This document shows, piece by piece, positions 1-64,000 of a stretch of DNA of 64,000 nt. The stretch's first letter is position 1, and each line of letters begins with the position of its first letter. The notes under the pieces were generated by a model. That model made no database searches. It was given only the letters and a program-made list of their open reading frames with translations, and was not told where the DNA came from. The position numbers and the translations under genes are program-made. Source of the stretch: a virus. The stretch lies in IMG/VR virus record IMGVR_UViG_3300033141_002563, positions 1-64,000 of that record; one strand, given 5' to 3'.

Positions 1-543
1 ACGCATCTGCGCTGCGCGGAGATCGCGGGGCAGAAGACCATCCTGCTCAAGCCGACCACGGACAGCCGGGCGTTGCAGCTCGTGAGCACGCACGATGGGC
101 TCACGAAGCCGGCGACCGAGGTGGACCCCACCGAGGCGCTCTCTCCGACTGCGCTCGCGAAGTACGACGTCATCGGCATCGACGAGGGGCAGTTCCTCGA
201 CGGGATGTGGATCGACGTCATCGAAGACCTCGCCGACGGTGGTACCGAGGTCATCGTCGCCTGTCTCAATCAGGACTTCCGTGGTAACCCCTTCGGTATC
301 GCACCGCACTTGATGGCGATTGCGGACCGCATCGAAGCGCTTCGCGCGGTGTGCGTGGACTGCGGGAAGAAGGACAGCGCGACGCGCAGCTATCGCACGT
401 CCGAGGGTGATGATCAGGTAGAGGTCGGTGGCTCGGAGCGCTACATTGCGTTGTGCCGTCCGTGTTGGGTGGACAGGTGGGCAGAGCGACAGCGGGATGG
501 CGAGGCCGCCCCGCGCGCGACACAAGCTCAGGCGGCTGTGTAG
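1..543 (+). CDS. tdk: Thymidine kinase, C-terminal part (start outside window)
   Basis: Type II thymidine kinase, which phosphorylates thymidine to dTMP with ATP and so feeds the phage dNTP pool in the cytoplasm. The frame is open from base 1, so the N-terminus with the P-loop lies upstream. Visible landmarks are the Walker-B-like DEGQF segment with the catalytic Glu, the stretch ACLNQDFRGNPFG that matches the substrate lasso region of this family, and a zinc-ribbon pair CVDCG and CRPCW. The Ala/Gln-rich tail ends 31 bases before the next gene's ATG. The family call is firm; whether the enzyme is intact cannot be judged because the ATP-binding loop is not in view. Confidence 0.93.
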   Translation, partial: THLRCAEIAGQKTILLKPTTDSRALQLVSTHDGLTKPATEVDPTEALSPTALAKYDVIGIDEGQFLDGMWIDVIEDLADGGTEVIVACLNQDFRGNPFGIAPHLMAIADRIEALRAVCVDCGKKDSATRSYRTSEGDDQVEVGGSERYIALCRPCWVDRWAERQRDGEAAPRATQAQAAV

Positions 544-574
544 AATAGGCGTACCGCTTGAGAAGGAGCACACG

Positions 575-3500
575 ATGGTCAACCTCGCGCAGTACCTCGC
601 CGGCAGTGTATCGCTCGAAGAGCTTGAGGAGTCGCTGCCCGTCAGCGGGGCCGGCGGCTTGATGCTGCCGAAGCCGATGACGACGCGGCACGAGAGGCTG
701 CAGCTCGCATGGCAGGATTTCAGCACGAAGCTGGAAGCCCTGTGGCTCGACGTGATGGAGACGTCCGAAGAGCTGTACATCGATGCCGCGCAGACCATCG
801 ACGAGCTGCGCAACGTCGGCTTTCAGAACCCGCGGCACGGGGTGCCAATCTTCAAGCGCTTGCAGCAGAAGGTCGCTGCGTACGCGATGAAGCCGAGCGA
901 AGAGCAGAATGCCATCCAGGTGATTGCCGCACGTCTCGGAGCGCTGAACGCTGAGCTTCTCTACATCTGCGACGAGCACGACCCGCAGATGCCGAAGCCT
1001 CCGGAGCTGCCCGCCCGCGACATGAAGACGTGGCAGAAGGATAGCGGCGTGGAGCGCTTCCCCGGCGAGCTGGGGATGTCTGATCCCGGCATCGAGGGGA
1101 TGGAACCGGAGCCCGACGACGAGGATTTGCCTCAGGATCAGCAGGTTATCTCGGCGGAGCCCGGCGAGGAGCCCGAGGGGGAGATGCCGCCCGAAGGCGA
1201 AGAGGTGCCGGGCGAGGAGCCCGACGAAGACGAGGTGCCCTACGATGCCGCCGAAGAGGAACCACAGGATGCGGAGGGAGAGCTTGCAGGAGAGGATGGA
1301 GAGGATCCGCTGGCTCCTGGGGACGAAGAGGAAGGCGCCCCGGTCGAGCCTGGTATGGAGGATCCTGACGGTGGTGAGGTGGCTCCTGAGGATGGAGAAG
1401 AGGAAGCCCCCGACGTCGAACCCGGCGAAGCACCCGACGAGGTTCCCGGAACAGAGCCCGAGCTTGCGCCTGAGCCCGGAACAGAGCCCGAGCCCGGAGT
1501 AGAGCCCGACGCCGAAGCTCCGCCCGGGGCCGAGCCCGGCGAAGAGGAGCCCGAGGCACCTCCCGAGAAGGCGGCACCGGATGGTGAGGAGCCCGAGGCG
1601 CCTCCTGAGAAGCTGAAGCCGGAGGATGGAGCGCCCGAGCCACCGTCGGGCATGGAGCCCGAGGGGATGGAGCCCGAGGGGATGCCGAAGGAGAAGCCCG
1701 AGGTACCGCCGAAGGAGAAGCCCGAGGTACCGCCGAAGGAGAAGGGCGACGAGAAGGGCGAGAAGCCCGACATAGCTCAGGTCGCGGACAAGGAACGGGG
1801 AGACGCGGACGACGCGAAGCAGGACTTCGCCGACGCGGCAGCGAAGACCGACGACGAGGAAGGGGAAGCAGAGGAGGTCGAGGGCGACCCGAAGGCTTCC
1901 CCGGAGAAGAAGGCGGACGAGAAGGACGACGTCGAGCGCGCGAAGGGTGAGGAGGTCGACGCTGCGGCGGAGGTCGAGGGTGAGGACGACGAAGCCGACT
2001 CGGCGGAGCGGTCGCTCGGGCAACAGCCGCGTGACTGGGACACCGACCGCCTGAAGAAAGCCTACGATCAGGTCAAGTCGGACCTCGGGGGCAAGGTGCC
2101 CGCGGACGAGATGCCGAAAACACCTGAGGAGCTGATCCAGCTCATCGCGCCCGACGACGGCGACGCCGGCATCATGCAGCAGGGAGCCGACGCGGACACG
2201 GGGAAGGTTGACCCGCAGCTCGCGCAGTACCTGCAGCGCGAGATCAAGAAGGGCACGCTTGGGAAGGAGCCCGACGAGGATGAGCAGCTCGGGGCTCCGC
2301 CGTCGAAGCCGAAGTCGAAGATGCCCCCGCCTGGGAAAGACATCAAGGCGGCGATGAAGATCAAGGCGAAGCGCAAGCCGGGTCGCCGGATGGAGGGGGA
2401 GCCGAAGCTCGGGGAGACGGTGAAGGCAGCTGACCCCGCGAAGGTGGATCAGGACGAGCTGGCGATGGGCACGAAGGAGGAGATGGAGCACACGACCGAC
2501 GTGAAGGTCGCGGAGCGCATCGCCTTGGAGCACCTCGCTGAAGACCCGAGCTACTACAGCAAGCTCAAGAAGGCCGGACTTGCGGAGTTCTACCGCTCTC
2601 CCGACTACTTCGGGCCGAAGGCGGAGCAGTACCTCGACGAAGTAGCGCTCGACGAGCGGGGCCTGCCCGGGGCCATGAAGGCAAAGAAGGTGCTCAAGCG
2701 TCTGCTCAAAGCCGGATGGGAGATCATTCGACAGACCGGATCGCACAAGATCCTGAAGAAGGCCACGAAGACCATCATCTTCGCGTTTCATTCAGGCGTC
2801 GAGATCGGCCGCCGGATGCTCGCGAAGCTGCAGAAGCAGACCGGCGTGAAGTTCATGGAGAACTACGCGGCGGTTGACGCTCTGCGCTACGCCATCGTCG
2901 AAGAGCAGGGTGACGTGGAGGCGTCTTTCCAGCTGGCAGCGGAGACGATCGCGGAAGCCGTGCGGCGCTACACTGACGCGAGTGATGTTCGTGGGGAGTT
3001 GGGCGTGGTTGCTCCCGGGCGTCCACCGTCCATCAACGTGTTCGCGGAGTGGCGGAGCAACGGCCGCCCGAGCGACAGCTTCGGCTTCACGCGTGTCATC
3101 CCGATCGAGGGGGCGGTGTACTTCGCGAACGCAGACGGCGTGGTCAGCGAGTCGTGGGATATCGACGAACACATCACGAACACGGAACTCGCGAACCGCG
3201 TATATGGCGCTATGAGCGAGGTTTACGACGTCTGCCCGACGCGCGTGACAGAGGATGAGAGGGTCGTACCGGCGCTCTACCGCGTCATGGAGCGAGAGCA
3301 GCGCGGAGAGAGCATCTCCGGCTACGCCTACGGTGGACTCCTTAACAGCCTTCGTTCGTCGCTGAGCATCGCAGAGGGTGTGGCTACCGCGCCTCAGCGC
3401 ATCCACGTGACGATGGCAGGCCCGCGCCGCTACTACTTCGAGTGGACGGTCCCGGCCCCCAAGAAGATCCCCGCTGTTGTGGGGACACCGGACGGCATGC

Positions 3501-4243
3501 TTGCTGAGATGCAGGACGTGCTTGGCGCTGGAAAGCTGGCGCTCAACGAGGACGCGACGGTCACGCTCGGCGGCGCGAGGGTGGGCCTCCTGAAGCATCG
3601 CCCGATGACGCCGGAGACCGTGCGGCAGGTCGCGATGTTCAAGACGCCGACCCGGGCTCAGTTCGCTGCGGGGAAGCTCGGAAGCGACTGGACTCCGGTT
3701 CACGTCTACGTTGACGACGGGTCGGAGGGCTGGGTCGTCGGCGACAAGCGGAAGGACGCGCTGTCGAAGATCGGAGCCCGGCGTATGGGTGTTGAGGAGG
3801 GGGTCATCGGGCTCTCTGCAATAGGTGGTGCCGCGTCTACGGTGTGGTGCTCACCGCCGATCAGCATCTCTCCGTCAGAGGGCTCCGTGCTGATCGGCGA
3901 CTCCGTGCTCGACAGGGACTGCTCCGATAGGGCGTTTGCCGATATCATCTCGACGCTCTCCGAGCAGCAGGACGACACGGCACACGGCTACCTGTTCGAG
4001 GACGGCCCCACCGTCCAGGTGGATCGCAAGACGCGCCTACGTGTGCAGGAGACGGGTGTGGGCGATGTGCTGGTGTCGCCGCTCGACGAGGACGAGGACG
4101 AGAGGATCCGGGAGGCGAAGGCGGCGAAGCAGAAGCTCGACCCGTACGACGTCATTCGTGCAATCGCGAACATGGAGTTCATCCCGCGTGGGCCGTTTGC
4201 GGTCCTGAGGGTGAAGCGTCACGGGACGGGACAAGGGAAGTAG
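575..4243 (+). CDS. Large acidic composite protein with DUF5661-like motif and HicA-like domain
   Basis: A 1222-residue protein of unknown overall role. The start is ATG at 575, nine bases after an AGAAGGAG ribosome binding site; the frame is open further upstream but that part overlaps the thymidine kinase. Residues 1-150 are helical; about 150-520 is a low-complexity stretch of Glu, Pro, Gly and Asp with repeats such as EPEGMEPEGMPKEKPEVPP. Residues about 631-670 (MGTKEEMEHT...DPSYYSKLKKAGL) match, as I recall it, the DUF5661 motif seen in many phage proteins. Residues 701-757 (VLKRLLKAGWEIIRQTGSHK...) read as a HicA mRNA-interferase fold with the catalytic GSH histidine at 724. The last 460 residues are unrecognised. 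LxE-type sites sit at E614 (PKLGE/T) and E694 (VALDE/R), flanking the DUF5661-like part. No HicB-like antitoxin is seen next to it. Confidence 0.82.
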   Translation: MVNLAQYLAGSVSLEELEESLPVSGAGGLMLPKPMTTRHERLQLAWQDFSTKLEALWLDVMETSEELYIDAAQTIDELRNVGFQNPRHGVPIFKRLQQKVAAYAMKPSEEQNAIQVIAARLGALNAELLYICDEHDPQMPKPPELPARDMKTWQKDSGVERFPGELGMSDPGIEGMEPEPDDEDLPQDQQVISAEPGEEPEGEMPPEGEEVPGEEPDEDEVPYDAAEEEPQDAEGELAGEDGEDPLAPGDEEEGAPVEPGMEDPDGGEVAPEDGEEEAPDVEPGEAPDEVPGTEPELAPEPGTEPEPGVEPDAEAPPGAEPGEEEPEAPPEKAAPDGEEPEAPPEKLKPEDGAPEPPSGMEPEGMEPEGMPKEKPEVPPKEKPEVPPKEKGDEKGEKPDIAQVADKERGDADDAKQDFADAAAKTDDEEGEAEEVEGDPKASPEKKADEKDDVERAKGEEVDAAAEVEGEDDEADSAERSLGQQPRDWDTDRLKKAYDQVKSDLGGKVPADEMPKTPEELIQLIAPDDGDAGIMQQGADADTGKVDPQLAQYLQREIKKGTLGKEPDEDEQLGAPPSKPKSKMPPPGKDIKAAMKIKAKRKPGRRMEGEPKLGETVKAADPAKVDQDELAMGTKEEMEHTTDVKVAERIALEHLAEDPSYYSKLKKAGLAEFYRSPDYFGPKAEQYLDEVALDERGLPGAMKAKKVLKRLLKAGWEIIRQTGSHKILKKATKTIIFAFHSGVEIGRRMLAKLQKQTGVKFMENYAAVDALRYAIVEEQGDVEASFQLAAETIAEAVRRYTDASDVRGELGVVAPGRPPSINVFAEWRSNGRPSDSFGFTRVIPIEGAVYFANADGVVSESWDIDEHITNTELANRVYGAMSEVYDVCPTRVTEDERVVPALYRVMEREQRGESISGYAYGGLLNSLRSSLSIAEGVATAPQRIHVTMAGPRRYYFEWTVPAPKKIPAVVGTPDGMLAEMQDVLGAGKLALNEDATVTLGGARVGLLKHRPMTPETVRQVAMFKTPTRAQFAAGKLGSDWTPVHVYVDDGSEGWVVGDKRKDALSKIGARRMGVEEGVIGLSAIGGAASTVWCSPPISISPSEGSVLIGDSVLDRDCSDRAFADIISTLSEQQDDTAHGYLFEDGPTVQVDRKTRLRVQETGVGDVLVSPLDEDEDERIREAKAAKQKLDPYDVIRAIANMEFIPRGPFAVLRVKRHGTGQGK

Positions 4244-4347
4244 TGCTGACAGCAGTCGCGGTGCTACTCGCCGCCTCGACGGGCGCGATGTCGATGCTCG
4301 TCGTGGTGGTGGTAGCCGATCAGAAGAGGGCGCGCAGGTGCAGATAA
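4243..4347 (+). CDS. Tiny putative membrane peptide
   Basis: A GTG-started frame of 34 residues overlapping the last base of the preceding stop codon. It has a hydrophobic N-terminal half (VAVLLAAS...MLVVVVVA) followed by a basic tail (DQKRARRCR), the look of a one-span membrane peptide with the positive end in the cytoplasm. It overlaps the next small membrane protein by ten bases, so the pair would be translationally coupled. There is no strong ribosome binding site of its own beyond the GGGAAG just upstream. A lysis role is only a guess from size, pairing and topology. Confidence 0.38.
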   Translation: MLTAVAVLLAASTGAMSMLVVVVVADQKRARRCR

Positions 4348-4613
4348 GACAGCGGACCGAACCGGAGGACCGCTCGCAGCAGCTGAAGCTCGCCATCATG
4401 TCCGGCAACGTGTGGAGCGACGAGAAGCGTGCAGCCTTTGCGGAGGTACAGCAGGAGATGGCTGAACAGCACCTACCGCAGAGACGGCCGCCGACGTTCA
4501 TCTCCGTCGTGCTCTTTTTGGTCGTTCCGATTCTGGCGCTCATAGGTGTGGGCGTCACCATCACTTCCATAATGCGTGTGATAGCTTCATGTAGCGGCGC
4601 TCCGGGTCTGTAG
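4338..4613 (+). CDS. Small protein with C-terminal membrane segment
   Basis: A 91-residue protein with a GTG start at 4338. Residues 1-50 are polar and charged (RQRTEPEDRSQQLKLAI...) and residues about 52-78 form one long hydrophobic segment (TFISVVLFLVVPILALIGVG), so it is probably anchored by its C-terminus with the body in the cytoplasm. It overlaps the preceding 34-residue membrane peptide. A holin, spanin partner or moron membrane protein are all possible; nothing in the sequence decides. It is the last gene before the promoter at 4654. Confidence 0.55.
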   Translation: MQIRQRTEPEDRSQQLKLAIMSGNVWSDEKRAAFAEVQQEMAEQHLPQRRPPTFISVVLFLVVPILALIGVGVTITSIMRVIASCSGAPGL

Positions 4614-4653
4614 GCCCACATCGCCGATTGCTTGTTTGCTCTCAATTTTCCAC

Positions 4654-4681
4654 TTGATTCTGTGGCCCCATGTGGTAGTAT
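4654..4681 (+). promoter_or_regulatory. Promoter cassette copy 1
   Basis: TTGATT (4654-4659), a 16-base spacer, then TAGTAT (4676-4681), followed by TCTTATGGAGCAAGTGAG. It lies upstream of the GTG at 4720. The whole stretch from -35 through the leader is repeated with few changes at 6006 and 6969, which is the main reason to believe it. Confidence 0.68.
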
Positions 4682-4719
4682 TCTTATGGAGCAAGTGAGT
4701 CAACCACGGGGGCAAAACG

Positions 4720-5952
4720 GTGCTGGTAACAAGAAAGAACCTGTCGGCTGCGGACGTCGCGGAAGTCGAAAAGCGTGTCAAGCGCTTCGCGAAGGCCGCC
4801 GCGAAGGCAGGCCGTCCGGAGGACGCGCCGGCTGTCGAGTCGGTTGTCGAGGGCACGCGGGAGAAGTCCCCGGGCCGGCTGGTCAGGGTCTTCACCGTCA
4901 CGTTGAGCGTGCCGGCCGAGAACATGTGCCGCGAAGGGTACGCGCTCGGCGGGCTGGTTCAGACGGCCTTCAACGAGGACGTGAACTCGGGCGACGCTCG
5001 GATTGTCACGATTCTGGCGGCAGGGGAGAAGGTGGGGCTCGCCTCCGCGGACTACCGCGAGGGTAACCTGCGCTGCGACGGCTGCGGCAAGAAGCGTCGC
5101 CGCAAGACTGTCCTGCTCGTGATCGAGGAAGCGACAGGCCGCGTCCTGACGCTCGGCACCGAGTGCGCCGCGGAGTTCGTTCCCTCCCTCAAGAACAGCA
5201 CGAAGGTGCTGGAGTATGTGGCCTTCACCTTCCTCGACCGCAACCCGGAGACGGACGGCTACGAGCGGTACGAGGACGTGCTCGAACTGGGTCACGTGCT
5301 CTCCCTCGCTCTCTTCGTCTTCGGCGAGGACGGCGGTTACCGCCCGAAGGGCAGTCCGGACGGCTCGACCGCGAGCAGTGTCCTCTATATGCTGCACCCG
5401 CCCGGCGTCTCCGCCAACCCCGAGTCGAAGCGGGCCTACCGCGAAGCAGCGGCGCGCTACGAAGTGAAGGTTGACGCGCTCAACGAGGAAGCCGCCAAGG
5501 TCACGACCTGGGTGCGGGACGGCAGCGCCGGCACGAGCGACTACGCGCTGAACCTCGCCGCTGCCTTCACCCGCGACGAAGTGAGCGACCGGACCTTCGG
5601 CCTGGTCGTCTCCGCGACCTACGCCTGGAAGCGGGAGCTGGTCAAGGCTGCTGAGCGTAAGGCTGGTGCCGGGTTCGGAACCGCCTACGTCGGCGCGAAA
5701 GGCGAGCGGAAGACCTGGAAGGGCACGCTCCTCCGGCAGGCGGGACACGAAGGTTACTACGGCCTGACGACACGGGTCGAGGTCGCAACGCCCGAGGGCG
5801 GACTGCTCGTCTGGTGGAAGTCCGGCTCCGCGCTCGACCTCGACGAGGGCACCGAGGTCACGCTGACCGGCCGCGTCAAGAAGCTCGACAGCTTCAACGA
5901 CAAGAAGCAGACGGTCGTCACCCGCTGCACAGTCAAGAAGGTCGCCGCGTAA
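4720..5952 (+). CDS. Zinc-ribbon and OB-fold protein, probable nucleic-acid binding
   Basis: A 410-residue soluble protein starting with GTG at 4720 after a CGGGGGC ribosome binding site. Residues about 115-145 carry RCDGCGKKRRRK followed by a conserved-looking TGRVLTLGTEC, a four-cysteine arrangement (two from CxxC, one from GTEC) seen in a family of phage proteins of unknown function. The last 75 residues (KGTLLRQ...TRVEVATP... GTEVTLTGRVKKLDSF) read as an OB fold, a common single-strand nucleic-acid binder. I therefore infer a DNA- or RNA-binding accessory role, not a specific enzyme. It forms a single-gene unit with its own promoter and the strong terminator at 5966. Confidence 0.72.
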   Translation: MLVTRKNLSAADVAEVEKRVKRFAKAAAKAGRPEDAPAVESVVEGTREKSPGRLVRVFTVTLSVPAENMCREGYALGGLVQTAFNEDVNSGDARIVTILAAGEKVGLASADYREGNLRCDGCGKKRRRKTVLLVIEEATGRVLTLGTECAAEFVPSLKNSTKVLEYVAFTFLDRNPETDGYERYEDVLELGHVLSLALFVFGEDGGYRPKGSPDGSTASSVLYMLHPPGVSANPESKRAYREAAARYEVKVDALNEEAAKVTTWVRDGSAGTSDYALNLAAAFTRDEVSDRTFGLVVSATYAWKRELVKAAERKAGAGFGTAYVGAKGERKTWKGTLLRQAGHEGYYGLTTRVEVATPEGGLLVWWKSGSALDLDEGTEVTLTGRVKKLDSFNDKKQTVVTRCTVKKVAA

Positions 5953-5965
5953 GCGACTCGCTCCG

Positions 5966-6003
5966 GCGCCCCGGGCTTCAACGCTCGGGGCGCTTCCTTT
6001 TGT
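5966..6003 (+). terminator. Rho-independent terminator
   Basis: An 11-base stem, GCGCCCCGGGC (5966-5976) with GCTCGGGGCGC (5983-5993) and one G-U pair, a six-base loop TTCAAC, then TTCCTTTTGT. It closes the unit of the OB-fold gene and is followed three bases later by the next promoter. Confidence 0.88.
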
Positions 6004-6005
6004 AC

Positions 6006-6034
6006 TTGATTATGTGACCTCAATATCGTAGTAT
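6006..6034 (+). promoter_or_regulatory. Promoter cassette copy 2
   Basis: TTGATT (6006-6011), a 17-base spacer and TAGTAT (6029-6034). The downstream leader TCTTATGGAGCAAGTGAG is identical to copy 1. It should drive the 69-residue gene and the sigma-like gene. Confidence 0.72.
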
Positions 6035-6071
6035 TCTTATGGAGCAAGTGAGCGACTCGAAGGAGACAAGG

Positions 6072-6281
6072 ATGCTGGGTCGGAAGGAACGAGAAAAGGC
6101 GGAGCGGTGGGCGAAGCGCCTATGGGACGGACTCGGCAACTCGGAGCGGCACCAGCTCGGGGACGACCTCGTGTTCGGGTGCTTCGACTGGGGCGAGTGG
6201 TATACGCGCAAGCCCCCGCCCGGGACGTTGAACGCACTCGATAAAATGCGCTTGCACTGGGAGATCATGACGGGTGGGTGA
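6072..6281 (+). CDS. Small hypothetical protein
   Basis: A 69-residue basic, Trp-rich protein (LGRKEREKAERWAKRLWDGL...). ATG 6072 is preceded by GAAGGAGACAAGG, so I prefer it to the ATG at 6039, which lies inside the promoter leader shared with two other genes. No family recognised; no membrane segment. Its end overlaps the start proposed for the sigma-like gene by eight bases. Confidence 0.7.
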   Translation: MLGRKEREKAERWAKRLWDGLGNSERHQLGDDLVFGCFDWGEWYTRKPPPGTLNALDKMRLHWEIMTGG

Positions 6282-6951
6282 GAAGCAACCGCAGGGGAGC
6301 AAGACCCTACGGAACATACAAACGATGGCGGCTGCGATGCTGCCATCGTTCGCGCTTGTAGGTGGCAAGCGCGGTACGAAGGCCGTCACCGACCGCGTCT
6401 TCACCTGTCAGTACCCGAAATGCGCGGCGAGGGCAGCTCACTCGTGCGGCATTGGCAAAAGCTACCAGAGTGATCGCTACTTGGACGGGTGGCTCCTGTG
6501 CCGGAGTCACTACATGACCGTTAGGAGCATGTACCTCTACGACAGGAATTTGAAGCGCAACCGATGGTGGAAGAGCTGCGTGTCGCTCTCTGATGACGTC
6601 GTTCGTGAGGAGGCGGAGAGCATCGGTTTTTCTGACGAGCGGTTTCGCGAGATAGACTGCGACGACGTCATGAACGCCGTTGATGAGGCCCTACTCGACT
6701 GCTTATCTCGGCGGGACGCGTTCATCGTGTCCGAGCGCCTGTTCGGTAGCTTGAAGCTATGGCAGGTTGGCAACAGGACAGCCATAAGCCGTGAGCGGGT
6801 TCGACAGGTCGAGATCGCGGGGTACGAGAAGCTCAAATGGTGGCTGCGGAGCCATCGGCCGGACCTCTACTTGGTGCTTTGCGAGCCGGGCATGGAACGA
6901 GATCGCATGGAGGATCAGATCGTGCGGAGGCGGGTGCCTGAACTTGAGTAG
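6274..6951 (+). CDS. Sigma-70 region-4-like DNA-binding protein
   Basis: A 225-residue protein. Residues about 145-190 follow the pattern of sigma-70 region 4: RDAFIVSERLFG, then a helix-turn-helix whose second helix reads ISRERVRQVEIAGYEKLK from residue 171, almost the textbook -35 recognition helix. Regions 2 and 3 of a full sigma factor are absent. The N-terminal part has a Cys/His cluster (CQYPKCAARAAHSCG... LLCRSHY) that may bind zinc. GTG 6274 overlaps the previous gene; ATG 6325 is an alternative start, neither has a good ribosome binding site. It sits among three copies of one promoter type, so it may activate those promoters or redirect host polymerase. It could instead be an anti-sigma or repressor; the DNA-binding fold is well supported, the role is inferred. 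Confidence 0.75.
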   Translation: MGEKQPQGSKTLRNIQTMAAAMLPSFALVGGKRGTKAVTDRVFTCQYPKCAARAAHSCGIGKSYQSDRYLDGWLLCRSHYMTVRSMYLYDRNLKRNRWWKSCVSLSDDVVREEAESIGFSDERFREIDCDDVMNAVDEALLDCLSRRDAFIVSERLFGSLKLWQVGNRTAISRERVRQVEIAGYEKLKWWLRSHRPDLYLVLCEPGMERDRMEDQIVRRRVPELE

Positions 6952-6968
6952 ATTTCATGCTTTTCTAC

Positions 6969-6997
6969 TTGATTTCGTGGCCTCAACATCGTACTAT
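6969..6997 (+). promoter_or_regulatory. Promoter cassette copy 3
   Basis: TTGATT (6969-6974), a 17-base spacer and TACTAT (6992-6997), followed by AATAGTGGAGCGAGTGAG. A TATAAT reading at 6995-7000 is also possible with a 20-base spacer. It starts 17 bases after the stop of the sigma-like gene and serves the gene at 7031. Confidence 0.7.
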
Positions 6998-7030
6998 AAT
7001 AGTGGAGCGAGTGAGTTACGGGGGCAAGAA

Positions 7031-7273
7031 ATGAAGCGAGCGGTTGTTCTGGTTCTGGTTGCGCTGGCGGCGGTGCTCGGTGAGACGAGCTATCGCATCG
7101 TGGTGCAGGGACCGGTTGCGCTTCAGGTGTTCGTGCTCGTCACGGTTGTCCGGTACGCTGTGGAGCGTGTCAGGTTGGAAGTTACTGTTCGTGGTTCGTT
7201 CGGGGCGGTTCTCGCCGCCGAGTGGGCGAAGACGGTTGGGCGGGAGCCGGAGCCGGTTCTCACCGTGGCATGA
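7031..7273 (+). CDS. Small two-span membrane protein
   Basis: An 80-residue protein with ATG at 7031 after GGGGGCAAGAA. Hydrophobic segments at residues about 4-17 (AVVLVLVALAAVLG) and 27-42 (GPVALQVFVLVTVVRY) suggest two membrane spans, followed by a soluble tail. No family recognised. First gene after promoter copy 3 and probably co-transcribed with the gene at 7285. Confidence 0.65.
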   Translation: MKRAVVLVLVALAAVLGETSYRIVVQGPVALQVFVLVTVVRYAVERVRLEVTVRGSFGAVLAAEWAKTVGREPEPVLTVA

Positions 7274-7284
7274 GAAGGTGCAAA

Positions 7285-7509
7285 ATGAGTGACGCTAAGG
7301 ACGACAAGGTTTCTTTCGCGGGGGCCGCGGAGCTGGCTGCGGAGCTGGCAGACGAAGCAGTCTTCGGGCACTGCGACGGCCCGCCGCCGACTGAGGAGGA
7401 CAAGGCGAGACGGCAGAAGCTGGAAGCAGAAGTGAGGGCGCGCGGGCTGTCTGCGTACGACGAAATGGTCGTGGAAGCCGAGAAGAACAGGCCGCGGTAC
7501 GGGTTTTAG
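7285..7509 (+). CDS. Small hypothetical protein
   Basis: A 74-residue acidic protein, ATG 7285 after a GAGAAGG ribosome binding site. Residues 1-25 are Ala/Glu/Asp-rich; the rest is helical and charged (DKARRQKLEAEVRARGLSAY). No known family. It is 11 bases behind the two-span membrane protein, so likely the same transcript. The 145 bases that follow contain no gene; I see only a short hairpin there (stem ACACA/TGTGT around TACG at 7580-7593). Confidence 0.62.
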   Translation: MSDAKDDKVSFAGAAELAAELADEAVFGHCDGPPPTEEDKARRQKLEAEVRARGLSAYDEMVVEAEKNRPRYGF

Positions 7510-7654
7510 GGCGTGTAGTGTGATAGACCGAAGCATTCCTGCGTGGTACGCTACGATCTGACGGTAGTACGGCATCCCGACACATACGTGTGTGGTCATA
7601 AGGTGCGTGTCTGTATGTGTTAGAGTAGGGTGACAACCACGTAGGGGGCTTTCC

Positions 7655-10141
7655 ATGCGACCGGAGCATCTCGACGTCATTCTTGAGCGTGTCGGTGCGG
7701 CGATGCAGGGCAACGCTGTAGCCGAAGCGCAGCAGAGCGTCGATGAGGTAGACAGAGGCTTCGAGTCGTTTGAGGAAGGCACGCGGGCGGAGCAGTTTCG
7801 CTGCAAAGCGCTGTTTTCTGGGGGTGGGTCTGGCTCTGGTAAGGGTTTTGTTCTGGACAACACCGTCCGCGGCCTCGGGCTTCGTATCCTCAACTCCGAT
7901 GACGTCCTTGAGGCGCTTGCGGCAAGCCCGGTCACGCGTGAGCGCTTGCAGAAGAAGCGCGACGCGAAGGGTGCAGAGGGCGACATCACCGGGAAAGGCT
8001 ACGGTCGTCGTGGCGCCGTGATCGACCTCAAGACCGAGCTGATGGGCAAGTTCGTCCAGAAGGAGCTGCGCCCCTACTCGAAGCGTCGGTACAAGAACAA
8101 AGCGCATATGACGATGGACCGCCGCAACGGTCTCGTCTTCGACGTGACCGGTGCCAACCTCGGGACCATCCAGAAGTTCTATAAGGAGCTTACTGAGCGG
8201 GGTTACGACTGCGGGATGATCTTCGTCAGTGTGAAGATTCCGACTGCGCAGACGCGTGACCTCAAGCGTAAGCGTTCGCTCGGCCCGGAAGAGGTCGAGA
8301 AAGTTCACATCAAGGCTAACGCCAACGTCTCGAAGCTGGCTCAGCTGTTCGGTGCGGAGAATTTTCGCATCGTGGTGAACGAGAATGTCAGGGGTACGAA
8401 GCGGCCGACGGCGAAGAAGGACCGCTCCCTTCCCGAGGCAATCCGTAGCGGCGCGACGATGATGCGTGCTGTCAAAGGGCGGAAAGCGCAGCAGCAGGCT
8501 ACGGTCAGCTCCGACCAGTGGACCATCAACCAGCAGCTCATACTGCAGAAGTTCAAGGACGCTCGTAGTTGGGCGACGAAGTGGCTCAAGAGGCCCATCC
8601 GGAACCCCGTCGGCAAGGCGTACCTTGCGAGCCTGAAGGAGGCGGTTGCCGCGGACGCGGGGCTCGTCGAGAAGGCGGAGATGTACGTCGTCTACCGCAA
8701 GGACGGCACCGGCTTCATCTACGAGCAGATGTTCTACGACCAGCTGACTGCTCGGGCGTTCGCACGTCGCATCAAGGGCTCCGTCATCATGGACCCGGCG
8801 AAGGTGCCCGACAGGATCGGCAACCTCTCGCAGCTCGGCGGGAGCGTGGTCGAGGGGGCGGGGGTGCTCAACGAGTGGGGGTATCGGCAGCAGCGTCGCA
8901 CGAAGACCCTCAGCCGTCCGGCCGACGAGATCGCGAAGGCTCTCTCGTTTGAGGCCGCTGTCGTGTTGTTCGGGAGCACGCAGTTCAAGTCTCCCAAGTA
9001 CAAGCTCGCGCAGGAAAGCTTTCGTCTACGCATCTCGAAGGCTGAGTGGGAGAAGGGTCGTAAGGAGCTGACGGGTCACGGCATAGCCAACAAGGCGGGG
9101 AACGTCACCTACAAGCTCGCAACTCCGGTGCGCACCGAGTTGGAGAAGATCGTCGGGGCGCGGACGGACTTCCGGCTTGGGATGGCGCTGACGAAGCACT
9201 ACAACCGCTCGAAGGCGTTCATGGGCGACCCGTGGGATAATGCCGAGAAGCGTCGGTTCGACCTGAGGGACGGTCACTGGTACAGCACCGGCGACTACAA
9301 GCCCCTCCCGGAGGCGGCCGACATCGACGAGCGCGGCTACAAGGCCAACCCGAAGGCATACGCGCAGGCGATGGCGAAGGCCGGAGCGAAGCCTTCCCGT
9401 GTTTGGTTGACCGTCGCAAACCTCGTGCAGTCGGCGGCGAAGAAGATGGGGAACGCTGTTCGCAACATGTCAGACGAGAAGGAGCGTGCCGCGTCGCTCG
9501 GACCCCTGAACACGATTCTGGACCTGACCGATGTTTCTATGGCTACTCAGGCATCGCGCTCGCATCGTGCTGAGACGGTCAAGCAGGTAGCTGCAGCGCG
9601 GGACGCAGCGCAGCGTAGTGGTTCACCGCTCTACTCCGCGCTCAACGACCTCTATCGCAAGATCCGCGCGACGACGTACAACGAGTCGGCCGAAGACCTC
9701 GACGAGTTCTTCTGGCGGAAGCGCGACAAGGGCAAGTTCGCGGCGAAGGGGCAGGGTCAGGAGCCCGCGCCACGCAAGAAGGTACGCTCGAACATCGCCA
9801 GCGACGACTACGCGAAGGCGCTTGCTCAGGCGAAGTCCGACCCGCGCTACAAGGACGAGCTGAAGCACAAGCTCGCGAAGGCGGAGAGCGCGAACGACCG
9901 CACCGGCGTCGAGCTGACGGAGCCGGCGGGACTCGTCAAGCCCGGTCAGGAAGGCGAGTGGAAGCGCGCGAAGGCGGCAGCTTCCCAGCAGTACCCGGGC
10001 ATGGAGGCGAAGGACAAGGACCGCTTCTACGCCGTCACGAACACGATCTTCGGATCGATGACCGGGCGGAGGAAAGAGGAGAGCATGACAGAGCGCACTG
10101 CCAACCTCCTCACCGAGCGGATGACCGGCATCCGGGGGTAG
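7655..10141 (+). CDS. Composite protein with zeta-toxin/polynucleotide-kinase-like P-loop domain
   Basis: An 828-residue protein, ATG 7655 after TAGGGGGC. Residues about 45-235 form a P-loop kinase domain: Walker A GGGSGSGKGF with K63, then LGLRILNSDDVLEAL, FDVTGAN, and a C-terminal HIKANANVSKLAQLFG stretch, the order found in zeta-toxin and polynucleotide-kinase-like enzymes that phosphorylate small molecules or nucleic acids. The middle 300 residues are unrecognised. From about residue 555 (IDERGYKANPKAYAQAM) to about 680 (YSALNDLYRKIRATTYNES) the sequence is related to a segment of the prohead protease fusion at 28674. An LxE-type site (DIDE/R) precedes this shared segment in both proteins. 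It ends four bases before the 2164-residue composite protein, so the two are probably co-expressed. Substrate and role are unknown; head cargo is my inference. Confidence 0.75.
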   Translation: MRPEHLDVILERVGAAMQGNAVAEAQQSVDEVDRGFESFEEGTRAEQFRCKALFSGGGSGSGKGFVLDNTVRGLGLRILNSDDVLEALAASPVTRERLQKKRDAKGAEGDITGKGYGRRGAVIDLKTELMGKFVQKELRPYSKRRYKNKAHMTMDRRNGLVFDVTGANLGTIQKFYKELTERGYDCGMIFVSVKIPTAQTRDLKRKRSLGPEEVEKVHIKANANVSKLAQLFGAENFRIVVNENVRGTKRPTAKKDRSLPEAIRSGATMMRAVKGRKAQQQATVSSDQWTINQQLILQKFKDARSWATKWLKRPIRNPVGKAYLASLKEAVAADAGLVEKAEMYVVYRKDGTGFIYEQMFYDQLTARAFARRIKGSVIMDPAKVPDRIGNLSQLGGSVVEGAGVLNEWGYRQQRRTKTLSRPADEIAKALSFEAAVVLFGSTQFKSPKYKLAQESFRLRISKAEWEKGRKELTGHGIANKAGNVTYKLATPVRTELEKIVGARTDFRLGMALTKHYNRSKAFMGDPWDNAEKRRFDLRDGHWYSTGDYKPLPEAADIDERGYKANPKAYAQAMAKAGAKPSRVWLTVANLVQSAAKKMGNAVRNMSDEKERAASLGPLNTILDLTDVSMATQASRSHRAETVKQVAAARDAAQRSGSPLYSALNDLYRKIRATTYNESAEDLDEFFWRKRDKGKFAAKGQGQEPAPRKKVRSNIASDDYAKALAQAKSDPRYKDELKHKLAKAESANDRTGVELTEPAGLVKPGQEGEWKRAKAAASQQYPGMEAKDKDRFYAVTNTIFGSMTGRRKEESMTERTANLLTERMTGIRG

Positions 10142-10145
10142 TGCG

Positions 10146-13100
10146 ATGCCCGAGCTGACCGAACGACAGGAAGTTCTCGACGACGCCGCGATCAAGCGGA
10201 TGCGGAAGGACTACCTGATGCTGATGCGGAACATCGACCGCGTCACGTCTCCGCGGGCGCACGCGGTCCTGAAGAAAGGCGCGAAGACCTTCGCTCAGCA
10301 CCTCGTAGAACTCATCGTCGGTGACTGGTTCGACACGGCCGACGCGCCTATCAAGACGATCCTCCTGAAGCACAACGTCCCGGAGCGGGAAGCGAAGGCG
10401 GTGCAGCAGCTTGCTCAGAAAGCGCTGTACATGCTGGAACACGAGCTGACGATGATCCCGGATTGGCAGGATTGGGGGGAGGCGTCGCGCAAGGGGGCGA
10501 AAGCGTCAGACTCAGTCCGATGGCGGAAGCGGGTCGATAAGCACGCTCGTCAGGTCTGGAAGGACTTGGACTACGTCTCCAAGTACGTCAAGCGCGTCAG
10601 CGGGTCCACGCCGGTCGTCGGGAAGGCAGAGACGAGCTTCGACGTCGCGGGCATCCCGGTTCGCGTCACGGGGACGCTGAAGTACCCGGATGCGTTCCGT
10701 ACGGGGATGAAGGACGCGGTTCAGCGGATCAAGAAGGTACTCCCGTGGGCGATGCGGTACCGCCTCCCGGTACAGATCATCGACATGGACATGAGGGCAG
10801 ACGGCACGTACAACCGTGCAACGAAGCTCATCCGTATGTCGCACTGGTTGCACGAACCGCGCCGCGTGTCTCAGGTGTACGTTCACGAGATGGGGCATCA
10901 CCTCTGGCAGCAGCTCGGGCAGGACGCGAAGGACTACTACCGCGCGGCCGGGAACGCGAACGCGAAGAAGCTGAGCGTCCGCAAGCTGCTCGATGAGTGG
11001 CCCGAGGGCGCTCTCGGTCTGCTCGGGTACGCGAGGCAGCTTGAGAACTCTGATCCCATCCTCTCCGTGCAGCTGCAGTCGATCGAGATGGGTTACGCGT
11101 CGCGCTCTGCGTCGGACAAGACAAGCCTATTGACGCTTCTCGATCGTGGTGTAGAGCACATTACGGTCGACGGGCACCCGGTGACGTACTACGCCGCAAA
11201 GAACTCGGAAGAGAACTTCTGCGAGGTACTCGGGGCGCTCATCTCGTTCGGTCCGCGCACCGTTCACCCGCTCGTCAAGGCGCTCATGAAGCACGTACTC
11301 GGCTCCCGCTTGAAGCTCTCGGAGGCGACGATGGACACAACCGCGCCCACGAAGGCTCCGTGGCATTCCTGCACGGATTGCGACTACGGTATTCCCAAGT
11401 ACGTGGGCCGCTACCCCCAACATTGCCCGAACTGCGGATGCAAGCTCGGGGGCCAGTCGGGCTACCCGAGCATGAAGCGGCGCCTCCCGACGCGCACCGC
11501 GGACCCGGGGCCGGGCATTCCCCTTGAGGAGCGCGCAGCCTTCGAGGCGTGCATGCACGACGTAGCGCGTGGGGTGAGCTTCCCCGGCGTCACTTACACG
11601 CTCACGGAGGGCGGCGTTGCGGCGTTCCGCTACGCGCCCGACCACCTCGCGATCACGCCGACGGTCATCCGCGTCTCGCTCGACGAGGTCAGCATCCCGG
11701 CAGTCGAGGCGGAGGTCATCAAGCTCGCCGAGACGGTCGACACGCTGATGGTTGATAGCGCCATCGATGAGGGCACGCTGTCAGAGAGAAGGCAGGCCGT
11801 ACTGTCGACGAAGCACTTCGACAAGATGCGCACCGAGTGGAAGCGTATGTTGAAGCCACTCTTCACGAAGGGGCGCGGTACGCTTGAGACCGAGGCGGCG
11901 GACTCCGTCTACGCGGGAAAGTTCGAGGAGTTCGTGCGGGCGTCGTTCGAGTTTCTGGCGCACGAAGTTCCGGTTCTCCCTTCGTTGATATGGTGGTACG
12001 AAAAAGCCGACAACATCACGGGGCCGGCGAAGGCGATAGCGGATAAGTTCGCGGGCGCTTACCTGTGGTCCGAGACGTTCTACAAGCGCAAGTCTGTTCG
12101 TCCCGCGGAGGACTACAAGAAGTTCTACGGAGGCAAGGCGGAGAAGTTCCTGGAGATGTTCGTGAAGCTCCGCAGGGCTGTCGAACACTCGGGGTTTACG
12201 CTCGACAGCTGTAGGCTTATGGGAAAGGCTTCGACCCGCAACATCGATCTCGACATCAAGTACAACAACGTCTTTCGTGAGCACCTTTGGAAACTGTGGC
12301 AGGAACGCGACCCGAGCAGCTTCGATAAGAACGTGAAGAACTTCTTCGCCGGCCCGCACGACGAATCTGCACGTGAGCCGATGGCGGAGTACGCGAAGAC
12401 GCTACCTCGCGAGCTGACCGACTTGAAGTACCAGGACGTTGAGACGAGGCACGTAGACCTTGAGCACGCGGGGAAAGCGGTTCTCGCGAAGCTCGACAAG
12501 GTTCTCAAGTTCTTGAAGGGTGGCGTTGCGACTGCGAGCTATCCCGAGTACATGATGAAGCAGATCGCTACGCAGAACCTCGGTCGTGAGAAAGTGCGTG
12601 GTGAGAAGCTTGCGGTAACGGCGGACGTCGTGCGCGGGAACGACAACGTCGCCGGCTTCCGTGTCGAGAACGACATAGGGCTTCCGCGTCACGCTTGGGA
12701 GAGCTTTGCGAAGGTAGTAGCTCTCGTAGCACGTGGGTTGAAGCGTAAGGGTCTCGGCTTCCTCATCAAGCGCGTGGTCGTTCACGTCAAACCAAAAACC
12801 ATGCGCACGTTCACCGTCAAGGATACTGGAGAGAAGAGCCTGTATGGTGGCTCCTACAACCTGTCTCCCGGGTACGACATGTTGGATCTCAAGTATGGAA
12901 TGAGAACAGATCCGAGTTCAAAGCAGAAGCTCAGTAAGAGCACGCCGACGGCGAAGGGCAAGGGCGTCGTCGTCATGAACTACGACACCGCCAGCATACC
13001 GTCTGAGCAGGACGTGGCGCGCATCTTCACACACGAGATCGGGCATCACTACTACTTCGCTTTCCTGCCGCCGAAGGCTCGCGCCGCCTACCGGCACTTC

Positions 13101-16100
13101 TTTGGTTTGGCAACCAGCTTCCCGTCAGCCTACGCGAAGAGCCAGGCGATCGAGGACTTCGCCGAAATCTTCACGGCATGGGTGCTGAAGGGCACTGGGC
13201 TGATGAAGACCGGCGAGTACAAGCCGCTCGACGACGACATGATGCAACGCTTCCGCGGTGCGATTCGTCTCGATCCGGCCGCGAAGGGCGTCAAGCTCGC
13301 CGAAACGGTCGGCACGCTGATGGTGGACGACGTCACCGATGAGGACATGCTGCTCGACCCGCGCACGAAGCTGCCGGTCCCGTCGGCGGAGCCGCTTGCA
13401 GAGAGGGCGGCGCTGTCGACCACGTTCTTCAACAAGGTGCGGACCCTGTGGAAGCAGGAGCTGAAGCCGCTGCTCATGAAGGGGCACGGCACGACGCACA
13501 CCGCGGACGAAGATGACGCGGCGGCATCCGGCTTGAAGTCGTTCTCGGCGACGGCGTTTGCGTTTCTCACGCATGAGGCTCCGATCCTGCCTACGCTTTC
13601 ATGGTGGTACGACGACTACACAAGCAAGGCTGCGCTGACGGCCATCCATGACAAGTTCGCCGGGGAGAACCTGTGGTACACCAAGATGCGTGGCGATGCG
13701 GACAAGTTCTACGCGGATAAGGCGAAGCGCTTCACCGAGCTATTCCAGCAGTTCCGCGAGGCGCTCAACAGCGGGTTGACGCAGCTGCAGTATGCGAAGG
13801 GCTCGACGCGTCCGCAGGTACTCGCTTACTTCGCGAAGCAGGCGATGAGCGACAACGAGCAGCGCAAGAAGGCATGGGCGTTTTGGAAGCGGGCGCATCC
13901 GAAGCGCTTCGCGCGAGAGACTGCCGTCTTGGACGGACCGATGGATGAGACGCAGGATCATCTGTTCATCGACTACATGATCGAGATGTTCAGGGAGCAG
14001 ACACGCTCTGCACTCGACGACTCCGATCGCCGGCACACAGAGCTGAAGACCGCGGGCGACGTCATCCTCAGCTCGATCGACGTGCTCTTCAAGTTCCTGA
14101 AGGACGGCATCGCTACGTCCGGCTATCACACGGGCGCGCAGGCGGAGATCGCGCAGAAGTTCCTGGGCCGGGACGTGAAGAAGGGCGAGAAGCTCGCGGT
14201 TACGAGCGACGTCGTGCGTGGGAACGACAACGTCGCCGGCTTCCGTGTCGAGAACGACGCCGGTTTGGAGAAGTCCACTTGGGAGGGCTTCTCCAAGGTG
14301 TTGGCTCTCATCGCTCGCGGGCTGAAGCGCAGAGGGCTGGGCTTCTTGGTGAAGCGCGCGACCGTGACCGTTCGCCCGCGCAAGGGGAAGACGGTCAACG
14401 TGATGGCGACCGGCGATGACTCGGCTCAGGGGGGCTCCTACAAGTTTGGCGGGCTTGACGCTCCTTCGGCAACGGCTCCTGCGAAGGCGCGGCCGTACCG
14501 TCCGAGCAGCCCGACGACTACGGGGAAGGGCGCCATCTCGCTGTTCGTTGACGAGGTGTACCGGATGCCCGCGCGCGACATAGCGGTCGTCTTCACGCAT
14601 GAGCTTGGGCACCACTACTACTTCGCCTTCCTGCCGCCGAAGTCGCGTGAGGCGTACAAGGTCTTCTTCCAGCGTGCGACGAGCTTCCCGACCGCGTACG
14701 CGAAGAACAACGCAGGCGAGGACTTCGCCGAAATCTTCACAGCGCTGGTGCTGAAGGGCACCGGATTGATGAAGACGGGTCACTACAAGCCGCTCGACAA
14801 CGACATGATGCAGCGCTTTAAGGCTGCCATCGACATGGACCCGAAGGCGAAGAGCGTCAAGCTGGGCGAGTCCTTCGAGGAAAGTCTCTGGGAGCGCGTG
14901 AAGGATTCGCTTGGGATGCCGCGCTCCAAGATGCCGCAGATTCGCTCGGATCTCGTGCCGGAGTTCCTGGAGTTCCTGGGCGGGAACGACGTCAAGGTCA
15001 CGCGCAGGACGATGCCGGCAAACCGTCTCAAGCCGACGCAGAACGAGCTGAACAAGTCGAAGCTCGACTACATGGTGACGAAGGGGGTGAAGCAGCTTCT
15101 CAAGCCGATGATCGTGTCGTCTGACCACTACGTCCTTGACGGACACCATCGGCTTGGCGCTCTGCGGGTGAAGAATCCGAAGGCAGAGGTGCCGGTCATC
15201 GTGGTCGACCTGCACATCATGCGGCTGCTTCAGGTCGCGCACAAGTTCGCGAAGGTCGGGTACAAGAAGCTTAGCGAGGCGATCGGCGGACCGAACCCGG
15301 TTCCGACGGTGAACCCGAAGGCGGACTCGGCGGACGTCCCGGTTGCTCCGACGGACAGCACCGGCGTCGGCTCGTCGTTCAACGCAGCGCTTGGCGTGAA
15401 CGAAGCGGAAGGCATCTTGCAGAGGCTCAAGAGCAAGACGAAGTTCGTGCTCAAGGTGCTCCGGAACGCGAAGATCGGCTTCGCGAGTGTGACGCCGACG
15501 GCTCGCGCCGACAACCCGGCCGACAAACCGCTGCAGCTCAACTTCTTCAGCCCGCAGATGAAGCCGAACCCGATCCCGCACATCTACGTCGCGAACGCGG
15601 CCGACGCTTTCCGTCAGCTGCTCGGGCTGGGCATCCGGGAGCCGCAGCTCGCCGTCCACATGGTGACGGAAGCGGCGACGATGGCGTTCCTTCGTGACGC
15701 GTGGCTGCTGGAGAGCAAGCGTACGAAGTACAAGTCGGCCATCGCGGTCGTCGTGAAGAACCGCGTGAAGGGGCCGGCGGAAGTGCTCATCGGCAAGGCG
15801 TCGGACACCGGAGACGACCGCACCGGTACGTGGTGTCTCCCTGGCGGGGGCATCTCCCCGGACGACGATGACGAGCACGACGCCGCCGCGCGCGAGGCGT
15901 GGGAAGAGATGGGTGTCACGGCAACGCCCACCGGCAAGAGCGTCGAGATGCCGGGGCGGCCGGGCATCATCTTCTGCTACCTCGATTACGTCGAAGGCGA
16001 CCCGAAACCGAACGCGGAGTTCACGGCGGCGAAATGGCTGCCGGTCGCGGACGCGTGGAAGACGAAGGGGCTCTACAGCACGACGGAGCCCCTCATTCAG

Positions 16101-16640
16101 CGCCTCAGCGGCGAGATGAAGGTGACGGAAGCTTTCCCGACACGTAAGAGCAAGCCGGCGAACACGGGCGGCCGGTCGCTCGTCGGCGGGGAGCCGGCTG
16201 CGACGGAAAAGAAGCCCGGCAACAGCTTCGAGACGGACGACAAGAAGGACAACGCCTTCGACCCCGCGGACCGCGACAAGACGGGGACCGTATCGCAGGA
16301 CGACGCGCGTGCGGAGAAGAAGCTCGACATGCCGGATCAGGCGAGCGACGAGCTTGACCCGGCGGAGAGCGACGAGATGCAACAGGACGGACAGCAGCCC
16401 GGCGAGGAAGGACCGCCGCAGCCGGGGCAGCCGGCGACTCCGACCGGGCCGAAGAGCATCATGTTGCGCTTCCCTGACATGTCGATGGCGTCTGACGCTG
16501 ACCAGTGGTTCAAGTCAATGAACGTCGATACGCAGCTTGACGGTATCGAACTCACGGCCACAGCTAAGGATGCGACCGATCTGGAGGTCATTTCTCGTAC
16601 TGCGACAGCGTACGGGTTGGAGCTTTCGGACGCGGCGTAG
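10146..16640 (+). CDS. Giant composite protein: three zinc metallopeptidase modules, zinc ribbon, ParB-like and Nudix domains
   Basis: A 2164-residue protein. Module 1 has HEMGHH with H247, E248, H251 and a downstream ENFCEV glutamate. A zinc ribbon (SCTDCDY... HCPNCGCK) follows near residue 405. Units A and B are two tandem copies of about 522 residues, with HEIGHH at H963 and HELGHH at H1485, each followed by EDFAEIF supplying the likely third zinc ligand. A ParB-like domain has VLDGHHRLGALR near residue 1665. A Nudix box runs from G1902 to REAWEEMGV; its first Glu is Asp. The acidic end (1996-2164) is linker-like. Motifs at the module borders are KLSE393/A, KLAE529/T, KLAE1053/T, KLGE1575/S, KLSE1711/A, VNE1753/A and VTE1995/A, resembling prohead-protease sites. 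The architecture recalls the polyvalent proteins described for phages and conjugative elements. Domains are seen directly; packaging and cleavage are inferred. Confidence 0.86.
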   Translation: MPELTERQEVLDDAAIKRMRKDYLMLMRNIDRVTSPRAHAVLKKGAKTFAQHLVELIVGDWFDTADAPIKTILLKHNVPEREAKAVQQLAQKALYMLEHELTMIPDWQDWGEASRKGAKASDSVRWRKRVDKHARQVWKDLDYVSKYVKRVSGSTPVVGKAETSFDVAGIPVRVTGTLKYPDAFRTGMKDAVQRIKKVLPWAMRYRLPVQIIDMDMRADGTYNRATKLIRMSHWLHEPRRVSQVYVHEMGHHLWQQLGQDAKDYYRAAGNANAKKLSVRKLLDEWPEGALGLLGYARQLENSDPILSVQLQSIEMGYASRSASDKTSLLTLLDRGVEHITVDGHPVTYYAAKNSEENFCEVLGALISFGPRTVHPLVKALMKHVLGSRLKLSEATMDTTAPTKAPWHSCTDCDYGIPKYVGRYPQHCPNCGCKLGGQSGYPSMKRRLPTRTADPGPGIPLEERAAFEACMHDVARGVSFPGVTYTLTEGGVAAFRYAPDHLAITPTVIRVSLDEVSIPAVEAEVIKLAETVDTLMVDSAIDEGTLSERRQAVLSTKHFDKMRTEWKRMLKPLFTKGRGTLETEAADSVYAGKFEEFVRASFEFLAHEVPVLPSLIWWYEKADNITGPAKAIADKFAGAYLWSETFYKRKSVRPAEDYKKFYGGKAEKFLEMFVKLRRAVEHSGFTLDSCRLMGKASTRNIDLDIKYNNVFREHLWKLWQERDPSSFDKNVKNFFAGPHDESAREPMAEYAKTLPRELTDLKYQDVETRHVDLEHAGKAVLAKLDKVLKFLKGGVATASYPEYMMKQIATQNLGREKVRGEKLAVTADVVRGNDNVAGFRVENDIGLPRHAWESFAKVVALVARGLKRKGLGFLIKRVVVHVKPKTMRTFTVKDTGEKSLYGGSYNLSPGYDMLDLKYGMRTDPSSKQKLSKSTPTAKGKGVVVMNYDTASIPSEQDVARIFTHEIGHHYYFAFLPPKARAAYRHFFGLATSFPSAYAKSQAIEDFAEIFTAWVLKGTGLMKTGEYKPLDDDMMQRFRGAIRLDPAAKGVKLAETVGTLMVDDVTDEDMLLDPRTKLPVPSAEPLAERAALSTTFFNKVRTLWKQELKPLLMKGHGTTHTADEDDAAASGLKSFSATAFAFLTHEAPILPTLSWWYDDYTSKAALTAIHDKFAGENLWYTKMRGDADKFYADKAKRFTELFQQFREALNSGLTQLQYAKGSTRPQVLAYFAKQAMSDNEQRKKAWAFWKRAHPKRFARETAVLDGPMDETQDHLFIDYMIEMFREQTRSALDDSDRRHTELKTAGDVILSSIDVLFKFLKDGIATSGYHTGAQAEIAQKFLGRDVKKGEKLAVTSDVVRGNDNVAGFRVENDAGLEKSTWEGFSKVLALIARGLKRRGLGFLVKRATVTVRPRKGKTVNVMATGDDSAQGGSYKFGGLDAPSATAPAKARPYRPSSPTTTGKGAISLFVDEVYRMPARDIAVVFTHELGHHYYFAFLPPKSREAYKVFFQRATSFPTAYAKNNAGEDFAEIFTALVLKGTGLMKTGHYKPLDNDMMQRFKAAIDMDPKAKSVKLGESFEESLWERVKDSLGMPRSKMPQIRSDLVPEFLEFLGGNDVKVTRRTMPANRLKPTQNELNKSKLDYMVTKGVKQLLKPMIVSSDHYVLDGHHRLGALRVKNPKAEVPVIVVDLHIMRLLQVAHKFAKVGYKKLSEAIGGPNPVPTVNPKADSADVPVAPTDSTGVGSSFNAALGVNEAEGILQRLKSKTKFVLKVLRNAKIGFASVTPTARADNPADKPLQLNFFSPQMKPNPIPHIYVANAADAFRQLLGLGIREPQLAVHMVTEAATMAFLRDAWLLESKRTKYKSAIAVVVKNRVKGPAEVLIGKASDTGDDRTGTWCLPGGGISPDDDDEHDAAAREAWEEMGVTATPTGKSVEMPGRPGIIFCYLDYVEGDPKPNAEFTAAKWLPVADAWKTKGLYSTTEPLIQRLSGEMKVTEAFPTRKSKPANTGGRSLVGGEPAATEKKPGNSFETDDKKDNAFDPADRDKTGTVSQDDARAEKKLDMPDQASDELDPAESDEMQQDGQQPGEEGPPQPGQPATPTGPKSIMLRFPDMSMASDADQWFKSMNVDTQLDGIELTATAKDATDLEVISRTATAYGLELSDAA

Positions 16641-16663
16641 TGGGGACTCTTTTTCGAGAGTAT

Positions 16664-16692
16664 TTGACAAGTCCTGGCGGGTGCAGTAACTT
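16664..16692 (+). promoter_or_regulatory. Sigma-70-type promoter
   Basis: TTGACA (16664-16669), a 17-base spacer and TAACTT (16687-16692). The -35 is a perfect consensus; the -10 is moderate. It lies between the giant gene and the short coiled-coil gene with a clear TAAGGAGG ribosome binding site downstream. Confidence 0.68.
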
Positions 16693-16725
16693 AGGAGTGT
16701 AAGGCACCTGTAAGGAGGGCTTGTC

Positions 16726-16893
16726 ATGGAGCTACGTCAGGAGGTCGAAGCGCTACGGGAGAAGCTCGAAGCGATGCAAGGCGTGTACGCGCGGACCATC
16801 GTTGAGAACAAGTTCCTCAAGCAGGAGTTGACGTTCCGTCGGCAACAGCGTACGAACGCTGTCCCCACGTCGGTGCGGCTGAGCGCAGCGTAG
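16726..16893 (+). CDS. Short coiled-coil protein
   Basis: A 55-residue protein, ATG 16726 after TAAGGAGGGCTTGTC. It is almost wholly helical with heptad-like Leu/Ile/Val spacing (LRQEVEALREKLEAM), so it probably forms a dimeric coiled coil. It has its own promoter (16664) and terminator (16919), which marks it as a separately expressed gene. Function unknown; small regulators and assembly helpers both look like this. Confidence 0.68.
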   Translation: MELRQEVEALREKLEAMQGVYARTIVENKFLKQELTFRRQQRTNAVPTSVRLSAA

Positions 16894-16918
16894 AAAAGCA
16901 TTGTTCCCTCTCTCCTCG

Positions 16919-16956
16919 GCCCTCCCTCACCTAACGTGGGGGAGGGCTTTCCTTTT
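16919..16956 (+). terminator. Rho-independent terminator
   Basis: GCCCTCCCTCAC (16919-16930) pairs with GTGGGGGAGGGC (16936-16947) through a CTAAC loop with one G-U pair, then TTTCCTTTTC. It ends the short coiled-coil unit. Confidence 0.87.
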
Positions 16957-16981
16957 CACCCTTGTCGCAGTCGGCTATGAT
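16953..16981 (+). promoter_or_regulatory. Possible promoter for the fibre cluster
   Basis: TTTTCA (16953-16958), 17 bases, TATGAT (16976-16981), directly behind the terminator and ahead of the gene at 17012. The -35 is weak, but a transcript must start somewhere after this terminator. Confidence 0.42.
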
Positions 16982-17011
16982 CGGAGGTAACCCCGACCGA
17001 GGAGGAACCCC

Positions 17012-17422
17012 GTGGCCGCCGGAAACATGACGCTTGTCGATACCGGGAAGCCTATTCTCAACAACCTCGTCTTCAAGGGGTTGTCTGAAGCCTTCACGAT
17101 GCACTTGTTCACCGTGGTCGCGGGCGGTACCGTCACGGAGGCGACGGCGCTCGGCGATCTCACCGAGGCAGACTTCCCTGGCTATGTCGCTCAGGCGATG
17201 GTCTCCGGCGACTGGACCGTTGCGGCTGCTTCGGTGTCGTCAGCTACGATGACGTTCACACACTCCGGCGGCGCTCCTCCCAACACTATCATCGGGTTCT
17301 ACCTCGTCGCGACCAGCGGCGGGGAGCTTGTGTGGATCGGTGAGCTTTCGTCGTCGGTGACACTGACGAACATCGGGGACAAGCTGGAGGTGCTCGCGAA
17401 TCCGACGGTGGACAACATTTGA
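17012..17422 (+). CDS. Putative virion structural protein
   Basis: A 136-residue beta-rich protein starting at GTG 17012 after GAGGAGGAA. The stretch LGDLTEADFPGY, followed by alternating hydrophobic residues and a GFYLVATSGGELVWIG segment, resembles a family of small phage proteins coded beside minor structural and fibre genes. It opens a run of fibre-like genes. It could be a minor tail or decoration protein; the precise place in the virion is not visible. Confidence 0.6.
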   Translation: MAAGNMTLVDTGKPILNNLVFKGLSEAFTMHLFTVVAGGTVTEATALGDLTEADFPGYVAQAMVSGDWTVAAASVSSATMTFTHSGGAPPNTIIGFYLVATSGGELVWIGELSSSVTLTNIGDKLEVLANPTVDNI

Positions 17423-17551
17423 GCGAGACGGGCGTGAGACGTGGGCTGTCATCCGATTCAGCTGGTGGCTCGGCGTTGCTAATCTGGTCCTCTGGTTCCT
17501 GATGTTGTTGCTGCTGTTCGATGCCATCCGTGCTTGTGCAGGAGACCCACT

Positions 17552-18883
17552 GTGACGATCTACTACGTCAACAAGTCAGGTGATGATGCAAACGGCGGGA
17601 CGAACGCGACGACAGACGCGAAGCTGACGATCAAGTCGGGGGTGCCTCTTTGCAGCGATGGAGATACGCTGAAGGTCGGCAGCGGCGTGTACGAAGAGGA
17701 TACTATCCCCTGGACGGGCTATAGTGGTGTCACTGTTGAGGGAGATCGGAACGTCATCATAGACGGTGGTGGGGCCAACATTTTCTCGCAGTCCGCCATC
17801 GAGATGGCCGACTACTTCACTATCAAGAATGTACGCTTCCGCGACTGTAGTTATGCGGTCTATTACAGCGGTGAATTCACTACCCGCATCAGTTTTGAGC
17901 GATGTTGGTTCGAGGCTTGCCGCTACGCGACCGGTGGGTCTCAGTCGAACAACAACCAGCGTCGGTATGTCAAGGCACACGAGTGTGTACTCATCGGTTT
18001 GGTTCATCTTTGCACCTACGGCAGCACAGGTTCTCCTATCTTCTACATGACCAACAACCTCTTCTATGACTTCTCCGGCGAGGTATATTATTCTGTTACC
18101 GGCGATAGCTATATTGGACTGGCACTGCACAAGGGTAACATCTACCACACGATAGGCGGCGCTCAGGGTCTGTGGGATCAGGCGGACGCGAATGCCAATG
18201 GTATGGGTTCAGCCCTCAGCATCGGGGATAATTACTACTACAACTTTGCGGGCAACTTCTTCAAGTGGAAGAATATCGTCTACGCTACGCTCGCTGACTT
18301 CAAGGCTGCGTTCCCTGGCTACGAGGCGGGTAGCTACGAGGGCGTGGACCCGCTCCTGGCAGACATACCGAATGGCATCTACTACCCGCGTGCGGACTCT
18401 CCTGTCGTCGGGCCTGGCACCTATGTCGAGAAGGTCGGCCCGTGGGCTCGCGTTCTCAATTTCAGCGATGGCCAGCAGTTCTTCGGTACGTGGGATATCG
18501 TCTCTTCTCCAGCCGCCGACGCAGGAACAGCATGGGCTCGCACAGCTGGGAGTGTGTCCAAGGTTGGGACGACATTCTTAGGAAACGGGACGATCGTCTC
18601 GCCTGTTATACCGTTGGCTGGCGGCAGCGTAGTACGCCTGACGCGTGTCATGCTGCGATCGAAGGAGTCCTACCCGCTCGACGTCATCGACTACGACAAC
18701 TCCGACAGCGCGCCTAACCGGAAGAACTACAGGTACCGTATCTCAGACACACCGTTCAACCAGGACGGTACTGGAGGTGGTCCTACGTGGTCATCGTACG
18801 AGATCGAGGAAGAGCTGGTAGGGCAGACAGGCGCATACGTCCAGCTTGAGTTGACGTTCCGCATTGACGGCGTTGCAGCATAG
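17552..18883 (+). CDS. Parallel beta-helix fibre or tailspike-like protein
   Basis: A 443-residue protein, GTG 17552 after CAGGAGAC. The N-terminus (YYVNKSGDDANGGTNA) is the typical opening of right-handed parallel beta-helix proteins, followed by rung-like repeats such as VTVEGDRNVIIDGGG, FTIKNVRFRDCSYAV and ISFERCWFEACRYA. Such folds occur in phage tailspikes that bind or cut surface polysaccharide; I cannot identify a catalytic pair. The C-terminal third is a separate beta domain. The 129 bases before it contain no start codon in the one hydrophobic frame I checked, so I call nothing there. Confidence 0.72.
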   Translation: MTIYYVNKSGDDANGGTNATTDAKLTIKSGVPLCSDGDTLKVGSGVYEEDTIPWTGYSGVTVEGDRNVIIDGGGANIFSQSAIEMADYFTIKNVRFRDCSYAVYYSGEFTTRISFERCWFEACRYATGGSQSNNNQRRYVKAHECVLIGLVHLCTYGSTGSPIFYMTNNLFYDFSGEVYYSVTGDSYIGLALHKGNIYHTIGGAQGLWDQADANANGMGSALSIGDNYYYNFAGNFFKWKNIVYATLADFKAAFPGYEAGSYEGVDPLLADIPNGIYYPRADSPVVGPGTYVEKVGPWARVLNFSDGQQFFGTWDIVSSPAADAGTAWARTAGSVSKVGTTFLGNGTIVSPVIPLAGGSVVRLTRVMLRSKESYPLDVIDYDNSDSAPNRKNYRYRISDTPFNQDGTGGGPTWSSYEIEEELVGQTGAYVQLELTFRIDGVAA

Positions 18884-18892
18884 GTTGCCATC

Positions 18893-20134
18893 ATGCCGAT
18901 GCTAACTGATCCTACGCCCGTAAGTTCGTCATACGCTGTCAAGGGGACTGACGGTCCGACGCTGGCGTTGATGCACAGCACGCCGGTCAGCACCACTCCC
19001 ACCTACTTCTACAGTCCCGCCTATTCAAACCGGCTGCTTGTTCTCGTTGTGCATTCTGTACAGCCGGAGACGGAGGAATGCGCCTTCAGTGTTAAATGCG
19101 ACGGTGACTGGATGTCTTTCGCATGCCAGGCTCGCTACGTTATATGGGGTTACGTAGTAGTCACGCAGATTCACTATAAGGCGAACCCTAAGGAGGGCGG
19201 AAACGCAATCCTGATTAGCTCTGCTCCTGATATGAGGGCTCAACGCACCATCGCGATGGCTGCCTCCTTTGAGGGGGTTTCGGCACTAAACGACACGAGA
19301 TTCGGCCACGTCTACAATACTACCGGCATAAATCCAAGAGCTGACGTCACCTTCAGGGGTAACTGCCTGAACGTGCAAGCTGCTACGCGGTTCAATGCAG
19401 CCGGTTACTGGCGAGAGATACACGACCAGCTGGAGATCATGGAGGTGGCCTCTACCGCTACCCGTGGTGTCCTGGGATCGAAAATCTACGGTGCGGGAAT
19501 CAATCAGGATGCTGGTTGGTATGCTAATACAAAAACGCACCTGACAGCGGCCACCGCGACGTTCGAGCCAGCAGATTTTGACGACGGCCTGTACGGAGTC
19601 GTCATCGAGACATCGGCTTTTTCCGTTCTTGGTGGTGTATCGGTTGAGACATCGGCTCCGCCCGTCGTCGGCGGAATTGCGATCGAGACGTCTCTTCCTC
19701 CCGCGCTCGTCACTGGGCGTTGGGGCTACTCAGGCACGGTCACTGGGTCGCTTGTGGTCCCGACGACTTCGACGCGTTCGGTGTCCGGGCGGTGGGGCTA
19801 TTACGGACGCGCGTCCGGCCTGCTCGCTCCGTACGTCGTCACGACCTACGACTACTATGTCGGGTGCTCATACTGCCGCACCGGCATCTTGCTGGAGACG
19901 GACATTGCAGCGCTCCGTGCGCAGGGCTTCCGTGTCGAGCTGATCGACACGGCCGCGGGACACACGTGGGTGACGATTTCCGGTCCGCTGTCCGCGACCA
20001 TCGCCGCGCGCGAGTCGATTGTGTGGCATTCTCGCCCGACGTGGTTCTTCGGCCCAGTGCCCAACGGCACGGTGTTGACGGAATCGTTCCTGCGTCAGTG
20101 GGCGCCTCGTGGTCGGGTGATGGGCATATGGTGA
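18893..20134 (+). CDS. Fibre-like protein with C-terminal thioredoxin-fold candidate
   Basis: A 413-residue protein. Residues 1-230 are beta-rich and unrecognised; 235-305 hold repetitive stretches (VVIETSAFSVLGGVSVETSA; TGRWGYSGTVTG and SGRWGYYGRASG). The last 105 residues look like a glutaredoxin/thioredoxin fold: YDYYVGCSYCRTG with C325 and C328, FRVELIDT, then SRPTWFFGP with a likely cis-Pro at 382 and GTVLTESFLRQW. ATG 18893 is chosen, with ATG 18899 an alternative; no strong ribosome binding site is present. A redox domain on a virion protein is unusual; it could instead be a structural zinc or disulfide motif. Confidence 0.62.
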   Translation: MPMLTDPTPVSSSYAVKGTDGPTLALMHSTPVSTTPTYFYSPAYSNRLLVLVVHSVQPETEECAFSVKCDGDWMSFACQARYVIWGYVVVTQIHYKANPKEGGNAILISSAPDMRAQRTIAMAASFEGVSALNDTRFGHVYNTTGINPRADVTFRGNCLNVQAATRFNAAGYWREIHDQLEIMEVASTATRGVLGSKIYGAGINQDAGWYANTKTHLTAATATFEPADFDDGLYGVVIETSAFSVLGGVSVETSAPPVVGGIAIETSLPPALVTGRWGYSGTVTGSLVVPTTSTRSVSGRWGYYGRASGLLAPYVVTTYDYYVGCSYCRTGILLETDIAALRAQGFRVELIDTAAGHTWVTISGPLSATIAARESIVWHSRPTWFFGPVPNGTVLTESFLRQWAPRGRVMGIW

Positions 20135-20136
20135 GC

Positions 20137-20166
20137 TTGAGGTAGTATAGCCTGACCGACTATACT
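20137..20166 (+). promoter_or_regulatory. Promoter overlapped by an inverted repeat
   Basis: TTGAGG (20137-20142), 18-base spacer, TATACT (20161-20166). AGTATAG (20144-20150) and CTATACT (20160-20166) form a perfect 7-base inverted repeat with nine bases between, covering the -10, as an operator would. Confidence 0.6.
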
Positions 20167-20250
20167 GGTGCGTTGAGCATCAGCACAAGCCGTTGCAGCA
20201 ATAGACCTTCGCAAAATGTCCGTTGCTGTAAGGTCGAAAACGGGGGCGTC

Positions 20251-20427
20251 ATGGAAGTTCTGGAGAACGGGGACTACCGACTTGCCGACGGGCGGGTCAT
20301 CAACAGGGCAGACGTCGCCGGCCTTCACCGGACGGTTCCGGTGGACGAGAGCATGAAGAAGCAGACAGCGGACCGGCCGCCGCTGAAGGAAGGGCACAGC
20401 AGCGGTCCCATGACCCTGCTCGGTTAG
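20251..20427 (+). CDS. Small hypothetical protein
   Basis: A 58-residue protein, ATG 20251 after CGGGGGCG. It begins MEVLENGDYRLADGRVINRA, a short beta-rich start like small SH3-type folds, and ends in a flexible Pro/Gly/Ser tail. No family recognised. It is the first gene behind the promoter at 20137 and leads into the head-region genes. Confidence 0.62.
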   Translation: MEVLENGDYRLADGRVINRADVAGLHRTVPVDESMKKQTADRPPLKEGHSSGPMTLLG

Positions 20428-20436
20428 GAGATACCG

Positions 20437-21699
20437 ATGGAAGACCTTCGCGAGGCGGTTGTGGGTGCGCTGGCGCACAAGACGGAGTGCTACGAGAGCG
20501 TGCAGGTGGAGCGGTCGCTTCTCGACGAGTCCGACATCGAAGCGCTTGCTGCGGTGAAGCGTTCGCCGATGTTCGAGGGGTACAAGGGGGACATGGACTA
20601 CCACGTGCTGCGCGGTCTGCTCAGCAGCACGAACCACGATCCCATCTCGGTGAACGAGGTGCGTGCGCGTCGCTACGCTCGTCTCATCCTGGAAGGGCGG
20701 ATCACCGAGGACTTCGAGATCGACACCGACATCCTCGCGGAAGACGGCGACCCGTGCCTCCACGACGGGATGAAGGCGATGGGCAGCTTCCCCAACGTCG
20801 ATCCCTCCATGCCGAAGGGTGACGCGGACAGCGGCGTGAGCCAGAACCAGAACGGTCACGGCGACACCGCGGAGAAGCCCGGCAAGGGGTACATGGAGGA
20901 GCACCTCGACCGCGTATTCGCCATCGAGGCGTTGCTGCTCGGTGAAGAGGTCGGCACGACCCCGAAGGAGAAGTTCGGCAACTCGATGCCTTCCGGCGTC
21001 GACACTTCGGCCGACACCTCCGACGTGACCGAGGACGACAAGAAGCTCCCGAACGAGACGCACGTCGCCGCGGGTTCTCCCGACTACGACAAGATCGAGA
21101 AGAACGATGGCGGCGACCTCGACGTCGGCCCCGGTCCGATCTTCGATGAGTCGAGGCTCGCCGAGAAGGACTGGAAGCCGAAGGCGGAAGACCCGGGCGA
21201 GGGCAGTCAGGGACAGGAAGGCCGCATCCCGAAGGACAACCCCGCGCTCGACAACGTCCGTGAGGCGGAGTGGAAGCCGCAGGCGCAGGATCCGGGTGAG
21301 GAGTCTCCCGCGATGTCGCTGCCGACCGAGGATGGGTTCATCGGCGATGACGGTGTCAAGCAGCACGAAGCTCTGCAGCCCTACGAGCGGGACGCCATTC
21401 GCTACCTGGAGGCATGCGGCTACACCCCGGGCACAACTGAGTGGCGCAAAGCCTTCGCCGGCTACCTGCACGAGGTCGGCAGCTTCACCGAGAAGGCCGA
21501 CCCGGGCGGCTCCGTCTTCGTGCCCAAGGGTGGCACCGGCATCAAGACGGACAAGGACGCGGCGAAGCGGTTCGGCAAGGGTGCGACCGTGTGTGGCGCA
21601 TGCAAGGGCTCCGGCAAGGGCTCCGGCGGCAAGGGCTGTCAGCAGTGCTGGGGTGCTGGTGCGCTCGATGCACGCGGTGACAGCCCCTACTCGGATTAG
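20437..21699 (+). CDS. Acidic protein with DnaJ-like CxxCxGxG motif
   Basis: A 420-residue protein, ATG 20437 after TAGGAG. Residues 1-110 are folded-looking; 110-310 are acidic and Gly/Pro/Asp-rich with two near-repeats (LAEKDWKPKAEDPGEGS and VREAEWKPQAQDPGEES); the end has CGACKGSGKGSGGKGCQQCWGAG, two CxxCxGxG-like zinc-finger units as in DnaJ. RLAE/K is an LxE site. The composition resembles disordered head or scaffold-associated proteins. Function unknown. Confidence 0.65.
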   Translation: MEDLREAVVGALAHKTECYESVQVERSLLDESDIEALAAVKRSPMFEGYKGDMDYHVLRGLLSSTNHDPISVNEVRARRYARLILEGRITEDFEIDTDILAEDGDPCLHDGMKAMGSFPNVDPSMPKGDADSGVSQNQNGHGDTAEKPGKGYMEEHLDRVFAIEALLLGEEVGTTPKEKFGNSMPSGVDTSADTSDVTEDDKKLPNETHVAAGSPDYDKIEKNDGGDLDVGPGPIFDESRLAEKDWKPKAEDPGEGSQGQEGRIPKDNPALDNVREAEWKPQAQDPGEESPAMSLPTEDGFIGDDGVKQHEALQPYERDAIRYLEACGYTPGTTEWRKAFAGYLHEVGSFTEKADPGGSVFVPKGGTGIKTDKDAAKRFGKGATVCGACKGSGKGSGGKGCQQCWGAGALDARGDSPYSD

Positions 21700-21707
21700 G
21701 GGTACTC

Positions 21708-22112
21708 ATGTTCATCGACGTACTTCAGCTGGCGGAACGTCGCGAGGTTTCGGACAAAGAGAAGCGCCAAGGCGCAGCTCTCGCGAAGCGTGCGGCCTAC
21801 GCCGGCTTTGGTGGTGGTGACGAAGAGAGTGACGCCCCCGGTCTGCGTCGTCAGGCGTCGAAGCAGTTTGGCCGCGAGCGCTACGAGTCCGAAGAGTCGC
21901 TCGACGAGAAGGGTCTTCCCAAGGGCAAGTGGTGGGCATCGCAGGGGAAGACCCCCTGGGGCGCGAAGCCTTCGTCCGGTTCATCGAAGGGCGACGCTGC
22001 GAAGACAGCCGCTCAGACCAAAGCGGTGAACAAGGCGATGCGCAAGGGCTTCAAGGAGGCACGCTTCGTCGCTGTCGAGACGCTTGAGGCTCGCGCGAGT
22101 CACAAGAGCTGA
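21708..22112 (+). CDS. Small basic protein with capsid-targeting-like leader
   Basis: A 134-residue protein rich in Lys, Arg and Ala, ATG 21708 after TTAGGGG. Its N-terminus MFIDVLQLAE/R resembles that of the protein at 24181 (GEFIDVFDLIE/A) and the general form of T4 capsid targeting sequences, a short leader ending in an LxE prohead-protease site. A basic body behind such a leader would fit an internal head protein bound to DNA. The comparison is by eye; function is inferred. It ends 33 bases before the next gene. Confidence 0.58.
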   Translation: MFIDVLQLAERREVSDKEKRQGAALAKRAAYAGFGGGDEESDAPGLRRQASKQFGRERYESEESLDEKGLPKGKWWASQGKTPWGAKPSSGSSKGDAAKTAAQTKAVNKAMRKGFKEARFVAVETLEARASHKS

Positions 22113-22145
22113 GAAAAGCAGAAACTCTGTGAGGGAGTGAGATAG

Positions 22146-22913
22146 ATGGCAACGACAGCGGTTCTCGCGCGGCAGCGCCTCAACCTTGGGCAGTACGTAA
22201 CTTCGGCGGAGGTCGACGTCTCGCTCTCGCGTCAGGAGACGTACCATCTCGTCGTCACGAAGCAGAACGCGAACGACGGCCTCGGCGACCCGCAGGTGCA
22301 GATGCTCGTCTTCAACAGGTCCAACGCGGAAGACGACATCCGCATGGACGGCACCGTGCTGAACGGTGTGGGCACGCACGCGGTGCGCTTTGGCAAGCTG
22401 CCGAATGCGATCTCGCTTCAGGTTGCGGCTGTCTACGGCAACGTGTGGATCACGGTCAACCGCGTCAGTGGTGGCGAGTCGGTCGACCTTGTCGGTGGGG
22501 TTCAGACCGTTGACCTCGCGGACGACGCGGTGACGACCGCGAAGATCCTCGACGCGAACGTGACGGCGGCGAAGCTGGCTGCCACGGTCAACCAGCTGTC
22601 CAACGTCATCGCTGACCCCGGCACCGGCGTCGCCATCCCGGTGACGGCCTCCGGCAGCATCATGATCGAGACGGCGGCGGCTGAGACGAACACGATGGCC
22701 ATCCCGACCTTCCAGGGTCAGATGATCATGCTGTACTGCGACACCTACGCAGTCGGTGATCGTGTCGTCACGGTGGCCTCGGCAATCAACGTCGCTGGCA
22801 ACACGCAGATCACCATTCCGGCTGCGAGGGCGCACATCACGCTCCTCGGTGTCACCGTGGGCGGCACGCTCGCGTGGGAAGTCTACGTGAACGTCGCCTG
22901 CACCTTGGCGTAG
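22146..22913 (+). CDS. Fibre-like or decoration virion protein
   Basis: A 255-residue beta-rich protein, ATG 22146 after GGGAGTGAG. Residues 120-155 have the repeat LADDAVTTAKILDANVTAAKLA-type pattern (seen as DDAVTTAKILDAN, then VTAAKLAATVNQ) common in phage fibre shafts. The last 90 residues form a beta domain. It lies among head genes, so head fibre or decoration is as likely as tail fibre. Confidence 0.66.
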   Translation: MATTAVLARQRLNLGQYVTSAEVDVSLSRQETYHLVVTKQNANDGLGDPQVQMLVFNRSNAEDDIRMDGTVLNGVGTHAVRFGKLPNAISLQVAAVYGNVWITVNRVSGGESVDLVGGVQTVDLADDAVTTAKILDANVTAAKLAATVNQLSNVIADPGTGVAIPVTASGSIMIETAAAETNTMAIPTFQGQMIMLYCDTYAVGDRVVTVASAINVAGNTQITIPAARAHITLLGVTVGGTLAWEVYVNVACTLA

Positions 22914-22925
22914 TCGAGGGATCGT

Positions 22926-24188
22926 ATGCCCGACATCATCGCCTTCCGGGCCGGCCGCACGCTCCTGCGGGGGACACTCCGCGAGACGCGGGGAAGCGTG
23001 CATCGCGTCGAGATGCCGGAGGGCGATGTCGTCGAGGTCGATGACCGTTTCCGCCTTCGGGCTCCGGCAATGCTGCACGAGGTGACGCAGCGTAGCCTCT
23101 TCACCGCTCTGACGGACAGCATCATTCCCGCACTTCTCGCGGGTCAGAAGCTGCGCACGGAGTCGGTTTGGCTCCGTGGTCTCGACCGTACGAACAACGG
23201 ACCGCGTCTCCGTCTTCGTGAGGGGAACCGCGACCTCTCCGCATCGCTCTTCTCCGTGCTGTCGGAGCACGCGCAGCTTGGGGAGCACATGGCGCTCGAC
23301 GCGCATCGTCCGATGCTCACGCGTCTCGGTTTCATCGAGGGTGAAGGCTCGCCTCTCATCGACGGCGACGGCGTGCTCACACGGCCCGTCAACGTCTATC
23401 TCAAGCGTGACCTGTTCCGCGACGTCGGCCGCATCCACGAAGGTACCTCGGTCAGCGTGATGGGCTACTTTCGCGGGTGCGCGGTTGTTGAAGCGGACGG
23501 CGAGGAGTGCTGGCTTCCCGTCGAGCACAACTACTTCATCGAGTCGCTCGTGAAGGATCCCGACTACTATTTCAACCTCGACGCGGATGGGAACCTTGTG
23601 CCCGACCCGCTCGACTTCTTACCCAGCAAATCAGGGCTGGCGATGAAACCTGGCGACACATCGGCGGACGACAACTGGAACGCGCAGCCTGAGCTGACAC
23701 ACGTCTCGGGACACTTCGCGCCGTTGCCACAGCTCGGCGACCCGATGCATGATTTCCTGCACGGGAAGAAGGGCAGCATCGGGGAGAGCTACGCACCGCT
23801 CTTCTACCACCACGACTACCAGCACGCGTACCCCGAGCTTCATGGGCTTGGCGGCAGGGCAGTTCATCATCGCGATTTCAGCTCGCAGGAGCACGATGAC
23901 GCGGACGTGGAACAGCTCGTGAAGGGCGCGCCGTTGGGAGTGCGACCGGGGCGGCCGGCGGTGGAGTGCATGAAGCACGATTTCAGCCCGCAGGAGCAGG
24001 GCGCGATGGACCTCGCCTCGCTTTCGTCGGGCGCACCACTCGGGAGCGTCTTCGACCGCGCACCATCGATGGACAACTTCGCGGAGGTTTTCCGCGAAAT
24101 GTACGAGCGCATCGTCGGCATGCCGCCTACGGAGGCGGTCGTTCGCGCGTGCTACGCGGATGCATCACGGAGGCACGACTGTGGGTGA
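22926..24188 (+). CDS. Hypothetical head-region protein
   Basis: A 420-residue protein, ATG 22926 after GAGGGATC. Residues 1-220 look globular (FRAGRTLLRGTLRETRGSVH; VMGYFRGCAVVEADGEECW). Residues 230-380 are His/Asp/Pro-rich and irregular, with two related segments (HHRDFSSQEHDDADVEQLVKGAPLG and KHDFSPQEQGAMDLASLSSGAPLG, about residues 315-370). No family recognised and no membrane segment. It overlaps the next gene's GTG by eight bases. Confidence 0.6.
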   Translation: MPDIIAFRAGRTLLRGTLRETRGSVHRVEMPEGDVVEVDDRFRLRAPAMLHEVTQRSLFTALTDSIIPALLAGQKLRTESVWLRGLDRTNNGPRLRLREGNRDLSASLFSVLSEHAQLGEHMALDAHRPMLTRLGFIEGEGSPLIDGDGVLTRPVNVYLKRDLFRDVGRIHEGTSVSVMGYFRGCAVVEADGEECWLPVEHNYFIESLVKDPDYYFNLDADGNLVPDPLDFLPSKSGLAMKPGDTSADDNWNAQPELTHVSGHFAPLPQLGDPMHDFLHGKKGSIGESYAPLFYHHDYQHAYPELHGLGGRAVHHRDFSSQEHDDADVEQLVKGAPLGVRPGRPAVECMKHDFSPQEQGAMDLASLSSGAPLGSVFDRAPSMDNFAEVFREMYERIVGMPPTEAVVRACYADASRRHDCG

Positions 24189-24546
24189 GTTCATCGACGT
24201 CTTCGATCTGATCGAAGCGAAGAAGGGTGGCCTTCATAAGCTCACGGCGAAGGAGCGGAAGGCCGTCAATGCTTCGTTCAGGAAGGGCGGACTCGACGGC
24301 AATACCGTCTTTCGTTCGCCCAACGAGGGCGTCAGTGTAGCCGCGGAGGTTATGGAAAAGCACGGGTTCGAGTTCATGGCGTCCGGTGGTTTCAGGCCGA
24401 AGAACAACGGTCGGACGAATTACGACTTCGATCGCTCGAACAAGGCGGATGCGTTCTCGCCAGCGTACATTGAGAACTCGTCCATCTGGTTCAGCTGGTA
24501 TCAGCATCGCGAAGGCGCTTTCGAGTGCCTTGCATATCTGTCGTAG
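24181..24546 (+). CDS. Small protein with capsid-targeting-like leader
   Basis: A 121-residue protein. GTG 24181 is chosen over ATG 24160 because CACGGAGG lies seven bases upstream of it. The N-terminus GEFIDVFDLIE/A closely echoes that at 21708 and ends in a prohead-protease-like site at E12. The body is basic at first (AKKGGLHKLTAKERKAVNAS) and then contains a small folded-looking region with FEFMASGGFRPKNNGRTNYD. Candidate internal head protein; unknown family. Confidence 0.58.
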   Translation: MGEFIDVFDLIEAKKGGLHKLTAKERKAVNASFRKGGLDGNTVFRSPNEGVSVAAEVMEKHGFEFMASGGFRPKNNGRTNYDFDRSNKADAFSPAYIENSSIWFSWYQHREGAFECLAYLS

Positions 24547-24584
24547 TGGCCTTGGCAGGCACTGCTACGACGGAGGGAGAGGAC

Positions 24585-25148
24585 ATGATCGACAGCTACG
24601 GAGGAGACTGGCAAGCGATTCAGGGTATGACCTGGGAGGAGATCCAAGCGCTTCAGACCGAGTACGGACGGCCGGTCAGCGCATTCCGCATGACGAACGG
24701 GAACAACCTCGTCATGAAGGTCGAGATCGAAGCGATGACGGACGGGACGCATGGGGAGTCGATTGCCTTGGCAGGCACGACGATGAGGAAGAGCGTAGGC
24801 AACCTGCACGCGGTGCGAGGTCTCGTATTGCGTAACTCGGCGCCGTTCGTCGTGAAGAGTGCTCGGAAGAAGCATCGGTGGAAGTGGGGCTGGGCCGGGA
24901 AGATGCACGTGCGGGAGAAGCGCGAGCACTACTGGGTACCCTACCGGATCGCGGTAACGGAGCCAGCGTTGCACGAGAACGAAGGGATCGTTTACACCTC
25001 GTACAACGTCGGCAAAATTGCCGTCGAAGGACTTCGTGATCCGCTTGTCATCGTGCGCGAGATGGATGTGGTTGCCGCGTTCGACCGCGAGTACATGGCT
25101 GACGTAGACTTGACGGACTTGGCGATGAGGGAATCAGCCGCGGCATGA
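24585..25148 (+). CDS. Hypothetical protein
   Basis: A 187-residue protein, ATG 24585 after CGGAGGGAGAGGAC. It has a helical N-terminus (WQAIQGMTWEEIQALQTEYG), a basic patch (KSARKKHRWKWGWAGKMHV) and a beta-rich second half. The final residues LAMRE/SAAA include an LxE-like site. It overlaps the following ATG by four bases (ATGA). No recognised family. Confidence 0.62.
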   Translation: MIDSYGGDWQAIQGMTWEEIQALQTEYGRPVSAFRMTNGNNLVMKVEIEAMTDGTHGESIALAGTTMRKSVGNLHAVRGLVLRNSAPFVVKSARKKHRWKWGWAGKMHVREKREHYWVPYRIAVTEPALHENEGIVYTSYNVGKIAVEGLRDPLVIVREMDVVAAFDREYMADVDLTDLAMRESAAA

Positions 25149-25855
25149 AGTCGGTGACGTACGAGTTTGCACCCGCTCCGACGCGCCACGACGCCATATG
25201 TGCGCGGCAGCGCTGGTTGTGCGACTACACCGGCATGCCGGAGGCGCCCATCCATCTGCTGTGGGAAGACGAGGACACGCTGCAGAAGGAGCGCACGGAG
25301 CTGGCGGACCTTAGCGACGCTGCCTTCTTGCAGGTGTCTGCGCAGCTCGGTACGTTTCTCCTCCGCCGCGAGACGGAGAGCTACGACTACTACGGTGGGT
25401 TGTGCCGCGCGCTTCGTCTCTGCAAGGGTGTGCAGAAGGGCGCGCCGGTTCTCTTCCTCGGGCCGACTGCGGGCTCAGAGGTCGAGGTCATCGCGGCAGC
25501 AGGCGGCACACCGCATCTGTGCATGCCTCACGGAAGCGCACGGCTACTGTGCGAAGAGCGCCTCTTCGACAGTCGCGTCGACTGGACGAGCGTGCGGTAC
25601 GAGACGGACGTCCGGTCTGGGGCATACTTCTATGTCGTCGTGTCGGATGCCTCGCTTGACCATTGCGGAGAGGCACGCGACGCTCGCCGCTTCGTCGCGC
25701 CGGGTGGGCTCATCTTCGGGCGCAAGGGCAGCGCGGTGAGCCGGATGCTGGAAGAGCTGAACCTGCTGCGGCGGAACGTCAACTCGCAGCACGTCGATGT
25801 CTGGGGACGTCTGCCCGAACACGCTGAGAGCGAGGAGCATCATGTTCAGGTTTGA
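25145..25855 (+). CDS. Rossmann-like protein, possible degenerate methyltransferase
   Basis: A 236-residue protein. Residues about 97-180 run VLFLGPTAGSEVEVIAAAGG, then YFYVVVSDASLDH and RFVAPGGLIFGRKG, the order of strand-loop motifs in SAM-dependent methyltransferases (Gly-rich loop, acidic post-strand residue, and a PGG loop). The Gly-rich loop is atypical and key acidic residues are not clear, so it may have lost activity or be another Rossmann enzyme. Coupled to the previous gene through ATGA. Confident as a gene, weak as a function. Confidence 0.5.
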   Translation: MKSVTYEFAPAPTRHDAICARQRWLCDYTGMPEAPIHLLWEDEDTLQKERTELADLSDAAFLQVSAQLGTFLLRRETESYDYYGGLCRALRLCKGVQKGAPVLFLGPTAGSEVEVIAAAGGTPHLCMPHGSARLLCEERLFDSRVDWTSVRYETDVRSGAYFYVVVSDASLDHCGEARDARRFVAPGGLIFGRKGSAVSRMLEELNLLRRNVNSQHVDVWGRLPEHAESEEHHVQV

Positions 25856-26177
25856 GGTAGAGCCAGAGATCGCGGCCGGCGTTTCCGAGGCGACGCTCTT
25901 CACGCTGATCGGCACCGACGCCATCGGCAAGATGGTCATCGTCGAGAACTTGGACCAGGCCAACACGCTGACCTACAAGTGGCAGTGGTCCAACGATCAG
26001 GTGACGTGGACGGACATCGCCGCTGCGACGACGCTTTCGGCGGGCGACTCCATCGGCTTCTTGCGGACGGAGGTCTATCAGTACCTCCGCCTGCGCGGTT
26101 CCGGCAACCTCAACGTCGCGGTTGCGGTGTTGAGGGTGCAGTCGTTCTCCGGGAACTTCTCACACGCGGTGCTGTAA
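25842..26177 (+). CDS. Small beta-rich virion protein candidate
   Basis: A 111-residue protein, ATG 25842 after GCGAGGAGC, overlapping the previous gene by 14 bases. The segment YKWQWSNDQVTWTDIAAATT followed by VYQYLRLRGSGNLNVAVAV is typical of small all-beta structural proteins. It probably belongs to the virion (decoration or fibre base). No known family. Confidence 0.58.
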   Translation: MFRFEVEPEIAAGVSEATLFTLIGTDAIGKMVIVENLDQANTLTYKWQWSNDQVTWTDIAAATTLSAGDSIGFLRTEVYQYLRLRGSGNLNVAVAVLRVQSFSGNFSHAVL

Positions 26178-26692
26178 TGCTAACGCTGCACGTGACATCG
26201 GGACGGGAGCTGCGCGAGAGCGACGTAGTGCGTGTCCCCTCGTCGGGGCGTGTCGGGACCGTGGTCGGCATAGACTACGGCTCGGCGGATACGCTCGTCG
26301 TGCAGTACCCCGGCGACGGCACACGTGAGCAGGTCGGCGTGAACGAGGTCGAGCTGCTCAGGACGGAGCACTACGAGCTACCTCAGCCTGCGCCATCAGT
26401 ACAAGCGCTCGCTGAGTCCATCACGTCCGGGCCGATCAGGTGTGGGGCGATGGCGTGCTACGTGTCGCGCGACGGGAGCCGGATCACCTTCGTCCCGAAG
26501 AATGGTATCGCGGTCGACCAGCTGGCGGAATCGTGGTCGAAAGGCACGACACGCGAGGCGGTCGAGAGGCTGGTCGAGGTCGCGTACGTCACACGGCTGC
26601 CACACCTCGTGCGGGTAGGCAGCCCGTGGTTGGAAGTCACGGTACTTGAGAGACTTAGTCCCGAGGCGGTAGCACGCTGCCTCGACGAATAG
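26177..26692 (+). CDS. Hypothetical protein
   Basis: A 171-residue protein, ATG 26177 sharing one base with the previous TAA stop. Residues 1-70 look like an SH3-type beta barrel (SDVVRVPSSGRVGTVVGIDY), followed by PAPSVQALAE/SITSG, an LxE-type linker, and a mixed domain to the end. The two-domain plan with a cleavable-looking linker matches other head-region proteins here. Function unknown. Confidence 0.6.
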   Translation: MLTLHVTSGRELRESDVVRVPSSGRVGTVVGIDYGSADTLVVQYPGDGTREQVGVNEVELLRTEHYELPQPAPSVQALAESITSGPIRCGAMACYVSRDGSRITFVPKNGIAVDQLAESWSKGTTREAVERLVEVAYVTRLPHLVRVGSPWLEVTVLERLSPEAVARCLDE

Positions 26693-26707
26693 ATGGAGGA
26701 GTGAGAG

Positions 26708-27820
26708 ATGGCAACTGTTTCGACTCTCTACGAGGCGGCCACCGGCATCGAGGTCGGCAAGGTCGATGAGGGCGACGGTCTCCGGCAGAAGACGTGGCTC
26801 GACGAGCTGTCTCGCTGGGCGATGGAGATGGCGACCGAGCGCGGTCTCGGCAGCGCCGGAACCGGAATCCTCGCCAACTTCCCCTCCATCGTCGAGGGGG
26901 CGGTCCCGTACATGGGCTCGAAGGCCATCGGCGAGACCTATTCGGCTCCGGCCTTCTTCGGCTGGGAGCTGTACGAGGCGTCGCAGCAGAGCGGTTCGCT
27001 CGGCACCGGCGACGCGGCGATTCTGGAGTGGGGCGACGTCGTGCTCGCGGAGCCGGACCCGACGCATCAGGACTTCTACAACGCCACGACCGATCCCGAC
27101 GACGCGGTCAACCCGCTCGGTGCGACGGCTCCGGCCTTCCTGCAGACCGTCGTCGACGCCTGGAACCTCACCGGTCTCCTGACGCTGACCATCGTGGTCA
27201 ACGGCGCGACGCACGCCATCCCGGTCACGACGGCCAACGCTGCTGCGGTCACTGCGGAGGAGCTGCAGGAGTCGATCCTCGCGGCAGGCGCTCCGGTGAA
27301 CTGCTTCCTCGAAGGCGGCGACACGATCCGCCTCATGGCGATCGGCAACGGCGTCAGCAGGAACATCATGGCGGTCAACGCGAGTGCCGCGACCGTTCTC
27401 TTCACGGGTGCTGGTCAGTCTTCGCAGCCGGGCGTCATGTACTACGGTACCGGCGGCCCCCTCGGGCAGATGGACAACACCAGCAACGTCGTCGGCGCCA
27501 AGCCGCAGCGGCGCATCCTGCCGGGGTCCATCAGCATCGACATCACGATGGGCGGCGAGGTCGTCGTCGTCACGGACAGCACCATCACGACCGGTAACAC
27601 GGGTGTGCTCGCCGGGCAGAACGCGGCCGGCACCGCGACCGTCAACGGCACCATCAACTACGTGACTGGTCTCATCAGCGTCACGACCGTGGGTGATGCG
27701 GCCGACGCTGCGACGAACCTCGTCGCTTCGTGGCGGGCTCTCGTGCCGATCAACCTGCACGAGCCTGTTCGGCGTTCGCCGGCAGGTCGTCACTACGCGC
27801 TGCTGCTCGCGAGCGCGTAG
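26708..27820 (+). CDS. Virion structural protein with insertion-type beta domains
   Basis: A 370-residue protein, ATG 26708 after GGAGGAGTGAG. The N-terminus is helical. Residues about 155-235 (LTLTIVVNGATHAIPVTTANAA...) match in style a segment of the tail sheath (VTLTISVDQGPTQTCTIASG). Near the end, ATVNGTINYVTGLISVTTVG matches in style the capsid protein insertion (GGVNTVNYSTGAFDVTFS). Such surface beta domains are typical of exposed virion proteins. Its site ahead of the protease and capsid genes suggests a head protein. Exact role unknown. Confidence 0.66.
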   Translation: MATVSTLYEAATGIEVGKVDEGDGLRQKTWLDELSRWAMEMATERGLGSAGTGILANFPSIVEGAVPYMGSKAIGETYSAPAFFGWELYEASQQSGSLGTGDAAILEWGDVVLAEPDPTHQDFYNATTDPDDAVNPLGATAPAFLQTVVDAWNLTGLLTLTIVVNGATHAIPVTTANAAAVTAEELQESILAAGAPVNCFLEGGDTIRLMAIGNGVSRNIMAVNASAATVLFTGAGQSSQPGVMYYGTGGPLGQMDNTSNVVGAKPQRRILPGSISIDITMGGEVVVVTDSTITTGNTGVLAGQNAAGTATVNGTINYVTGLISVTTVGDAADAATNLVASWRALVPINLHEPVRRSPAGRHYALLLASA

Positions 27821-27835
27821 GCGAAGGAGACTGAC

Positions 27836-28222
27836 ATGGGCGTTCGGCGTATTCTTCAGCGGTTTGTCGGCAGCGGCTCGGCACGCATCGAAGAGTGCGT
27901 CGATCAGCTCATTGACGGGCACTGGACGGTTGACGACCTCATCGAAACCTGTGTCGACGAGGTCTCAACCGCTTCTTCTGCAGGCTCCGGGCTCGACCGT
28001 GGGCTCGGGGGAGATCGCATAGGGGCGGGCGCACAGCCGCCGCTCACGACGAAGAAGCGTAAACGGGAGCAGAATGAACGACTGCTTCAGCGCTTCGAGG
28101 AATGGAGACGACGCAAGGGTTCAGGGAGCATCAGTGCTTTCCTTGAGGACTATGCGCCCGACCTTACACCGCCACAGCTGCGTCACTTTCGGCGGGTTGT
28201 GTTGAGGGGACTGGCAGGATGA
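27836..28222 (+). CDS. Small basic hypothetical protein
   Basis: A 128-residue protein, ATG 27836 after GAAGGAGACTGAC. The N-terminal 50 residues are helical (IEECVDQLIDGHWTVDDLIE), then a flexible Ser/Gly part and a basic helical end (KKRKREQNERLLQRFEEWRR). It overlaps the next gene by four bases. No family recognised. Confidence 0.6.
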   Translation: MGVRRILQRFVGSGSARIEECVDQLIDGHWTVDDLIETCVDEVSTASSAGSGLDRGLGGDRIGAGAQPPLTTKKRKREQNERLLQRFEEWRRRKGSGSISAFLEDYAPDLTPPQLRHFRRVVLRGLAG

Positions 28223-28674
28223 TCGGCCGACGCGCGGCACGACCGGCGACTGCGTTCATCGACCCGAAGGCGAAGAGCCAAGGTCGCCGACCGCATCAGA
28301 GGCATGAAGGGGTGTATCTTTTCAAGCGTGCTGCGCACGACACGACCATCGACATGTACGAGCCTCCGACGGCGGACGGCTTTGTCGAGAGCTACGTGCT
28401 GGAGCACTTCGACGCGGAGCTGCTTCTGGCGATCGTGCTCAAGCTGACAGAGCAAGAGATCATCGACTTGATGGACCGCTTGTACAACTTCCGCGCGGTC
28501 ACGTTCAACACGCGGACACGGGCTATCGTCGTGCGACGTGACACGTGGGCGCGGCCCCACAACGAGGACTTGCTCGCTCTGCCTCCGGTTGACGTGTCGG
28601 AGCGTCTCGATCGGTCGCTTACCGGACTTGTGAGTCACATGCAGGCGCTCGCGCCACAGAAGGAGACAGCGTGA
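28219..28674 (+). CDS. Hypothetical protein upstream of prohead protease
   Basis: A 151-residue protein, ATG 28219 in an ATGA overlap. The first 30 residues are basic and disordered-looking; the rest is helical (VLEHFDAELLLAIVLKLTEQ). Its stop overlaps the ATG of the protease. By position it could match the small head genes next to the T4 protease, but I see no sequence link. Confidence 0.6.
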   Translation: MIGRRAARPATAFIDPKAKSQGRRPHQRHEGVYLFKRAAHDTTIDMYEPPTADGFVESYVLEHFDAELLLAIVLKLTEQEIIDLMDRLYNFRAVTFNTRTRAIVVRRDTWARPHNEDLLALPPVDVSERLDRSLTGLVSHMQALAPQKETA

Positions 28675-31298
28675 TGCAGGTGCTCGACGGTCGCAACCTC
28701 TACGAGAACGGGACGAGCCTCGGGCTGCTTCAGCTCGAAGAGGGTCAGCGCTCCAACAAGATGATCATCATCGAGCGCTTCTCGGGCGAGTGGTGCGATC
28801 TCAAGCAGGTCGAGCTGACGGAGATGGACCGGACGAACGCGTCGCAGCTCTTCGAGGCCGGCGGAAACAAGGCCCCTCGCATCCTCATGGCGATGGAGGG
28901 GCGTTTTCAGGCGTCGGACATGAAGAACGCGAACGGGCGGATCTACCCCGGGACCATCTGGGAGAAGATCATTCCGAACGCCGGCACGTCGCCGGTACTC
29001 GGCCGCATCGCTCGCGGGGAGATGCTCGGCGAGGTCGATCACCCCGGCGACGGGCAGACGCTGCTCAAGCGCGTCGGGTGCATGACGACGAACATCCTGC
29101 GCGAAGGCAGCGACGTCCGCGGGCGGATGATCGTGTTCGACACCGCGGTCGGCCGGGATGTGAAGGCCATCGTTGAGGGCGGCGGACGTGTTGGCGTCAG
29201 CTCGCGGGGACAGGGGAGCGTCGTCCGGCTCGAAGGTACGGACGTCGTGCAGGACGATTACCAGCTCGAAACGTGGGATGTCGTCCACAATCCGAGCACG
29301 CCGGGAGCCTACCCGGACATCACGATACAGGAGAGCGCGGCGCCGTCGCAGCCGCAACAGGAGGAGCGGATGGGCATGCTGGCGGACCTCCGGGAGCGGT
29401 TCGAGAGGCTGAAGAAGCATATCGAGGGGCCGGATGCTGACCTCACGGAGAGCGTCTTCACGATCCTCAACGACGAAGCGAAGGGGATGGCGACGGAGCT
29501 GACGGAGGGCAAGTTCGGGGGCTCGCCCGCGGAGGTCGCCGCCATCGCTGCCGACGTGCAGTATTTCCTCAACCGCATCGGGCAGCTGCGCGCGAACCCG
29601 ATCAAGGGCATCCCGCTCGGCGAGGAGGACGACCCGCTGCCGACGGCCGCCGCGACGGGCGGAACGGTGCAGCTCGCGGAGAGAGACTACAAGGGCGACC
29701 CGAAGGCGTACGCGAAGGCGATGGGAAAGGCGCAGAAGAGGGCGGGCATCAAGACGCTGAGCACCGACGTGAGCACCGGGCCATTCTCGGACGCTCGGTC
29801 GAACGCTATTTGGGACGCGCGGATGGAACTGGAGGATGTGCTTGGTCTATGGCACCCGATCACGAAGAAACTCAGGGTGATCTACGACGCCTTGAAGATG
29901 CAAGGCGGTTCGTCCTCGAAGAAGGAAAAGGCGCTGAAGGATTTGGCGCGACTCCGTGATAGTGCACAGCGTGCTGATGGCGACGAGGGTAAGGTTTACT
30001 CTGCTCTCCGTGATGCCTACCGCCGGGCTCGCGCGTCGATGTACAACGAGGCTCGCATGGGGGCTCACGCGGGGCAGAACGAGCCGGGGCGGGACTGGGA
30101 TGACGCAGGTGACGTCGAGGACGTCCGCGCCCGCTTCAAGGGCAAGCCGAAGCGTACGCCCGGTCGCCACAAGGCGGACAAGGCGCTCGTGAAGGGCGCA
30201 GCGAAGCAGCTTGCTCGGTACAACGAGAACGACGACGACGATGACGATACGGAAGAGGAGTGCAACGAGACTTTCCAGCGTGCAACGACCGCGGGTGAGA
30301 CGGTCGAGGTTCTGGAGAACGTCGCCGGCCTGCGCGAGAAGGCGCTGACCGTGCCGATGACCCGCTTCGTTCATGAGGCGCGCAAGGCGTACCGGGACGC
30401 GGCGCAGGTCGATGGCATGATCCATCGGCACGAGCTGGACGGCATCTCTTCCTTCGTGCGGGACACCTACGAAGCGGTCGAGAAGGACGAGATCACGGAG
30501 ACGATGGAGACGCCCGCCGGACGGCGGCGCTTGGAGATCATCGTTCCCAACGCGGGCAAGCTCGACGAGAACACGAAGCAGCTGGTGGCCCCCATCGGCG
30601 GACTCACGCAGACGGCGCCGGGCCGCTACCACACCTCGGTGCCCATCGACAAGGTCAGCGACGTGCTGGAGAGCCTTGCGCGTGGGGGCATGTCTCTCGT
30701 GTACACCGAGTCGACCGAGGCTTTCGACGACGCGGCGGAGCGCTTTCAGCCGCTGCTCGACAGGCAGATGAGCCTCACGCAGGCAGCGCTCACCGAAGCA
30801 GCGACGGGTAAGGCGTGGGTCACGGAGATGTCCGCGATCATCGCCAACGTGAAGCAGGCGATGCAGATGCTCACGGAGAAGGCTCGCGAGCGCGGTGCGG
30901 CGCTGCAGGAGACGGAGAAGAAGGTCAGCGCAGCTACGGCTCTCATCGAAGCGTTCGCTCGTGAGTTCGGCGTTGAGCGGGTTCGCGGTGCGGTGCAGGC
31001 GGTCGCTCAGCTTCATCCGAGCGCCAACGCGCTGCCGGAGAAGCTCTCGGAGGCCCGTAGCGTCGAGGACTGTGTCAGGCTGACACGTGGGGAGGTGTAC
31101 CTGGAGAACCTGCCCATCGTCGAGCGGAACGAGACGCGCATCACGGAAGCGGTGCAGACGTCTCAGCGCGCGAGACAGAAGCGCATCGAGGAGAGCGCGA
31201 AGAAGCCCGGAGCGGGCAGCTTCAAGCGCAGCATCGTCGAGACGACCGAGCAGGTTGTCGGAGCGATGGACAAGAAGTACGGCCGGAAGGATCGGTAA
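28674..31298 (+). CDS. Prohead core protease (T4 gp21-type) fused to scaffold-like region
   Basis: An 874-residue protein. ATG 28674 is eight bases after AAGGAG; GTG 28671 is an alternative. Residues 1-215 are the serine protease of capsid maturation: NANGRIYP at 85, EVDHPGDG with catalytic H123, GVSSRGQG with the catalytic Ser at 176-177, then LETWDVVHNPSTPGAY, all in the order of the gp21/herpesvirus-assemblin-like family. TIQE220/S is a likely self-cleavage site right after the domain. Residues 337-500 contain the YKGDPKAYAKAM segment shared with the protein at 7655, preceded by QLAE336/R. The Glu/Lys-rich, coiled-coil-like remainder resembles a scaffold, with RITE825/A near the end. T4 codes protease and scaffold as separate genes, so this is a large fusion. 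The major capsid gene follows. Confidence 0.9.
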   Translation: MQVLDGRNLYENGTSLGLLQLEEGQRSNKMIIIERFSGEWCDLKQVELTEMDRTNASQLFEAGGNKAPRILMAMEGRFQASDMKNANGRIYPGTIWEKIIPNAGTSPVLGRIARGEMLGEVDHPGDGQTLLKRVGCMTTNILREGSDVRGRMIVFDTAVGRDVKAIVEGGGRVGVSSRGQGSVVRLEGTDVVQDDYQLETWDVVHNPSTPGAYPDITIQESAAPSQPQQEERMGMLADLRERFERLKKHIEGPDADLTESVFTILNDEAKGMATELTEGKFGGSPAEVAAIAADVQYFLNRIGQLRANPIKGIPLGEEDDPLPTAAATGGTVQLAERDYKGDPKAYAKAMGKAQKRAGIKTLSTDVSTGPFSDARSNAIWDARMELEDVLGLWHPITKKLRVIYDALKMQGGSSSKKEKALKDLARLRDSAQRADGDEGKVYSALRDAYRRARASMYNEARMGAHAGQNEPGRDWDDAGDVEDVRARFKGKPKRTPGRHKADKALVKGAAKQLARYNENDDDDDDTEEECNETFQRATTAGETVEVLENVAGLREKALTVPMTRFVHEARKAYRDAAQVDGMIHRHELDGISSFVRDTYEAVEKDEITETMETPAGRRRLEIIVPNAGKLDENTKQLVAPIGGLTQTAPGRYHTSVPIDKVSDVLESLARGGMSLVYTESTEAFDDAAERFQPLLDRQMSLTQAALTEAATGKAWVTEMSAIIANVKQAMQMLTEKARERGAALQETEKKVSAATALIEAFAREFGVERVRGAVQAVAQLHPSANALPEKLSEARSVEDCVRLTRGEVYLENLPIVERNETRITEAVQTSQRARQKRIEESAKKPGAGSFKRSIVETTEQVVGAMDKKYGRKDR

Positions 31299-31343
31299 CG
31301 CAGGCGCGTAAGCGCTCAACTTGAGATAGATAGGAGTTGCAAC

Positions 31344-32735
31344 ATGGGTGACAACCCGTACGCCACGATGGAGGACGTCGTTGCGAAGGGGGAGATGCTT
31401 GCCGAGAGCAAGTGGGCTCCGCTCGTCAAGGGGCTCGAAGGGCTCGACAAGGCGCACACGGCGGTGCTGCTGGAGAACACCGCGAGGTGGGTCAACAGCA
31501 TCGACGAGACCACGCGCGCTGTCAACGTGGGCAACTTCGACCGCTTCGCCTTCCCGCTCGTCCGCGCCGTCGTCCCGAGTCTCGTCTCGCAGGATCTCGT
31601 CAGCGTCCAGCCGATGGACGGACCTGTCGGGCTCATCTTCTACTTCGACCTGATCTACGGGTCCAACAAGGGCCGCATCCGCGCCGGCACCCCCGTCTTC
31701 AGCTCGCTGACGGGACACCCCGGTGACGATTTCTACAGCTCGCCGCGGATCGAGGAGGAGGCCATTGCCACGGGCAACGGCGCCACCGCGAACTACACCG
31801 GCACGCTCGACTACACCCCGTGTGTCCCCGGAACGCTGCAGATCACTGACGGCGCGCTCAGTGCGCAGGACGACGGTCAGGGCAACCTGATCGGCGACAT
31901 CGTCGCTGGCGGCGTGAACACCGTCAACTACAGCACGGGCGCCTTCGATGTCACCTTCTCGGCGAACATCGCGGCCAACAACCCGATCGTCGCGAACTAC
32001 GAGTACGACAACGAAGCGAACAGCCAGGTTCCCGAGATCGACTTCCAGCTGACGTCGGCCCCGGTCGTCGCCAAGATTTTCAAGCTCCGCACCCGCTACA
32101 GCCTGGAGGCTGCTCAGAACCTCCGCGCGCTGCACGGGCTCTCCGCGGAGACCGAGCTGGTCGTCGCGCTCGCGCAGGATCTCCGCTTCGAGATCGACCG
32201 TACCATCATCAAGGAAGTCAACCAGTTCGCGCAGGCCACCTCGGTCAGCTGGCCCCTCACCCCGTCGGCGGGCGTGTCGTGGACGGAGCACAAGCTCAGC
32301 TTCGTCGACAAGCTCATCGAGGGCTCGAACAACGTGTTCGAGCTGACGCGGCGCGGCAACCCGAACTGGTGCGTGGTCGGGCTCAAGGTCTCCAACGTCA
32401 TCGAGAGCCTCCCCGGCTTCAAGCCCTCGGGCGCGATGTCGAACCCGGTCGGCGTCATCTACGCGGGTGACCTCAACGGCCGGTGGAGGATCTACAAGGA
32501 TCCGTACAACATCGACGGCACCGCGACGCAGCGCAACTTCCTCATCGGCTACAAGGGCTCGACGTTCCTGGAGGCCGGCTTCGTGTACGCGCCCTACATC
32601 CCGTTCTACACGACGCCGACCGTCATCCTCGACGACTTCCTCGCGAGGAAGGGCATGGCGACGCAGTGGGCGCGCCGGAAGGTCAACGGGCGCTTCTACT
32701 GCCGCGGCACCGTCTCCGGCAACTTCGCCCCGTAG
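31344..32735 (+). CDS. Major capsid protein (T4 gp23-like)
   Basis: A 463-residue HK97-fold major capsid protein, ATG 31344 after TAGGAG. Diagnostic stretches of the T4 type are VLLENTARWVN, NFDRFAFPLVRAVVPSL, LVSVQPMDGPVGLIFYFDL and, near the end, STFLEAGFVYAPYIPFYTTP and DDFLARKGMATQWARR. Residues about 140-225 are a surface insertion (GGVNTVNYSTGAFDVTFS). GEMLAE21/SKWAPL near the N-terminus fits the site at which prohead proteases trim gp23-type proteins, though the removed part would be shorter than the 65 residues of T4. Highly expressed head shell protein; a terminator follows. Confidence 0.95.
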   Translation: MGDNPYATMEDVVAKGEMLAESKWAPLVKGLEGLDKAHTAVLLENTARWVNSIDETTRAVNVGNFDRFAFPLVRAVVPSLVSQDLVSVQPMDGPVGLIFYFDLIYGSNKGRIRAGTPVFSSLTGHPGDDFYSSPRIEEEAIATGNGATANYTGTLDYTPCVPGTLQITDGALSAQDDGQGNLIGDIVAGGVNTVNYSTGAFDVTFSANIAANNPIVANYEYDNEANSQVPEIDFQLTSAPVVAKIFKLRTRYSLEAAQNLRALHGLSAETELVVALAQDLRFEIDRTIIKEVNQFAQATSVSWPLTPSAGVSWTEHKLSFVDKLIEGSNNVFELTRRGNPNWCVVGLKVSNVIESLPGFKPSGAMSNPVGVIYAGDLNGRWRIYKDPYNIDGTATQRNFLIGYKGSTFLEAGFVYAPYIPFYTTPTVILDDFLARKGMATQWARRKVNGRFYCRGTVSGNFAP

Positions 32736-32784
32736 TTCGGGGATCGTAGCCCGACGAGAGGTTGGGCACGCTATGCCGATTGAA

Positions 32785-32821
32785 GCCCTCCCGCCCTCTC
32801 TCGGAGGGTCGGAGGGCTTTT
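32785..32821 (+). terminator. Rho-independent terminator after capsid gene
   Basis: GCCCTCC (32785-32791) pairs with GGAGGGC (32811-32817), enclosing a second hairpin CCCTC/GAGGG, and is followed by TTTTC. It separates the capsid gene from the zinc-finger genes. Confidence 0.82.
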
Positions 32822-32837
32822 CAGTAGGGGACAGACA

Positions 32838-33992
32838 ATGGCGCGTATACGCCGCGCAGACATTGAAGCGCTGCTTAGCAAACCGTCGCCGAAGGCAGCG
32901 GTTTGGGGCTTTCAAGCGAACGCACTTGGGCAAGGGCTCGACTCAGCGCTCGCCGGAAACCATAGCAAACGTCAGAGATGGGTGCGGGGTCTTCTGAAGA
33001 CTTCATCTGCGGACACCTTCACGACCCGGCAGCAGTCCGTATGGTACCGCGGCATACCGCGTAAAACCCACAGGGTAGTGATTATCTCCGAGCTGAACGG
33101 CGCAGACGTCTACCACTACTTTCCGAAGGGCGGAGAGCACGGACCGATTGCTAAGCTCTGGAAGTCCTACGGCGAGGGCACAACGCCTCCGCTTAAGAAG
33201 GGGAAGAAGCACGCGAGGACGAACTCACGTCCGACGATGGAAGCGACAATGAGCGAGCGGCGTAGCGCGAAGGAGCTTCTCGGCGCGACGCACGCTATGA
33301 CGGGCATTTCGTGGTACCACAAGGAAACCGACAAGAAGCTTGCGCATCTATCCTACGCGACGCTCAAGCTCACGGTCATGCCACGCGTGTCCAAGGCGTT
33401 CGAGAAACTCATCCGCGCCGACGCGACGCAGTACAAGAAGGGTCAGGTTCACACGAACCCGAGCGGGCAGTCGACCACGTGGGGCCACGAGCTGAAGGAG
33501 GCGACACCCGATCGGCAGGTTCAACTCATAGAGACGCTCGTCTCTCACCTCGACGAAGCACGGATGAGTAAGTCCGAGTTCGCGAAGGAGTGCCGGCGTC
33601 GTCGGGACCACGGGCTCGTGCTGTCGGGCAACACGTACCCCATCAAGGAAAAGATCAAGGCGCAGGGTGGTATCTGGGATTCTCGTCTGCGGGCGTGGTT
33701 GGTTCCGGACGTCACCGTGATGAACAAGCTCGACAGCTTGATGTCTGGCTCGTCTCGCAGCTCGTCCCGTACTTCTTCGTGGGATGCCAGCGACGCCGCT
33801 GCTACCAGTGTCGCCGCTGGCAGCGGTGCATCTCGCAGCACGATAAAAACTCGTGCTGGAGGTTGCGCAGAATGCGGGGCAAGCCTTCAAGGTCGCGGTC
33901 GCAGCACGTTACGTCACGACTCGTCCGGCCTCCCGGGCTACGTGTGCAGGCGCTGCTCGTCAACTTCAAGCTACGAACTGAGCTTTGCATAG
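32838..33992 (+). CDS. DUF5710-like and zinc-ribbon protein
   Basis: A 384-residue basic protein, ATG 32838 after TAGGGGACAGACA. Residues about 270-295 (NTYPIKEKIKAQGGIWDSRL, then RAWLVP) match what I recall of the DUF5710 motif, often attached to phage and plasmid conflict proteins. A zinc ribbon CAECG...CRRCS closes the protein. Before the motif, DRQVQLIETLVSHLDEARM recurs in altered form in the next gene (DRQVQLAEALVEHFTHFDEA), each with LxE sites. The N-terminal 200 residues are unknown. Possibly internal head cargo; inference only. Confidence 0.65.
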   Translation: MARIRRADIEALLSKPSPKAAVWGFQANALGQGLDSALAGNHSKRQRWVRGLLKTSSADTFTTRQQSVWYRGIPRKTHRVVIISELNGADVYHYFPKGGEHGPIAKLWKSYGEGTTPPLKKGKKHARTNSRPTMEATMSERRSAKELLGATHAMTGISWYHKETDKKLAHLSYATLKLTVMPRVSKAFEKLIRADATQYKKGQVHTNPSGQSTTWGHELKEATPDRQVQLIETLVSHLDEARMSKSEFAKECRRRRDHGLVLSGNTYPIKEKIKAQGGIWDSRLRAWLVPDVTVMNKLDSLMSGSSRSSSRTSSWDASDAAATSVAAGSGASRSTIKTRAGGCAECGASLQGRGRSTLRHDSSGLPGYVCRRCSSTSSYELSFA

Positions 33993-34001
33993 GAGCTTGT
34001 G

Positions 34002-34292
34002 ATGAGCGTCGCCAAAGACTACGAAATGTACCTTCAGGGTAAGGATGGCGACCGTCCGATGAAGGAGTCAACATCCGTGGAGAGCGCGCCCGACCGGCAG
34101 GTTCAGCTCGCAGAAGCACTCGTCGAGCATTTCACGCATTTCGACGAGGCGCGCAAGCCGAAGCCGAAGAAGAAGAAGCCGTTCGCGAAGTGCATGGAGT
34201 GCGGTCGCGGCTTTGCGTCTGTGCGGGCGGCGGAGCGGGCGATGTCTGTAGGTTGTCCGGGCTGCGGTGGGTCTGACATCGACATGGCGTAG
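34002..34292 (+). CDS. Small zinc-finger protein
   Basis: A 96-residue protein; ATG 34002 is preferred to GTG 33999 for its spacing from AGGAGC. The middle DRQVQLAEALVEHFTHFDEA is related to a segment of the preceding protein, then a Lys-rich linker and KCMECGRGF...GCPGCGG, a four-cysteine zinc ribbon. It looks like a cut-down relative of the gene before it. Function unknown. Confidence 0.62.
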   Translation: MSVAKDYEMYLQGKDGDRPMKESTSVESAPDRQVQLAEALVEHFTHFDEARKPKPKKKKPFAKCMECGRGFASVRAAERAMSVGCPGCGGSDIDMA

Positions 34293-34301
34293 GAGAACAC
34301 G

Positions 34302-34646
34302 ATGGATCGGCAGAGTCGTCTTGCATCTTACCTCCGCGAGTCGCGGCAGCCGCAGCAGCCGGTCGAGGAGGCGAAAGATCCGAACGACGTCGCCGTTCGG
34401 ATGCTGCAGAACCCGAAGAGGCCGCTCGATCTGATCCGAAAGCGGCTGTCCGCGCTGGAGAAGGCGTTCAAGGCTCGGGCGCAGGAGTTGGAGGGGCTCA
34501 AGAAGCTCGGGTCGGCCAACATCTCAGCTCCTGACCTTTTGGGCCGTATCGAAGCGGAGGAGCTGTACGACCTGGGCGTTGCGGTGAAGGACATGGAGTA
34601 CGGCGTGTCGCAAGTGCTCAGCGCTGCGCGGCGCAGTAGAGGATAG
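34302..34646 (+). CDS. Helical hypothetical protein
   Basis: A 114-residue protein, ATG 34302 after TAGGAGAACACG. Almost all helical, with a coiled-coil stretch (IRKRLSALEKAFKARAQELE). SYLRE/S near residue 13 is an LxE-type leader site. No known family. Followed by a strong hairpin. Confidence 0.6.
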   Translation: MDRQSRLASYLRESRQPQQPVEEAKDPNDVAVRMLQNPKRPLDLIRKRLSALEKAFKARAQELEGLKKLGSANISAPDLLGRIEAEELYDLGVAVKDMEYGVSQVLSAARRSRG

Positions 34647-34662
34647 GGGGAGTCCTCTCCCC

Positions 34663-34704
34663 GGGTGGCTCTCCCGCCTGCCCTTGTCACGGGGAGAGCC
34701 ACCC
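34663..34704 (+). terminator. Strong hairpin, probable terminator or transcript-stabilising stem
   Basis: A perfect 13-base stem, GGGTGGCTCTCCC (34663-34675) with GGGAGAGCCACCC (34692-34704). Only a short ACCTTTC follows, so a classical U-tract is lacking; it may stabilise RNA ends or terminate weakly. Confidence 0.66.
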
Positions 34705-34726
34705 ACCTTTCACGGAGGAGCGAGCG

Positions 34727-35095
34727 ATGTCAGGGATCACGCCGGATAAGCCTGTGGCGCGGCCGACGAGCGGGCTTGCGCAGCGCGTCACTGAGCTGGA
34801 GGAGCAGGTCGAGAAGCTGCAGTCTGACGTTGCTCGGCTCGCGAATGCAACCGCGCAGCAGCAGGCGAACATCATCGACCTCGACACGCGCGTTGAGAAG
34901 CTGGAGGGTGCCCCTCCGACACCGATCCCGCCCATCGAGCTGCCGGGCATGGTGAAGTGCGACCACAAACCCTTCAGCTACCCGGACGGGCAGCCTTATG
35001 TCGTACCCGCTCCGTTGGCAGGAACGCGAGCAGCACCGGTGTCGCACCTCTACATGTGCTCCATGTGTGGGGTACTCTACGGGGGGAATGCGTGA
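34727..35095 (+). CDS. Coiled-coil protein with C-terminal Cys/His motif
   Basis: A 122-residue protein, ATG 34727 after CGGAGGAGCGAGCG. Residues 15-65 form a regular coiled coil (VTELEEQVEKLQSDVARLAN), followed by a Pro-rich hinge (PPTPIPPIELPG) and a compact end with KCDHKP and CSMCG that may bind zinc. Probably trimeric or dimeric. Its stop shares a base with the next ATG. Confidence 0.62.
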   Translation: MSGITPDKPVARPTSGLAQRVTELEEQVEKLQSDVARLANATAQQQANIIDLDTRVEKLEGAPPTPIPPIELPGMVKCDHKPFSYPDGQPYVVPAPLAGTRAAPVSHLYMCSMCGVLYGGNA

Positions 35096-35358
35096 TGCCG
35101 TTCGTCCCGGTCGAGAGGCTCGTGGAGAAGAAGGCGAGCTATCGCGCGGTCGTTCGCGGACGCGGGGATGGGTTGCAGTCCGCGGACGTGTTCAAGGGTG
35201 ACGTCATTCACGACGGTACGCACGGCTCGCAGGGGGCCGTGCAGGCATGGCTGCTGCGCCACTACCCGAGCGTTGACGTCGAGGATCACTCTCGCTTCGC
35301 GTCGCCCGAGGTTGACGACGATGACGACGGGGAGATGGTCGAGGAGGGATTGGCGTAG
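35095..35358 (+). CDS. Small hypothetical protein
   Basis: An 87-residue protein, ATG 35095 overlapping the TGA of the previous gene, with GGGGGGAA upstream. Basic at the start (RLVEKKASYRAVVRGRGD) and very acidic at the end (PEVDDDDDGEMVEEG). Unknown family. The 102 bases after it hold no gene that I can support. Confidence 0.58.
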   Translation: MPFVPVERLVEKKASYRAVVRGRGDGLQSADVFKGDVIHDGTHGSQGAVQAWLLRHYPSVDVEDHSRFASPEVDDDDDGEMVEEGLA

Positions 35359-35460
35359 ACCCGGATACGATTGAGCGTTATCTTCAACCAGGACTTGTGA
35401 CTGTCGAGTAGCAACGTGCGGCCCGTTGGCAGGCAACCGCACACACTCTGAGGAGAGGAC

Positions 35461-36003
35461 ATGGACCAGAAGGAAATCACGCCGGACCAGGAGACGGACC
35501 TGTTCTACTACTGGAACCCGCACACGAACAACATCGACCTCACGCTGCCGCAGCCGATCGGTACCGTTCGCGTCGGGCCGCGCGGTAGCGGGCATGAGTT
35601 CATCCCGACGCCGCACCACAAGGAAGACGGCGTCACGGCGAAGATGCTGCGGGACTTCGAGGGGCCGTCATTCCTCTCGCCGACTCCGCCCGAAGTCCGG
35701 AGGTCGCTTCTTGAGAAGGCAGGCAAGGGGGTGCCTTCGTGGATGGCTGATCGTACGCGACATCTTCCTCAGTTTCAGGTTGATGCTGGCGTGCTGGCGC
35801 AAGCGGCGACAGCTGCAGCGGGCGCGCCTCTCACGCCTCGCGCGGGAAGCCTCGACGGCGCAACGCGTGCATCGGTGGATGGAAGCGCGAAGGTCGGAGC
35901 GGTAAAGGGCACGGAAGGACCGAGTTCAGGCCAGTCGATGGCGGAGTCGCTGCAGGTCATCGCTGACGCGCGGTGTAGCGGACGGTCCGTCAAGAAGGGC
36001 TAA
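35461..36003 (+). CDS. Hypothetical protein near neck genes
   Basis: A 180-residue protein, ATG 35461 after GAGGAGAGGAC. Residues 1-75 look folded (DLFYYWNPHTNNIDLTLPQP); 85-165 are low-complexity Ala/Gly/Ser. QSMAE/S near the end is an LxE-like site. It stands just before the neck-like genes and may be a minor head or joining protein. No family recognised. Confidence 0.58.
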   Translation: MDQKEITPDQETDLFYYWNPHTNNIDLTLPQPIGTVRVGPRGSGHEFIPTPHHKEDGVTAKMLRDFEGPSFLSPTPPEVRRSLLEKAGKGVPSWMADRTRHLPQFQVDAGVLAQAATAAAGAPLTPRAGSLDGATRASVDGSAKVGAVKGTEGPSSGQSMAESLQVIADARCSGRSVKKG

Positions 36004-36018
36004 CCGCGGGGGAACCTC

Positions 36019-36816
36019 ATGTCAGGCGAGAACGTCAACCGGCATGCCTCCAACTACCGGCGGAACGAGAGCGAAGGCGTTCGTCGGCGGGGACTGACCG
36101 AGGACGAGGTTTACGCGTACGTTCTCACCGCTATGGGGTTCCCCAACGTCGATGTCGAGACCTCACGTGAGCAGCTTCGTATCTTCTGGCAGAAGACGCT
36201 TGATGTCTACAACACGTACCTCCCGCACCAGAAACGCGGCGTCCTGGATATCCAAGCGCAAGCGCACGAGTACGACTTTGAACAGCTGAACAAGGCGTAT
36301 GGGCGCGGTGTCGTTGACGTGCGGCTCGCCCCGCGACGTGACTTCTTCTCGCCCATCTCCGGCGTCTTCGCGCTCGGCATCCCGCATCCGATCTCACCGC
36401 TCAGCCCAGACCAGTACGACCTTGCGTTGCGGTACATCGACATGGCGAAGCGGGTCTACAGCGCGGGCTTTGACTGGGAGTGGCATGAGCCCGTGCTGTG
36501 GGTCTTCGCTCCGCCCGGCTACGGAGGACCATACATCGCAGCGTACACGTACTTTGTCGAGGCGACAGAGGCGAACGACATCCCGAGTCATGACATCCGC
36601 TGGATCAAGGACTACATGCTCAACATCGTGCGCATTGCTGTTGGTGAAGCGCGAGGTAAGTTCGGCATCGTTCCCGGTCCGTCGCAGGCGAACCTCAACG
36701 GCTCTGAGCTGATTCAGCGGGGTGAGGCGCAGATCGAGAAGCTGGAAGAAGAGCTGCGGATGCGGTCGTTCGCTCTCACGCCGCCTCTCGGACCGGGTGC
36801 GAGGGCCAGCGGATGA
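36019..36816 (+). CDS. Neck protein candidate
   Basis: A 265-residue protein, ATG 36019 after CGGGGGAACC. Residues 28-70 (VYAYVLTAMGFPNVDVETSR...LRIFWQKTLDVYNTYLP) follow the helical opening typical of T4 gp13/gp14-like neck and head-completion proteins. The position, after the capsid gene and before the fibre and tail genes, also fits. Ends with a coiled-coil-like helix and overlaps the next ATG by four bases. The call is by pattern and place. Confidence 0.55.
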   Translation: MSGENVNRHASNYRRNESEGVRRRGLTEDEVYAYVLTAMGFPNVDVETSREQLRIFWQKTLDVYNTYLPHQKRGVLDIQAQAHEYDFEQLNKAYGRGVVDVRLAPRRDFFSPISGVFALGIPHPISPLSPDQYDLALRYIDMAKRVYSAGFDWEWHEPVLWVFAPPGYGGPYIAAYTYFVEATEANDIPSHDIRWIKDYMLNIVRIAVGEARGKFGIVPGPSQANLNGSELIQRGEAQIEKLEEELRMRSFALTPPLGPGARASG

Positions 36817-37433
36817 CGGACGTCCACCAGGACATTCTCATCGAGTTCGAGGCGCGACGGGCGCGCGCAAACCCGCAGCTCTTCCAGGGCATGCGGGATC
36901 AAGACCGTCAGGACGCTTTCGTTAAGGAGTTCGTCCTGCGGCAGGGCGCTGCCGTCATCCTCGCGCCACGCGTGAACCGTTTGCATCCCGAGGGCGAGAA
37001 CATCTTCGCAGGTGTCGATCCGATCGACGTGGATCGCCTCGATATCGAGTACATAGACGGGATGCTGCAGGTCAACGTGCGGGCGCTCATCGAGCACGAG
37101 CCATCGCGGCAGCTGCTGACGAAGTACGGCGTTGAGGAGGAGCGCGACGTTGTCTTTTACGTCCCGTTCTCGGAGCTGAACCGGCTCGGGCTCGTCAACG
37201 ACGACCGCTTCCGTGGGCTCATACTCGGCGACCTCTTCGAGTGGGATGGGACGTGGTACATCGTCCGCGAGGCACATCGCACGAGCTACCACGGGCTCAC
37301 AGACCGCTATCACCTCACGGCGGGGTTCTGCACACGGTACTACCACACTGCAACACCTCGGGACTGCGATGGGGCGAACTCGGATCTCGTACCGATGGCG
37401 CCGCCTCCGAGTCCGTCAACGAGCGGAGCGTAG
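36813..37433 (+). CDS. Head-tail joining or neck protein candidate
   Basis: A 206-residue protein, ATG 36813 in an ATGA overlap. The segment RDVVFYVPFSELNRLGLVND and GDLFEWDGTWYIVREAHRTS reads like the beta-barrel head-closure/adaptor proteins of contractile phages, which often state a required surface or measurement in such short sheets. The C-terminal Pro/Ser tail is disordered. Assigned to the neck from context; no direct family proof. Confidence 0.5.
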   Translation: MTDVHQDILIEFEARRARANPQLFQGMRDQDRQDAFVKEFVLRQGAAVILAPRVNRLHPEGENIFAGVDPIDVDRLDIEYIDGMLQVNVRALIEHEPSRQLLTKYGVEEERDVVFYVPFSELNRLGLVNDDRFRGLILGDLFEWDGTWYIVREAHRTSYHGLTDRYHLTAGFCTRYYHTATPRDCDGANSDLVPMAPPPSPSTSGA

Positions 37434-37434
37434 C

Positions 37435-37947
37435 ATGTCACTGCAGCACATGGAGATCGGCGGTCTCAGCTTTGAACGCTACGGGCAGGGCTTAGCAGCA
37501 CGGAAGCCGATCCTGCACGGCGAAGTACACGGTCGGGGTCCGATAGAGGATCCCGTACCGCCGACGACGTCGCTGGAGGCGTTGAAGGAGGGCGCCGGCT
37601 CTGCGCTCTCCGCGTGGCGTGACATCGAGGCGTCATACGGCATCGTCGGGAGTCCCTTCCCGAACAAGGGCACGGGTACGCCGGACCAGGTCGAGCCGAT
37701 GATCAGGTCGGCCCCGGCTCCTGTCATGCAGACGGCGGAGAGCTATGTGCCGCCAGCTGCTGGGTTGCGGTACTCGGACGGCTCGCCGATGCAGGTGGGC
37801 GACGTGGTCGTGCTCGACGAGGTTCTCTACGAGGTGAAGGGTCGCGACTTCGCGGGTGGCATCATCGTCGAAGGGCCGGGCGTCGGTACGCGGACAGTCC
37901 CGATGGTAGCGTTGGGGCAGTGCCGGGTTCTCAAGCGGAAGGTTTAG
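37435..37947 (+). CDS. Hypothetical neck-region protein
   Basis: A 170-residue protein, ATG 37435 right behind the previous stop, with AGCGGAGCG upstream. The first 110 residues are flexible; the last 55 (GDVVVLDEVLYEVKGRDFAG) form a compact beta domain of SH3 type. It lies inside the neck cluster and is probably a connector component. No family recognised. Confidence 0.55.
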   Translation: MSLQHMEIGGLSFERYGQGLAARKPILHGEVHGRGPIEDPVPPTTSLEALKEGAGSALSAWRDIEASYGIVGSPFPNKGTGTPDQVEPMIRSAPAPVMQTAESYVPPAAGLRYSDGSPMQVGDVVVLDEVLYEVKGRDFAGGIIVEGPGVGTRTVPMVALGQCRVLKRKV

Positions 37948-38637
37948 GTGCAAATCAAGCCTGGCAAACGCTTTTGGCAGGCACAGCACTTCATCGAGAC
38001 ACTCCCCGACGAGGTCGCGGAGATCGCGCGAGACGAAGTGTTGGGGGTCTCCGTGTCGATCGCGGCGGAGATCAAGAAGCGCATCTCCCTGCAGCAGTAT
38101 GCCCACCAGCCGCTGAGCCCGCGCTACCTCGCGTGGAAGAAGCGCCGGAAGCTCGACGAACGCATCCTCATCGCCACCGGGCACTACATAAACGCCATCG
38201 GTATTCAGCCGGTCACGCGGCAGGTGCGGACATATAAGCCGGGCACCCCAGTCGGCATGCCGGAAGAGTTCAAGCGCGAAGCGTCGATGAGTAGTGCGAA
38301 GACGAAGGTCGTCGGCTACCGCGTAGGGCTCCCGGACAAGGTTCACCCGCCTTCGGGTCTTCGCTACCATGTCCTGGCGATGATCCACGAGTACGGGTCT
38401 CCGCGGGCGCACATACCGGCACGACCTCACTGGTACCCGGCATGGCGGGACTTCCTTCGCGCCGACAAGCGGAAGACTGTTCGTAATGTGTTCGACCGTA
38501 TAAAGAAGCGTCAATTGAAGCCGAAGCACAGGCTCTCACCGTCGGGTGGCGTCCCTGCGAGCGCAGTTAGGGCTCCGACGCCTCAGCCTTCAGCGGTGCG
38601 GCGGTTCTTCAAGCGCTTCCTCGGTCTCGGGGGATAG
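37948..38637 (+). CDS. Head-tail connector candidate (HK97 gp10-like)
   Basis: A 229-residue basic protein, GTG 37948 following the previous stop directly. The sequence HVLAMIHEYGSPRAHIPARPHWYPA resembles the conserved part of HK97-gp10-type connector and tail-completion proteins (an EYG start and IPARP motif). The C-terminal 50 residues are basic and flexible. The family hint is moderate and agrees with the neighbouring neck genes. Confidence 0.55.
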   Translation: MQIKPGKRFWQAQHFIETLPDEVAEIARDEVLGVSVSIAAEIKKRISLQQYAHQPLSPRYLAWKKRRKLDERILIATGHYINAIGIQPVTRQVRTYKPGTPVGMPEEFKREASMSSAKTKVVGYRVGLPDKVHPPSGLRYHVLAMIHEYGSPRAHIPARPHWYPAWRDFLRADKRKTVRNVFDRIKKRQLKPKHRLSPSGGVPASAVRAPTPQPSAVRRFFKRFLGLGG

Positions 38638-38638
38638 G

Positions 38639-40225
38639 ATGAAGCTCTCCGGCGATCTGGAACTGGACTACGGCTCGCTCAAGAACGCCATCGTCGATCC
38701 TGTGTCGTCGTTGCCGGCGTTCGTTCCCGGGCAGGATGAAGGCCGTCTCATCTACGTCACGACGGGCGTCAACGTCGGGATATGGATCGGCGCGAACGAC
38801 GGTACTGCATCCTACACGCGGATCATCATGGGCGCGGTCATCGGCACGTACAGCACCGTCCAGGTCATCAACAACGGGGTCACGTTCCAGGGCGTGCTCA
38901 CACCAGCGGCGTCTGCACCTCAGCGGGGCTTCCTTGCGCGTGTCTCTCTGTCCGCCGCTGCGATTGGTGCGGGTAAGGTGGTAGTCGAGATCCATGAGGA
39001 CGCAGGACGTTCCAGCCGCGTCTACAAGCGCGTCATCGACCTCGCCGACAACAGCCGCGACGACTATCCCGCGTACTACGAGTCCGACAGCGGAGCAGGC
39101 AACCTCTACATCTCCATCACGAACCTCACCGGGTTCTCCGACACTTTCACCGCCACGCTCAAGTCGATGGCGGTCATTCCCGTCACACCGCCGGCACCTC
39201 CCGGCGCGGGCACGGGGATCAACGCGGGCGTCGCCGGAGACGGTGTTGCTTACGACGGCATCAACGTGCGGTTGGAGGTGGATCTGCTCTCGACCGGCGG
39301 CTTGCAGACGACAGGCGTGACGCCGGATGCAGAGCTGGGCATCAAGCTCGCCCCCAGCTCGGGGCTTGCAGTCGGTGGTACGGGCCTCGACGCCACCGGG
39401 TGCGTGAAGACGACGACGGCCCAGAGCATTGCGGGCATCAAGCGCTTCACGGGCTACGCCATCGCCATTGACCCGGCAGCGGGGACCGGCCCGCCGGCAG
39501 CCGGAACGTGGACGAAGGGGGCCATCTACCAGGACTCGGCGCAGAACTTCTGGCTCTGCTCCGTGGCAGGCACGCCGGGCACGTGGATTCCGTGGTCGTC
39601 TCGGAGCGACAAAGCAGGAGGCGGCGCGATCGGGACGTATACCGGCACGGTGACAGCGGGCAACTCCCTTGACGTCCCGTTGACGACACCCTTCTCCCGG
39701 CGCGGTCGGATCGAGAAGCTCATCGTGTGGGCAGCAGCTCCCACCTTCACGGCGACGCCGATCGACTCACCCTTCCGTGTCGGGATCTACCCGAACAGCA
39801 ACTATGAGGGGCGCGAGCGCATTGGCTACTTCCAGGGTCAGGCTCGCACGGAATTGGTAGTCGCCCCCGGTGCCGCGATCAATGCGACTGTTATCCCCGT
39901 AGCGTCGGTGGACTTCATCAACCTCGACGATCTCGTCAGGCTTCGCGCGCTCGCGGGACCGACGGAGGAGTACGCTGCGGTGACGGTGCGCGCGACTGGC
40001 CCGCCCACGATCGCCGTGGACGAGAACATCGACAACGCGCTCGCAGTGGACGACCTCGTGATGGCCGCGACGGAGTTCACGGGCTTGCCGTGGTGGAACG
40101 ACGACACGACGCCCGCGAACTACTACAAGCTCTACCTGAGGCTCTTCAACGACGACCCCGCACAGGATCTCGTCTTCGGCTATGAGGTCTGGCTTGAGCA
40201 GTCCGGTGGAGGCCAGTCGGTCTAA
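38639..40225 (+). CDS. Tail fibre protein
   Basis: A 528-residue beta-rich protein, ATG 38639 just after the previous TAG. It contains fibre-type shaft elements (LAVGGTGLDATGCVKTTTAQ, then SIAGIKRFTGYA) of the kind found in many long tail fibres, and beta domains on each side. It begins a 13-kb run of fibre and adhesin genes. It is likely a shaft or adaptor subunit; no enzymatic motif seen. Confidence 0.72.
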   Translation: MKLSGDLELDYGSLKNAIVDPVSSLPAFVPGQDEGRLIYVTTGVNVGIWIGANDGTASYTRIIMGAVIGTYSTVQVINNGVTFQGVLTPAASAPQRGFLARVSLSAAAIGAGKVVVEIHEDAGRSSRVYKRVIDLADNSRDDYPAYYESDSGAGNLYISITNLTGFSDTFTATLKSMAVIPVTPPAPPGAGTGINAGVAGDGVAYDGINVRLEVDLLSTGGLQTTGVTPDAELGIKLAPSSGLAVGGTGLDATGCVKTTTAQSIAGIKRFTGYAIAIDPAAGTGPPAAGTWTKGAIYQDSAQNFWLCSVAGTPGTWIPWSSRSDKAGGGAIGTYTGTVTAGNSLDVPLTTPFSRRGRIEKLIVWAAAPTFTATPIDSPFRVGIYPNSNYEGRERIGYFQGQARTELVVAPGAAINATVIPVASVDFINLDDLVRLRALAGPTEEYAAVTVRATGPPTIAVDENIDNALAVDDLVMAATEFTGLPWWNDDTTPANYYKLYLRLFNDDPAQDLVFGYEVWLEQSGGGQSV

Positions 40226-41562
40226 TGCAAGGACCAGCACACGCTTGCGTCAATTTGCTCTCGCGGAACGCTCCGATCTGGACGAAGGGCGCAGTGCTGT
40301 ACTGGGACATCAGGGGTGGTGCGAAGGCTTCAGTCCGAGGGGCGTCTGCATATAGCACTGTGCGGGTACAGTTGGGAAGCGGAGAGTACTGGACGTTCGA
40401 CAGAGGTAAGGGGCAGTACGTTCAGATCACCGCTGCCTCCGGCTCGTTTCCGCTTGACGGGCACTTCGCGGAAGCACGAGCCAACTACTTCAATGACACG
40501 ACGAACGTCATGCGTGGCCCATTTTCGGTAGAAGCCGGGGCGGTTGGCTCGAATCCCGTGCTCGACGCCACCTACATCGTGGACATCTCGACCATTCCGA
40601 TGGCGAACGGCTTCCGTGTTACAAACATGACCGGATCGCTGCGCCGCTTCTACCGCTTGGAGTCGACCTCGGGCACTTACCGCCGCTACTTCTCCCTCCT
40701 GGCGAAGCGGACAGATGGCGGGGTCATTGATGGAACGGTGCTGTCTCTCTACACAGCGTCGTCAGCTGATCCGCTCGGCTCGAACCTCATGGAGGCTGCG
40801 ACAAGGTACAAGAAGATTCGTAGCGACGGGTGGTACCAGCTGTGGGCGGTGCATCCCATCGACGGCGCGAGCGTCTACTTCGGTGGGCTTCTGACCAGTG
40901 GCTTCCCGGTCGACATCGAAGCGCCGATGACCGAGGGGGTTGGGTCGAGTCTTGGCGCTCCGGGGCAGTTCACGGAAAGCCCCGCTGGTGCGCCCACGCC
41001 GCCACTGAGCTACATCGAGATGGCGCGGACGAGCGGAATTGCAGAGCCTTACCCCGCGTGCGGATGGTTCGGTGCGGCCTTCACGAACCGTTGGGCACAC
41101 GACGAGCCTCACGATCAACCCGGGCCACGTTGGAAGACTGCTTACATCGCGAACTGGCAAGTAGACGGGAGCAACAAGGTCTCCATCTACATGAGCCAGA
41201 CGTCACAGGTGTGGGTTGGCTGGATGAGGAAGGCGGGCACGTCAGAGTTGTTCCTGACCGGTCCTGCAACGTGGGCAGAGAACGAAGCGATGGGGATTGT
41301 GATGACGTGGGGCTCGCGCAAGGGCTCGCAGTACGGTGTGCTCGCGGTAAACGGGAAGCAGTACGACGTCGAGACCTTGTTCTCACTTCCGACCGGTACT
41401 CCGAACTTCATCGAGGTCGGGGACATCGGGGGTCTTGGGTACGCGCAGTCGGCGAACTGCCACGTTGAGGCGATGGCGGTCGGACGGCAGGCGCTCACGC
41501 GCCTCGACGCGCGTCATCTCTCCCTGTGGTTCAAGGATCAGGCAGTGGGGGTCATCCGGTGA
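40225..41562 (+). CDS. Fibre/adhesin protein
   Basis: A 445-residue beta-rich protein, ATG 40225 overlapping the previous TAA. Regularly spaced aromatic residues and Gly turns (RRFYRLESTSGTYRRYFSLL; DGWYQLWAVHPIDGASVYFG) suggest one or two jelly-roll carbohydrate-binding domains; the second half (WQVDGSNKVSIYMSQTSQVW) looks like a laminin-G or lectin sandwich. No catalytic motif. Translationally coupled to the carboxypeptidase fibre gene by a GTGA overlap. Confidence 0.64.
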   Translation: MQGPAHACVNLLSRNAPIWTKGAVLYWDIRGGAKASVRGASAYSTVRVQLGSGEYWTFDRGKGQYVQITAASGSFPLDGHFAEARANYFNDTTNVMRGPFSVEAGAVGSNPVLDATYIVDISTIPMANGFRVTNMTGSLRRFYRLESTSGTYRRYFSLLAKRTDGGVIDGTVLSLYTASSADPLGSNLMEAATRYKKIRSDGWYQLWAVHPIDGASVYFGGLLTSGFPVDIEAPMTEGVGSSLGAPGQFTESPAGAPTPPLSYIEMARTSGIAEPYPACGWFGAAFTNRWAHDEPHDQPGPRWKTAYIANWQVDGSNKVSIYMSQTSQVWVGWMRKAGTSELFLTGPATWAENEAMGIVMTWGSRKGSQYGVLAVNGKQYDVETLFSLPTGTPNFIEVGDIGGLGYAQSANCHVEAMAVGRQALTRLDARHLSLWFKDQAVGVIR

Positions 41563-44500
41563 CGACGAGCGGACTCGCAACCGGTGGAGCGGGCTCCATC
41601 CTCGTTCCGTTCGGGGACGGCGCGACATCGCGCAACAGCGCAGCGTGGAACCCCTACGACGGCAAAGCCTATCGCAACAACAAGCCGCGCCTCACGGATG
41701 GTCTCCTCTTCAACTGCTCGGTGAAGCCGAAGCTGTTCGACACCTTCCCCGAGCCGACAGCCTTCATGTACTACCATCCGACGCAGGGCACGCCGAATCT
41801 GATCGACCGGGAAGCGATCTTCGAGGCGAACTACCCCGAGTTTGACAAGGTCGCGCTCGGGCAGTCCTACCAGGGGCGGGACATCATCGCGTACCGGCTC
41901 GGTCCGGTCACGCGGAAGCACTTCGTCGTGGACATGGTGGTCCACGGGAACGAAGCGGACGGCGCTCAGGGCACCTTCCGGGCGATGGAGATCCTCGCGC
42001 GCGACCCGATCTTCGCAGCGTTTCGGGCGGAGTGGACGATCTTCTTCATCCCGGCGTTGAACCCCGATGGGTGGTACCTCGACACGCGTAATCTCGCGGA
42101 GATCGGACCCGGCGGGGTGACGATCAACCTAAACCGCAACTGGGATTGGTTTTGGGATGAGTATGTCTCTTCGTCGTACGAGTCAAAAGGCTCGGCGCCG
42201 GAGAGCACACTGGAAGCACAGGCGTTCCTCAACTACTACCGCGACCCGCAGGTGACGTTTGGCTTCCTGCTCGATCAGCATGCGGACCGCGGTGTTGGCG
42301 CGCGATACATGAGCCGCGACCGCATATGGCGAGGTTTGGCATCGGCCCCGGGCGTCGCTGGAGAGGTACCGAACAACTACCGGTCACTGTGGCTTGACTG
42401 GATCATCTGGCGCTATGTTGGGCAGGTGACTCACATCCGGGCTCGGGACGCGGGCGGCTTCGACAATTACTGCCGGTACTACCGCAGCCGTTTCCGTCCG
42501 CACCTTCACAGCTACTTCAGCTCTCTCGGCATCGTGTCGATGGCGATGGAGGACGAGAAGGTCAGCGACGCGGGCGGTCTGGAGACCGTCGCGAGCGCGT
42601 GCAACTTCCGTCTTGACGCGACGCTCGCCGCCGCGTTGTGCTGCACCGAGTCGCTGTGGGTGCACCAATACGAAGAGGGCATCCTCCTCGAAAACGACGC
42701 GGTGACACAGCAGCTACAGAACGCGAGCTTCAACAGCTGGCAGGACGACGAGTACCGCCCTGGCTACTACACGATGAGTCGTATGACGACAGCGCGCGCG
42801 GCGAAGGCGGACAGCTACGTTGAAGACGGCGGCCGGGCGGTCGAGATGACCTCGCAGACGCTTATCGAGCTGTCGCAGGCGGCGGAGTTCAACGCGGGCG
42901 CGATGACGGGCTACACGAGTTTTCTGTTGGTTACCAGCAAGGGGCAGCTGTTCAAGATCCCGACCGCTTCGGCATCTTCGTCAGGTGACGTCATCGACCC
43001 GCTGACGAGCTTCACGAGTTGGGTGGGGGCGGCAGCCTTCCCGGGCAACGTGGATGGCGGCATTCAAGTGTTCGGCGGCGGTTCCTCGGAGAAGGACGCA
43101 GCGCCGACGACGCAATACTACCTGCTCGATGACACGACGGAGACGCCGCTGACGGGCTTCGGTGCGGTCCCGGTCGGGACGCAGCACGCGGGTTTCTGCG
43201 ACAACATGCTGTCGGATCCGCCTTCGCCTTTCCTTCCCGGGCGCGAAGGCTACCTCGTCGGCGGATGGACTGGCATCGCTCCGACGGCAGCGATGTACAC
43301 GCTCGACATTCCGAGCTTCATCTGGACGCTTTCCGCGGCGACGATGCCGACTCCGACGTATGGCGCGCTCGCGGTCTACGATCCGATCAGGGGCTACGTG
43401 TGGATCATCGGGGGCTTCAACGCCGCCGGCACACCGCAGAGCACGGTGGGATATTGGAATCTGGTGGCGGACACCTACACGCCATCGACTCCGCTCCCGC
43501 TCGCTTTGGGTTACGTGGCGGGCGTCTACGCGCGTGTTGACAATCGCATTTACATCTACGGTGGGCAGCTCAACACGGGGAACATGGCGCCGACCATCTA
43601 CCAATTCGACCCGAGCAGCGCGACGTGGGTTCTGCTGGAGGTGACGGCGAACCTCGACGACGACGAGGATCAGCAAGAGCCGGAAGACCCGGTATGGAAC
43701 GTCTTGCTCGGGCGGGCGCAGGCCATTCTTCCGGTCGAGAACGCAACGGACGACGGGGTTATCTACCTGCTCGGCGGACGGCAGACAAGTACTGTGGGGG
43801 CGCTCGCGGACGACTTCTACAAGCACGATCTATTCGACGAAATTATCGGGCGCGTGGCAGATTCCGAATACGGCTACCTTCGCTACTCGTCATCGATCCA
43901 ATCGGGATGGATAGCGTATGTGCTCTCGCAGCAGCCGAGTATCACGGGAGGCGCCTTCGCGGGTACGTGGACGGATACGACACCCGGAAACTGGACCGCG
44001 TACGCGGGCGCTCCGGCAACGGGGACGAAGACGGGCGCGGCACACAGCGCGCTGACGCATAGCGAAACGGCCCCGAACTACGCGAGCCATCGCATGAAGG
44101 TGGACCTCTTCAAGGACGGCGCTGGGACGCTCCTGCTCTTCAGCGCGGTGCTGCGCGGGAGCTACATCGGGGCGAACATTCAGACCGGCTACCGGGTGCG
44201 GAACAACATCGGCGGAACGACATGGGTGTTGGAGCGCTTCGTCGGTGCAGCGGGTACGACGCTCGACACGACGACTGCGGACACCATCGCCGACACGACT
44301 GCTCGCGAGCTTGACTTTCGCGTGCTTGGACAGAGTCCGGTGCGCATCGTCGTCTACTACAATGACGTCGAAATCTTCAACTATGTTGACGCCTCATCTG
44401 CACGACGCCGCAACCCGGGCGTCTCTGGGTTCGAGGGGCAGAGCGGAACGGCGAATCTCGTCGTGTCGAACTACTGGGCCACGGAGACGGCGGCAGGAGA

Positions 44501-46079
44501 AGAGAAGTTCAGCGGTTCGGCGCTCGTGAAATCGAAGCTCGCGTCTTCTACAGGGTATGTGCGCCTCGCCCTTCAACCAGGCGCGCAAGAGGTAGCTGAT
44601 AGCGAGTTCGTCACGCGACGCGTGCGCAACTACTACACCATTCCGCCGTCGGGGTACTGGTTCAACTACCGCGTGCGCGCGTTCCTCCGGCATGGCCCTC
44701 GGGCGTATGTTGAGGACCGTGTTCGCTACTATCACCGTGTGTACAAGGACTCGCAGACGGCGGTCATCGACGGCATCGTGCTCACGAGGGGTACGTTGCT
44801 CGGGCAGACGTTCCTCGACACGGGGCAAGCTCGTGTGGGCGAGAGTCATACCTTCGCGACGCCCGTGCAGATGAATCGCCTTCACGCCTCCTTCACATGG
44901 ATGCCGACCTTCGGCTACCCGGACATAGTTGACGCGGACCTTGAGATCGCGCGCTTCGCGGTCGACGGCAGCAACTACATCCGCGTCATCCTGCTCGCGG
45001 GGAACGACGAAGAGCGCGAGTTCAACCGCGACGACCTCTACGCGCAGCACGACCCGATCATCCGCCTCGACAAGGTGCGCGGCGGGGTTCAGGTCGCGTA
45101 TATCGACCTTGTCTGTTACTACAGCTACATAATGCGAGAGCCGGGGTGCGAGCGTGTTGACGAGTCGCTCCGCTTCACGATCGTTCACATCGAGGACCAG
45201 CTGTTCCGCTTCTCCATCGAGCGCTTCGGCTTCGAGGTCCACAAGTCGCAGGCAGTCGACCTCATCGGCTTCGTGACGACCGCGGGAACGCTGGCGTACA
45301 ACGGGCAAGGGGTCTACGGTAAACCAACTATCAGCTATGACGGCATGCACGCGAACGGTATGCGCGCCATGCTCGGGCGCCGCGACATCGATCAGCGGCT
45401 TGTTGAGCTTGAGAGGACCGGGTTGTTCGTTTCGGGTGAGCGCGACCCGACGCAGGGCGCCATCTCGACCTACAACAAGTACCGTCCCTTCCTCGACGGT
45501 GACGACTTCATCCGCCCGGACGACAGCAACCTCGGGAGCGGGTGGGACGTCATCAAGCAGACCGGGAACGGGTGGGATGTCGTATCCAGCCAGGCCCGAT
45601 GCGTTGAGCTTGGCTTTGAGAGTCGGGAGGGCGACCCGCGGCACGCCGACTACATCATGGCGGCCGACGTCACGGTGCAGAACAACAACGACGTCGTCGG
45701 CCTCATGGGGCGGGTAGATCGCTTCCTGTCGGGGTCATACTCAAGCTACGAACCTCACGGGTACGGGTTTGAGCTGATTCAGACCTCGCCGACGGCGGCG
45801 ACGTTGCGCATCGTCACGTACTGGAACGGCGTACGGGAGATCCTCAACACACAGGCGCTATCATCCTACACTGCGGGTGAGACGCTGCGGATTCAGGTGA
45901 CGCTGACGAACACGACGCTCCGAGCCGAAATCTCGGGGCGGGCGGTCGTTACGACGACGGACTACCTCTTCAAGAGGCCGGGCCGTGCGGGGATCATGGG
46001 AGAGACGGGCGGACCGGCGCAGTACGTCACGGTCGACAACTGGTCGATGACCGAAAACTTCGAGTCGAGCACGGTTTAG
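41559..46079 (+). CDS. Giant fibre protein with M14 zinc carboxypeptidase and Kelch domains
   Basis: A 1506-residue protein, GTG 41559. Residues about 80-345 carry the M14 signature: GQSYQGRDIIAYRLG, VVHGNEADG with zinc ligands H129 and E132, IPALNPDGW, INLNRNWDWFW, the Glu-rich ESTLEAQAF, and LDQH with H241; MAMEDEK near 331 may supply the catalytic Glu. M14 enzymes remove C-terminal residues from peptides or cut peptidoglycan stem peptides. Residues about 555-760 are Kelch-type blades (GYLVGGWTG; YVWIIGGFNAAG; NRIYIYGGQLNTG; VIYLLGGRQTS). The rest, to 1506, holds several beta-sandwich modules such as laminin-G-like ones. Probably a tail fibre or tailspike that binds and trims a host surface peptide. 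The domain calls are seen in sequence; the substrate is unknown. Confidence 0.82.
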   Translation: MTTSGLATGGAGSILVPFGDGATSRNSAAWNPYDGKAYRNNKPRLTDGLLFNCSVKPKLFDTFPEPTAFMYYHPTQGTPNLIDREAIFEANYPEFDKVALGQSYQGRDIIAYRLGPVTRKHFVVDMVVHGNEADGAQGTFRAMEILARDPIFAAFRAEWTIFFIPALNPDGWYLDTRNLAEIGPGGVTINLNRNWDWFWDEYVSSSYESKGSAPESTLEAQAFLNYYRDPQVTFGFLLDQHADRGVGARYMSRDRIWRGLASAPGVAGEVPNNYRSLWLDWIIWRYVGQVTHIRARDAGGFDNYCRYYRSRFRPHLHSYFSSLGIVSMAMEDEKVSDAGGLETVASACNFRLDATLAAALCCTESLWVHQYEEGILLENDAVTQQLQNASFNSWQDDEYRPGYYTMSRMTTARAAKADSYVEDGGRAVEMTSQTLIELSQAAEFNAGAMTGYTSFLLVTSKGQLFKIPTASASSSGDVIDPLTSFTSWVGAAAFPGNVDGGIQVFGGGSSEKDAAPTTQYYLLDDTTETPLTGFGAVPVGTQHAGFCDNMLSDPPSPFLPGREGYLVGGWTGIAPTAAMYTLDIPSFIWTLSAATMPTPTYGALAVYDPIRGYVWIIGGFNAAGTPQSTVGYWNLVADTYTPSTPLPLALGYVAGVYARVDNRIYIYGGQLNTGNMAPTIYQFDPSSATWVLLEVTANLDDDEDQQEPEDPVWNVLLGRAQAILPVENATDDGVIYLLGGRQTSTVGALADDFYKHDLFDEIIGRVADSEYGYLRYSSSIQSGWIAYVLSQQPSITGGAFAGTWTDTTPGNWTAYAGAPATGTKTGAAHSALTHSETAPNYASHRMKVDLFKDGAGTLLLFSAVLRGSYIGANIQTGYRVRNNIGGTTWVLERFVGAAGTTLDTTTADTIADTTARELDFRVLGQSPVRIVVYYNDVEIFNYVDASSARRRNPGVSGFEGQSGTANLVVSNYWATETAAGEEKFSGSALVKSKLASSTGYVRLALQPGAQEVADSEFVTRRVRNYYTIPPSGYWFNYRVRAFLRHGPRAYVEDRVRYYHRVYKDSQTAVIDGIVLTRGTLLGQTFLDTGQARVGESHTFATPVQMNRLHASFTWMPTFGYPDIVDADLEIARFAVDGSNYIRVILLAGNDEEREFNRDDLYAQHDPIIRLDKVRGGVQVAYIDLVCYYSYIMREPGCERVDESLRFTIVHIEDQLFRFSIERFGFEVHKSQAVDLIGFVTTAGTLAYNGQGVYGKPTISYDGMHANGMRAMLGRRDIDQRLVELERTGLFVSGERDPTQGAISTYNKYRPFLDGDDFIRPDDSNLGSGWDVIKQTGNGWDVVSSQARCVELGFESREGDPRHADYIMAADVTVQNNNDVVGLMGRVDRFLSGSYSSYEPHGYGFELIQTSPTAATLRIVTYWNGVREILNTQALSSYTAGETLRIQVTLTNTTLRAEISGRAVVTTTDYLFKRPGRAGIMGETGGPAQYVTVDNWSMTENFESSTV

Positions 46080-46087
46080 GGGGCGAC

Positions 46088-46564
46088 ATGGCAGAGCCAT
46101 ACGGGTTCGCAGTGCGGACGGACGGTGCGACGGAGCTGCGCAGCGCCCTCGCTCAGCATGAGGCAGAGTTGGTCATCCTCACGCAGGAGGACCACGGCGT
46201 ACCGATCGCGTCCTTCGACATCGTGCGCGTGTCAGTCCTGAGCGCGGAAAACCTTGCGTGGGATGTCTACTTCTATGACAGTGCGCCCGGGGCGCTCACG
46301 GCGCACGACGACAACCCGGTCGTGGATTGGATCGAGTTCGACGCCACGCAGGGGAAGCAGATCAACGCGACCGGTCCGTTCATCTACTCCCTGTCGGCCT
46401 TCAAGACGCGCTACATCAACCGTAATGGGGAGCCGACCATCTACGTCCGCCTCTGTCAGCGGGACGCAGCGGGGAAGACGGCGAACGATCCGGGGCGGGT
46501 GGTCGTCATCGTCGAAGGCACCTCAACGGGTAACGACTACCCGGCGCAGCATCCGGAGACGTAG
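46088..46564 (+). CDS. Small beta-rich fibre-region protein
   Basis: A 158-residue protein, ATG 46088 after GGGGGCGAC. Wholly beta-type pattern (LAWDVYFYDSAPGALTAHDD; KTRYINRNGEPTIYVRLCQR). Located between the giant fibre and the adhesin array; may be a fibre cap or chaperone. Unknown family. Confidence 0.62.
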   Translation: MAEPYGFAVRTDGATELRSALAQHEAELVILTQEDHGVPIASFDIVRVSVLSAENLAWDVYFYDSAPGALTAHDDNPVVDWIEFDATQGKQINATGPFIYSLSAFKTRYINRNGEPTIYVRLCQRDAAGKTANDPGRVVVIVEGTSTGNDYPAQHPET

Positions 46565-46566
46565 GC

Positions 46567-46704
46567 ATGAGTGGTTGGTGGAATTGGTATGACAGGACAC
46601 CGGGGAAGCAGCTGAGCGACATGGACGTAGGGCTGAAAGTACTCTACGTCTCCGTCGGTCTGATGGTTCTTCTCGTGTTGCTCGTGACTATCGACGTCTG
46701 TTGA
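46567..46704 (+). CDS. 45-residue single-span membrane protein
   Basis: ATG 46567 three bases after the previous stop; 45 residues. A Trp-rich start (SGWWNWYDRTPGKQLS) precedes one membrane span (LKVLYVSVGLMVLLVLLVTI). It sits in a fibre cluster, where small membrane proteins are unexpected; possibly a holin-like or moron peptide. Coding status rests on the tight fit between neighbours and the GGAGACGTAGGC upstream. Confidence 0.5.
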   Translation: MSGWWNWYDRTPGKQLSDMDVGLKVLYVSVGLMVLLVLLVTIDVC

Positions 46705-46713
46705 GGGGACAAC

Positions 46714-47214
46714 ATGCCGCCTGCAGGATCAGTAGTCGTTGGTGGTAGTGGTGGTGGTACCACGCCATCGACAGCTGCGGAGGACACAAACGTGTGGGTC
46801 ATCACGGGATCGAAAGCGCTTCAGACCTACGGCACGTCCGGGCAGACGTACACGCCGATGGACGTGGCCGACACGCTTCGCATGCAGAAGCGCGTGCTGA
46901 CGGCCGGTGACTACACGGTCAGCATCAACTACGCGATGGCGTCTGCCTCCGCCAACGCGGTCAAGCTGCAGTGCGACTACCTCGTGACCGACGACGGTGA
47001 CGACCCGGATGCTGCTCTCGGCGCGGCAACTCCGGCGACGTCCGAGTTCTCGCCCGGCAACGACACCGACATGCACCAGCACGAGACTTTCGTGGTGACG
47101 GTCGCCGCCGACGGTGAGAACCTCGTCATCGTGCTGACCCGGATCGCCCCCGGTGCTGCTGCTCACCCGGGCCTGCTGCGCGTCATCGACGTCAACCTCG
47201 ACCCCGTGCCGTAG
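46714..47214 (+). CDS. Fibre-region structural protein
   Basis: A 166-residue protein, ATG 46714 after TTGAGGGGACAAC. Gly-rich start (VVVGGSGGGTTPSTAAE) followed by a beta sandwich (AGDYTVSINYAMASASANAV; HQHETFVVTVAADGENLVIV). The N-terminus resembles that of the protein at 50735 (MPP...GGGG...TP), which suggests a shared docking leader. Likely adhesin or fibre subunit. Confidence 0.6.
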   Translation: MPPAGSVVVGGSGGGTTPSTAAEDTNVWVITGSKALQTYGTSGQTYTPMDVADTLRMQKRVLTAGDYTVSINYAMASASANAVKLQCDYLVTDDGDDPDAALGAATPATSEFSPGNDTDMHQHETFVVTVAADGENLVIVLTRIAPGAAAHPGLLRVIDVNLDPVP

Positions 47215-47222
47215 GAGCTGAC

Positions 47223-47990
47223 GTGGCCTTCAACACTGCTGTCATCGCTGGCGTCGAGGAGTACACCTCGTGGGATGACGTGCTTGCTCGTCCCGCCTCG
47301 GACGGCGACAAGGTCATGTTCATGGGATTGAAGTGGCGGTACGACGGTACCGCTTCAATATGGGTTCCTGCTTGGGTCTACGGGGAGACCATATTAGACA
47401 AGCTGTTGGTTGATGGCGACGAAGCTAACGACGCTGCACTTGTCGCGAAGGGCTGGACTGTCAACAAGGCAGCCGGTGGCACCGTCACGTATGACGGCGT
47501 GCGGGTGAGGTTCAAGGGCGATTCCGCAGATGCCGACATCAGCAACGTAGCATTTACTCATACGGGCGACCAGGACGATAAGTACTTCTTCTATGGTCGG
47601 GTGCGAGCTGACAACTGGAGGGGTACTCCCTACTGGGCCGGATGTATAGCTGGTCTTGACGATGGCACGCACTCCAGACAATTCAGTTTTCTCTACACGT
47701 CTGCCACCGACTATGCTGGGTTCATTGGCAACATGGCAAAGAAGGGGGAGGCGGACGTATCAATTGATTTCACGACTGAGCGGTTCGTGCTGATCTTCTG
47801 GAGAAAGACGACCGGAGAAAAAGCAAGCTATGCGTGGGTGCAAGGCGGAGCATGGCTGCCTGCTCCAAACTACGCTTACACGGGAACGACCTTTACGGGC
47901 ACGGCCTCAAAGCGGCTCGGTATTGGTGTTTTGAGTAGCGGAGCCGGTAGTGACGTTCACGTTCGTGACGTAGTATTCGCGAGGTATTGA
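47223..47990 (+). CDS. Adhesin-like paralog 1
   Basis: A 255-residue beta-rich protein, GTG 47223 after TAGGAGCTGAC. The N-terminal part (EEYTSWDDVLARPASDGDKV, then MFMGLKWRYDGTASIWVPAW) is common to copies 1, 2, 3 and 5. The remainder is a laminin-G-like sandwich (KYFFYGRVRADNW...) ending VRDVVFARY. Probably an exposed fibre tip subunit. Its stop overlaps the next ATG. Confidence 0.66.
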   Translation: MAFNTAVIAGVEEYTSWDDVLARPASDGDKVMFMGLKWRYDGTASIWVPAWVYGETILDKLLVDGDEANDAALVAKGWTVNKAAGGTVTYDGVRVRFKGDSADADISNVAFTHTGDQDDKYFFYGRVRADNWRGTPYWAGCIAGLDDGTHSRQFSFLYTSATDYAGFIGNMAKKGEADVSIDFTTERFVLIFWRKTTGEKASYAWVQGGAWLPAPNYAYTGTTFTGTASKRLGIGVLSSGAGSDVHVRDVVFARY

Positions 47991-48760
47991 TGGCCGCCAA
48001 CACAACGTACCCATCGCTCGGTGTTGAGGAAGTTACTTCCTGGGACGACATGCCCTCCAGCCCCCTGGATGGTCAGGCTGTCATGTTCATGGGGATGAAA
48101 TGGCGGTACAGCACTACAGACGGGCTCTGGCTCCCGGCATGGGTCTACGGAGAGACTCTACTCGACGTCGGACAGATTGTTGGGGATGAGTCGAACGATG
48201 CAGCCCTCGTGGCGAATGGCTGGGGCGTCACCAAGTCCGGGAGTGGCGCTACGTACTATGACGGGACACGGGTCAAGCTCGATGGTGGCAGTATAAATGC
48301 GAACTTCGCGAGTGCAAACTTTGTTCACGGTGGGAATCAAGCAAGTCATTACATCGCCTATGGACGTGTGACTGCTCATAGCTACACCAGCGGTGGTGCG
48401 CAGGCCGCTTGTGTCCTCACAAATCAGGACGGGACGGAAGACAGAGCCTTCATGTTCCGCTACGATCCCGCGCATACGTACAACGCCTTTGGTGGTTTCG
48501 GTGGCATCTACGGGCAAGTCAATGACCTTGCTTCTTTCGCTACCGAGAGGTTTTTTCTTGTGTACTGGCACCCTCATGCTGGGAGCGGTATCGCTCAAAG
48601 CGCTTGGGTGGAAGGTGCTGCATGCATCCCATCGCCTACGTCCTTCTACGCCGGAACGGCGATGCCTGCATCTGCTTCGCAACGCTGGTATATCGGTGAC
48701 TGGACCGGTAATGCTGGTGGTTCGTTGTCCGTTCGCAATCTCGTCGTCGCGAGGTACTAA
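47990..48760 (+). CDS. Adhesin-like paralog 2
   Basis: A 256-residue protein, ATG 47990 in a TGATG overlap. The N-terminus MAANTTYPSLGVEEVTSWDD is shared with copies 3 and 5; the body follows the same beta-sandwich plan and ends VRNLVVARY. Very similar to copy 3 along its whole length (GGNQASHYIAYGRV; HAGSGIAQSAWVEGAA in both). Likely receptor-binding or adhesive role. Confidence 0.66.
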   Translation: MAANTTYPSLGVEEVTSWDDMPSSPLDGQAVMFMGMKWRYSTTDGLWLPAWVYGETLLDVGQIVGDESNDAALVANGWGVTKSGSGATYYDGTRVKLDGGSINANFASANFVHGGNQASHYIAYGRVTAHSYTSGGAQAACVLTNQDGTEDRAFMFRYDPAHTYNAFGGFGGIYGQVNDLASFATERFFLVYWHPHAGSGIAQSAWVEGAACIPSPTSFYAGTAMPASASQRWYIGDWTGNAGGSLSVRNLVVARY

Positions 48761-49533
48761 TGGCAGCCAACACGACCTACCCATCGCTTGTCGTGGAAGA
48801 GGTCACCTCGTGGGACGACATGCCCGTCAGCCCTCTCGATGGGCAGGCTGTCATGTTCATGGGGATGAAATGGCAGTACGACGGTACCGCTTCAATATGG
48901 GTGCCTGCTTGGGTCTACGGAGAGACTCTACTCGACGTCGGACAGATTGTTGGGGATGAGGCGAACGACGCGGCCCTCGTGACGAATGGTTGGGCCATTA
49001 CTAAGGCAGGCGCTGGTGCTACGTCCTATGACGGGACGCGAGTCAAGTTCGATAGTAGCGGCGCGAATGCGAACTTTTGCAATGCGCTCTTCCCTCACGG
49101 TGGGAATCAAGCAAGCCATTACATCGCCTACGGTCGTGTAAATTCTCACAGCTACACCGGCAGTGTCAAGCAATCCGCTTGTGTTCTTGCAAATCAGGAC
49201 GGGACGGAAGACAGAACCTTCATGTTCCGCTACGATCCCGCGAATGCATACAACTCCTTCGCGGGTTCAGGTAGTACCTTTGGACAAGTCAATGCTCTTG
49301 CCACCTTCTTCGCTACCGAGCGTTTTTTCCTCGCATATTGGCGCCCTCATGCTGGTAGTGGAATCGCCCAAAGTGCTTGGGTGGAAGGTGCCGCGTGTCT
49401 CCCGTCACCCACGTCCTTCTATGCCGGTACAGGGATGTCTGGAACTGCGGTGCAGCGCTGGTATATCGGTGACTGCACCGGCAATGCCGCCGGTTCGCTG
49501 TCTGTTCGCAATCTCGTCGTCGCGAGGTACTAA
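48760..49533 (+). CDS. Adhesin-like paralog 3, mosaic of copies 1 and 2
   Basis: A 257-residue protein, ATG 48760 overlapping the previous TAA. Mostly like copy 2, but the stretch around 48878-48918 (coding YDGTASIWVPAWVYG) is nearly identical in DNA to copy 1 (47340-47380), and the next 40 bases are identical to copy 2. This is what gene conversion among neighbours produces. Same presumed role. Confidence 0.66.
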   Translation: MAANTTYPSLVVEEVTSWDDMPVSPLDGQAVMFMGMKWQYDGTASIWVPAWVYGETLLDVGQIVGDEANDAALVTNGWAITKAGAGATSYDGTRVKFDSSGANANFCNALFPHGGNQASHYIAYGRVNSHSYTGSVKQSACVLANQDGTEDRTFMFRYDPANAYNSFAGSGSTFGQVNALATFFATERFFLAYWRPHAGSGIAQSAWVEGAACLPSPTSFYAGTGMSGTAVQRWYIGDCTGNAAGSLSVRNLVVARY

Positions 49534-50330
49534 TGGCCTTCAACACCGCCGTCATTGCTGGGGTTCAGGAGTACCTCTGGGCTGACCGTCCTCTTGTGGG
49601 GGCGGTGGATGGGGACATGGCTGTTATCAGGGAGTTCGGCACACGTCCCTACCTGCGGATCTACGACGCCTCGCTTGGGGAGTTCGTACCTGCTGTAGTC
49701 CACGGGCGCTTCTCTGATTGGGTGCAGACAGCGCAAGTGGTGGGGACAGAGGTGGACGCTGCCGCTCTGCTTGCAAACGGGACCAGCGTCAACGCTTACG
49801 CTGGTACGCCTACCATTGGCTACAACGATAGCGGCAAGCTGCACCTTACCAATACCGGCGGCTCGGACGGTATTGCTATCGAGGCAAACACTGCTCCATC
49901 CAATGGCTTCTCAGCCTACTTCCGTGGTCTGATTAGAGTCATTCAGATCGGCGGCAAGGAAGACATCTACTTCATTGCGAGCGACGGTTCGCATGAGGCG
50001 TCGAAGGCGGCCTTCGCATTGCACGGCGGGAACCTCTACCCATTCCCGATGACGGGTACGGCACACGCCGGGACACAGACCGCTGTCAACAGCGGCATCG
50101 CAACGCTGTATGCTGCTGAAGGTCTGTTGGAAATCTTCTACATAGGCAACAACGATGACCGGTCCCTACCTGACGCTGCAATGATGTTCTGGCTCAATGG
50201 GGTCTTTGCGGGATTCCAGACTAAGAGTGAGATGACGGGTGGTAGCTCGAATTACTGCAACCTCGTCCAGCTCATCAGCAGTACGAACGAGATCACGATG
50301 CGTAATGTGTCGCTGTGGGTGAGGGACTAA
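49533..50330 (+). CDS. Adhesin-like paralog 4, divergent
   Basis: A 265-residue protein, ATG 49533 overlapping the previous TAA. It shares MAFNTAVIAGV with copy 1 but then differs (QEYLWADRPLVGAVDGDMAV), with no FMGMKW core. The rest is again a beta sandwich (GFSAYFRGLIRVIQIGGKED) closing MRNVSLWVRD, which matches the end pattern of the others. Probably an adhesin of changed specificity. Confidence 0.64.
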   Translation: MAFNTAVIAGVQEYLWADRPLVGAVDGDMAVIREFGTRPYLRIYDASLGEFVPAVVHGRFSDWVQTAQVVGTEVDAAALLANGTSVNAYAGTPTIGYNDSGKLHLTNTGGSDGIAIEANTAPSNGFSAYFRGLIRVIQIGGKEDIYFIASDGSHEASKAAFALHGGNLYPFPMTGTAHAGTQTAVNSGIATLYAAEGLLEIFYIGNNDDRSLPDAAMMFWLNGVFAGFQTKSEMTGGSSNYCNLVQLISSTNEITMRNVSLWVRD

Positions 50331-50331
50331 C

Positions 50332-50913
50332 ATGGCAGCCAACACGACCTACCCCAGCCTCGGCGTTGAGGAAGTCACCTCGTGGGATGACATGCCGGCG
50401 TCTCCCCTGGATGGGCAGGCTGTCATGTTCATGGGGATGAAGTGGCGGTATCAAACAGCCGATTCTATTTGGCTCCCTGATTGGATCTACGGGGAGACGC
50501 TGGTCGAGAAGCACACCATCGATGGCGATGAGGCCAACGACGGTGCTCTGACCGGCAAGGGTTGGACGATTCAGGAGGCCGGATCCGGGAACATCACATA
50601 TGATGGTACTCGTGTCGGGTGCACCACGACAGCCAACGCTGACCGCGCCCAGATTGGGTATCTCCACACAGGGGACGAGGACGACAGCTACTTCCTATAT
50701 GGCCGATTCGACTTGGCAGCTCTAAGGAGATCGCATGCCTCCCTTGAAGCAAGTCATCGCAGCCGGCGGTGGTGGCGCTACGCCCGCGACGTACTCGTGG
50801 TCGAAGAACCTCGTCACCGATCAGACCTTCACGGACATCTTCGGTTTGCTCGACATGACGACCGCATGGGCGTTCGACGCGGTGGAGGGGCTCGGCAACG
50901 GTGCGGTCGCTGA
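50332..50913 (+). pseudogene. Adhesin-like paralog 5, truncated
   Basis: ATG 50332. Residues 1-125 follow copies 1-3 closely (TSWDDMPASPLDGQAVMFMG; HTGDEDDSYFLYGRF), then similarity stops near 50710. The frame stays open to 50913 but codes an Arg/His-rich tail that is simply the next gene read in another frame. The C-terminal half of the sandwich is lost, so the protein is probably not functional, or the gene is a donor for recombination. Confidence 0.66.
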
Positions 50914-51367
50914 CTCGGCGGTAGCGGTGTTGCCGACCGTCGCCCCCAACTCGACGCTCAAGGATCAGAAGATCATCGTCGAGCTGAAGGCTCCGAACGC
51001 GACGCTTGAGTGTGGCGTCATCCTTCGTATGACAGGCTTCAGCTCACCCGATGCGAATTACTACTGGGCTCGCATCACCGGCGGTCGTGCGCGCATCACC
51101 AAAACGCTCGCAGGTGTGTCGACGACTATTGCTGGTGGAGCGAACCCTGCTGATCTCTTTCCGCACAACGCAGGAGAGGTCATCAAGATCACGTTTCAGG
51201 TCGTGGGTGGCGACCTCACTGCCGATTTCGAGAACTTGACTACCCCGGACACGCACAACCTGACCGTTACCGACACGGACATCGCCGGTCCGGGGCAGGT
51301 TGGTATGCGCACAGGCTTCACGAACTCGCAGATTTGGTGGCGCAGCGTCAGCATTCAGTCGCTGTAG
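50735..51367 (+). CDS. Fibre-region protein with lectin-like sandwich
   Basis: A 210-residue protein, ATG 50735 after CTAAGGAGATCGC. A Gly-rich leader (VIAAGGGGATPATYS) precedes a laminin-G-like beta sandwich (NATLECGVILRMTGFSSPDA; YYWARITGGRARITKTLAGV) ending IWWRSVSIQSL. It overlaps the meaningless tail of the truncated paralog. Probably an adhesin. Confidence 0.63.
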   Translation: MPPLKQVIAAGGGGATPATYSWSKNLVTDQTFTDIFGLLDMTTAWAFDAVEGLGNGAVADSAVAVLPTVAPNSTLKDQKIIVELKAPNATLECGVILRMTGFSSPDANYYWARITGGRARITKTLAGVSTTIAGGANPADLFPHNAGEVIKITFQVVGGDLTADFENLTTPDTHNLTVTDTDIAGPGQVGMRTGFTNSQIWWRSVSIQSL

Positions 51368-51376
51368 GGGCAGAGC

Positions 51377-52201
51377 ATGCCGAACATCCCGCAAGGTCCA
51401 ACGAAGAACGAGAGCTTCGCGGGGCTCTCGGAGCACGCGCCGGCATACTCCGACATCGCACCGGAGACGTGCCTGCGGATCATGGACAAGGCGATGCTGG
51501 AGTGGCTGCAGAGCCTGCGCTTCCGCGGGCAGAAGCCGACCGTAGTCGCGGGGTGGAAATCACGCTACTTCAGCTCCGTGAAGGAGATGCATGGCGACAA
51601 GCGGCTTGGCGACAAGCAGCAGGTGCCGTTGCCGATGATCGCGCTCCTCAACCAGGGACTCGCGGTCGATCCTTCGCGATTCGTCTTCGGGAACGTGCGG
51701 CGTCTCGGACCTGGCGCTGCGAGCGAAACGAACACCATCTACCACGGCACACCACCGAACGAGGATGGCGTGCTCTTCCTCCCGTGGCCGATGCCGGTCG
51801 ACATCACGTACCAGATCGAAATGTGGACGAAGGAGATGCAGGATATGCGGTACCTCCGCACTGCCCTCCTCATGCAGTGGTCTACGCACCCGACAGAGGC
51901 ATACCTCCGGGTTGTCTTCCCCGCGCCGTACGGAGAGAAGCTCATCCCGCTGCTCATCGAGCGGGACGACAACATCAGCGACTTGGAGCCCGGGGATCAG
52001 GAGCGACGTCTTCGGCATGCGCTCACGGTGACGATGAAGGGCTGGATCTTCCGCATGCCCATCCTGCAAAAGACGATCAAGAACGCTCACGCCGTATTCA
52101 TTGAAGGCAACTACGACGAGCTGGTGGACTGGTACTGCGACATCGATCACTACCACTTCAACGAGGACTATTCGGTGCTCGAAAGCATCGACGAGCCGTA
52201 A
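51377..52201 (+). CDS. Tail terminator or sheath-stabiliser candidate
   Basis: A 274-residue protein, ATG 51377 after GGGGCAGAGC. Features include a helical start (ETCLRIMDKAMLEWLQSLRF), a central VLFLPWPMPVDITYQIEMWT motif and a late FRMPILQKTIKNAHAVFIEG. The pattern is that of tail-completion proteins placed immediately before the sheath in contractile phages. The call relies on gene order; I do not recognise a defined family. Confidence 0.5.
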   Translation: MPNIPQGPTKNESFAGLSEHAPAYSDIAPETCLRIMDKAMLEWLQSLRFRGQKPTVVAGWKSRYFSSVKEMHGDKRLGDKQQVPLPMIALLNQGLAVDPSRFVFGNVRRLGPGAASETNTIYHGTPPNEDGVLFLPWPMPVDITYQIEMWTKEMQDMRYLRTALLMQWSTHPTEAYLRVVFPAPYGEKLIPLLIERDDNISDLEPGDQERRLRHALTVTMKGWIFRMPILQKTIKNAHAVFIEGNYDELVDWYCDIDHYHFNEDYSVLESIDEP

Positions 52202-52209
52202 GGTGACAC

Positions 52210-52587
52210 ATGGCAGCCCCGACCGTACCCCCGCAGCTGCTCGCTTCGACGCAGGACGAGTCGAGCGTCACGGTGACACACATCCCGCCCGTCGGAGACG
52301 CGGAGTATGTCCTGAGTCGGGTGTACTACGGGCTACCAGGGGAATCGGGTACACTGTGGGGTACGTCGGACGCGCATGAGGCGCTGGCTATCACAGGTCT
52401 TGAGGCGTCCACGACCTACTTCGTGTACGCGGTCCCTGAGGACGTGGCAGGGATCTTAGGGCCTGCAAGCGAGGTCGTCGTCATGGAGACGACGGTAGAG
52501 ACGCCGAGTGTCGTGAGCGACCCGCAGACGCGGATTCTTCTGACGCTGAGCTTTTCAGACGGAGCGCTGACGAGGGTCGGCCCATAG
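52210..52587 (+). CDS. Fibronectin type III-like small protein
   Basis: A 125-residue protein, ATG 52210 after AAGGTGACAC. Residues 10-95 read as one FN3-type sandwich: SVTVTHIPPVGDAEYVLSRV, then ALAITGLEASTTYFVYAVPE with the typical L-x-P/T-Y-x-V pattern. FN3 and Ig-like modules on phage virions mediate weak surface adhesion. Located just before the sheath gene. Confidence 0.64.
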   Translation: MAAPTVPPQLLASTQDESSVTVTHIPPVGDAEYVLSRVYYGLPGESGTLWGTSDAHEALAITGLEASTTYFVYAVPEDVAGILGPASEVVVMETTVETPSVVSDPQTRILLTLSFSDGALTRVGP

Positions 52588-52605
52588 ATAGGGAGGAGCG
52601 GGAGC

Positions 52606-54804
52606 GTGGCAGTCTACATCTCTGCTGGTGTCTACATTCAGGAGCGTGATAACTCCCTGTACGCCCCCGCGATTGCTCCGACGGTCATGGGACTCGTCGG
52701 TACCGCGACGAAGGGGCCTCTCAACACTGCGACCCTCGTGACGACCGAGGCGCAGATGACCGACATCTTCGGCGTCCCGCGCACGAAGGACATGGGCATG
52801 CACACGGCGCTCGAAGCGCTGAAGGAGTGCAGGCTCATGTACTACTGCCGGATCGCCGGTGCGAGCGCCGCGAAGGGTGTCATCACTGTCGCCGCGACGA
52901 TCGTCTTCACGGACAGCGTCACCGGCACCGCGACCTTCACGGCGACGGCAGCGAACATCACGTCGGGTAGCGCGGAGACGTACAACCTGACCGCCATTGC
53001 AGCTGCTGCTCCGGTCACGCTGACCATTAGCGTCGATCAGGGGCCGACGCAGACCTGTACGATCGCGTCCGGTGACGTCTCGAACTTCGCCGCGGTGACA
53101 GCGCTGGAGGTCATAACCCTCCTGAACGCCCAGATTTTCGGTATCCAGGCGACGGTCTCCGCGACCTCGGTGAAGATTGCGAGCGACACACGCGGTACCG
53201 GCAGCTACGTCGAGATCACCGGCGGTACGGCGAACGACGTTGTCAACGGCCTCAACTTCTCGACGACGCCTGTGCAGGGTACCGGCAACGTCGTCAGCAT
53301 CGACGCGGTGACGGGCGCAGAGATCAAGACGATCGTCGAGCTTGCCATCGCGACGATTTCGGTCAGCCTCAGCGTCAACGGCGCGCCGACCTTCTGTACC
53401 GTTGCCGTCGGCATAGCGGCGGACATCGGCATCAGCGCGACCTCGACGGCGATCGGAGCAGCTCCTCTCATCTCCGTGCCGACAGGAATCACCTACACGG
53501 GCCTCGCGGCAGCGCTGTCGCAGAACACCATCAGCTTCACGGCGTCGTCGGAAGGCTCTCATTCCAGCGAGATCGACGTCGTCATCTCGACCTCGACGGT
53601 TCACGCGAGCCTCAAGAAGATCGTCGTCATGTACCGGGACGCGGTCGTCGAGACGTACGACGCTCTGTACAAGGGTACGGACCCGGCTCCGTCAGGCGTC
53701 ACGTACTACGAGATGATCACGACGCTCAACGCCGGTTCGACGGACGGCGCCTTTCCCGCGTCGGAGTACATCGTTGCGGCGGACCTCAACGCGGCGGCCG
53801 AAGACCCGACGGACGGCACGAACACGCTCTCCGCAGGTGACGACGGTGACAACTGGACGACCGGCACCGTCATCGGCACCGTCATCGGCCAGACTCGCAC
53901 CGGCATGCAGGTGTTCGGCGACCCCGAGCTGATCTACATCACGCTGCTCGCGACGCCGGGAATCGCCTACCCCGCGGTCATCGCTGAGGGGCTCAGCATG
54001 TGCGCAGAGCGCGCGGACTGCTTCTACATCGCGGACCCGCCGCAGAGCCTCACGCCCGCGGAGGTGGTCGACTGGCACAACGGCAACGCGGGCGGCGCCT
54101 ACGTGGTCGATCAGGAGGGCCGGAGCGAGGCTGGCGCGAACACGACGTACTTCAACAGCTCGTACGGTGGGCTGTGGCACGACTACTTCACCGCGTTCGA
54201 CGCCTTCAACGACGCGAACATCACGCTACCACCGTCGGCGACCGTGCTGCGCACCGTCGGCTACACCGACAACGTCGCGGATCCGTGGTGGGCGCCGGCC
54301 GGGCCGAACCGCTCACAGACGAGCGCCGTCATCGCGCTGGCTTCCTCGCCGACGCAGGGCGAGCGTGACCTCATGCAGATGCAGGGGAACAACGTCAACC
54401 CGATCGCGCTCATCAGCGGAGCGGGCATCGTCATCATGGGGCAGAAGACGATGCAGAAAGCGCCGACGGCGCTCGACCGCGTCAACGTCCGCCGGCTCAT
54501 GCTCTACGCGGAGAAGATCGTCGCGACGACGGTGCTCTTCCTGACGTTCGAGCCGAACGACCCGACGATGTGGCGGCGCTTCATCAACCTCGTGCAGCCC
54601 GTCTTCGATGACATCGCGGCGAGACGTGGTCTCGAAGACTTCCGCGTGATCGCGGACAGCTCGACGAACACGGATGTGCTCATCAATCAGAACACCTTCC
54701 TGGGCAAGATATTTCTCACGCCAACCAAAAGCGCAGAGAAGGTAATCGCCGAGTTCAATCTTTTGCCTTCAGGAGCGGATTTCACAGAGTACGCGCAGGC
54801 TTAG
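52606..54804 (+). CDS. Contractile tail sheath protein
   Basis: A 732-residue sheath, GTG 52606 after GGGAGGAGCG. Hallmarks are the N-terminal YISAGVYIQERDNS, APTVMGLVGTATKGPLNTAT, and the C-terminal domain with RTVGYTDNVADPWWAPAGPN, MLYAEKIVATTVLFLTFEPN and IADSSTNTDVLINQNTFLGK, as in T4 gp18 and related sheaths. Residues about 95-330 are an inserted beta region (VTLTISVDQGPTQTCTIASG and similar) that would sit on the tail surface. Forms the sheath around the tube and contracts at infection. Confidence 0.92.
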   Translation: MAVYISAGVYIQERDNSLYAPAIAPTVMGLVGTATKGPLNTATLVTTEAQMTDIFGVPRTKDMGMHTALEALKECRLMYYCRIAGASAAKGVITVAATIVFTDSVTGTATFTATAANITSGSAETYNLTAIAAAAPVTLTISVDQGPTQTCTIASGDVSNFAAVTALEVITLLNAQIFGIQATVSATSVKIASDTRGTGSYVEITGGTANDVVNGLNFSTTPVQGTGNVVSIDAVTGAEIKTIVELAIATISVSLSVNGAPTFCTVAVGIAADIGISATSTAIGAAPLISVPTGITYTGLAAALSQNTISFTASSEGSHSSEIDVVISTSTVHASLKKIVVMYRDAVVETYDALYKGTDPAPSGVTYYEMITTLNAGSTDGAFPASEYIVAADLNAAAEDPTDGTNTLSAGDDGDNWTTGTVIGTVIGQTRTGMQVFGDPELIYITLLATPGIAYPAVIAEGLSMCAERADCFYIADPPQSLTPAEVVDWHNGNAGGAYVVDQEGRSEAGANTTYFNSSYGGLWHDYFTAFDAFNDANITLPPSATVLRTVGYTDNVADPWWAPAGPNRSQTSAVIALASSPTQGERDLMQMQGNNVNPIALISGAGIVIMGQKTMQKAPTALDRVNVRRLMLYAEKIVATTVLFLTFEPNDPTMWRRFINLVQPVFDDIAARRGLEDFRVIADSSTNTDVLINQNTFLGKIFLTPTKSAEKVIAEFNLLPSGADFTEYAQA

Positions 54805-54839
54805 GGTTACGCAAGATGTGCGTTATATGACTGTCTCGA

Positions 54840-54848
54840 TGCTATACT
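54840..54848 (+). promoter_or_regulatory. Extended -10 promoter candidate
   Basis: TGC followed by TATACT, an extended -10 element, 28 bases ahead of the homing endonuclease ATG; no good -35 is visible. It would allow expression apart from the tail operon. Confidence 0.42.
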
Positions 54849-54875
54849 CTCCCTATTGCTTGAAGGGAGGAAGGT

Positions 54876-55658
54876 ATGATCGAGATGGTCGTAGTGTATG
54901 GTCTGTCGGAGACGCCGGAGCGAGCAGGGATTCACTATGTTGGAGTCACATCCGATCCGCGTCAGCGCCTGTATCAACACCTAAGCGAGGCTCGCTGTAC
55001 AACACACCGCGGGTACGACAGCCGAAAAAGTCAATGGCTCAGAGGTCTAACGCAGTCGCCGCACATTTTGTCCTTGGAGCGTGTGTCTGCCGAAGACGGG
55101 CGGGATGCGGAGCAACGTTGGATCATGTTCTTGCATACGAAGGGGAACGCACTCTTCAACAAGCTTTGGTTCGCAGCAACGTGCCCGTGGACGCGCGAAA
55201 TTCGTGCGAATATGTCGTTTGCTGCCAAGAAGCGGTATCAGGATCTTGGGCAGCGGCAAGCGTTGTCTTTGCGCGCGCAAGAACGAGCGAAGACAGACGA
55301 AGGGCGCGCTCATCTCAAGCGCATCAGCGCGCTCGGCGTCGCAACGATGAAGAACGACGAGAGCGCGCGTCAGCGGCAACGGGCGGGGCTCAAACACTCG
55401 TGGAACGAGATGCCCCCGGAGCAACGCGCCGCCCGCGTCGCGAACGCGACAGCGGGTCTGAACGCTCCGGGCGTTCAGGAGCGGAAGGGAGCAGCCATCT
55501 CAGCTGCGAAGTTCCGACGTTGGGCACGGAAGGGATGGACGAAGGGGCACGTCGAGGTGATTATCAGTGAGAGTCGGAACCTCGACAGCGCTGCGGCGAT
55601 ACTTGGTTGTACTCGACCAACCCTTCGCCAGCTCCGCAAGCACTACGGTATCGGTTGA
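54876..55658 (+). CDS. GIY-YIG homing endonuclease
   Basis: A 260-residue protein, ATG 54876 after GGGAGGAAGGT. Residues 5-36 give the GIY-YIG core: VVYGL, then HYVGVTSDPRQRLYQHL with catalytic R31; EQRWIMFLH near residue 80 supplies the likely catalytic Glu. The middle is Arg/Lys-rich with repeated NUMOD-like stretches (AHLKRISALGVATMKN; KGAAISAAKFRRWARKG), and the end is a helix-turn-helix (LDSAAAILGCTRPTLRQLRK). It interrupts the sheath-tube pair as a free-standing homing gene. Target probably lies in this intergenic region of related phages; inferred. Confidence 0.88.
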   Translation: MIEMVVVYGLSETPERAGIHYVGVTSDPRQRLYQHLSEARCTTHRGYDSRKSQWLRGLTQSPHILSLERVSAEDGRDAEQRWIMFLHTKGNALFNKLWFAATCPWTREIRANMSFAAKKRYQDLGQRQALSLRAQERAKTDEGRAHLKRISALGVATMKNDESARQRQRAGLKHSWNEMPPEQRAARVANATAGLNAPGVQERKGAAISAAKFRRWARKGWTKGHVEVIISESRNLDSAAAILGCTRPTLRQLRKHYGIG

Positions 55659-55710
55659 CGGGATGATGAAGCGCCTCCTGTCCGGGGGCAGACGATAGAA
55701 GGAGGCAGCA

Positions 55711-56274
55711 ATGACGCTCATCAATGCTCAGCACCTCGCCCCGGCGCTCGGCTTCTTCGAGCCGCAGCGCACGTTCTCGTGGGTGCTGGAGATCGGCCTC
55801 GACGATGTTGGGGATCAGATCCTCATCATGCAGTCGTTGGAGTCGTTCGGCGCCCCGAAGGAGTCGAACGAGACCATCGAGTTGCACCACGGTAACGAGG
55901 TGCGGAAGGTCGCGGGTAAGGTGTCGTTCGAGGACATCACCCTCGTCCTGAAGGACTTTGTCGACTCCAAAACGGCGCAGGCGGTCGCGAAGTGGAGGAG
56001 GCTTGTCTACAACCCCGAGACGGGCTCCGTCGGTCTCGCACGCGACTACAAGAAGTCCGCCGACCTCATCATGTTTGCACCCGACTTGTCGAGTGCACGT
56101 GTCTGGAAGCTCTTCGGCGTGTGGCCGAAGGATGTCGACTACGGCACGCTTGACATGACGTCATCCGACAAGGTGACGCTCTCGCTCACTCTGAGCATCG
56201 ACCGGGTTATGCCGGGCTTCGCCATCGCCATTCCGGCGGGCATCAATCAGGGGATGTCGCAGCTCCCGATCTGA
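55711..56274 (+). CDS. Tail tube protein (T4 gp19-like)
   Basis: A 187-residue protein, ATG 55711 after GAAGGAGGCAGC. The pattern HGNEVRKVAGKVSFEDITLV, KWRRLVYNPETGSVGLARDY and FGVWPKDVDYGTLDMTSSDK is that of gp19-type tubes, which stack as hexamers to form the inner channel. The sheath gene lies upstream beyond the homing endonuclease. A hairpin follows. Confidence 0.92.
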   Translation: MTLINAQHLAPALGFFEPQRTFSWVLEIGLDDVGDQILIMQSLESFGAPKESNETIELHHGNEVRKVAGKVSFEDITLVLKDFVDSKTAQAVAKWRRLVYNPETGSVGLARDYKKSADLIMFAPDLSSARVWKLFGVWPKDVDYGTLDMTSSDKVTLSLTLSIDRVMPGFAIAIPAGINQGMSQLPI

Positions 56275-56291
56275 TCTACGGTTGGACAATG

Positions 56292-56329
56292 AGCCTACCG
56301 CGCCTGTGGCAGGGGATGCGGTAGGCTTT
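56292..56329 (+). terminator. Hairpin after tube gene
   Basis: AGCCTACCGC (56292-56301) pairs perfectly with GCGGTAGGCT (56318-56327); only TTC follows. Likely a partial terminator that keeps tube expression above that of the downstream baseplate genes. Confidence 0.7.
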
Positions 56330-56348
56330 CGCACAGGAGGAGAGGACA

Positions 56349-57182
56349 GTGCTTGAGCAGCTCCAGGCTATGCAAGCGGACGTGCTGCGGGAGTGGATGC
56401 CCGTCACGCTACCGTCTCGTGGGTTCTACTACGGCGACAAGTGTCCGATGGGCGAGGTGCATATCACCCCGTGGACGACTGCGCAGGAGGAGGCCATTGC
56501 GCGACACACGAGCGGGAAGGCAAGTCTGCTCATCCAGCAGCTCATGACTGGCAACATCAAGCTGGGCGAAGGCGGGTTGGCATACGACGACCTTCTTGTC
56601 ACGGATCACTTCTATCTGCTGTTTCAGCTTCGACGTGTCAGTCTCACGTCGCACTACACCATCGAGCGGAATTGCTCGTCGTGCGGGTTCGCGCACAAGA
56701 TCAGCGTCGACCTCGGCACTGACCTCCCCATCAAGGATCTCTCCGACGAACCGGTGATAGAGCCGTTCGAGGCGTTTCTTCCGCGTGCGAAGCAGACCGT
56801 CACGTTGCAATTTCTGCGCGTCAGGGACGAAGCGGCCATGAACAACTACGCGGAGCGGAAGCTGCGGGAGGTGACAGAGACAGGTTCTCCGGCGACGCGT
56901 TTCCGTCACGCGCGCCGCATCGTTGCCATCGACGGGAAGGATGAGCCGTTTCAGGAGCGTATGCAGTTCGTGGCAGGCTTACGGATGCTCGATCTGCAGG
57001 TCATGGACATGGTGATTGAAGAGCACGAGACGGGACTCGTTCCCGAGATGACCAGCACGTGCCCCCGCTGCAACCATGTGGACGAGTGGGGCGTGCCGAT
57101 GTCGGCGGAGTTCTTTCGTCCTTCAGCAGATGACATCAGAGCAGAGATCGCAGCTGCTAAGCTCGCTCATGGCGGAGACTGA
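56349..57182 (+). CDS. Baseplate hub assembly protein candidate (T4 gp26-like)
   Basis: A 277-residue protein, GTG 56349 after GGAGGAGAGGACA. It starts with VTLPSRGFYYGDKCPMGEVH, the LPSxG opening of the T4 baseplate protein family that includes gp26, then TTAQEEAIARHTSGKASLL. Two zinc pairs are visible: NCSSCGF near 117 and TCPRCNHV near 240. It lies between tube and tape measure, where assembly chaperones are found. No slippery sequence for frameshifting into the next frame was seen. Confidence 0.72.
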   Translation: MLEQLQAMQADVLREWMPVTLPSRGFYYGDKCPMGEVHITPWTTAQEEAIARHTSGKASLLIQQLMTGNIKLGEGGLAYDDLLVTDHFYLLFQLRRVSLTSHYTIERNCSSCGFAHKISVDLGTDLPIKDLSDEPVIEPFEAFLPRAKQTVTLQFLRVRDEAAMNNYAERKLREVTETGSPATRFRHARRIVAIDGKDEPFQERMQFVAGLRMLDLQVMDMVIEEHETGLVPEMTSTCPRCNHVDEWGVPMSAEFFRPSADDIRAEIAAAKLAHGGD

Positions 57183-57321
57183 TTTTCTCGTAGGCGAAGG
57201 TTACAGCTTCACCGAGGTCATGCTCATGTCGTCGTCACGACGACGCCGGATCTGTCAGGCGAAAATTGAGCGCGCTCGTAAGCGTGACGAGCAGATAAAG
57301 CACCAGCGAAAGGGCCGATAA
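57130..57321 (+). CDS. Small protein upstream of tape measure
   Basis: A 63-residue frame from ATG 57130 (or 50 residues from ATG 57169), overlapping the previous gene's end. The body LVGEGYSFTEVMLMSSSRRR followed by a Lys/Arg-rich helix is a plausible small tail-assembly helper; in contractile phages a short overlapping gene is common here. The start is uncertain since neither has a clear ribosome binding site. Confidence 0.55.
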   Translation: MTSEQRSQLLSSLMAETDFLVGEGYSFTEVMLMSSSRRRRICQAKIERARKRDEQIKHQRKGR

Positions 57322-59114
57322 TGGGTGCTGAAGTCGGCGGCTTCAACTTCGTCATCGGTGCGGACATCGAAGAGTTCCGCAAAGGGATTCAGCAGGTCCA
57401 GAAGGCGATGAACGGGCTGGCGGGCCTTGCCGCGAAGCTGACCGAGGACTTCGCGAAAGCAGCTGGAGGTGACGCCCCGGCCAAAGGCTCGGGTGGCGGC
57501 AAGAAGAAAAAAGGGAAGTCGACGGGCGGCCTCATCGGGGCGTGGTTTGGTGATATCGGCGCCAAAGCGCTCGCAGAGGAGACGATCCCGGGGCTGGGCA
57601 AGGCGCTAACTGGCCTTCGTTCACCGATCGTCGGGCTTGGCATGGTAGCCGTCGCGATGACGCGCGAGTGGATGGCGTTCCACAACGAAACCGACAAGTT
57701 CCGTCGCTCCGTTGGCATGACACGCGAGGAGATGTTCGAGACGCAGCAGGACTTGCTCGACGTGTCCATGCGCTATGGCACCAGCGTCAGCAAGCTCGCG
57801 AGCATCTTCACGTTCGTTGCTACAGGTGCAGCGCGCTCCTCCAAAGAGATGGCAAAGATGGCGGGGCACTTCGCGGAGCTGGAGAAAGCCACCGGATCGT
57901 CACAGAAGACCATCGTCGACTTCGGCCTTGCGCTGCGGCAGTCGCTGGAGATGTCTGAGGATCAGGCGAGAGCAACTGAGCTTGCGATCATCCGGTACTC
58001 GGGCATGTCGATGATGACTGACGAGGCGGCTCGCCAGTCAGCTACCGAGTTCATCGGCCAGACGAAGCAGTTCGGAGCAGACAAGCGGAGAAAGCTGTTC
58101 GAGCAGTACATCGCGCTCACTCACGCGGGTAAGCAACTCGGCGGGAAGGAGGAGAGTGAAGCGCTTGGCGCTGCTGCTATTGCTATGTTGACGAAGTCCG
58201 GTGGGCTCACTGGCTTGGAGGTTCTTGAAAAACACGCGTTTGACTTGCAGAAGGCTCTTGAGCCGGTGTTCCTGCGGTTGGATGAAGCTGATAAGGCAGG
58301 TAAGGAGCTTGTCTTCGGTGAAATAGCGCGCGGAGCTGGAATGGAGGGCTTTGCGCGTCAGGCGCTGGAGGGTTGGAGGAAGATCAACGCGGGCATCAAC
58401 GAGGGTACGAGTGCCCTTCAGAAGTACAAGAAGGCGCTCGTAGACACGCAGGGTATGACACCTGAGCAGGTACAGCAGGCGCTCGAAGGCATGAAAGGCC
58501 CGTGGCAGAAGGTGGACGACTCTATTGGTCGCATCAAGGGCCTCCTGTTCGACATCGTGACTGGACCTCTTCTGCCTGCGATCGAGGGTACGTTCAAGCT
58601 CGTTGAGACTGCGCTCTCTGGTATTCTCAAGCTTGCGGCCTGGTTCAAGGGATCAGACAAAGCGGACGCTGAGACTACGCGCAAGGCTACGCAGGCGAAG
58701 CAGTGGAAATCGGGTATCGCTGGTGAGGTTCAGGTGATCGACGCGCTCATGGAACAGATGCAGGGGCGGTGGGGTGGCCCCTCCGACAAGATGGTGACCG
58801 ACGCGTTCGCGGACGTGCGACGGGATACGGTGCTTACGGCGGGCGACCCGTTCATGACGGGAACGAACGAAATGACGTCGCAGTTCGCTGGTGGTTTTGA
58901 GGAGACACCTCTCGAAGCTTTCCCTTCGTACAACCCTGCCGCTTACAAGCGGGGTACCGAAAGCACGATGCTTCACGCGTACGAGTCCAAGGCGCGAGCG
59001 AAAGAAGTCACGAGCGCTATGGATCGGTTGACGGCAGCGCTCAATGAGGCGAATGCGGTCGATCGTGCTCGCGTGCGGCACGACGAAACTACAGCTGTAC
59101 TCGGGGGACCGTAG
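57321..59114 (+). CDS. Tail tape measure protein
   Basis: A 597-residue helical protein, ATG 57321 overlapping the previous TAA. The N-terminus NFVIGADIEEFRKGIQQVQK is typical of tape measures; a Lys/Gly linker, a hydrophobic segment (SPIVGLGMVAVAMT) and long amphipathic helices follow, with FDIVTGPLLPAIEGTFKLVE near 410. Its length is close to T4 gp29 (590 residues), which implies a tail of about T4 length, roughly 90-100 nm, by the usual 1.5 Angstrom per residue rule. Confidence 0.85.
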   Translation: MGAEVGGFNFVIGADIEEFRKGIQQVQKAMNGLAGLAAKLTEDFAKAAGGDAPAKGSGGGKKKKGKSTGGLIGAWFGDIGAKALAEETIPGLGKALTGLRSPIVGLGMVAVAMTREWMAFHNETDKFRRSVGMTREEMFETQQDLLDVSMRYGTSVSKLASIFTFVATGAARSSKEMAKMAGHFAELEKATGSSQKTIVDFGLALRQSLEMSEDQARATELAIIRYSGMSMMTDEAARQSATEFIGQTKQFGADKRRKLFEQYIALTHAGKQLGGKEESEALGAAAIAMLTKSGGLTGLEVLEKHAFDLQKALEPVFLRLDEADKAGKELVFGEIARGAGMEGFARQALEGWRKINAGINEGTSALQKYKKALVDTQGMTPEQVQQALEGMKGPWQKVDDSIGRIKGLLFDIVTGPLLPAIEGTFKLVETALSGILKLAAWFKGSDKADAETTRKATQAKQWKSGIAGEVQVIDALMEQMQGRWGGPSDKMVTDAFADVRRDTVLTAGDPFMTGTNEMTSQFAGGFEETPLEAFPSYNPAAYKRGTESTMLHAYESKARAKEVTSAMDRLTAALNEANAVDRARVRHDETTAVLGGP

Positions 59115-59115
59115 C

Positions 59116-59898
59116 GTGAAGCACCTCGACCGTACTCGGTTCCGTATCAGCCTTGAGCCGGAGTCGCTCATCGCGAGGAACAAGTACGACGCGCGTCTGT
59201 TTCTCGCGTTCCCCGAGCTACCGGAGACGATGAGCATCGCCAAGTCGGTGAACTACGCGGACGAGGTCATTCCGGGCTGGTCTGAGCCGCTCGTCGGATG
59301 GTCGAGCTGCGCGGCGACGACCATCGACTTCACGGTCAAGTTCGTCGCTACAGGTGAGAATACACCGAAGAAGAAACAGGTCAGCCCGCCCGGATCGTTT
59401 GAGACAACGGCGGCAGAAGACGTGGGGCAGGGTGTACTCGATGCTCTGCAGAACTTCCCTCTTGCCGTCCCGATGGTGGGGCAGGACGGCTACCCCTACG
59501 ACAACACGCAGCCGCTCAGCGATCTGTCTGCAGTCGTTATCGACGAGGTGCTGACGAAGGCAGAGTGGCTGCTGGCGCTCACGCACCCACAGTATGACAA
59601 CTCTGGAAAGCCATTCCCGCCGCCGATCGTCTGGCTGGAGTACGGGCAGAACTTCCGGCGTCGTGGCGTCCTCAAGAGTGTAACCCTTACGCTGCAAGGC
59701 CCCTGGCATCCCGTGACGCTGCTATGTCAGCGCATCGACGCTGCTGTGTCGTTTCAGGAGATCAACCGCGGCCCGGTTGGTTACAGCAACGTCAGGCGGG
59801 GCATTCATTACCCTGAGTCTAATCTCAACCAGTCCATCTATGCCGCGTCGCGCCCGAACAAGGACATTTTGGCACTGGCACGGTACAGTCAGGGGTAG
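59116..59898 (+). CDS. Baseplate/tail-tube initiator candidate
   Basis: A 260-residue protein, GTG 59116 next to the tape measure stop. The segment LFLAFPELPETMSIAKSVNY, then PGWSEPLVGWSSCAATTIDF, resembles tube-initiator and hub-cap proteins encoded behind tape measures (T4 gp48/gp54 or XkdP position). The second half has GQNFRRRGVLKSVTLTLQGP, also in keeping. Member of the baseplate; exact counterpart uncertain. Confidence 0.6.
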   Translation: MKHLDRTRFRISLEPESLIARNKYDARLFLAFPELPETMSIAKSVNYADEVIPGWSEPLVGWSSCAATTIDFTVKFVATGENTPKKKQVSPPGSFETTAAEDVGQGVLDALQNFPLAVPMVGQDGYPYDNTQPLSDLSAVVIDEVLTKAEWLLALTHPQYDNSGKPFPPPIVWLEYGQNFRRRGVLKSVTLTLQGPWHPVTLLCQRIDAAVSFQEINRGPVGYSNVRRGIHYPESNLNQSIYAASRPNKDILALARYSQG

Positions 59899-59901
59899 TG
59901 C

Positions 59902-60276
59902 ATGGCAACATCGGACGCTACGACGGTCCGCGTCTCACCGAGGTCGCGGCACCGCTCGACTCCGCTCTTTTTGGAGCGCTACGACGTTTCATCGGGAAGC
60001 ACTACCGAAACACGCTCTCGTACTTTTTACGGTACGTGGGAGCCTCCGACGGTGTTCGAGACGCGACAGCCAACTCTCTGGAAGGTGGAGGCGGACGAGG
60101 CGGGGCGACCGGACCTGCTCGCGTATCGGCTCTACAAGGACTCCACGCTGTGGTGGGCGATCTGCATCCGCAACAACCTCTTCTTCCCTCTCATCGATCT
60201 CCGTGCAGGCATGACTGTCATCTGTCCGCATGTTGAGGATGTCATTGCGGGGCTCAACTCGGCAAAGCGCACATGA
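59902..60276 (+). CDS. gp53-like baseplate wedge protein
   Basis: A 124-residue protein, ATG 59902 after GGGGTAGTGC. The core YRLYKDSTLWWAICIRNNLF followed by PLIDLRAGMTVICPHVEDV is the pattern of T4 gp53-type wedge proteins, which resemble LysM folds. Overlaps the next gene by four bases. It links wedge and hub. Confidence 0.78.
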   Translation: MATSDATTVRVSPRSRHRSTPLFLERYDVSSGSTTETRSRTFYGTWEPPTVFETRQPTLWKVEADEAGRPDLLAYRLYKDSTLWWAICIRNNLFFPLIDLRAGMTVICPHVEDVIAGLNSAKRT

Positions 60277-61664
60277 CCGATCGTACAATCGACGTTGGAA
60301 ACCTGCGCTATCCCTTCGTGGAGCTGCACGCAGAGACAGGCGACCGGAAGCGTGTACCGATCACGGTCGTGAACACTGCCGAAGAGGCGTTCGCGCAGAA
60401 CACGCCGAACAAGCTCGCCGTGGCGGTAGTGGACTTCTCATACACGACGGTGACGGGCGGCGCTGGCAGCACGATTTCCATGCGTGTTATTGACCCGTCA
60501 TTCGACGGTTTGGAAACTCATTTCCTTCAAGCTGCAGGTATGCCTGTAGTGTGGTTCCGCTACGGTTGGCGGTTCAGCGACGGCACAGAGATGGCGTCTG
60601 AGCTGGCTCCGATGCGGGTCACGAACTGGGAAGGCGAGTTCATTGGTAACGCGACCTTTACGGCGGCGGCGCTCACCATCACCGCAATGGACGACTCGGC
60701 GCTGCTGGGTTCGCAAGCGACGCAAATCGGGCTGAAGTCTACCGACAGCATTACTGCTGGCATCTCTGACATCGTGAACGCAGCAAAGGGGGCAACGGCC
60801 GGCAAGAAGCTTGTCGTCGAGGTGCGCGCACCCACGACGACAACGATGACCGACGCTCTCAACAAGGCGCACGGCCGCACGCCGATCCGCTACATCAGGG
60901 ATCTTCTCGCATATGCGTCAACAGACGAGCTGTTCTTGACCTACTACATGGAGTACAAGGACGGTGCTTGGCATCTGGTCATAGACGCGGTGAAGCCGAC
61001 AGCCAAGCCGCAACGCGTCTACGTGTTCTCTCGTGATCGTCAGGGAGAGATGCTGAACTTCCGCCCGAAATACAGCGGACTCCTCATTCGCGGGATTGGG
61101 GGCGGGCAGGTGGACAGCGTAGCGACGGACTCATCTACGCTGACGGCAACGCCGAAGTCGTCTTCTGCCTCAACTGACGACGATCCGGCACATGGGAACT
61201 ACTTCCCGCGCGACGACGAGATCGGCGCTCCGTCACGCATCGTCGCGCTCGCATCCCGGGAGCAGCAGCTCATAGACGCATACATTCGGTCCCGGAGGCG
61301 TCGGGCCGACTTGGCGACGTACCCGGCGACGGCGGACATCGTCGGCGACCCGTTCATTCGTCCTATACGCAACGTGCTGGTCATCGTCTCCAAGGGGGCG
61401 CATGCGCTTCAGGCGGCGCAGGATCTGTTCCGCGAGGGCGACTACCATCACAGCACCGGGCTCTACACCGTCATGCAGATAACCCATTCGATCACGCCGG
61501 GCGTCTACCGCACGCAGCTGAACCTGCAGAGGGGCTCAACCAACGTCGGCGGGATCAAGGCTAAGGTGACGTCAGGAGATGGACCGAAGGGCTGGGTGCG
61601 AGAGAGAACAGCGAAGACGGAGAGCGAAGTGGAACGCGGTGTGAAGTCTGTGGGGGCGGACTGA
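60273..61664 (+). CDS. Baseplate hub protein (gp27/gpD-like)
   Basis: A 463-residue protein, ATG 60273 in an ATGA overlap. Mixed beta sequence with FRYGWRFSDGTEMASELAPM and, near the end, STGLYTVMQITHSITPGVYR, the motif typical of hub proteins related to T4 gp27 and phage late-control D. It should form the trimeric hub that carries the spike coded next. Ser/Asp-rich linker around residue 290. Confidence 0.78.
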   Translation: MTDRTIDVGNLRYPFVELHAETGDRKRVPITVVNTAEEAFAQNTPNKLAVAVVDFSYTTVTGGAGSTISMRVIDPSFDGLETHFLQAAGMPVVWFRYGWRFSDGTEMASELAPMRVTNWEGEFIGNATFTAAALTITAMDDSALLGSQATQIGLKSTDSITAGISDIVNAAKGATAGKKLVVEVRAPTTTTMTDALNKAHGRTPIRYIRDLLAYASTDELFLTYYMEYKDGAWHLVIDAVKPTAKPQRVYVFSRDRQGEMLNFRPKYSGLLIRGIGGGQVDSVATDSSTLTATPKSSSASTDDDPAHGNYFPRDDEIGAPSRIVALASREQQLIDAYIRSRRRRADLATYPATADIVGDPFIRPIRNVLVIVSKGAHALQAAQDLFREGDYHHSTGLYTVMQITHSITPGVYRTQLNLQRGSTNVGGIKAKVTSGDGPKGWVRERTAKTESEVERGVKSVGAD

Positions 61665-62707
61665 TGGAACCTCTCATGAAGCGGCTGCTGGAAGACGGCC
61701 CGGGGAGTCAGACGAGCTTCGGACTCTTCCGCGGCGACGTCATACGCAACGACGACCCGGAGAAGCGTGCTCGTGTGCAGGTGCGTATCGTCCAGGTTCA
61801 CGGTGACGGGCTCGACCCGAGTCAGACGGTGGCGTCTGACCGCCTGCCGTGGGCGGAGCCATGCTTCCCGATGTCAGGGTTCGCCGACGGCGGGGTCTAC
61901 TTCGTGCCTCCGGTGCCGTCGACGTTGTGGTGTGCCTTCGAGAACGGAGACCCGCATCGCCCGGTCTACCTCGGTGGGTGGTGGAAGAACGACGAACCTC
62001 CGGCAGAGGTGACGGACCCGGACGAGCAGCGCGTCATCAAGACTCCGGCCGGGCATGTCCTGCTCTTCGACGACGCGCCTGACGGGATCATCCGCCTCTC
62101 GCACGAGGACGGGGACCGTGAGATCATCCTCGACGGGAACACCGGCACGACGACGATCAAGAACAAGTCGGGACAGACAATCGTCCTGAACGAAACAGCA
62201 CAGTCCGTCACCGTTACGAACGGAACACAGGTCATCACGCTTGACGGCGCGTCAGGTACGATCAACATTCAGAACGGCGCGACGCAATCCGCGACGATGA
62301 ACGAGACGGCGCAGACGATCAACATCCAGAACGGACCGTTGCAGACCGTGCTCATGAACGCGCTGCTCTCGCAGGTCGTACTGACGAACGGTGTGCTTCA
62401 GGTGCTCACGCTCGACGGGCTCCTGCAGACGACGCTGCTCATCAATGGTCTCGTGCAGGTGCTCACGAACGGTATCCTCGGCAAGGTGCAGATTAACACG
62501 CTGACGGTGGACGGGATCGAGCTTGGAACCGGGGCGGCGGCGGAGACATACGGAATCGTCGTTGGGGCGTTCAAGACGCTGTTCGATGGGCATACGCACG
62601 CGAAACCTGCGGGGTGTGCTGGTGGTGCGGCTACAGGTCCACCAGCTGCTGGAATGGTTGTAGGCACGGACATTTCGACCATCGTCAAGGCGAAGGCGAT
62701 GCCGTAG
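61664..62707 (+). CDS. Baseplate spike protein (gp5/gpV-like)
   Basis: A 347-residue protein, ATG 61664 in a TGATG overlap. Residues 20-110 form the OB-fold of cell-puncturing spikes (RVQVRIVQVHGDGLDPSQTV; STLWCAFENGDPHRPVYLGG). Residues 125-275 are a triple-stranded beta-helix with short repeats (INIQNGATQSATMNETAQ; LTNGVLQVLTLDGLLQ). The end GHTHAKPAG...ATGPPAAG is the usual tip motif. There is no lysozyme domain between these parts, unlike T4 gp5. Confidence 0.9.
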   Translation: MEPLMKRLLEDGPGSQTSFGLFRGDVIRNDDPEKRARVQVRIVQVHGDGLDPSQTVASDRLPWAEPCFPMSGFADGGVYFVPPVPSTLWCAFENGDPHRPVYLGGWWKNDEPPAEVTDPDEQRVIKTPAGHVLLFDDAPDGIIRLSHEDGDREIILDGNTGTTTIKNKSGQTIVLNETAQSVTVTNGTQVITLDGASGTINIQNGATQSATMNETAQTINIQNGPLQTVLMNALLSQVVLTNGVLQVLTLDGLLQTTLLINGLVQVLTNGILGKVQINTLTVDGIELGTGAAAETYGIVVGAFKTLFDGHTHAKPAGCAGGAATGPPAAGMVVGTDISTIVKAKAMP

Positions 62708-63817
62708 GGGGCAGACATGCCGTTCGTACGGGGTTCGCAGTCGCGCGGGTGCGCTTTCCCTATCATCAAGGGGCGGGAGGGCTACTGGCCGCGTCGGAAC
62801 AGCGCGGCGCTCCGGCGGTCGAGCATCATGATGATCCTCGGCACGTACCCCGGCGAGCGGGTCGGAGAGCCCGAGTTTGGTTCGCGCCTGCCTGAGCTTC
62901 TGTTCGAGCAGAATGATGCCCGCGCGATGGAGCTGGCTCGGCGGTACACTGTAGAGGCTATACAGCGGTGGGATCCGCTCGTCGGCATCGTCGGGGTGGT
63001 TGCGGAGCGTAGAGATTACGCCTTGCGCATCTACATCGACTACATCGACCGGGCTGACGAGAACACGAACGTCCGCCGTGCGACGTTCACTGTGCGGAAG
63101 TAACTGTGCGGAAGTAGGGGCAGGGACATGCTTCCAGGTGCGACCTGTGACGGCCGCGTAGACCGTGCCGGTGGAGACACCGTAGCGCTCGGAGAGCTGC
63201 CGTACGGGTACACCGTCAGCATGGCAGGCGCGCATCTCTGCGACGAGGAAGTCGGTGAGCTTGGCGACGGCGGAGCGGGTGCCGGCGGGACCGCCCGGCA
63301 TCGGGACCGGGCCGGGCAGATGCTTCCAGGTCTTGCCGACGATGGCACAGTGGATGGCATCCTTGGAGACGTCGTAGCGCTTGGCGAGTTCGGGGAGCTG
63401 AGCGCCGGAGCGGAAGGCGTCGCGGGCAGCGAGAACGTCGGTAGCGGTGAGCTTCGCGCTCCCGTTGTGGGAGCCGACGTTGCGATGTGGACTCATCCTC
63501 GCAGCATGCTCCGCGTTCTCTTTGCGCGTGCAGTATTCGAGATTGTCGAGATGGTTGTTGAACGGCCGTCCGTCCCGATGGTTCACTTCGCGCCCGTCCG
63601 GTCGTGGACCGACGAACGCCTCCATCACGAGATGGTGGACGAGCGCCTTGCGCTTCTTTCCTTGGTAGCACAGTGTGACCCTTCGGTACCCGCTGATATC
63701 CTCCAGCTTCAGGAGATCACGTCGCGTGCCGTTGGCGCGCGCGTCGCGGCGTACGCGACCGTGATCGGAAATAGAGTAGGCACCTTCCCATCCAGGGACG
63801 TTCTTCCAATTCTCCAC
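62252..63817 (-). CDS. HNH homing endonuclease, minus strand, abnormal C-terminus
   Basis: GTG at 63817 (reading leftward) after a CGGAGGTA ribosome binding site. The recognisable part is 63817 to about 63118: NUMOD4-like start ENWKNVPGWEGAYSISDHGR, HNH core LVHHLVMEAFVGPRPDGREV then NHRDGRPFNNHLDNLEYC, and two helix-turn-helix units with TWKHLPGP and TWKHVPAP. It occupies the gap between the gp25-like and gp6-like genes. No stop occurs at its natural end: the frame runs on to 62252 through the antisense of the gp25- and spike-like genes, adding nearly 290 implausible residues. A lost stop through insertion or deletion is the simplest reading. Confidence 0.72.
   Translation of the reverse strand: MENWKNVPGWEGAYSISDHGRVRRDARANGTRRDLLKLEDISGYRRVTLCYQGKKRKALVHHLVMEAFVGPRPDGREVNHRDGRPFNNHLDNLEYCTRKENAEHAARMSPHRNVGSHNGSAKLTATDVLAARDAFRSGAQLPELAKRYDVSKDAIHCAIVGKTWKHLPGPVPMPGGPAGTRSAVAKLTDFLVAEMRACHADGVPVRQLSERYGVSTGTVYAAVTGRTWKHVPAPTSAQLLPHSERRTADVRVLVSPVDVVDVDAQGVISTLRNHPDDADERIPPLYSLYSVPPSQLHRAGIILLEQKLRQARTKLGLSDPLAGVRAEDHHDARPPERRAVPTRPVALPPLDDRESAPARLRTPYERHVCPLRHRLRLDDGRNVRAYNHSSSWWTCSRTTSTPRRFRVRMPIEQRLERPNDDSVCLRRRPGSKLDPVHRQRVNLHLAEDTVREHLHETIDEQRRLQEPVEREHLKHTVRQYDLREQRVHEHGLQRSVLDVDRLRRLVHRRGLRRAVLNVDRT
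62717..63103 (+). CDS. gp25-like baseplate wedge protein
   Basis: A 128-residue protein, ATG 62717 after GTAGGGGGCAGAC. MMILGTYPGERVGEPEFGSR and LPELLFEQND are signatures of the T4 gp25 wedge family, which joins wedges and starts the sheath. Its last 14 bases, with the stop, are tandemly duplicated (63089-63116) at the border of the minus-strand HNH gene. Confidence 0.92.
   Translation: MPFVRGSQSRGCAFPIIKGREGYWPRRNSAALRRSSIMMILGTYPGERVGEPEFGSRLPELLFEQNDARAMELARRYTVEAIQRWDPLVGIVGVVAERRDYALRIYIDYIDRADENTNVRRATFTVRK
63089..63116 (+). repeat. 14-base tandem duplication beside HNH gene
   Basis: ACTGTGCGGAAGTA occurs twice in tandem (63089-63102 and 63103-63116). It duplicates the end and stop of the gp25-like gene without changing the protein and marks the left border of the inserted HNH region. 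Confidence 0.9.
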
Positions 63818-63865
63818 GAGTACCTCCGTTTCTGGTATACTCCATTCTGCGTGAAGGTGTAGCTC

Positions 63866-64000
63866 ATGTCAAGCACGCTGCCGCCAATAGATTACACAGC
63901 CAGAAGTTACGCTGAGATCAAGGCAGCCCTCGAACGCCATGTTCAACTCTACTTTCCCGGATCATGGTCCGACTTCCTCAACTCGAACCTCGGCGAGGCG
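63866..64000 (+). CDS. gp6/J-like baseplate wedge protein, N-terminal part
   Basis: ATG 63866 after GAAGGTG; 45 codons are in the window and the gene runs off the right edge. The beginning STLPPIDYTARSYAEIKAAL and the following YFPGSWSDFLNSNLG match the N-terminus of T4 gp6 and gpJ-type baseplate wedge proteins. It follows the gp25-like gene in the usual order, apart from the HNH insertion. Confidence 0.82.
   Translation, partial: MSSTLPPIDYTARSYAEIKAALERHVQLYFPGSWSDFLNSNLGEA

Follow-up and report, generated by a model that had tools for sequence, protein, structure and literature searches.

The window analysed here is a stretch of 64,000 nucleotides (positions 1 to 64,000 of the IMG/VR virus record IMGVR_UViG_3300033141_002563), in which a single intact open reading frame of 2164 codons (10146-16640, plus strand, as are all genes and features below) encodes a candidate cargo polyprotein of 2164 residues. 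The N-terminal module (module 1, residues 1-393; 10146-11324) is labelled a zincin metallopeptidase on the basis of its HEMGHH motif and an alignment, and a fold search placed M1-type aminopeptidases at the top of the PDB matches, none with E <0.001. It is followed by a region (residues 394-529; 11325-11732) holding a zinc-ribbon-like CxxC...CxxC piece, which starts at residue 409, and a small further piece, the structure model being of low confidence here. Two more zincin metallopeptidase modules, with HEIGHH (module 3, residues 530-1053; 11733-13304) and HELGHH (module 4, residues 1054-1575; 13305-14870), are the copies of a tandem duplication whose units of 524 and 522 residues are 50% identical and are delimited by E529, E1053 and E1575; the three HExGHH motifs of the chain (residues 247, 963 and 1485) are all intact. 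Downstream lie a predicted ParB/sulfiredoxin-like domain (module 5, residues 1576-1711; 14871-15278), for which the structure model gave no fold match with E <0.001 (best 4.1e-3), a linker with a further piece (residues 1712-1842; 15279-15671), a Nudix hydrolase module with the box REAWEEMG (module 7, residues 1843-1995; 15672-16130) and an acidic linker with a C-terminal piece (residues 1996-2164; 16131-16640). The Nudix domain proper spans residues 1862-1985 (Pfam, 3.1e-15), while the borders of module 7 gain no support from the low-confidence structure model. The metallopeptidases, zinc-ribbon piece, ParB-like domain and Nudix domain named in an earlier sequence-only reading were all found, and three zincins, a ParB/sulfiredoxin-like domain and a Nudix domain, all of the polyvalent class, occur together in one polypeptide.

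The gene lies 12 kb upstream of, and on the same strand as, an S77 (T4 gp21-type) prohead protease gene (28671-31298; Pfam 8.2e-17), which adjoins a gene for a gp23-type major capsid protein (31344-32735); a gp21-type protease had been placed at 28674 by the sequence-only reading. The protease has a candidate triad of H124, S177 and D203, assigned by position, and a long LxE-rich tail containing KLSE794|A, and the capsid protein carries the candidate maturation site SIDE55|T and also MLAE21|S. Four bases upstream of the polyprotein frame ends the gene of an 828-residue protein (7655-10141), which combines a P-loop kinase domain (Zeta_toxin/AAA_33) with a segment common to the S77 protein (BLAST 2.5e-5, 48 columns), where IDE559|RGYKANPKAYA is similar to LAE337|RDYKGDPKAYA; MAFFT extends this alignment upstream, to start directly after LxE in both proteins. 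A 1271-residue frame (428-4243) encodes DUF5661 (671-715) and a HicA toxin domain (753-807); the sites KLGE663|T and ALDE743|R lie ahead of these domains.

The motif K-L-[AGS]-E-[TSA] divides the polyprotein at five glutamates, namely KLSE393|A (11313-11324), KLAE529|T (11721-11732, with SLDE514|V 15 residues earlier), KLAE1053|T (13293-13304), KLGE1575|S (14859-14870) and the ambiguous KLSE1711|A (15267-15278). In 2000 shuffles of the protein the mean was 0.04 and the maximum 2, so a chance origin was ruled out, as had been claimed from the letters; the five sites amount to about three independent cases, because E529, E1053 and E1575 are tied to one tandem duplication. Among six-frame reading frames of at least 50 residues, the window holds seven matches to K-[LI]-[AGS]-E-[TSA], the two outside the polyprotein being KLSEA in the S77 protein (E794) and KLGET in the frame at 428-4243 (E663); within the window, K-L-[AGS]-E sites are restricted to late-region proteins. 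All five junctions match the L/I-x-E rule by which gp21 cuts (PMC9026906). Plain [LI]xE is not enriched (18 observed against 14.7 expected, p 0.21) and chance is retained as its explanation, which bears out an initial caution on this point. Furthermore, the five KLxE sites all stand at module borders, and plain LxE also occurs within modules: six of the 13 non-junction [LI]xE lie deep inside them (E55, E237, E284, E542, E547 and E1086), so the S77 protease would need more than LxE in order to spare the modules. Looser sites reported at E1753 and E1995 are present as VNE|A, within the region after module 5, and VTE|A, at the C-terminal end of module 7; an additional VTE1842|A precedes the Nudix domain. 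The protein begins MPELTE|R, and the LTE at residues 4-6, a three-residue motif that may be due to chance, makes a short head-targeting propeptide at the start of module 1 possible; T4 Alt sheds an N-terminal propeptide of seven residues (PMC9026906).

That these sites fall between recognisable modules agrees with several lines of evidence. Predicted folds stop at residues 393 and 1711 and model confidence falls below 50 exactly from residues 394 and 1712, a drop that may be sharpened by the alignment rows, which stop about 10-12 residues past the borders in both models. The duplication units supply the bounds noted above, and modules 1 and 5 are found elsewhere as stand-alone proteins, in huge phages and in T4-like phages, respectively. 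A search of 50,697 phage records at E 1e-4 gave one match for module 1, from an uncultured phage. At the position equivalent to E1711, module-5 homologues often end K-x-[ILV]-x-[E/D], by eye irrespective of whether S77 was found in their record (50 of 96 records searched among the matches listed, mostly longer contigs); E1711 may accordingly be read either as a protease site or as a family trait. An attempt to link [LIV]xE at the C-terminal ParB border to S77 was dropped, the association being weak by eye.

Direct virion evidence concerns a stand-alone homologue of module 5, confirmed by mass spectrometry as a virion protein of phage LIMEstone1, and applies to that homologue and phage only. 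Its presence in virions speaks against the view that the chain is a core or scaffold filler, which would build the prohead core and be chopped by S77 for removal rather than delivery. Such a role would be in line with the T4 core proteins, which are cut up by gp21 and mostly exit the head (PMC9026906), and with the segment common to the kinase and S77 proteins; nevertheless, the zincin and Nudix modules retain their active-site motifs and the KLxE sites lie between domains, and we hold this role to be very improbable.

A more serious alternative, still judged unlikely, is that of an ordinary polyvalent protein packaged and injected whole, its motifs being linker remnants of gene fusion or duplication. 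Its zincin and ParB-like domains are of the sort that typifies polyvalent proteins, and the virion RNA polymerase of phage N4 is packaged without processing (PMC5512222); the lack of plain LxE enrichment points the same way. In a motif-excess test of 16 proteins, [KR]L[AGS]E exceeded the shuffles (p <0.05) in the window protein and L099 only, and the excess in L099, a polyvalent ParB protein (4 against 0.9, p 0.008), also favours this alternative. The looser motifs exceeded the shuffles (p <0.05) in L030, L058, L076, L086 and L106 for [LI]xE, in L049, L058, L106 and L107 for [LIV]xE, and in L032, L042 and L049 for [LV][DE]E. Two further polyvalent ParB proteins were among these, L106 with 40 [LI]xE against 27.1 (p 0.006) and L107 with 56 [LIV]xE against 39.7; no S77 was found in the record of L106, the sole one of the three to be searched. 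Of the ParB proteins from S77 genomes, L057 and L069 had no LxE excess and L076 did (p 0.02). Against whole-protein packaging, L099, L106 and L107 are without the [LV][DE]E excess that is seen in the relatives of the window phage, and the motif resembles the sites found in the clade's capsid proteins and scaffolds and clusters at the breakpoints of shuffled modules.

The protein sets for this clade comparison were picked after the motif had been seen. [LIV]xE stands directly before the shell domain in 10/10 capsid proteins listed (G058, G048, G053, G057 and G059 being left out of the list). In the S77 tails (for G058 the whole protein), [LI]xE exceeded the shuffle mean in 11/11 genomes, with p <0.05 in nine, and the reversed motif was elevated at p <0.05 in one genome. 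The protease half also has an LxE excess (10/10), and the excess may therefore mark more than scaffold cuts. A match of P2 preference between scaffold and polyprotein within a genome was rejected, as P2 is mostly small in the tail of G015 and acidic in its giant proteins.

Two relatives, G015 and G017, which encode S77 and gp23 in a like gene order, have tandem giant proteins dense in [LIVM][DE]E (17-26 each against 4-6 expected); across five giant proteins of relatives the range is 15-26 against 3.8-5.9. One frame of G017 reaches 2314 residues, and the 2503-residue protein of G015 had no match at E 1e-4 in the 50,697 phage records. The forward motif numbers 26 and 25 in the 2503- and 2619-residue proteins, more than the reversed E[DE][LIVM], which is also elevated (11 against 4.8 and 10 against 5.6, respectively). 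Together with the L099 and protease-half results, this elevation lowers confidence both in the cargo-polyprotein reading and in the wider one of interchangeable modules. Segment ends lie within five residues of a site in 31/115 cases against 11.1 plus or minus 3.3, a value reached by 0/2000 shifts, the 115 ends being not fully independent because the HSPs are reciprocal. The sites resemble the capsid-protein site of the clade and cluster at module breakpoints; a point against the cargo-polyprotein reading is that 23/52 sites are conserved across genomes. For the RNA-virus polyprotein analogy drawn by Iyer et al. (2017; PMC5512222) the picture is mixed: the window protein has KLxE on borders in 5/5 cases but plain LxE inside modules as well, and the relatives show the breakpoint excess, yet 44/103 of their sites fall within conserved cores, which cover 54%. 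Homologues had been looked to for KLxE kept at domain borders: in G015 and G017 the architecture held, with sites at borders, and the exact letters did not, since these proteins use [LIVM][DE]E in place of KLxE and have EQGE and EHGE at the border homologous to E1711. A common C-terminal targeting domain was rejected, as an HMM built from four relatives missed the window protein at E <=0.05. In G050, G051, G054, G055 and G056, long proteins of 2334-2658 residues have 4-9 sites against 2.9-3.9 (p 0.02-0.35), which indicates that the polyprotein design is not general; in G049-G058, only the stretches upstream of S77 were read.

These relatives also bear on whether the chain might cut itself, embedded zincin domains freeing the modules, a mechanism put forward by Iyer et al. 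for DdrB of phage P1 (PMC5512222). The window protein, with three intact HExGHH motifs, has the embedded zincins of a self-cutting polyvalent protein; HExxH is absent from the giant proteins of G015 and G017 and from that of G052, which is truncated at the contig edge; these carry 15-26 sites each, and the result refers to the giant proteins only. Moreover, like sites occur in the capsid and protease proteins, and gp21-like prohead proteases as a rule cut after glutamate (PMC9026906). Self-cutting is therefore regarded as improbable, and the separate S77 protease is the likelier cutting agent. The initial proposal of a head-packed, self-processed set of enzymes is partly supported, by the motif, its border positions, the S77 gene, the similar design in relatives and the LIMEstone1 homologue, while the term "self-processed" is unlikely to hold.

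On balance, the 2164-residue protein is probably a polyvalent-type head-cargo chain cut by the S77 prohead protease: its junctions resemble the head-protease signal of the phage, pointing to enzymes that are packed as a chain, cut in the head and delivered with the DNA. Three zincins, a zinc ribbon, a ParB/sulfiredoxin-like domain and a Nudix hydrolase would be synthesised as one chain, which would enter the prohead core together with the protease-scaffold protein. Once activated, S77 would cut after the glutamate of the K-L-[AGS]-E junctions, as for the capsid protein and scaffold, and the released modules, of about 15-60 kDa, would remain in the head until they enter the host with the DNA and act there.

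Several known systems are close to this scheme. Polyvalent proteins likewise unite several unrelated domains, including zincin metallopeptidase and ParB domains, and have been proposed to be head-packaged and injected, but their release has been ascribed to embedded peptidases, whereas the window junctions fit a separate prohead protease (PMC5512222). The internal head proteins of T4 (Alt, IPI-III) and the gp21 substrates share the S77/gp21 family, the L/I-x-E rule and trimming of cargo in the prohead; unlike the modules on one chain with internal junctions seen here, they are encoded by separate genes and trimmed at their ends (PMC9026906). The Dar proteins of phage P1 (DarA, DarB and DdrB) are large, head-packaged anti-restriction proteins, and Pro, the protease of P1, trims an N-terminal piece off DarA; this is one terminal cut rather than a multi-enzyme release, in another phage lineage and by another protease (PMC9024508, PMC12810830). 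In phiKZ and SPN3US, a gp21-like protease cuts many head proteins after glutamate and some head proteins are ejected into the host, but the SPN3US sites reported in the available portions of these sources remove propeptides, with no enzyme string separated (PMC10052503, PMC5694885, PMC9026906).

More tentatively, and with a chance of nearly even, a group of T4-superfamily phages, known so far from metagenomic contigs only, may send its early enzymes into the host as exchangeable beads on strings, in module-shuffled giant polyproteins with S77-matched junctions, such that any module between two junctions could be packed, freed in the head and injected. If true, one targeting event per chain would supply equal copy numbers of many effectors, and the passage of very long multi-domain proteins via a narrow tail would be accounted for. 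The scheme would also offer a testable alternative to self-cutting for the polyvalent proteins of S77-encoding phages, a sequence rule to predict head cargo and its cut points in uncultured phages, and a route to fixed-ratio loading of several proteins in a T4-like head. It would thereby extend RNA-virus-style polyprotein logic to the injected effectors of a tailed phage, with the head-assembly protease as the processor.

The window forms the beginning of a metagenomic phage contig (IMG/VR IMGVR_UViG_3300033149_002817). The candidate cargo polyprotein is encoded by an unbroken ORF of 2164 codons (10146-16640, + strand), located 4 bases after a kinase-bearing ORF. Further downstream in this orientation, 28671-31298 encodes an S77 prohead protease that has a long tail (Pfam 8.2e-17), 31344-32735 a capsid protein of the gp23 type (Pfam 1.3e-57), 52606-54804 a tail sheath and 61664-62707 a baseplate hub/lysozyme-like protein. 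The gp21-type protease named in the sequence-only reading is thus confirmed, and the head genes together with the tail sheath identify the phage as a contractile-tailed member of the T4 superfamily. In the polyprotein, K-L-[AGS]-E-[TSA] appears five times against 0.04 expected (2000 shuffles), while plain [LI]xE occurs 18 times against 14.7; hence, the KLxE form lies beyond chance and plain LxE at chance level, both as that reading had held. Three late proteins (the S77 protein, a HicA-bearing ORF and the polyprotein; 4,310 residues together), picked after the motif's locations had been seen, contain all seven occurrences in the window plus its extension; the remaining six-frame ORFs of 100 aa or more, 43,909 residues in all, have none.

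The two cases outside the polyprotein lie in the S77 protein and directly before the DUF5661 domain of the HicA-bearing ORF. In this Pro/Glu-rich ORF of 1271 aa (428-4243), the DUF5661 domain and the HicA toxin domain each follow an LxE-type site; it may be a second cargo polyprotein with a toxin. A DUF5661-like segment is also seen in Vibrio phage vB_VpaM_VPs20 (hit H69), within a gene annotated DUF2213, which we take to be a prohead-protease-related name; DUF5661 may be a head-associated domain.

As described in PMC9026906, T4 gp21 cuts after L/I-x-E and the gp23 propeptide spans 65 residues. In the clade, [LIV]-[DN]-E stands directly before the shell domain in all ten capsid proteins listed (SIDE55 followed by T in the window, SLDE followed by T in the related genome G015). 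Residue 70 of the window capsid protein pairs in the alignment with residue 96 of full-length T4 gp23, which puts its site close to the T4 one but not precisely upon it. SIDE55 is a candidate for the capsid maturation cut. Tails of the S77 proteins exceed the shuffle mean for [LI]xE in 11/11 genomes (p <0.05 in nine; the count for G058 took in the entire protein, not the tail alone), and the reversed motif is above shuffles at p <0.05 in one. The protease half shows the excess too (10/10), so it need not mark scaffold cuts only. Subject to this, the cleavage rule to be expected in the clade is [LIV]xE.

The KLxE junctions lie on borders at the ends of modules 1, 3/4 and 5, as the sequence-only reading had held; of the other [LI]xE sites, 6/13 are well within modules. 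For module 1, AlphaFold2 confidence is ~90 to residue 390 and <50 from 394; for module 5, block means are at least 94 from ~1591 to 1700, the first helix begins at 1576 and values fall to <50 from 1712, drops that may be exaggerated in both models as alignment rows reach only ~10-12 residues beyond the borders. The tandem duplication that makes up modules 3 and 4 has its ends at E529, E1053 and E1575. For module 1, homologues from 13 distinct huge-phage loci were aligned, and the homologues are stand-alone (L024, L026, L029, L031, L034) or otherwise fused; the 1358-aa huge-phage protein L032:8021-12097 contains two module-1-family segments and 7 [LV][DE]E against 2.1 expected, with no S77 found in that record. 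Foldseek matches module 5 best to the ParB N-domain and to sulfiredoxin (lowest E 4.1e-3 with probability 1.0, no match <1e-3), and its domain forms a stand-alone protein of 142-149 aa in Aeromonas T4-like phages and Ackermannviridae. The Nudix domain (1862-1985) sits between VTE1842 and VTE1995, each followed by A, its borders being set by Pfam alone because the model is poor there.

Two related metagenomic genomes, G015 (contig IMGVR_UViG_3300013233_000151) and G017 (IMGVR_UViG_3300037478_000708), have window-related S77 and gp23, and their gene order resembles that of the window, a tandem pair of giant proteins being followed by S77 and the capsid protein. Their giant proteins of 1987, 2503, 2314 and 2619 aa contain 17, 26, 20 and 25 [LIVM][DE]E sites where 4.0, 5.0, 5.9 and 5.7 are expected, and a 1654-aa contig-edge ORF of G052 has 15 against 3.8; two of the five also exceed expectation for the reversed motif (11 vs 4.8, 10 vs 5.6). 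In G015, three proteins totalling 5,065 residues have 19 copies of the longer form ES[LIVAT][DE]E and the other ORFs (40,215 residues) have one; in G017, two proteins totalling 4,933 residues have 16 and the others (133,046 residues) have three, the proteins having been chosen after the ORFs were surveyed. The G015 and G017 giant proteins exchange modules, and 31/115 homologous-segment ends lie no more than 5 residues from a site (11.1 +/- 3.3 for shifted sites; 0/2000 reach it). As 23/52 sites are kept as [LIVM][DE]E in cross-genome alignments and 44/103 lie within conserved cores (54% of the proteins), the border preference is strong at breakpoints, not absolute. The relatives keep the architecture but in other letters: [LIVM][DE]E, and EQGE (G015) or EHGE (G017) opposite E1711, a site that may be a family trait.

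Embedded zincins have been proposed to cut P1 DdrB (PMC5512222), and by analogy those of the polyprotein could cut it, as the self-processing first suggested would require. Against this, HExxH is absent from the giant proteins of G015, G017 and G052, and the junctions resemble capsid and scaffold sites; action of the S77 protease in trans on the junctions is therefore favoured. Three control ParB-bearing polyvalent proteins (L099, L106, L107) lack a [LV][DE]E excess; L099 (4480-aa ORF) has 4 [KR]L[AGS]E against 0.9 expected, [LIV]xE is raised in L106 and L107, and no S77 was found in the L106 record, the only control record searched.

S77 was found in 18/50 records searched. The 2334-2658-aa proteins of five other genomes with related S77 and gp23 (G050, G051, G054, G055, G056) have 4-9 sites where 2.9-3.9 are expected (p 0.02 to 0.35), and BLAST did not match them to the polyproteins; within the clade, therefore, the design is not a general one. 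In G051, a 1173-aa protein (L186:16224-19745), with 9 [LIVM][DE]E against 2.9 and 9 [LI][ASTG]E against ~3, is perhaps another, smaller polyprotein. Among multi-domain ParB proteins of other S77 genomes, L057 and L069 show no LxE excess and L076 does (p 0.02). Segments homologous to the P-loop kinase (Zeta_toxin/AAA_33) protein of the window (7655-10141) occur within the G015 and G017 giant proteins and, in G050, G054 and G055, in ORFs of their own. The kinase and S77 proteins have a common segment (BLAST 2.5e-5), whose upstream extension begins, by MAFFT alignment only, directly after LxE in both.

Head packaging of the polyprotein would agree with its genomic place, with LTE at residues 4-6 (like a short targeting propeptide; three residues, possibly chance) and with a LIMEstone1 homologue. 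This 149-aa ParB-like protein, ORF101 (L204:7879-8328), is 35% identical to module 5 over 127 columns and annotated 'confirmed structural protein'; homologues occur across many Ackermannviridae records. In the part of PMC3296691 seen, the virion table has no entry 101, and entry 102 is a 17.31-kDa unknown structural protein (5 unique peptides, 35.57% coverage). We infer that this entry is ORF101, because the computed mass (17.3 kDa) and coverage (53/149 residues = 35.57%) fit it, whereas the record's ORF102 is just 243 bases long. Two neighbouring small late proteins (32838-34292) have a common PDRQVQL[AI]E[AT]LV segment with LxE within, a possible targeting or trimming signal.

In the literature covered, which leaves out bioRxiv and most subscription journals, no account was found of a tailed phage whose prohead protease cuts up a polyprotein of enzymes. 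The components are already known and their combination appears new; the polyprotein would be a variant of polyvalent, T4-type head cargo.
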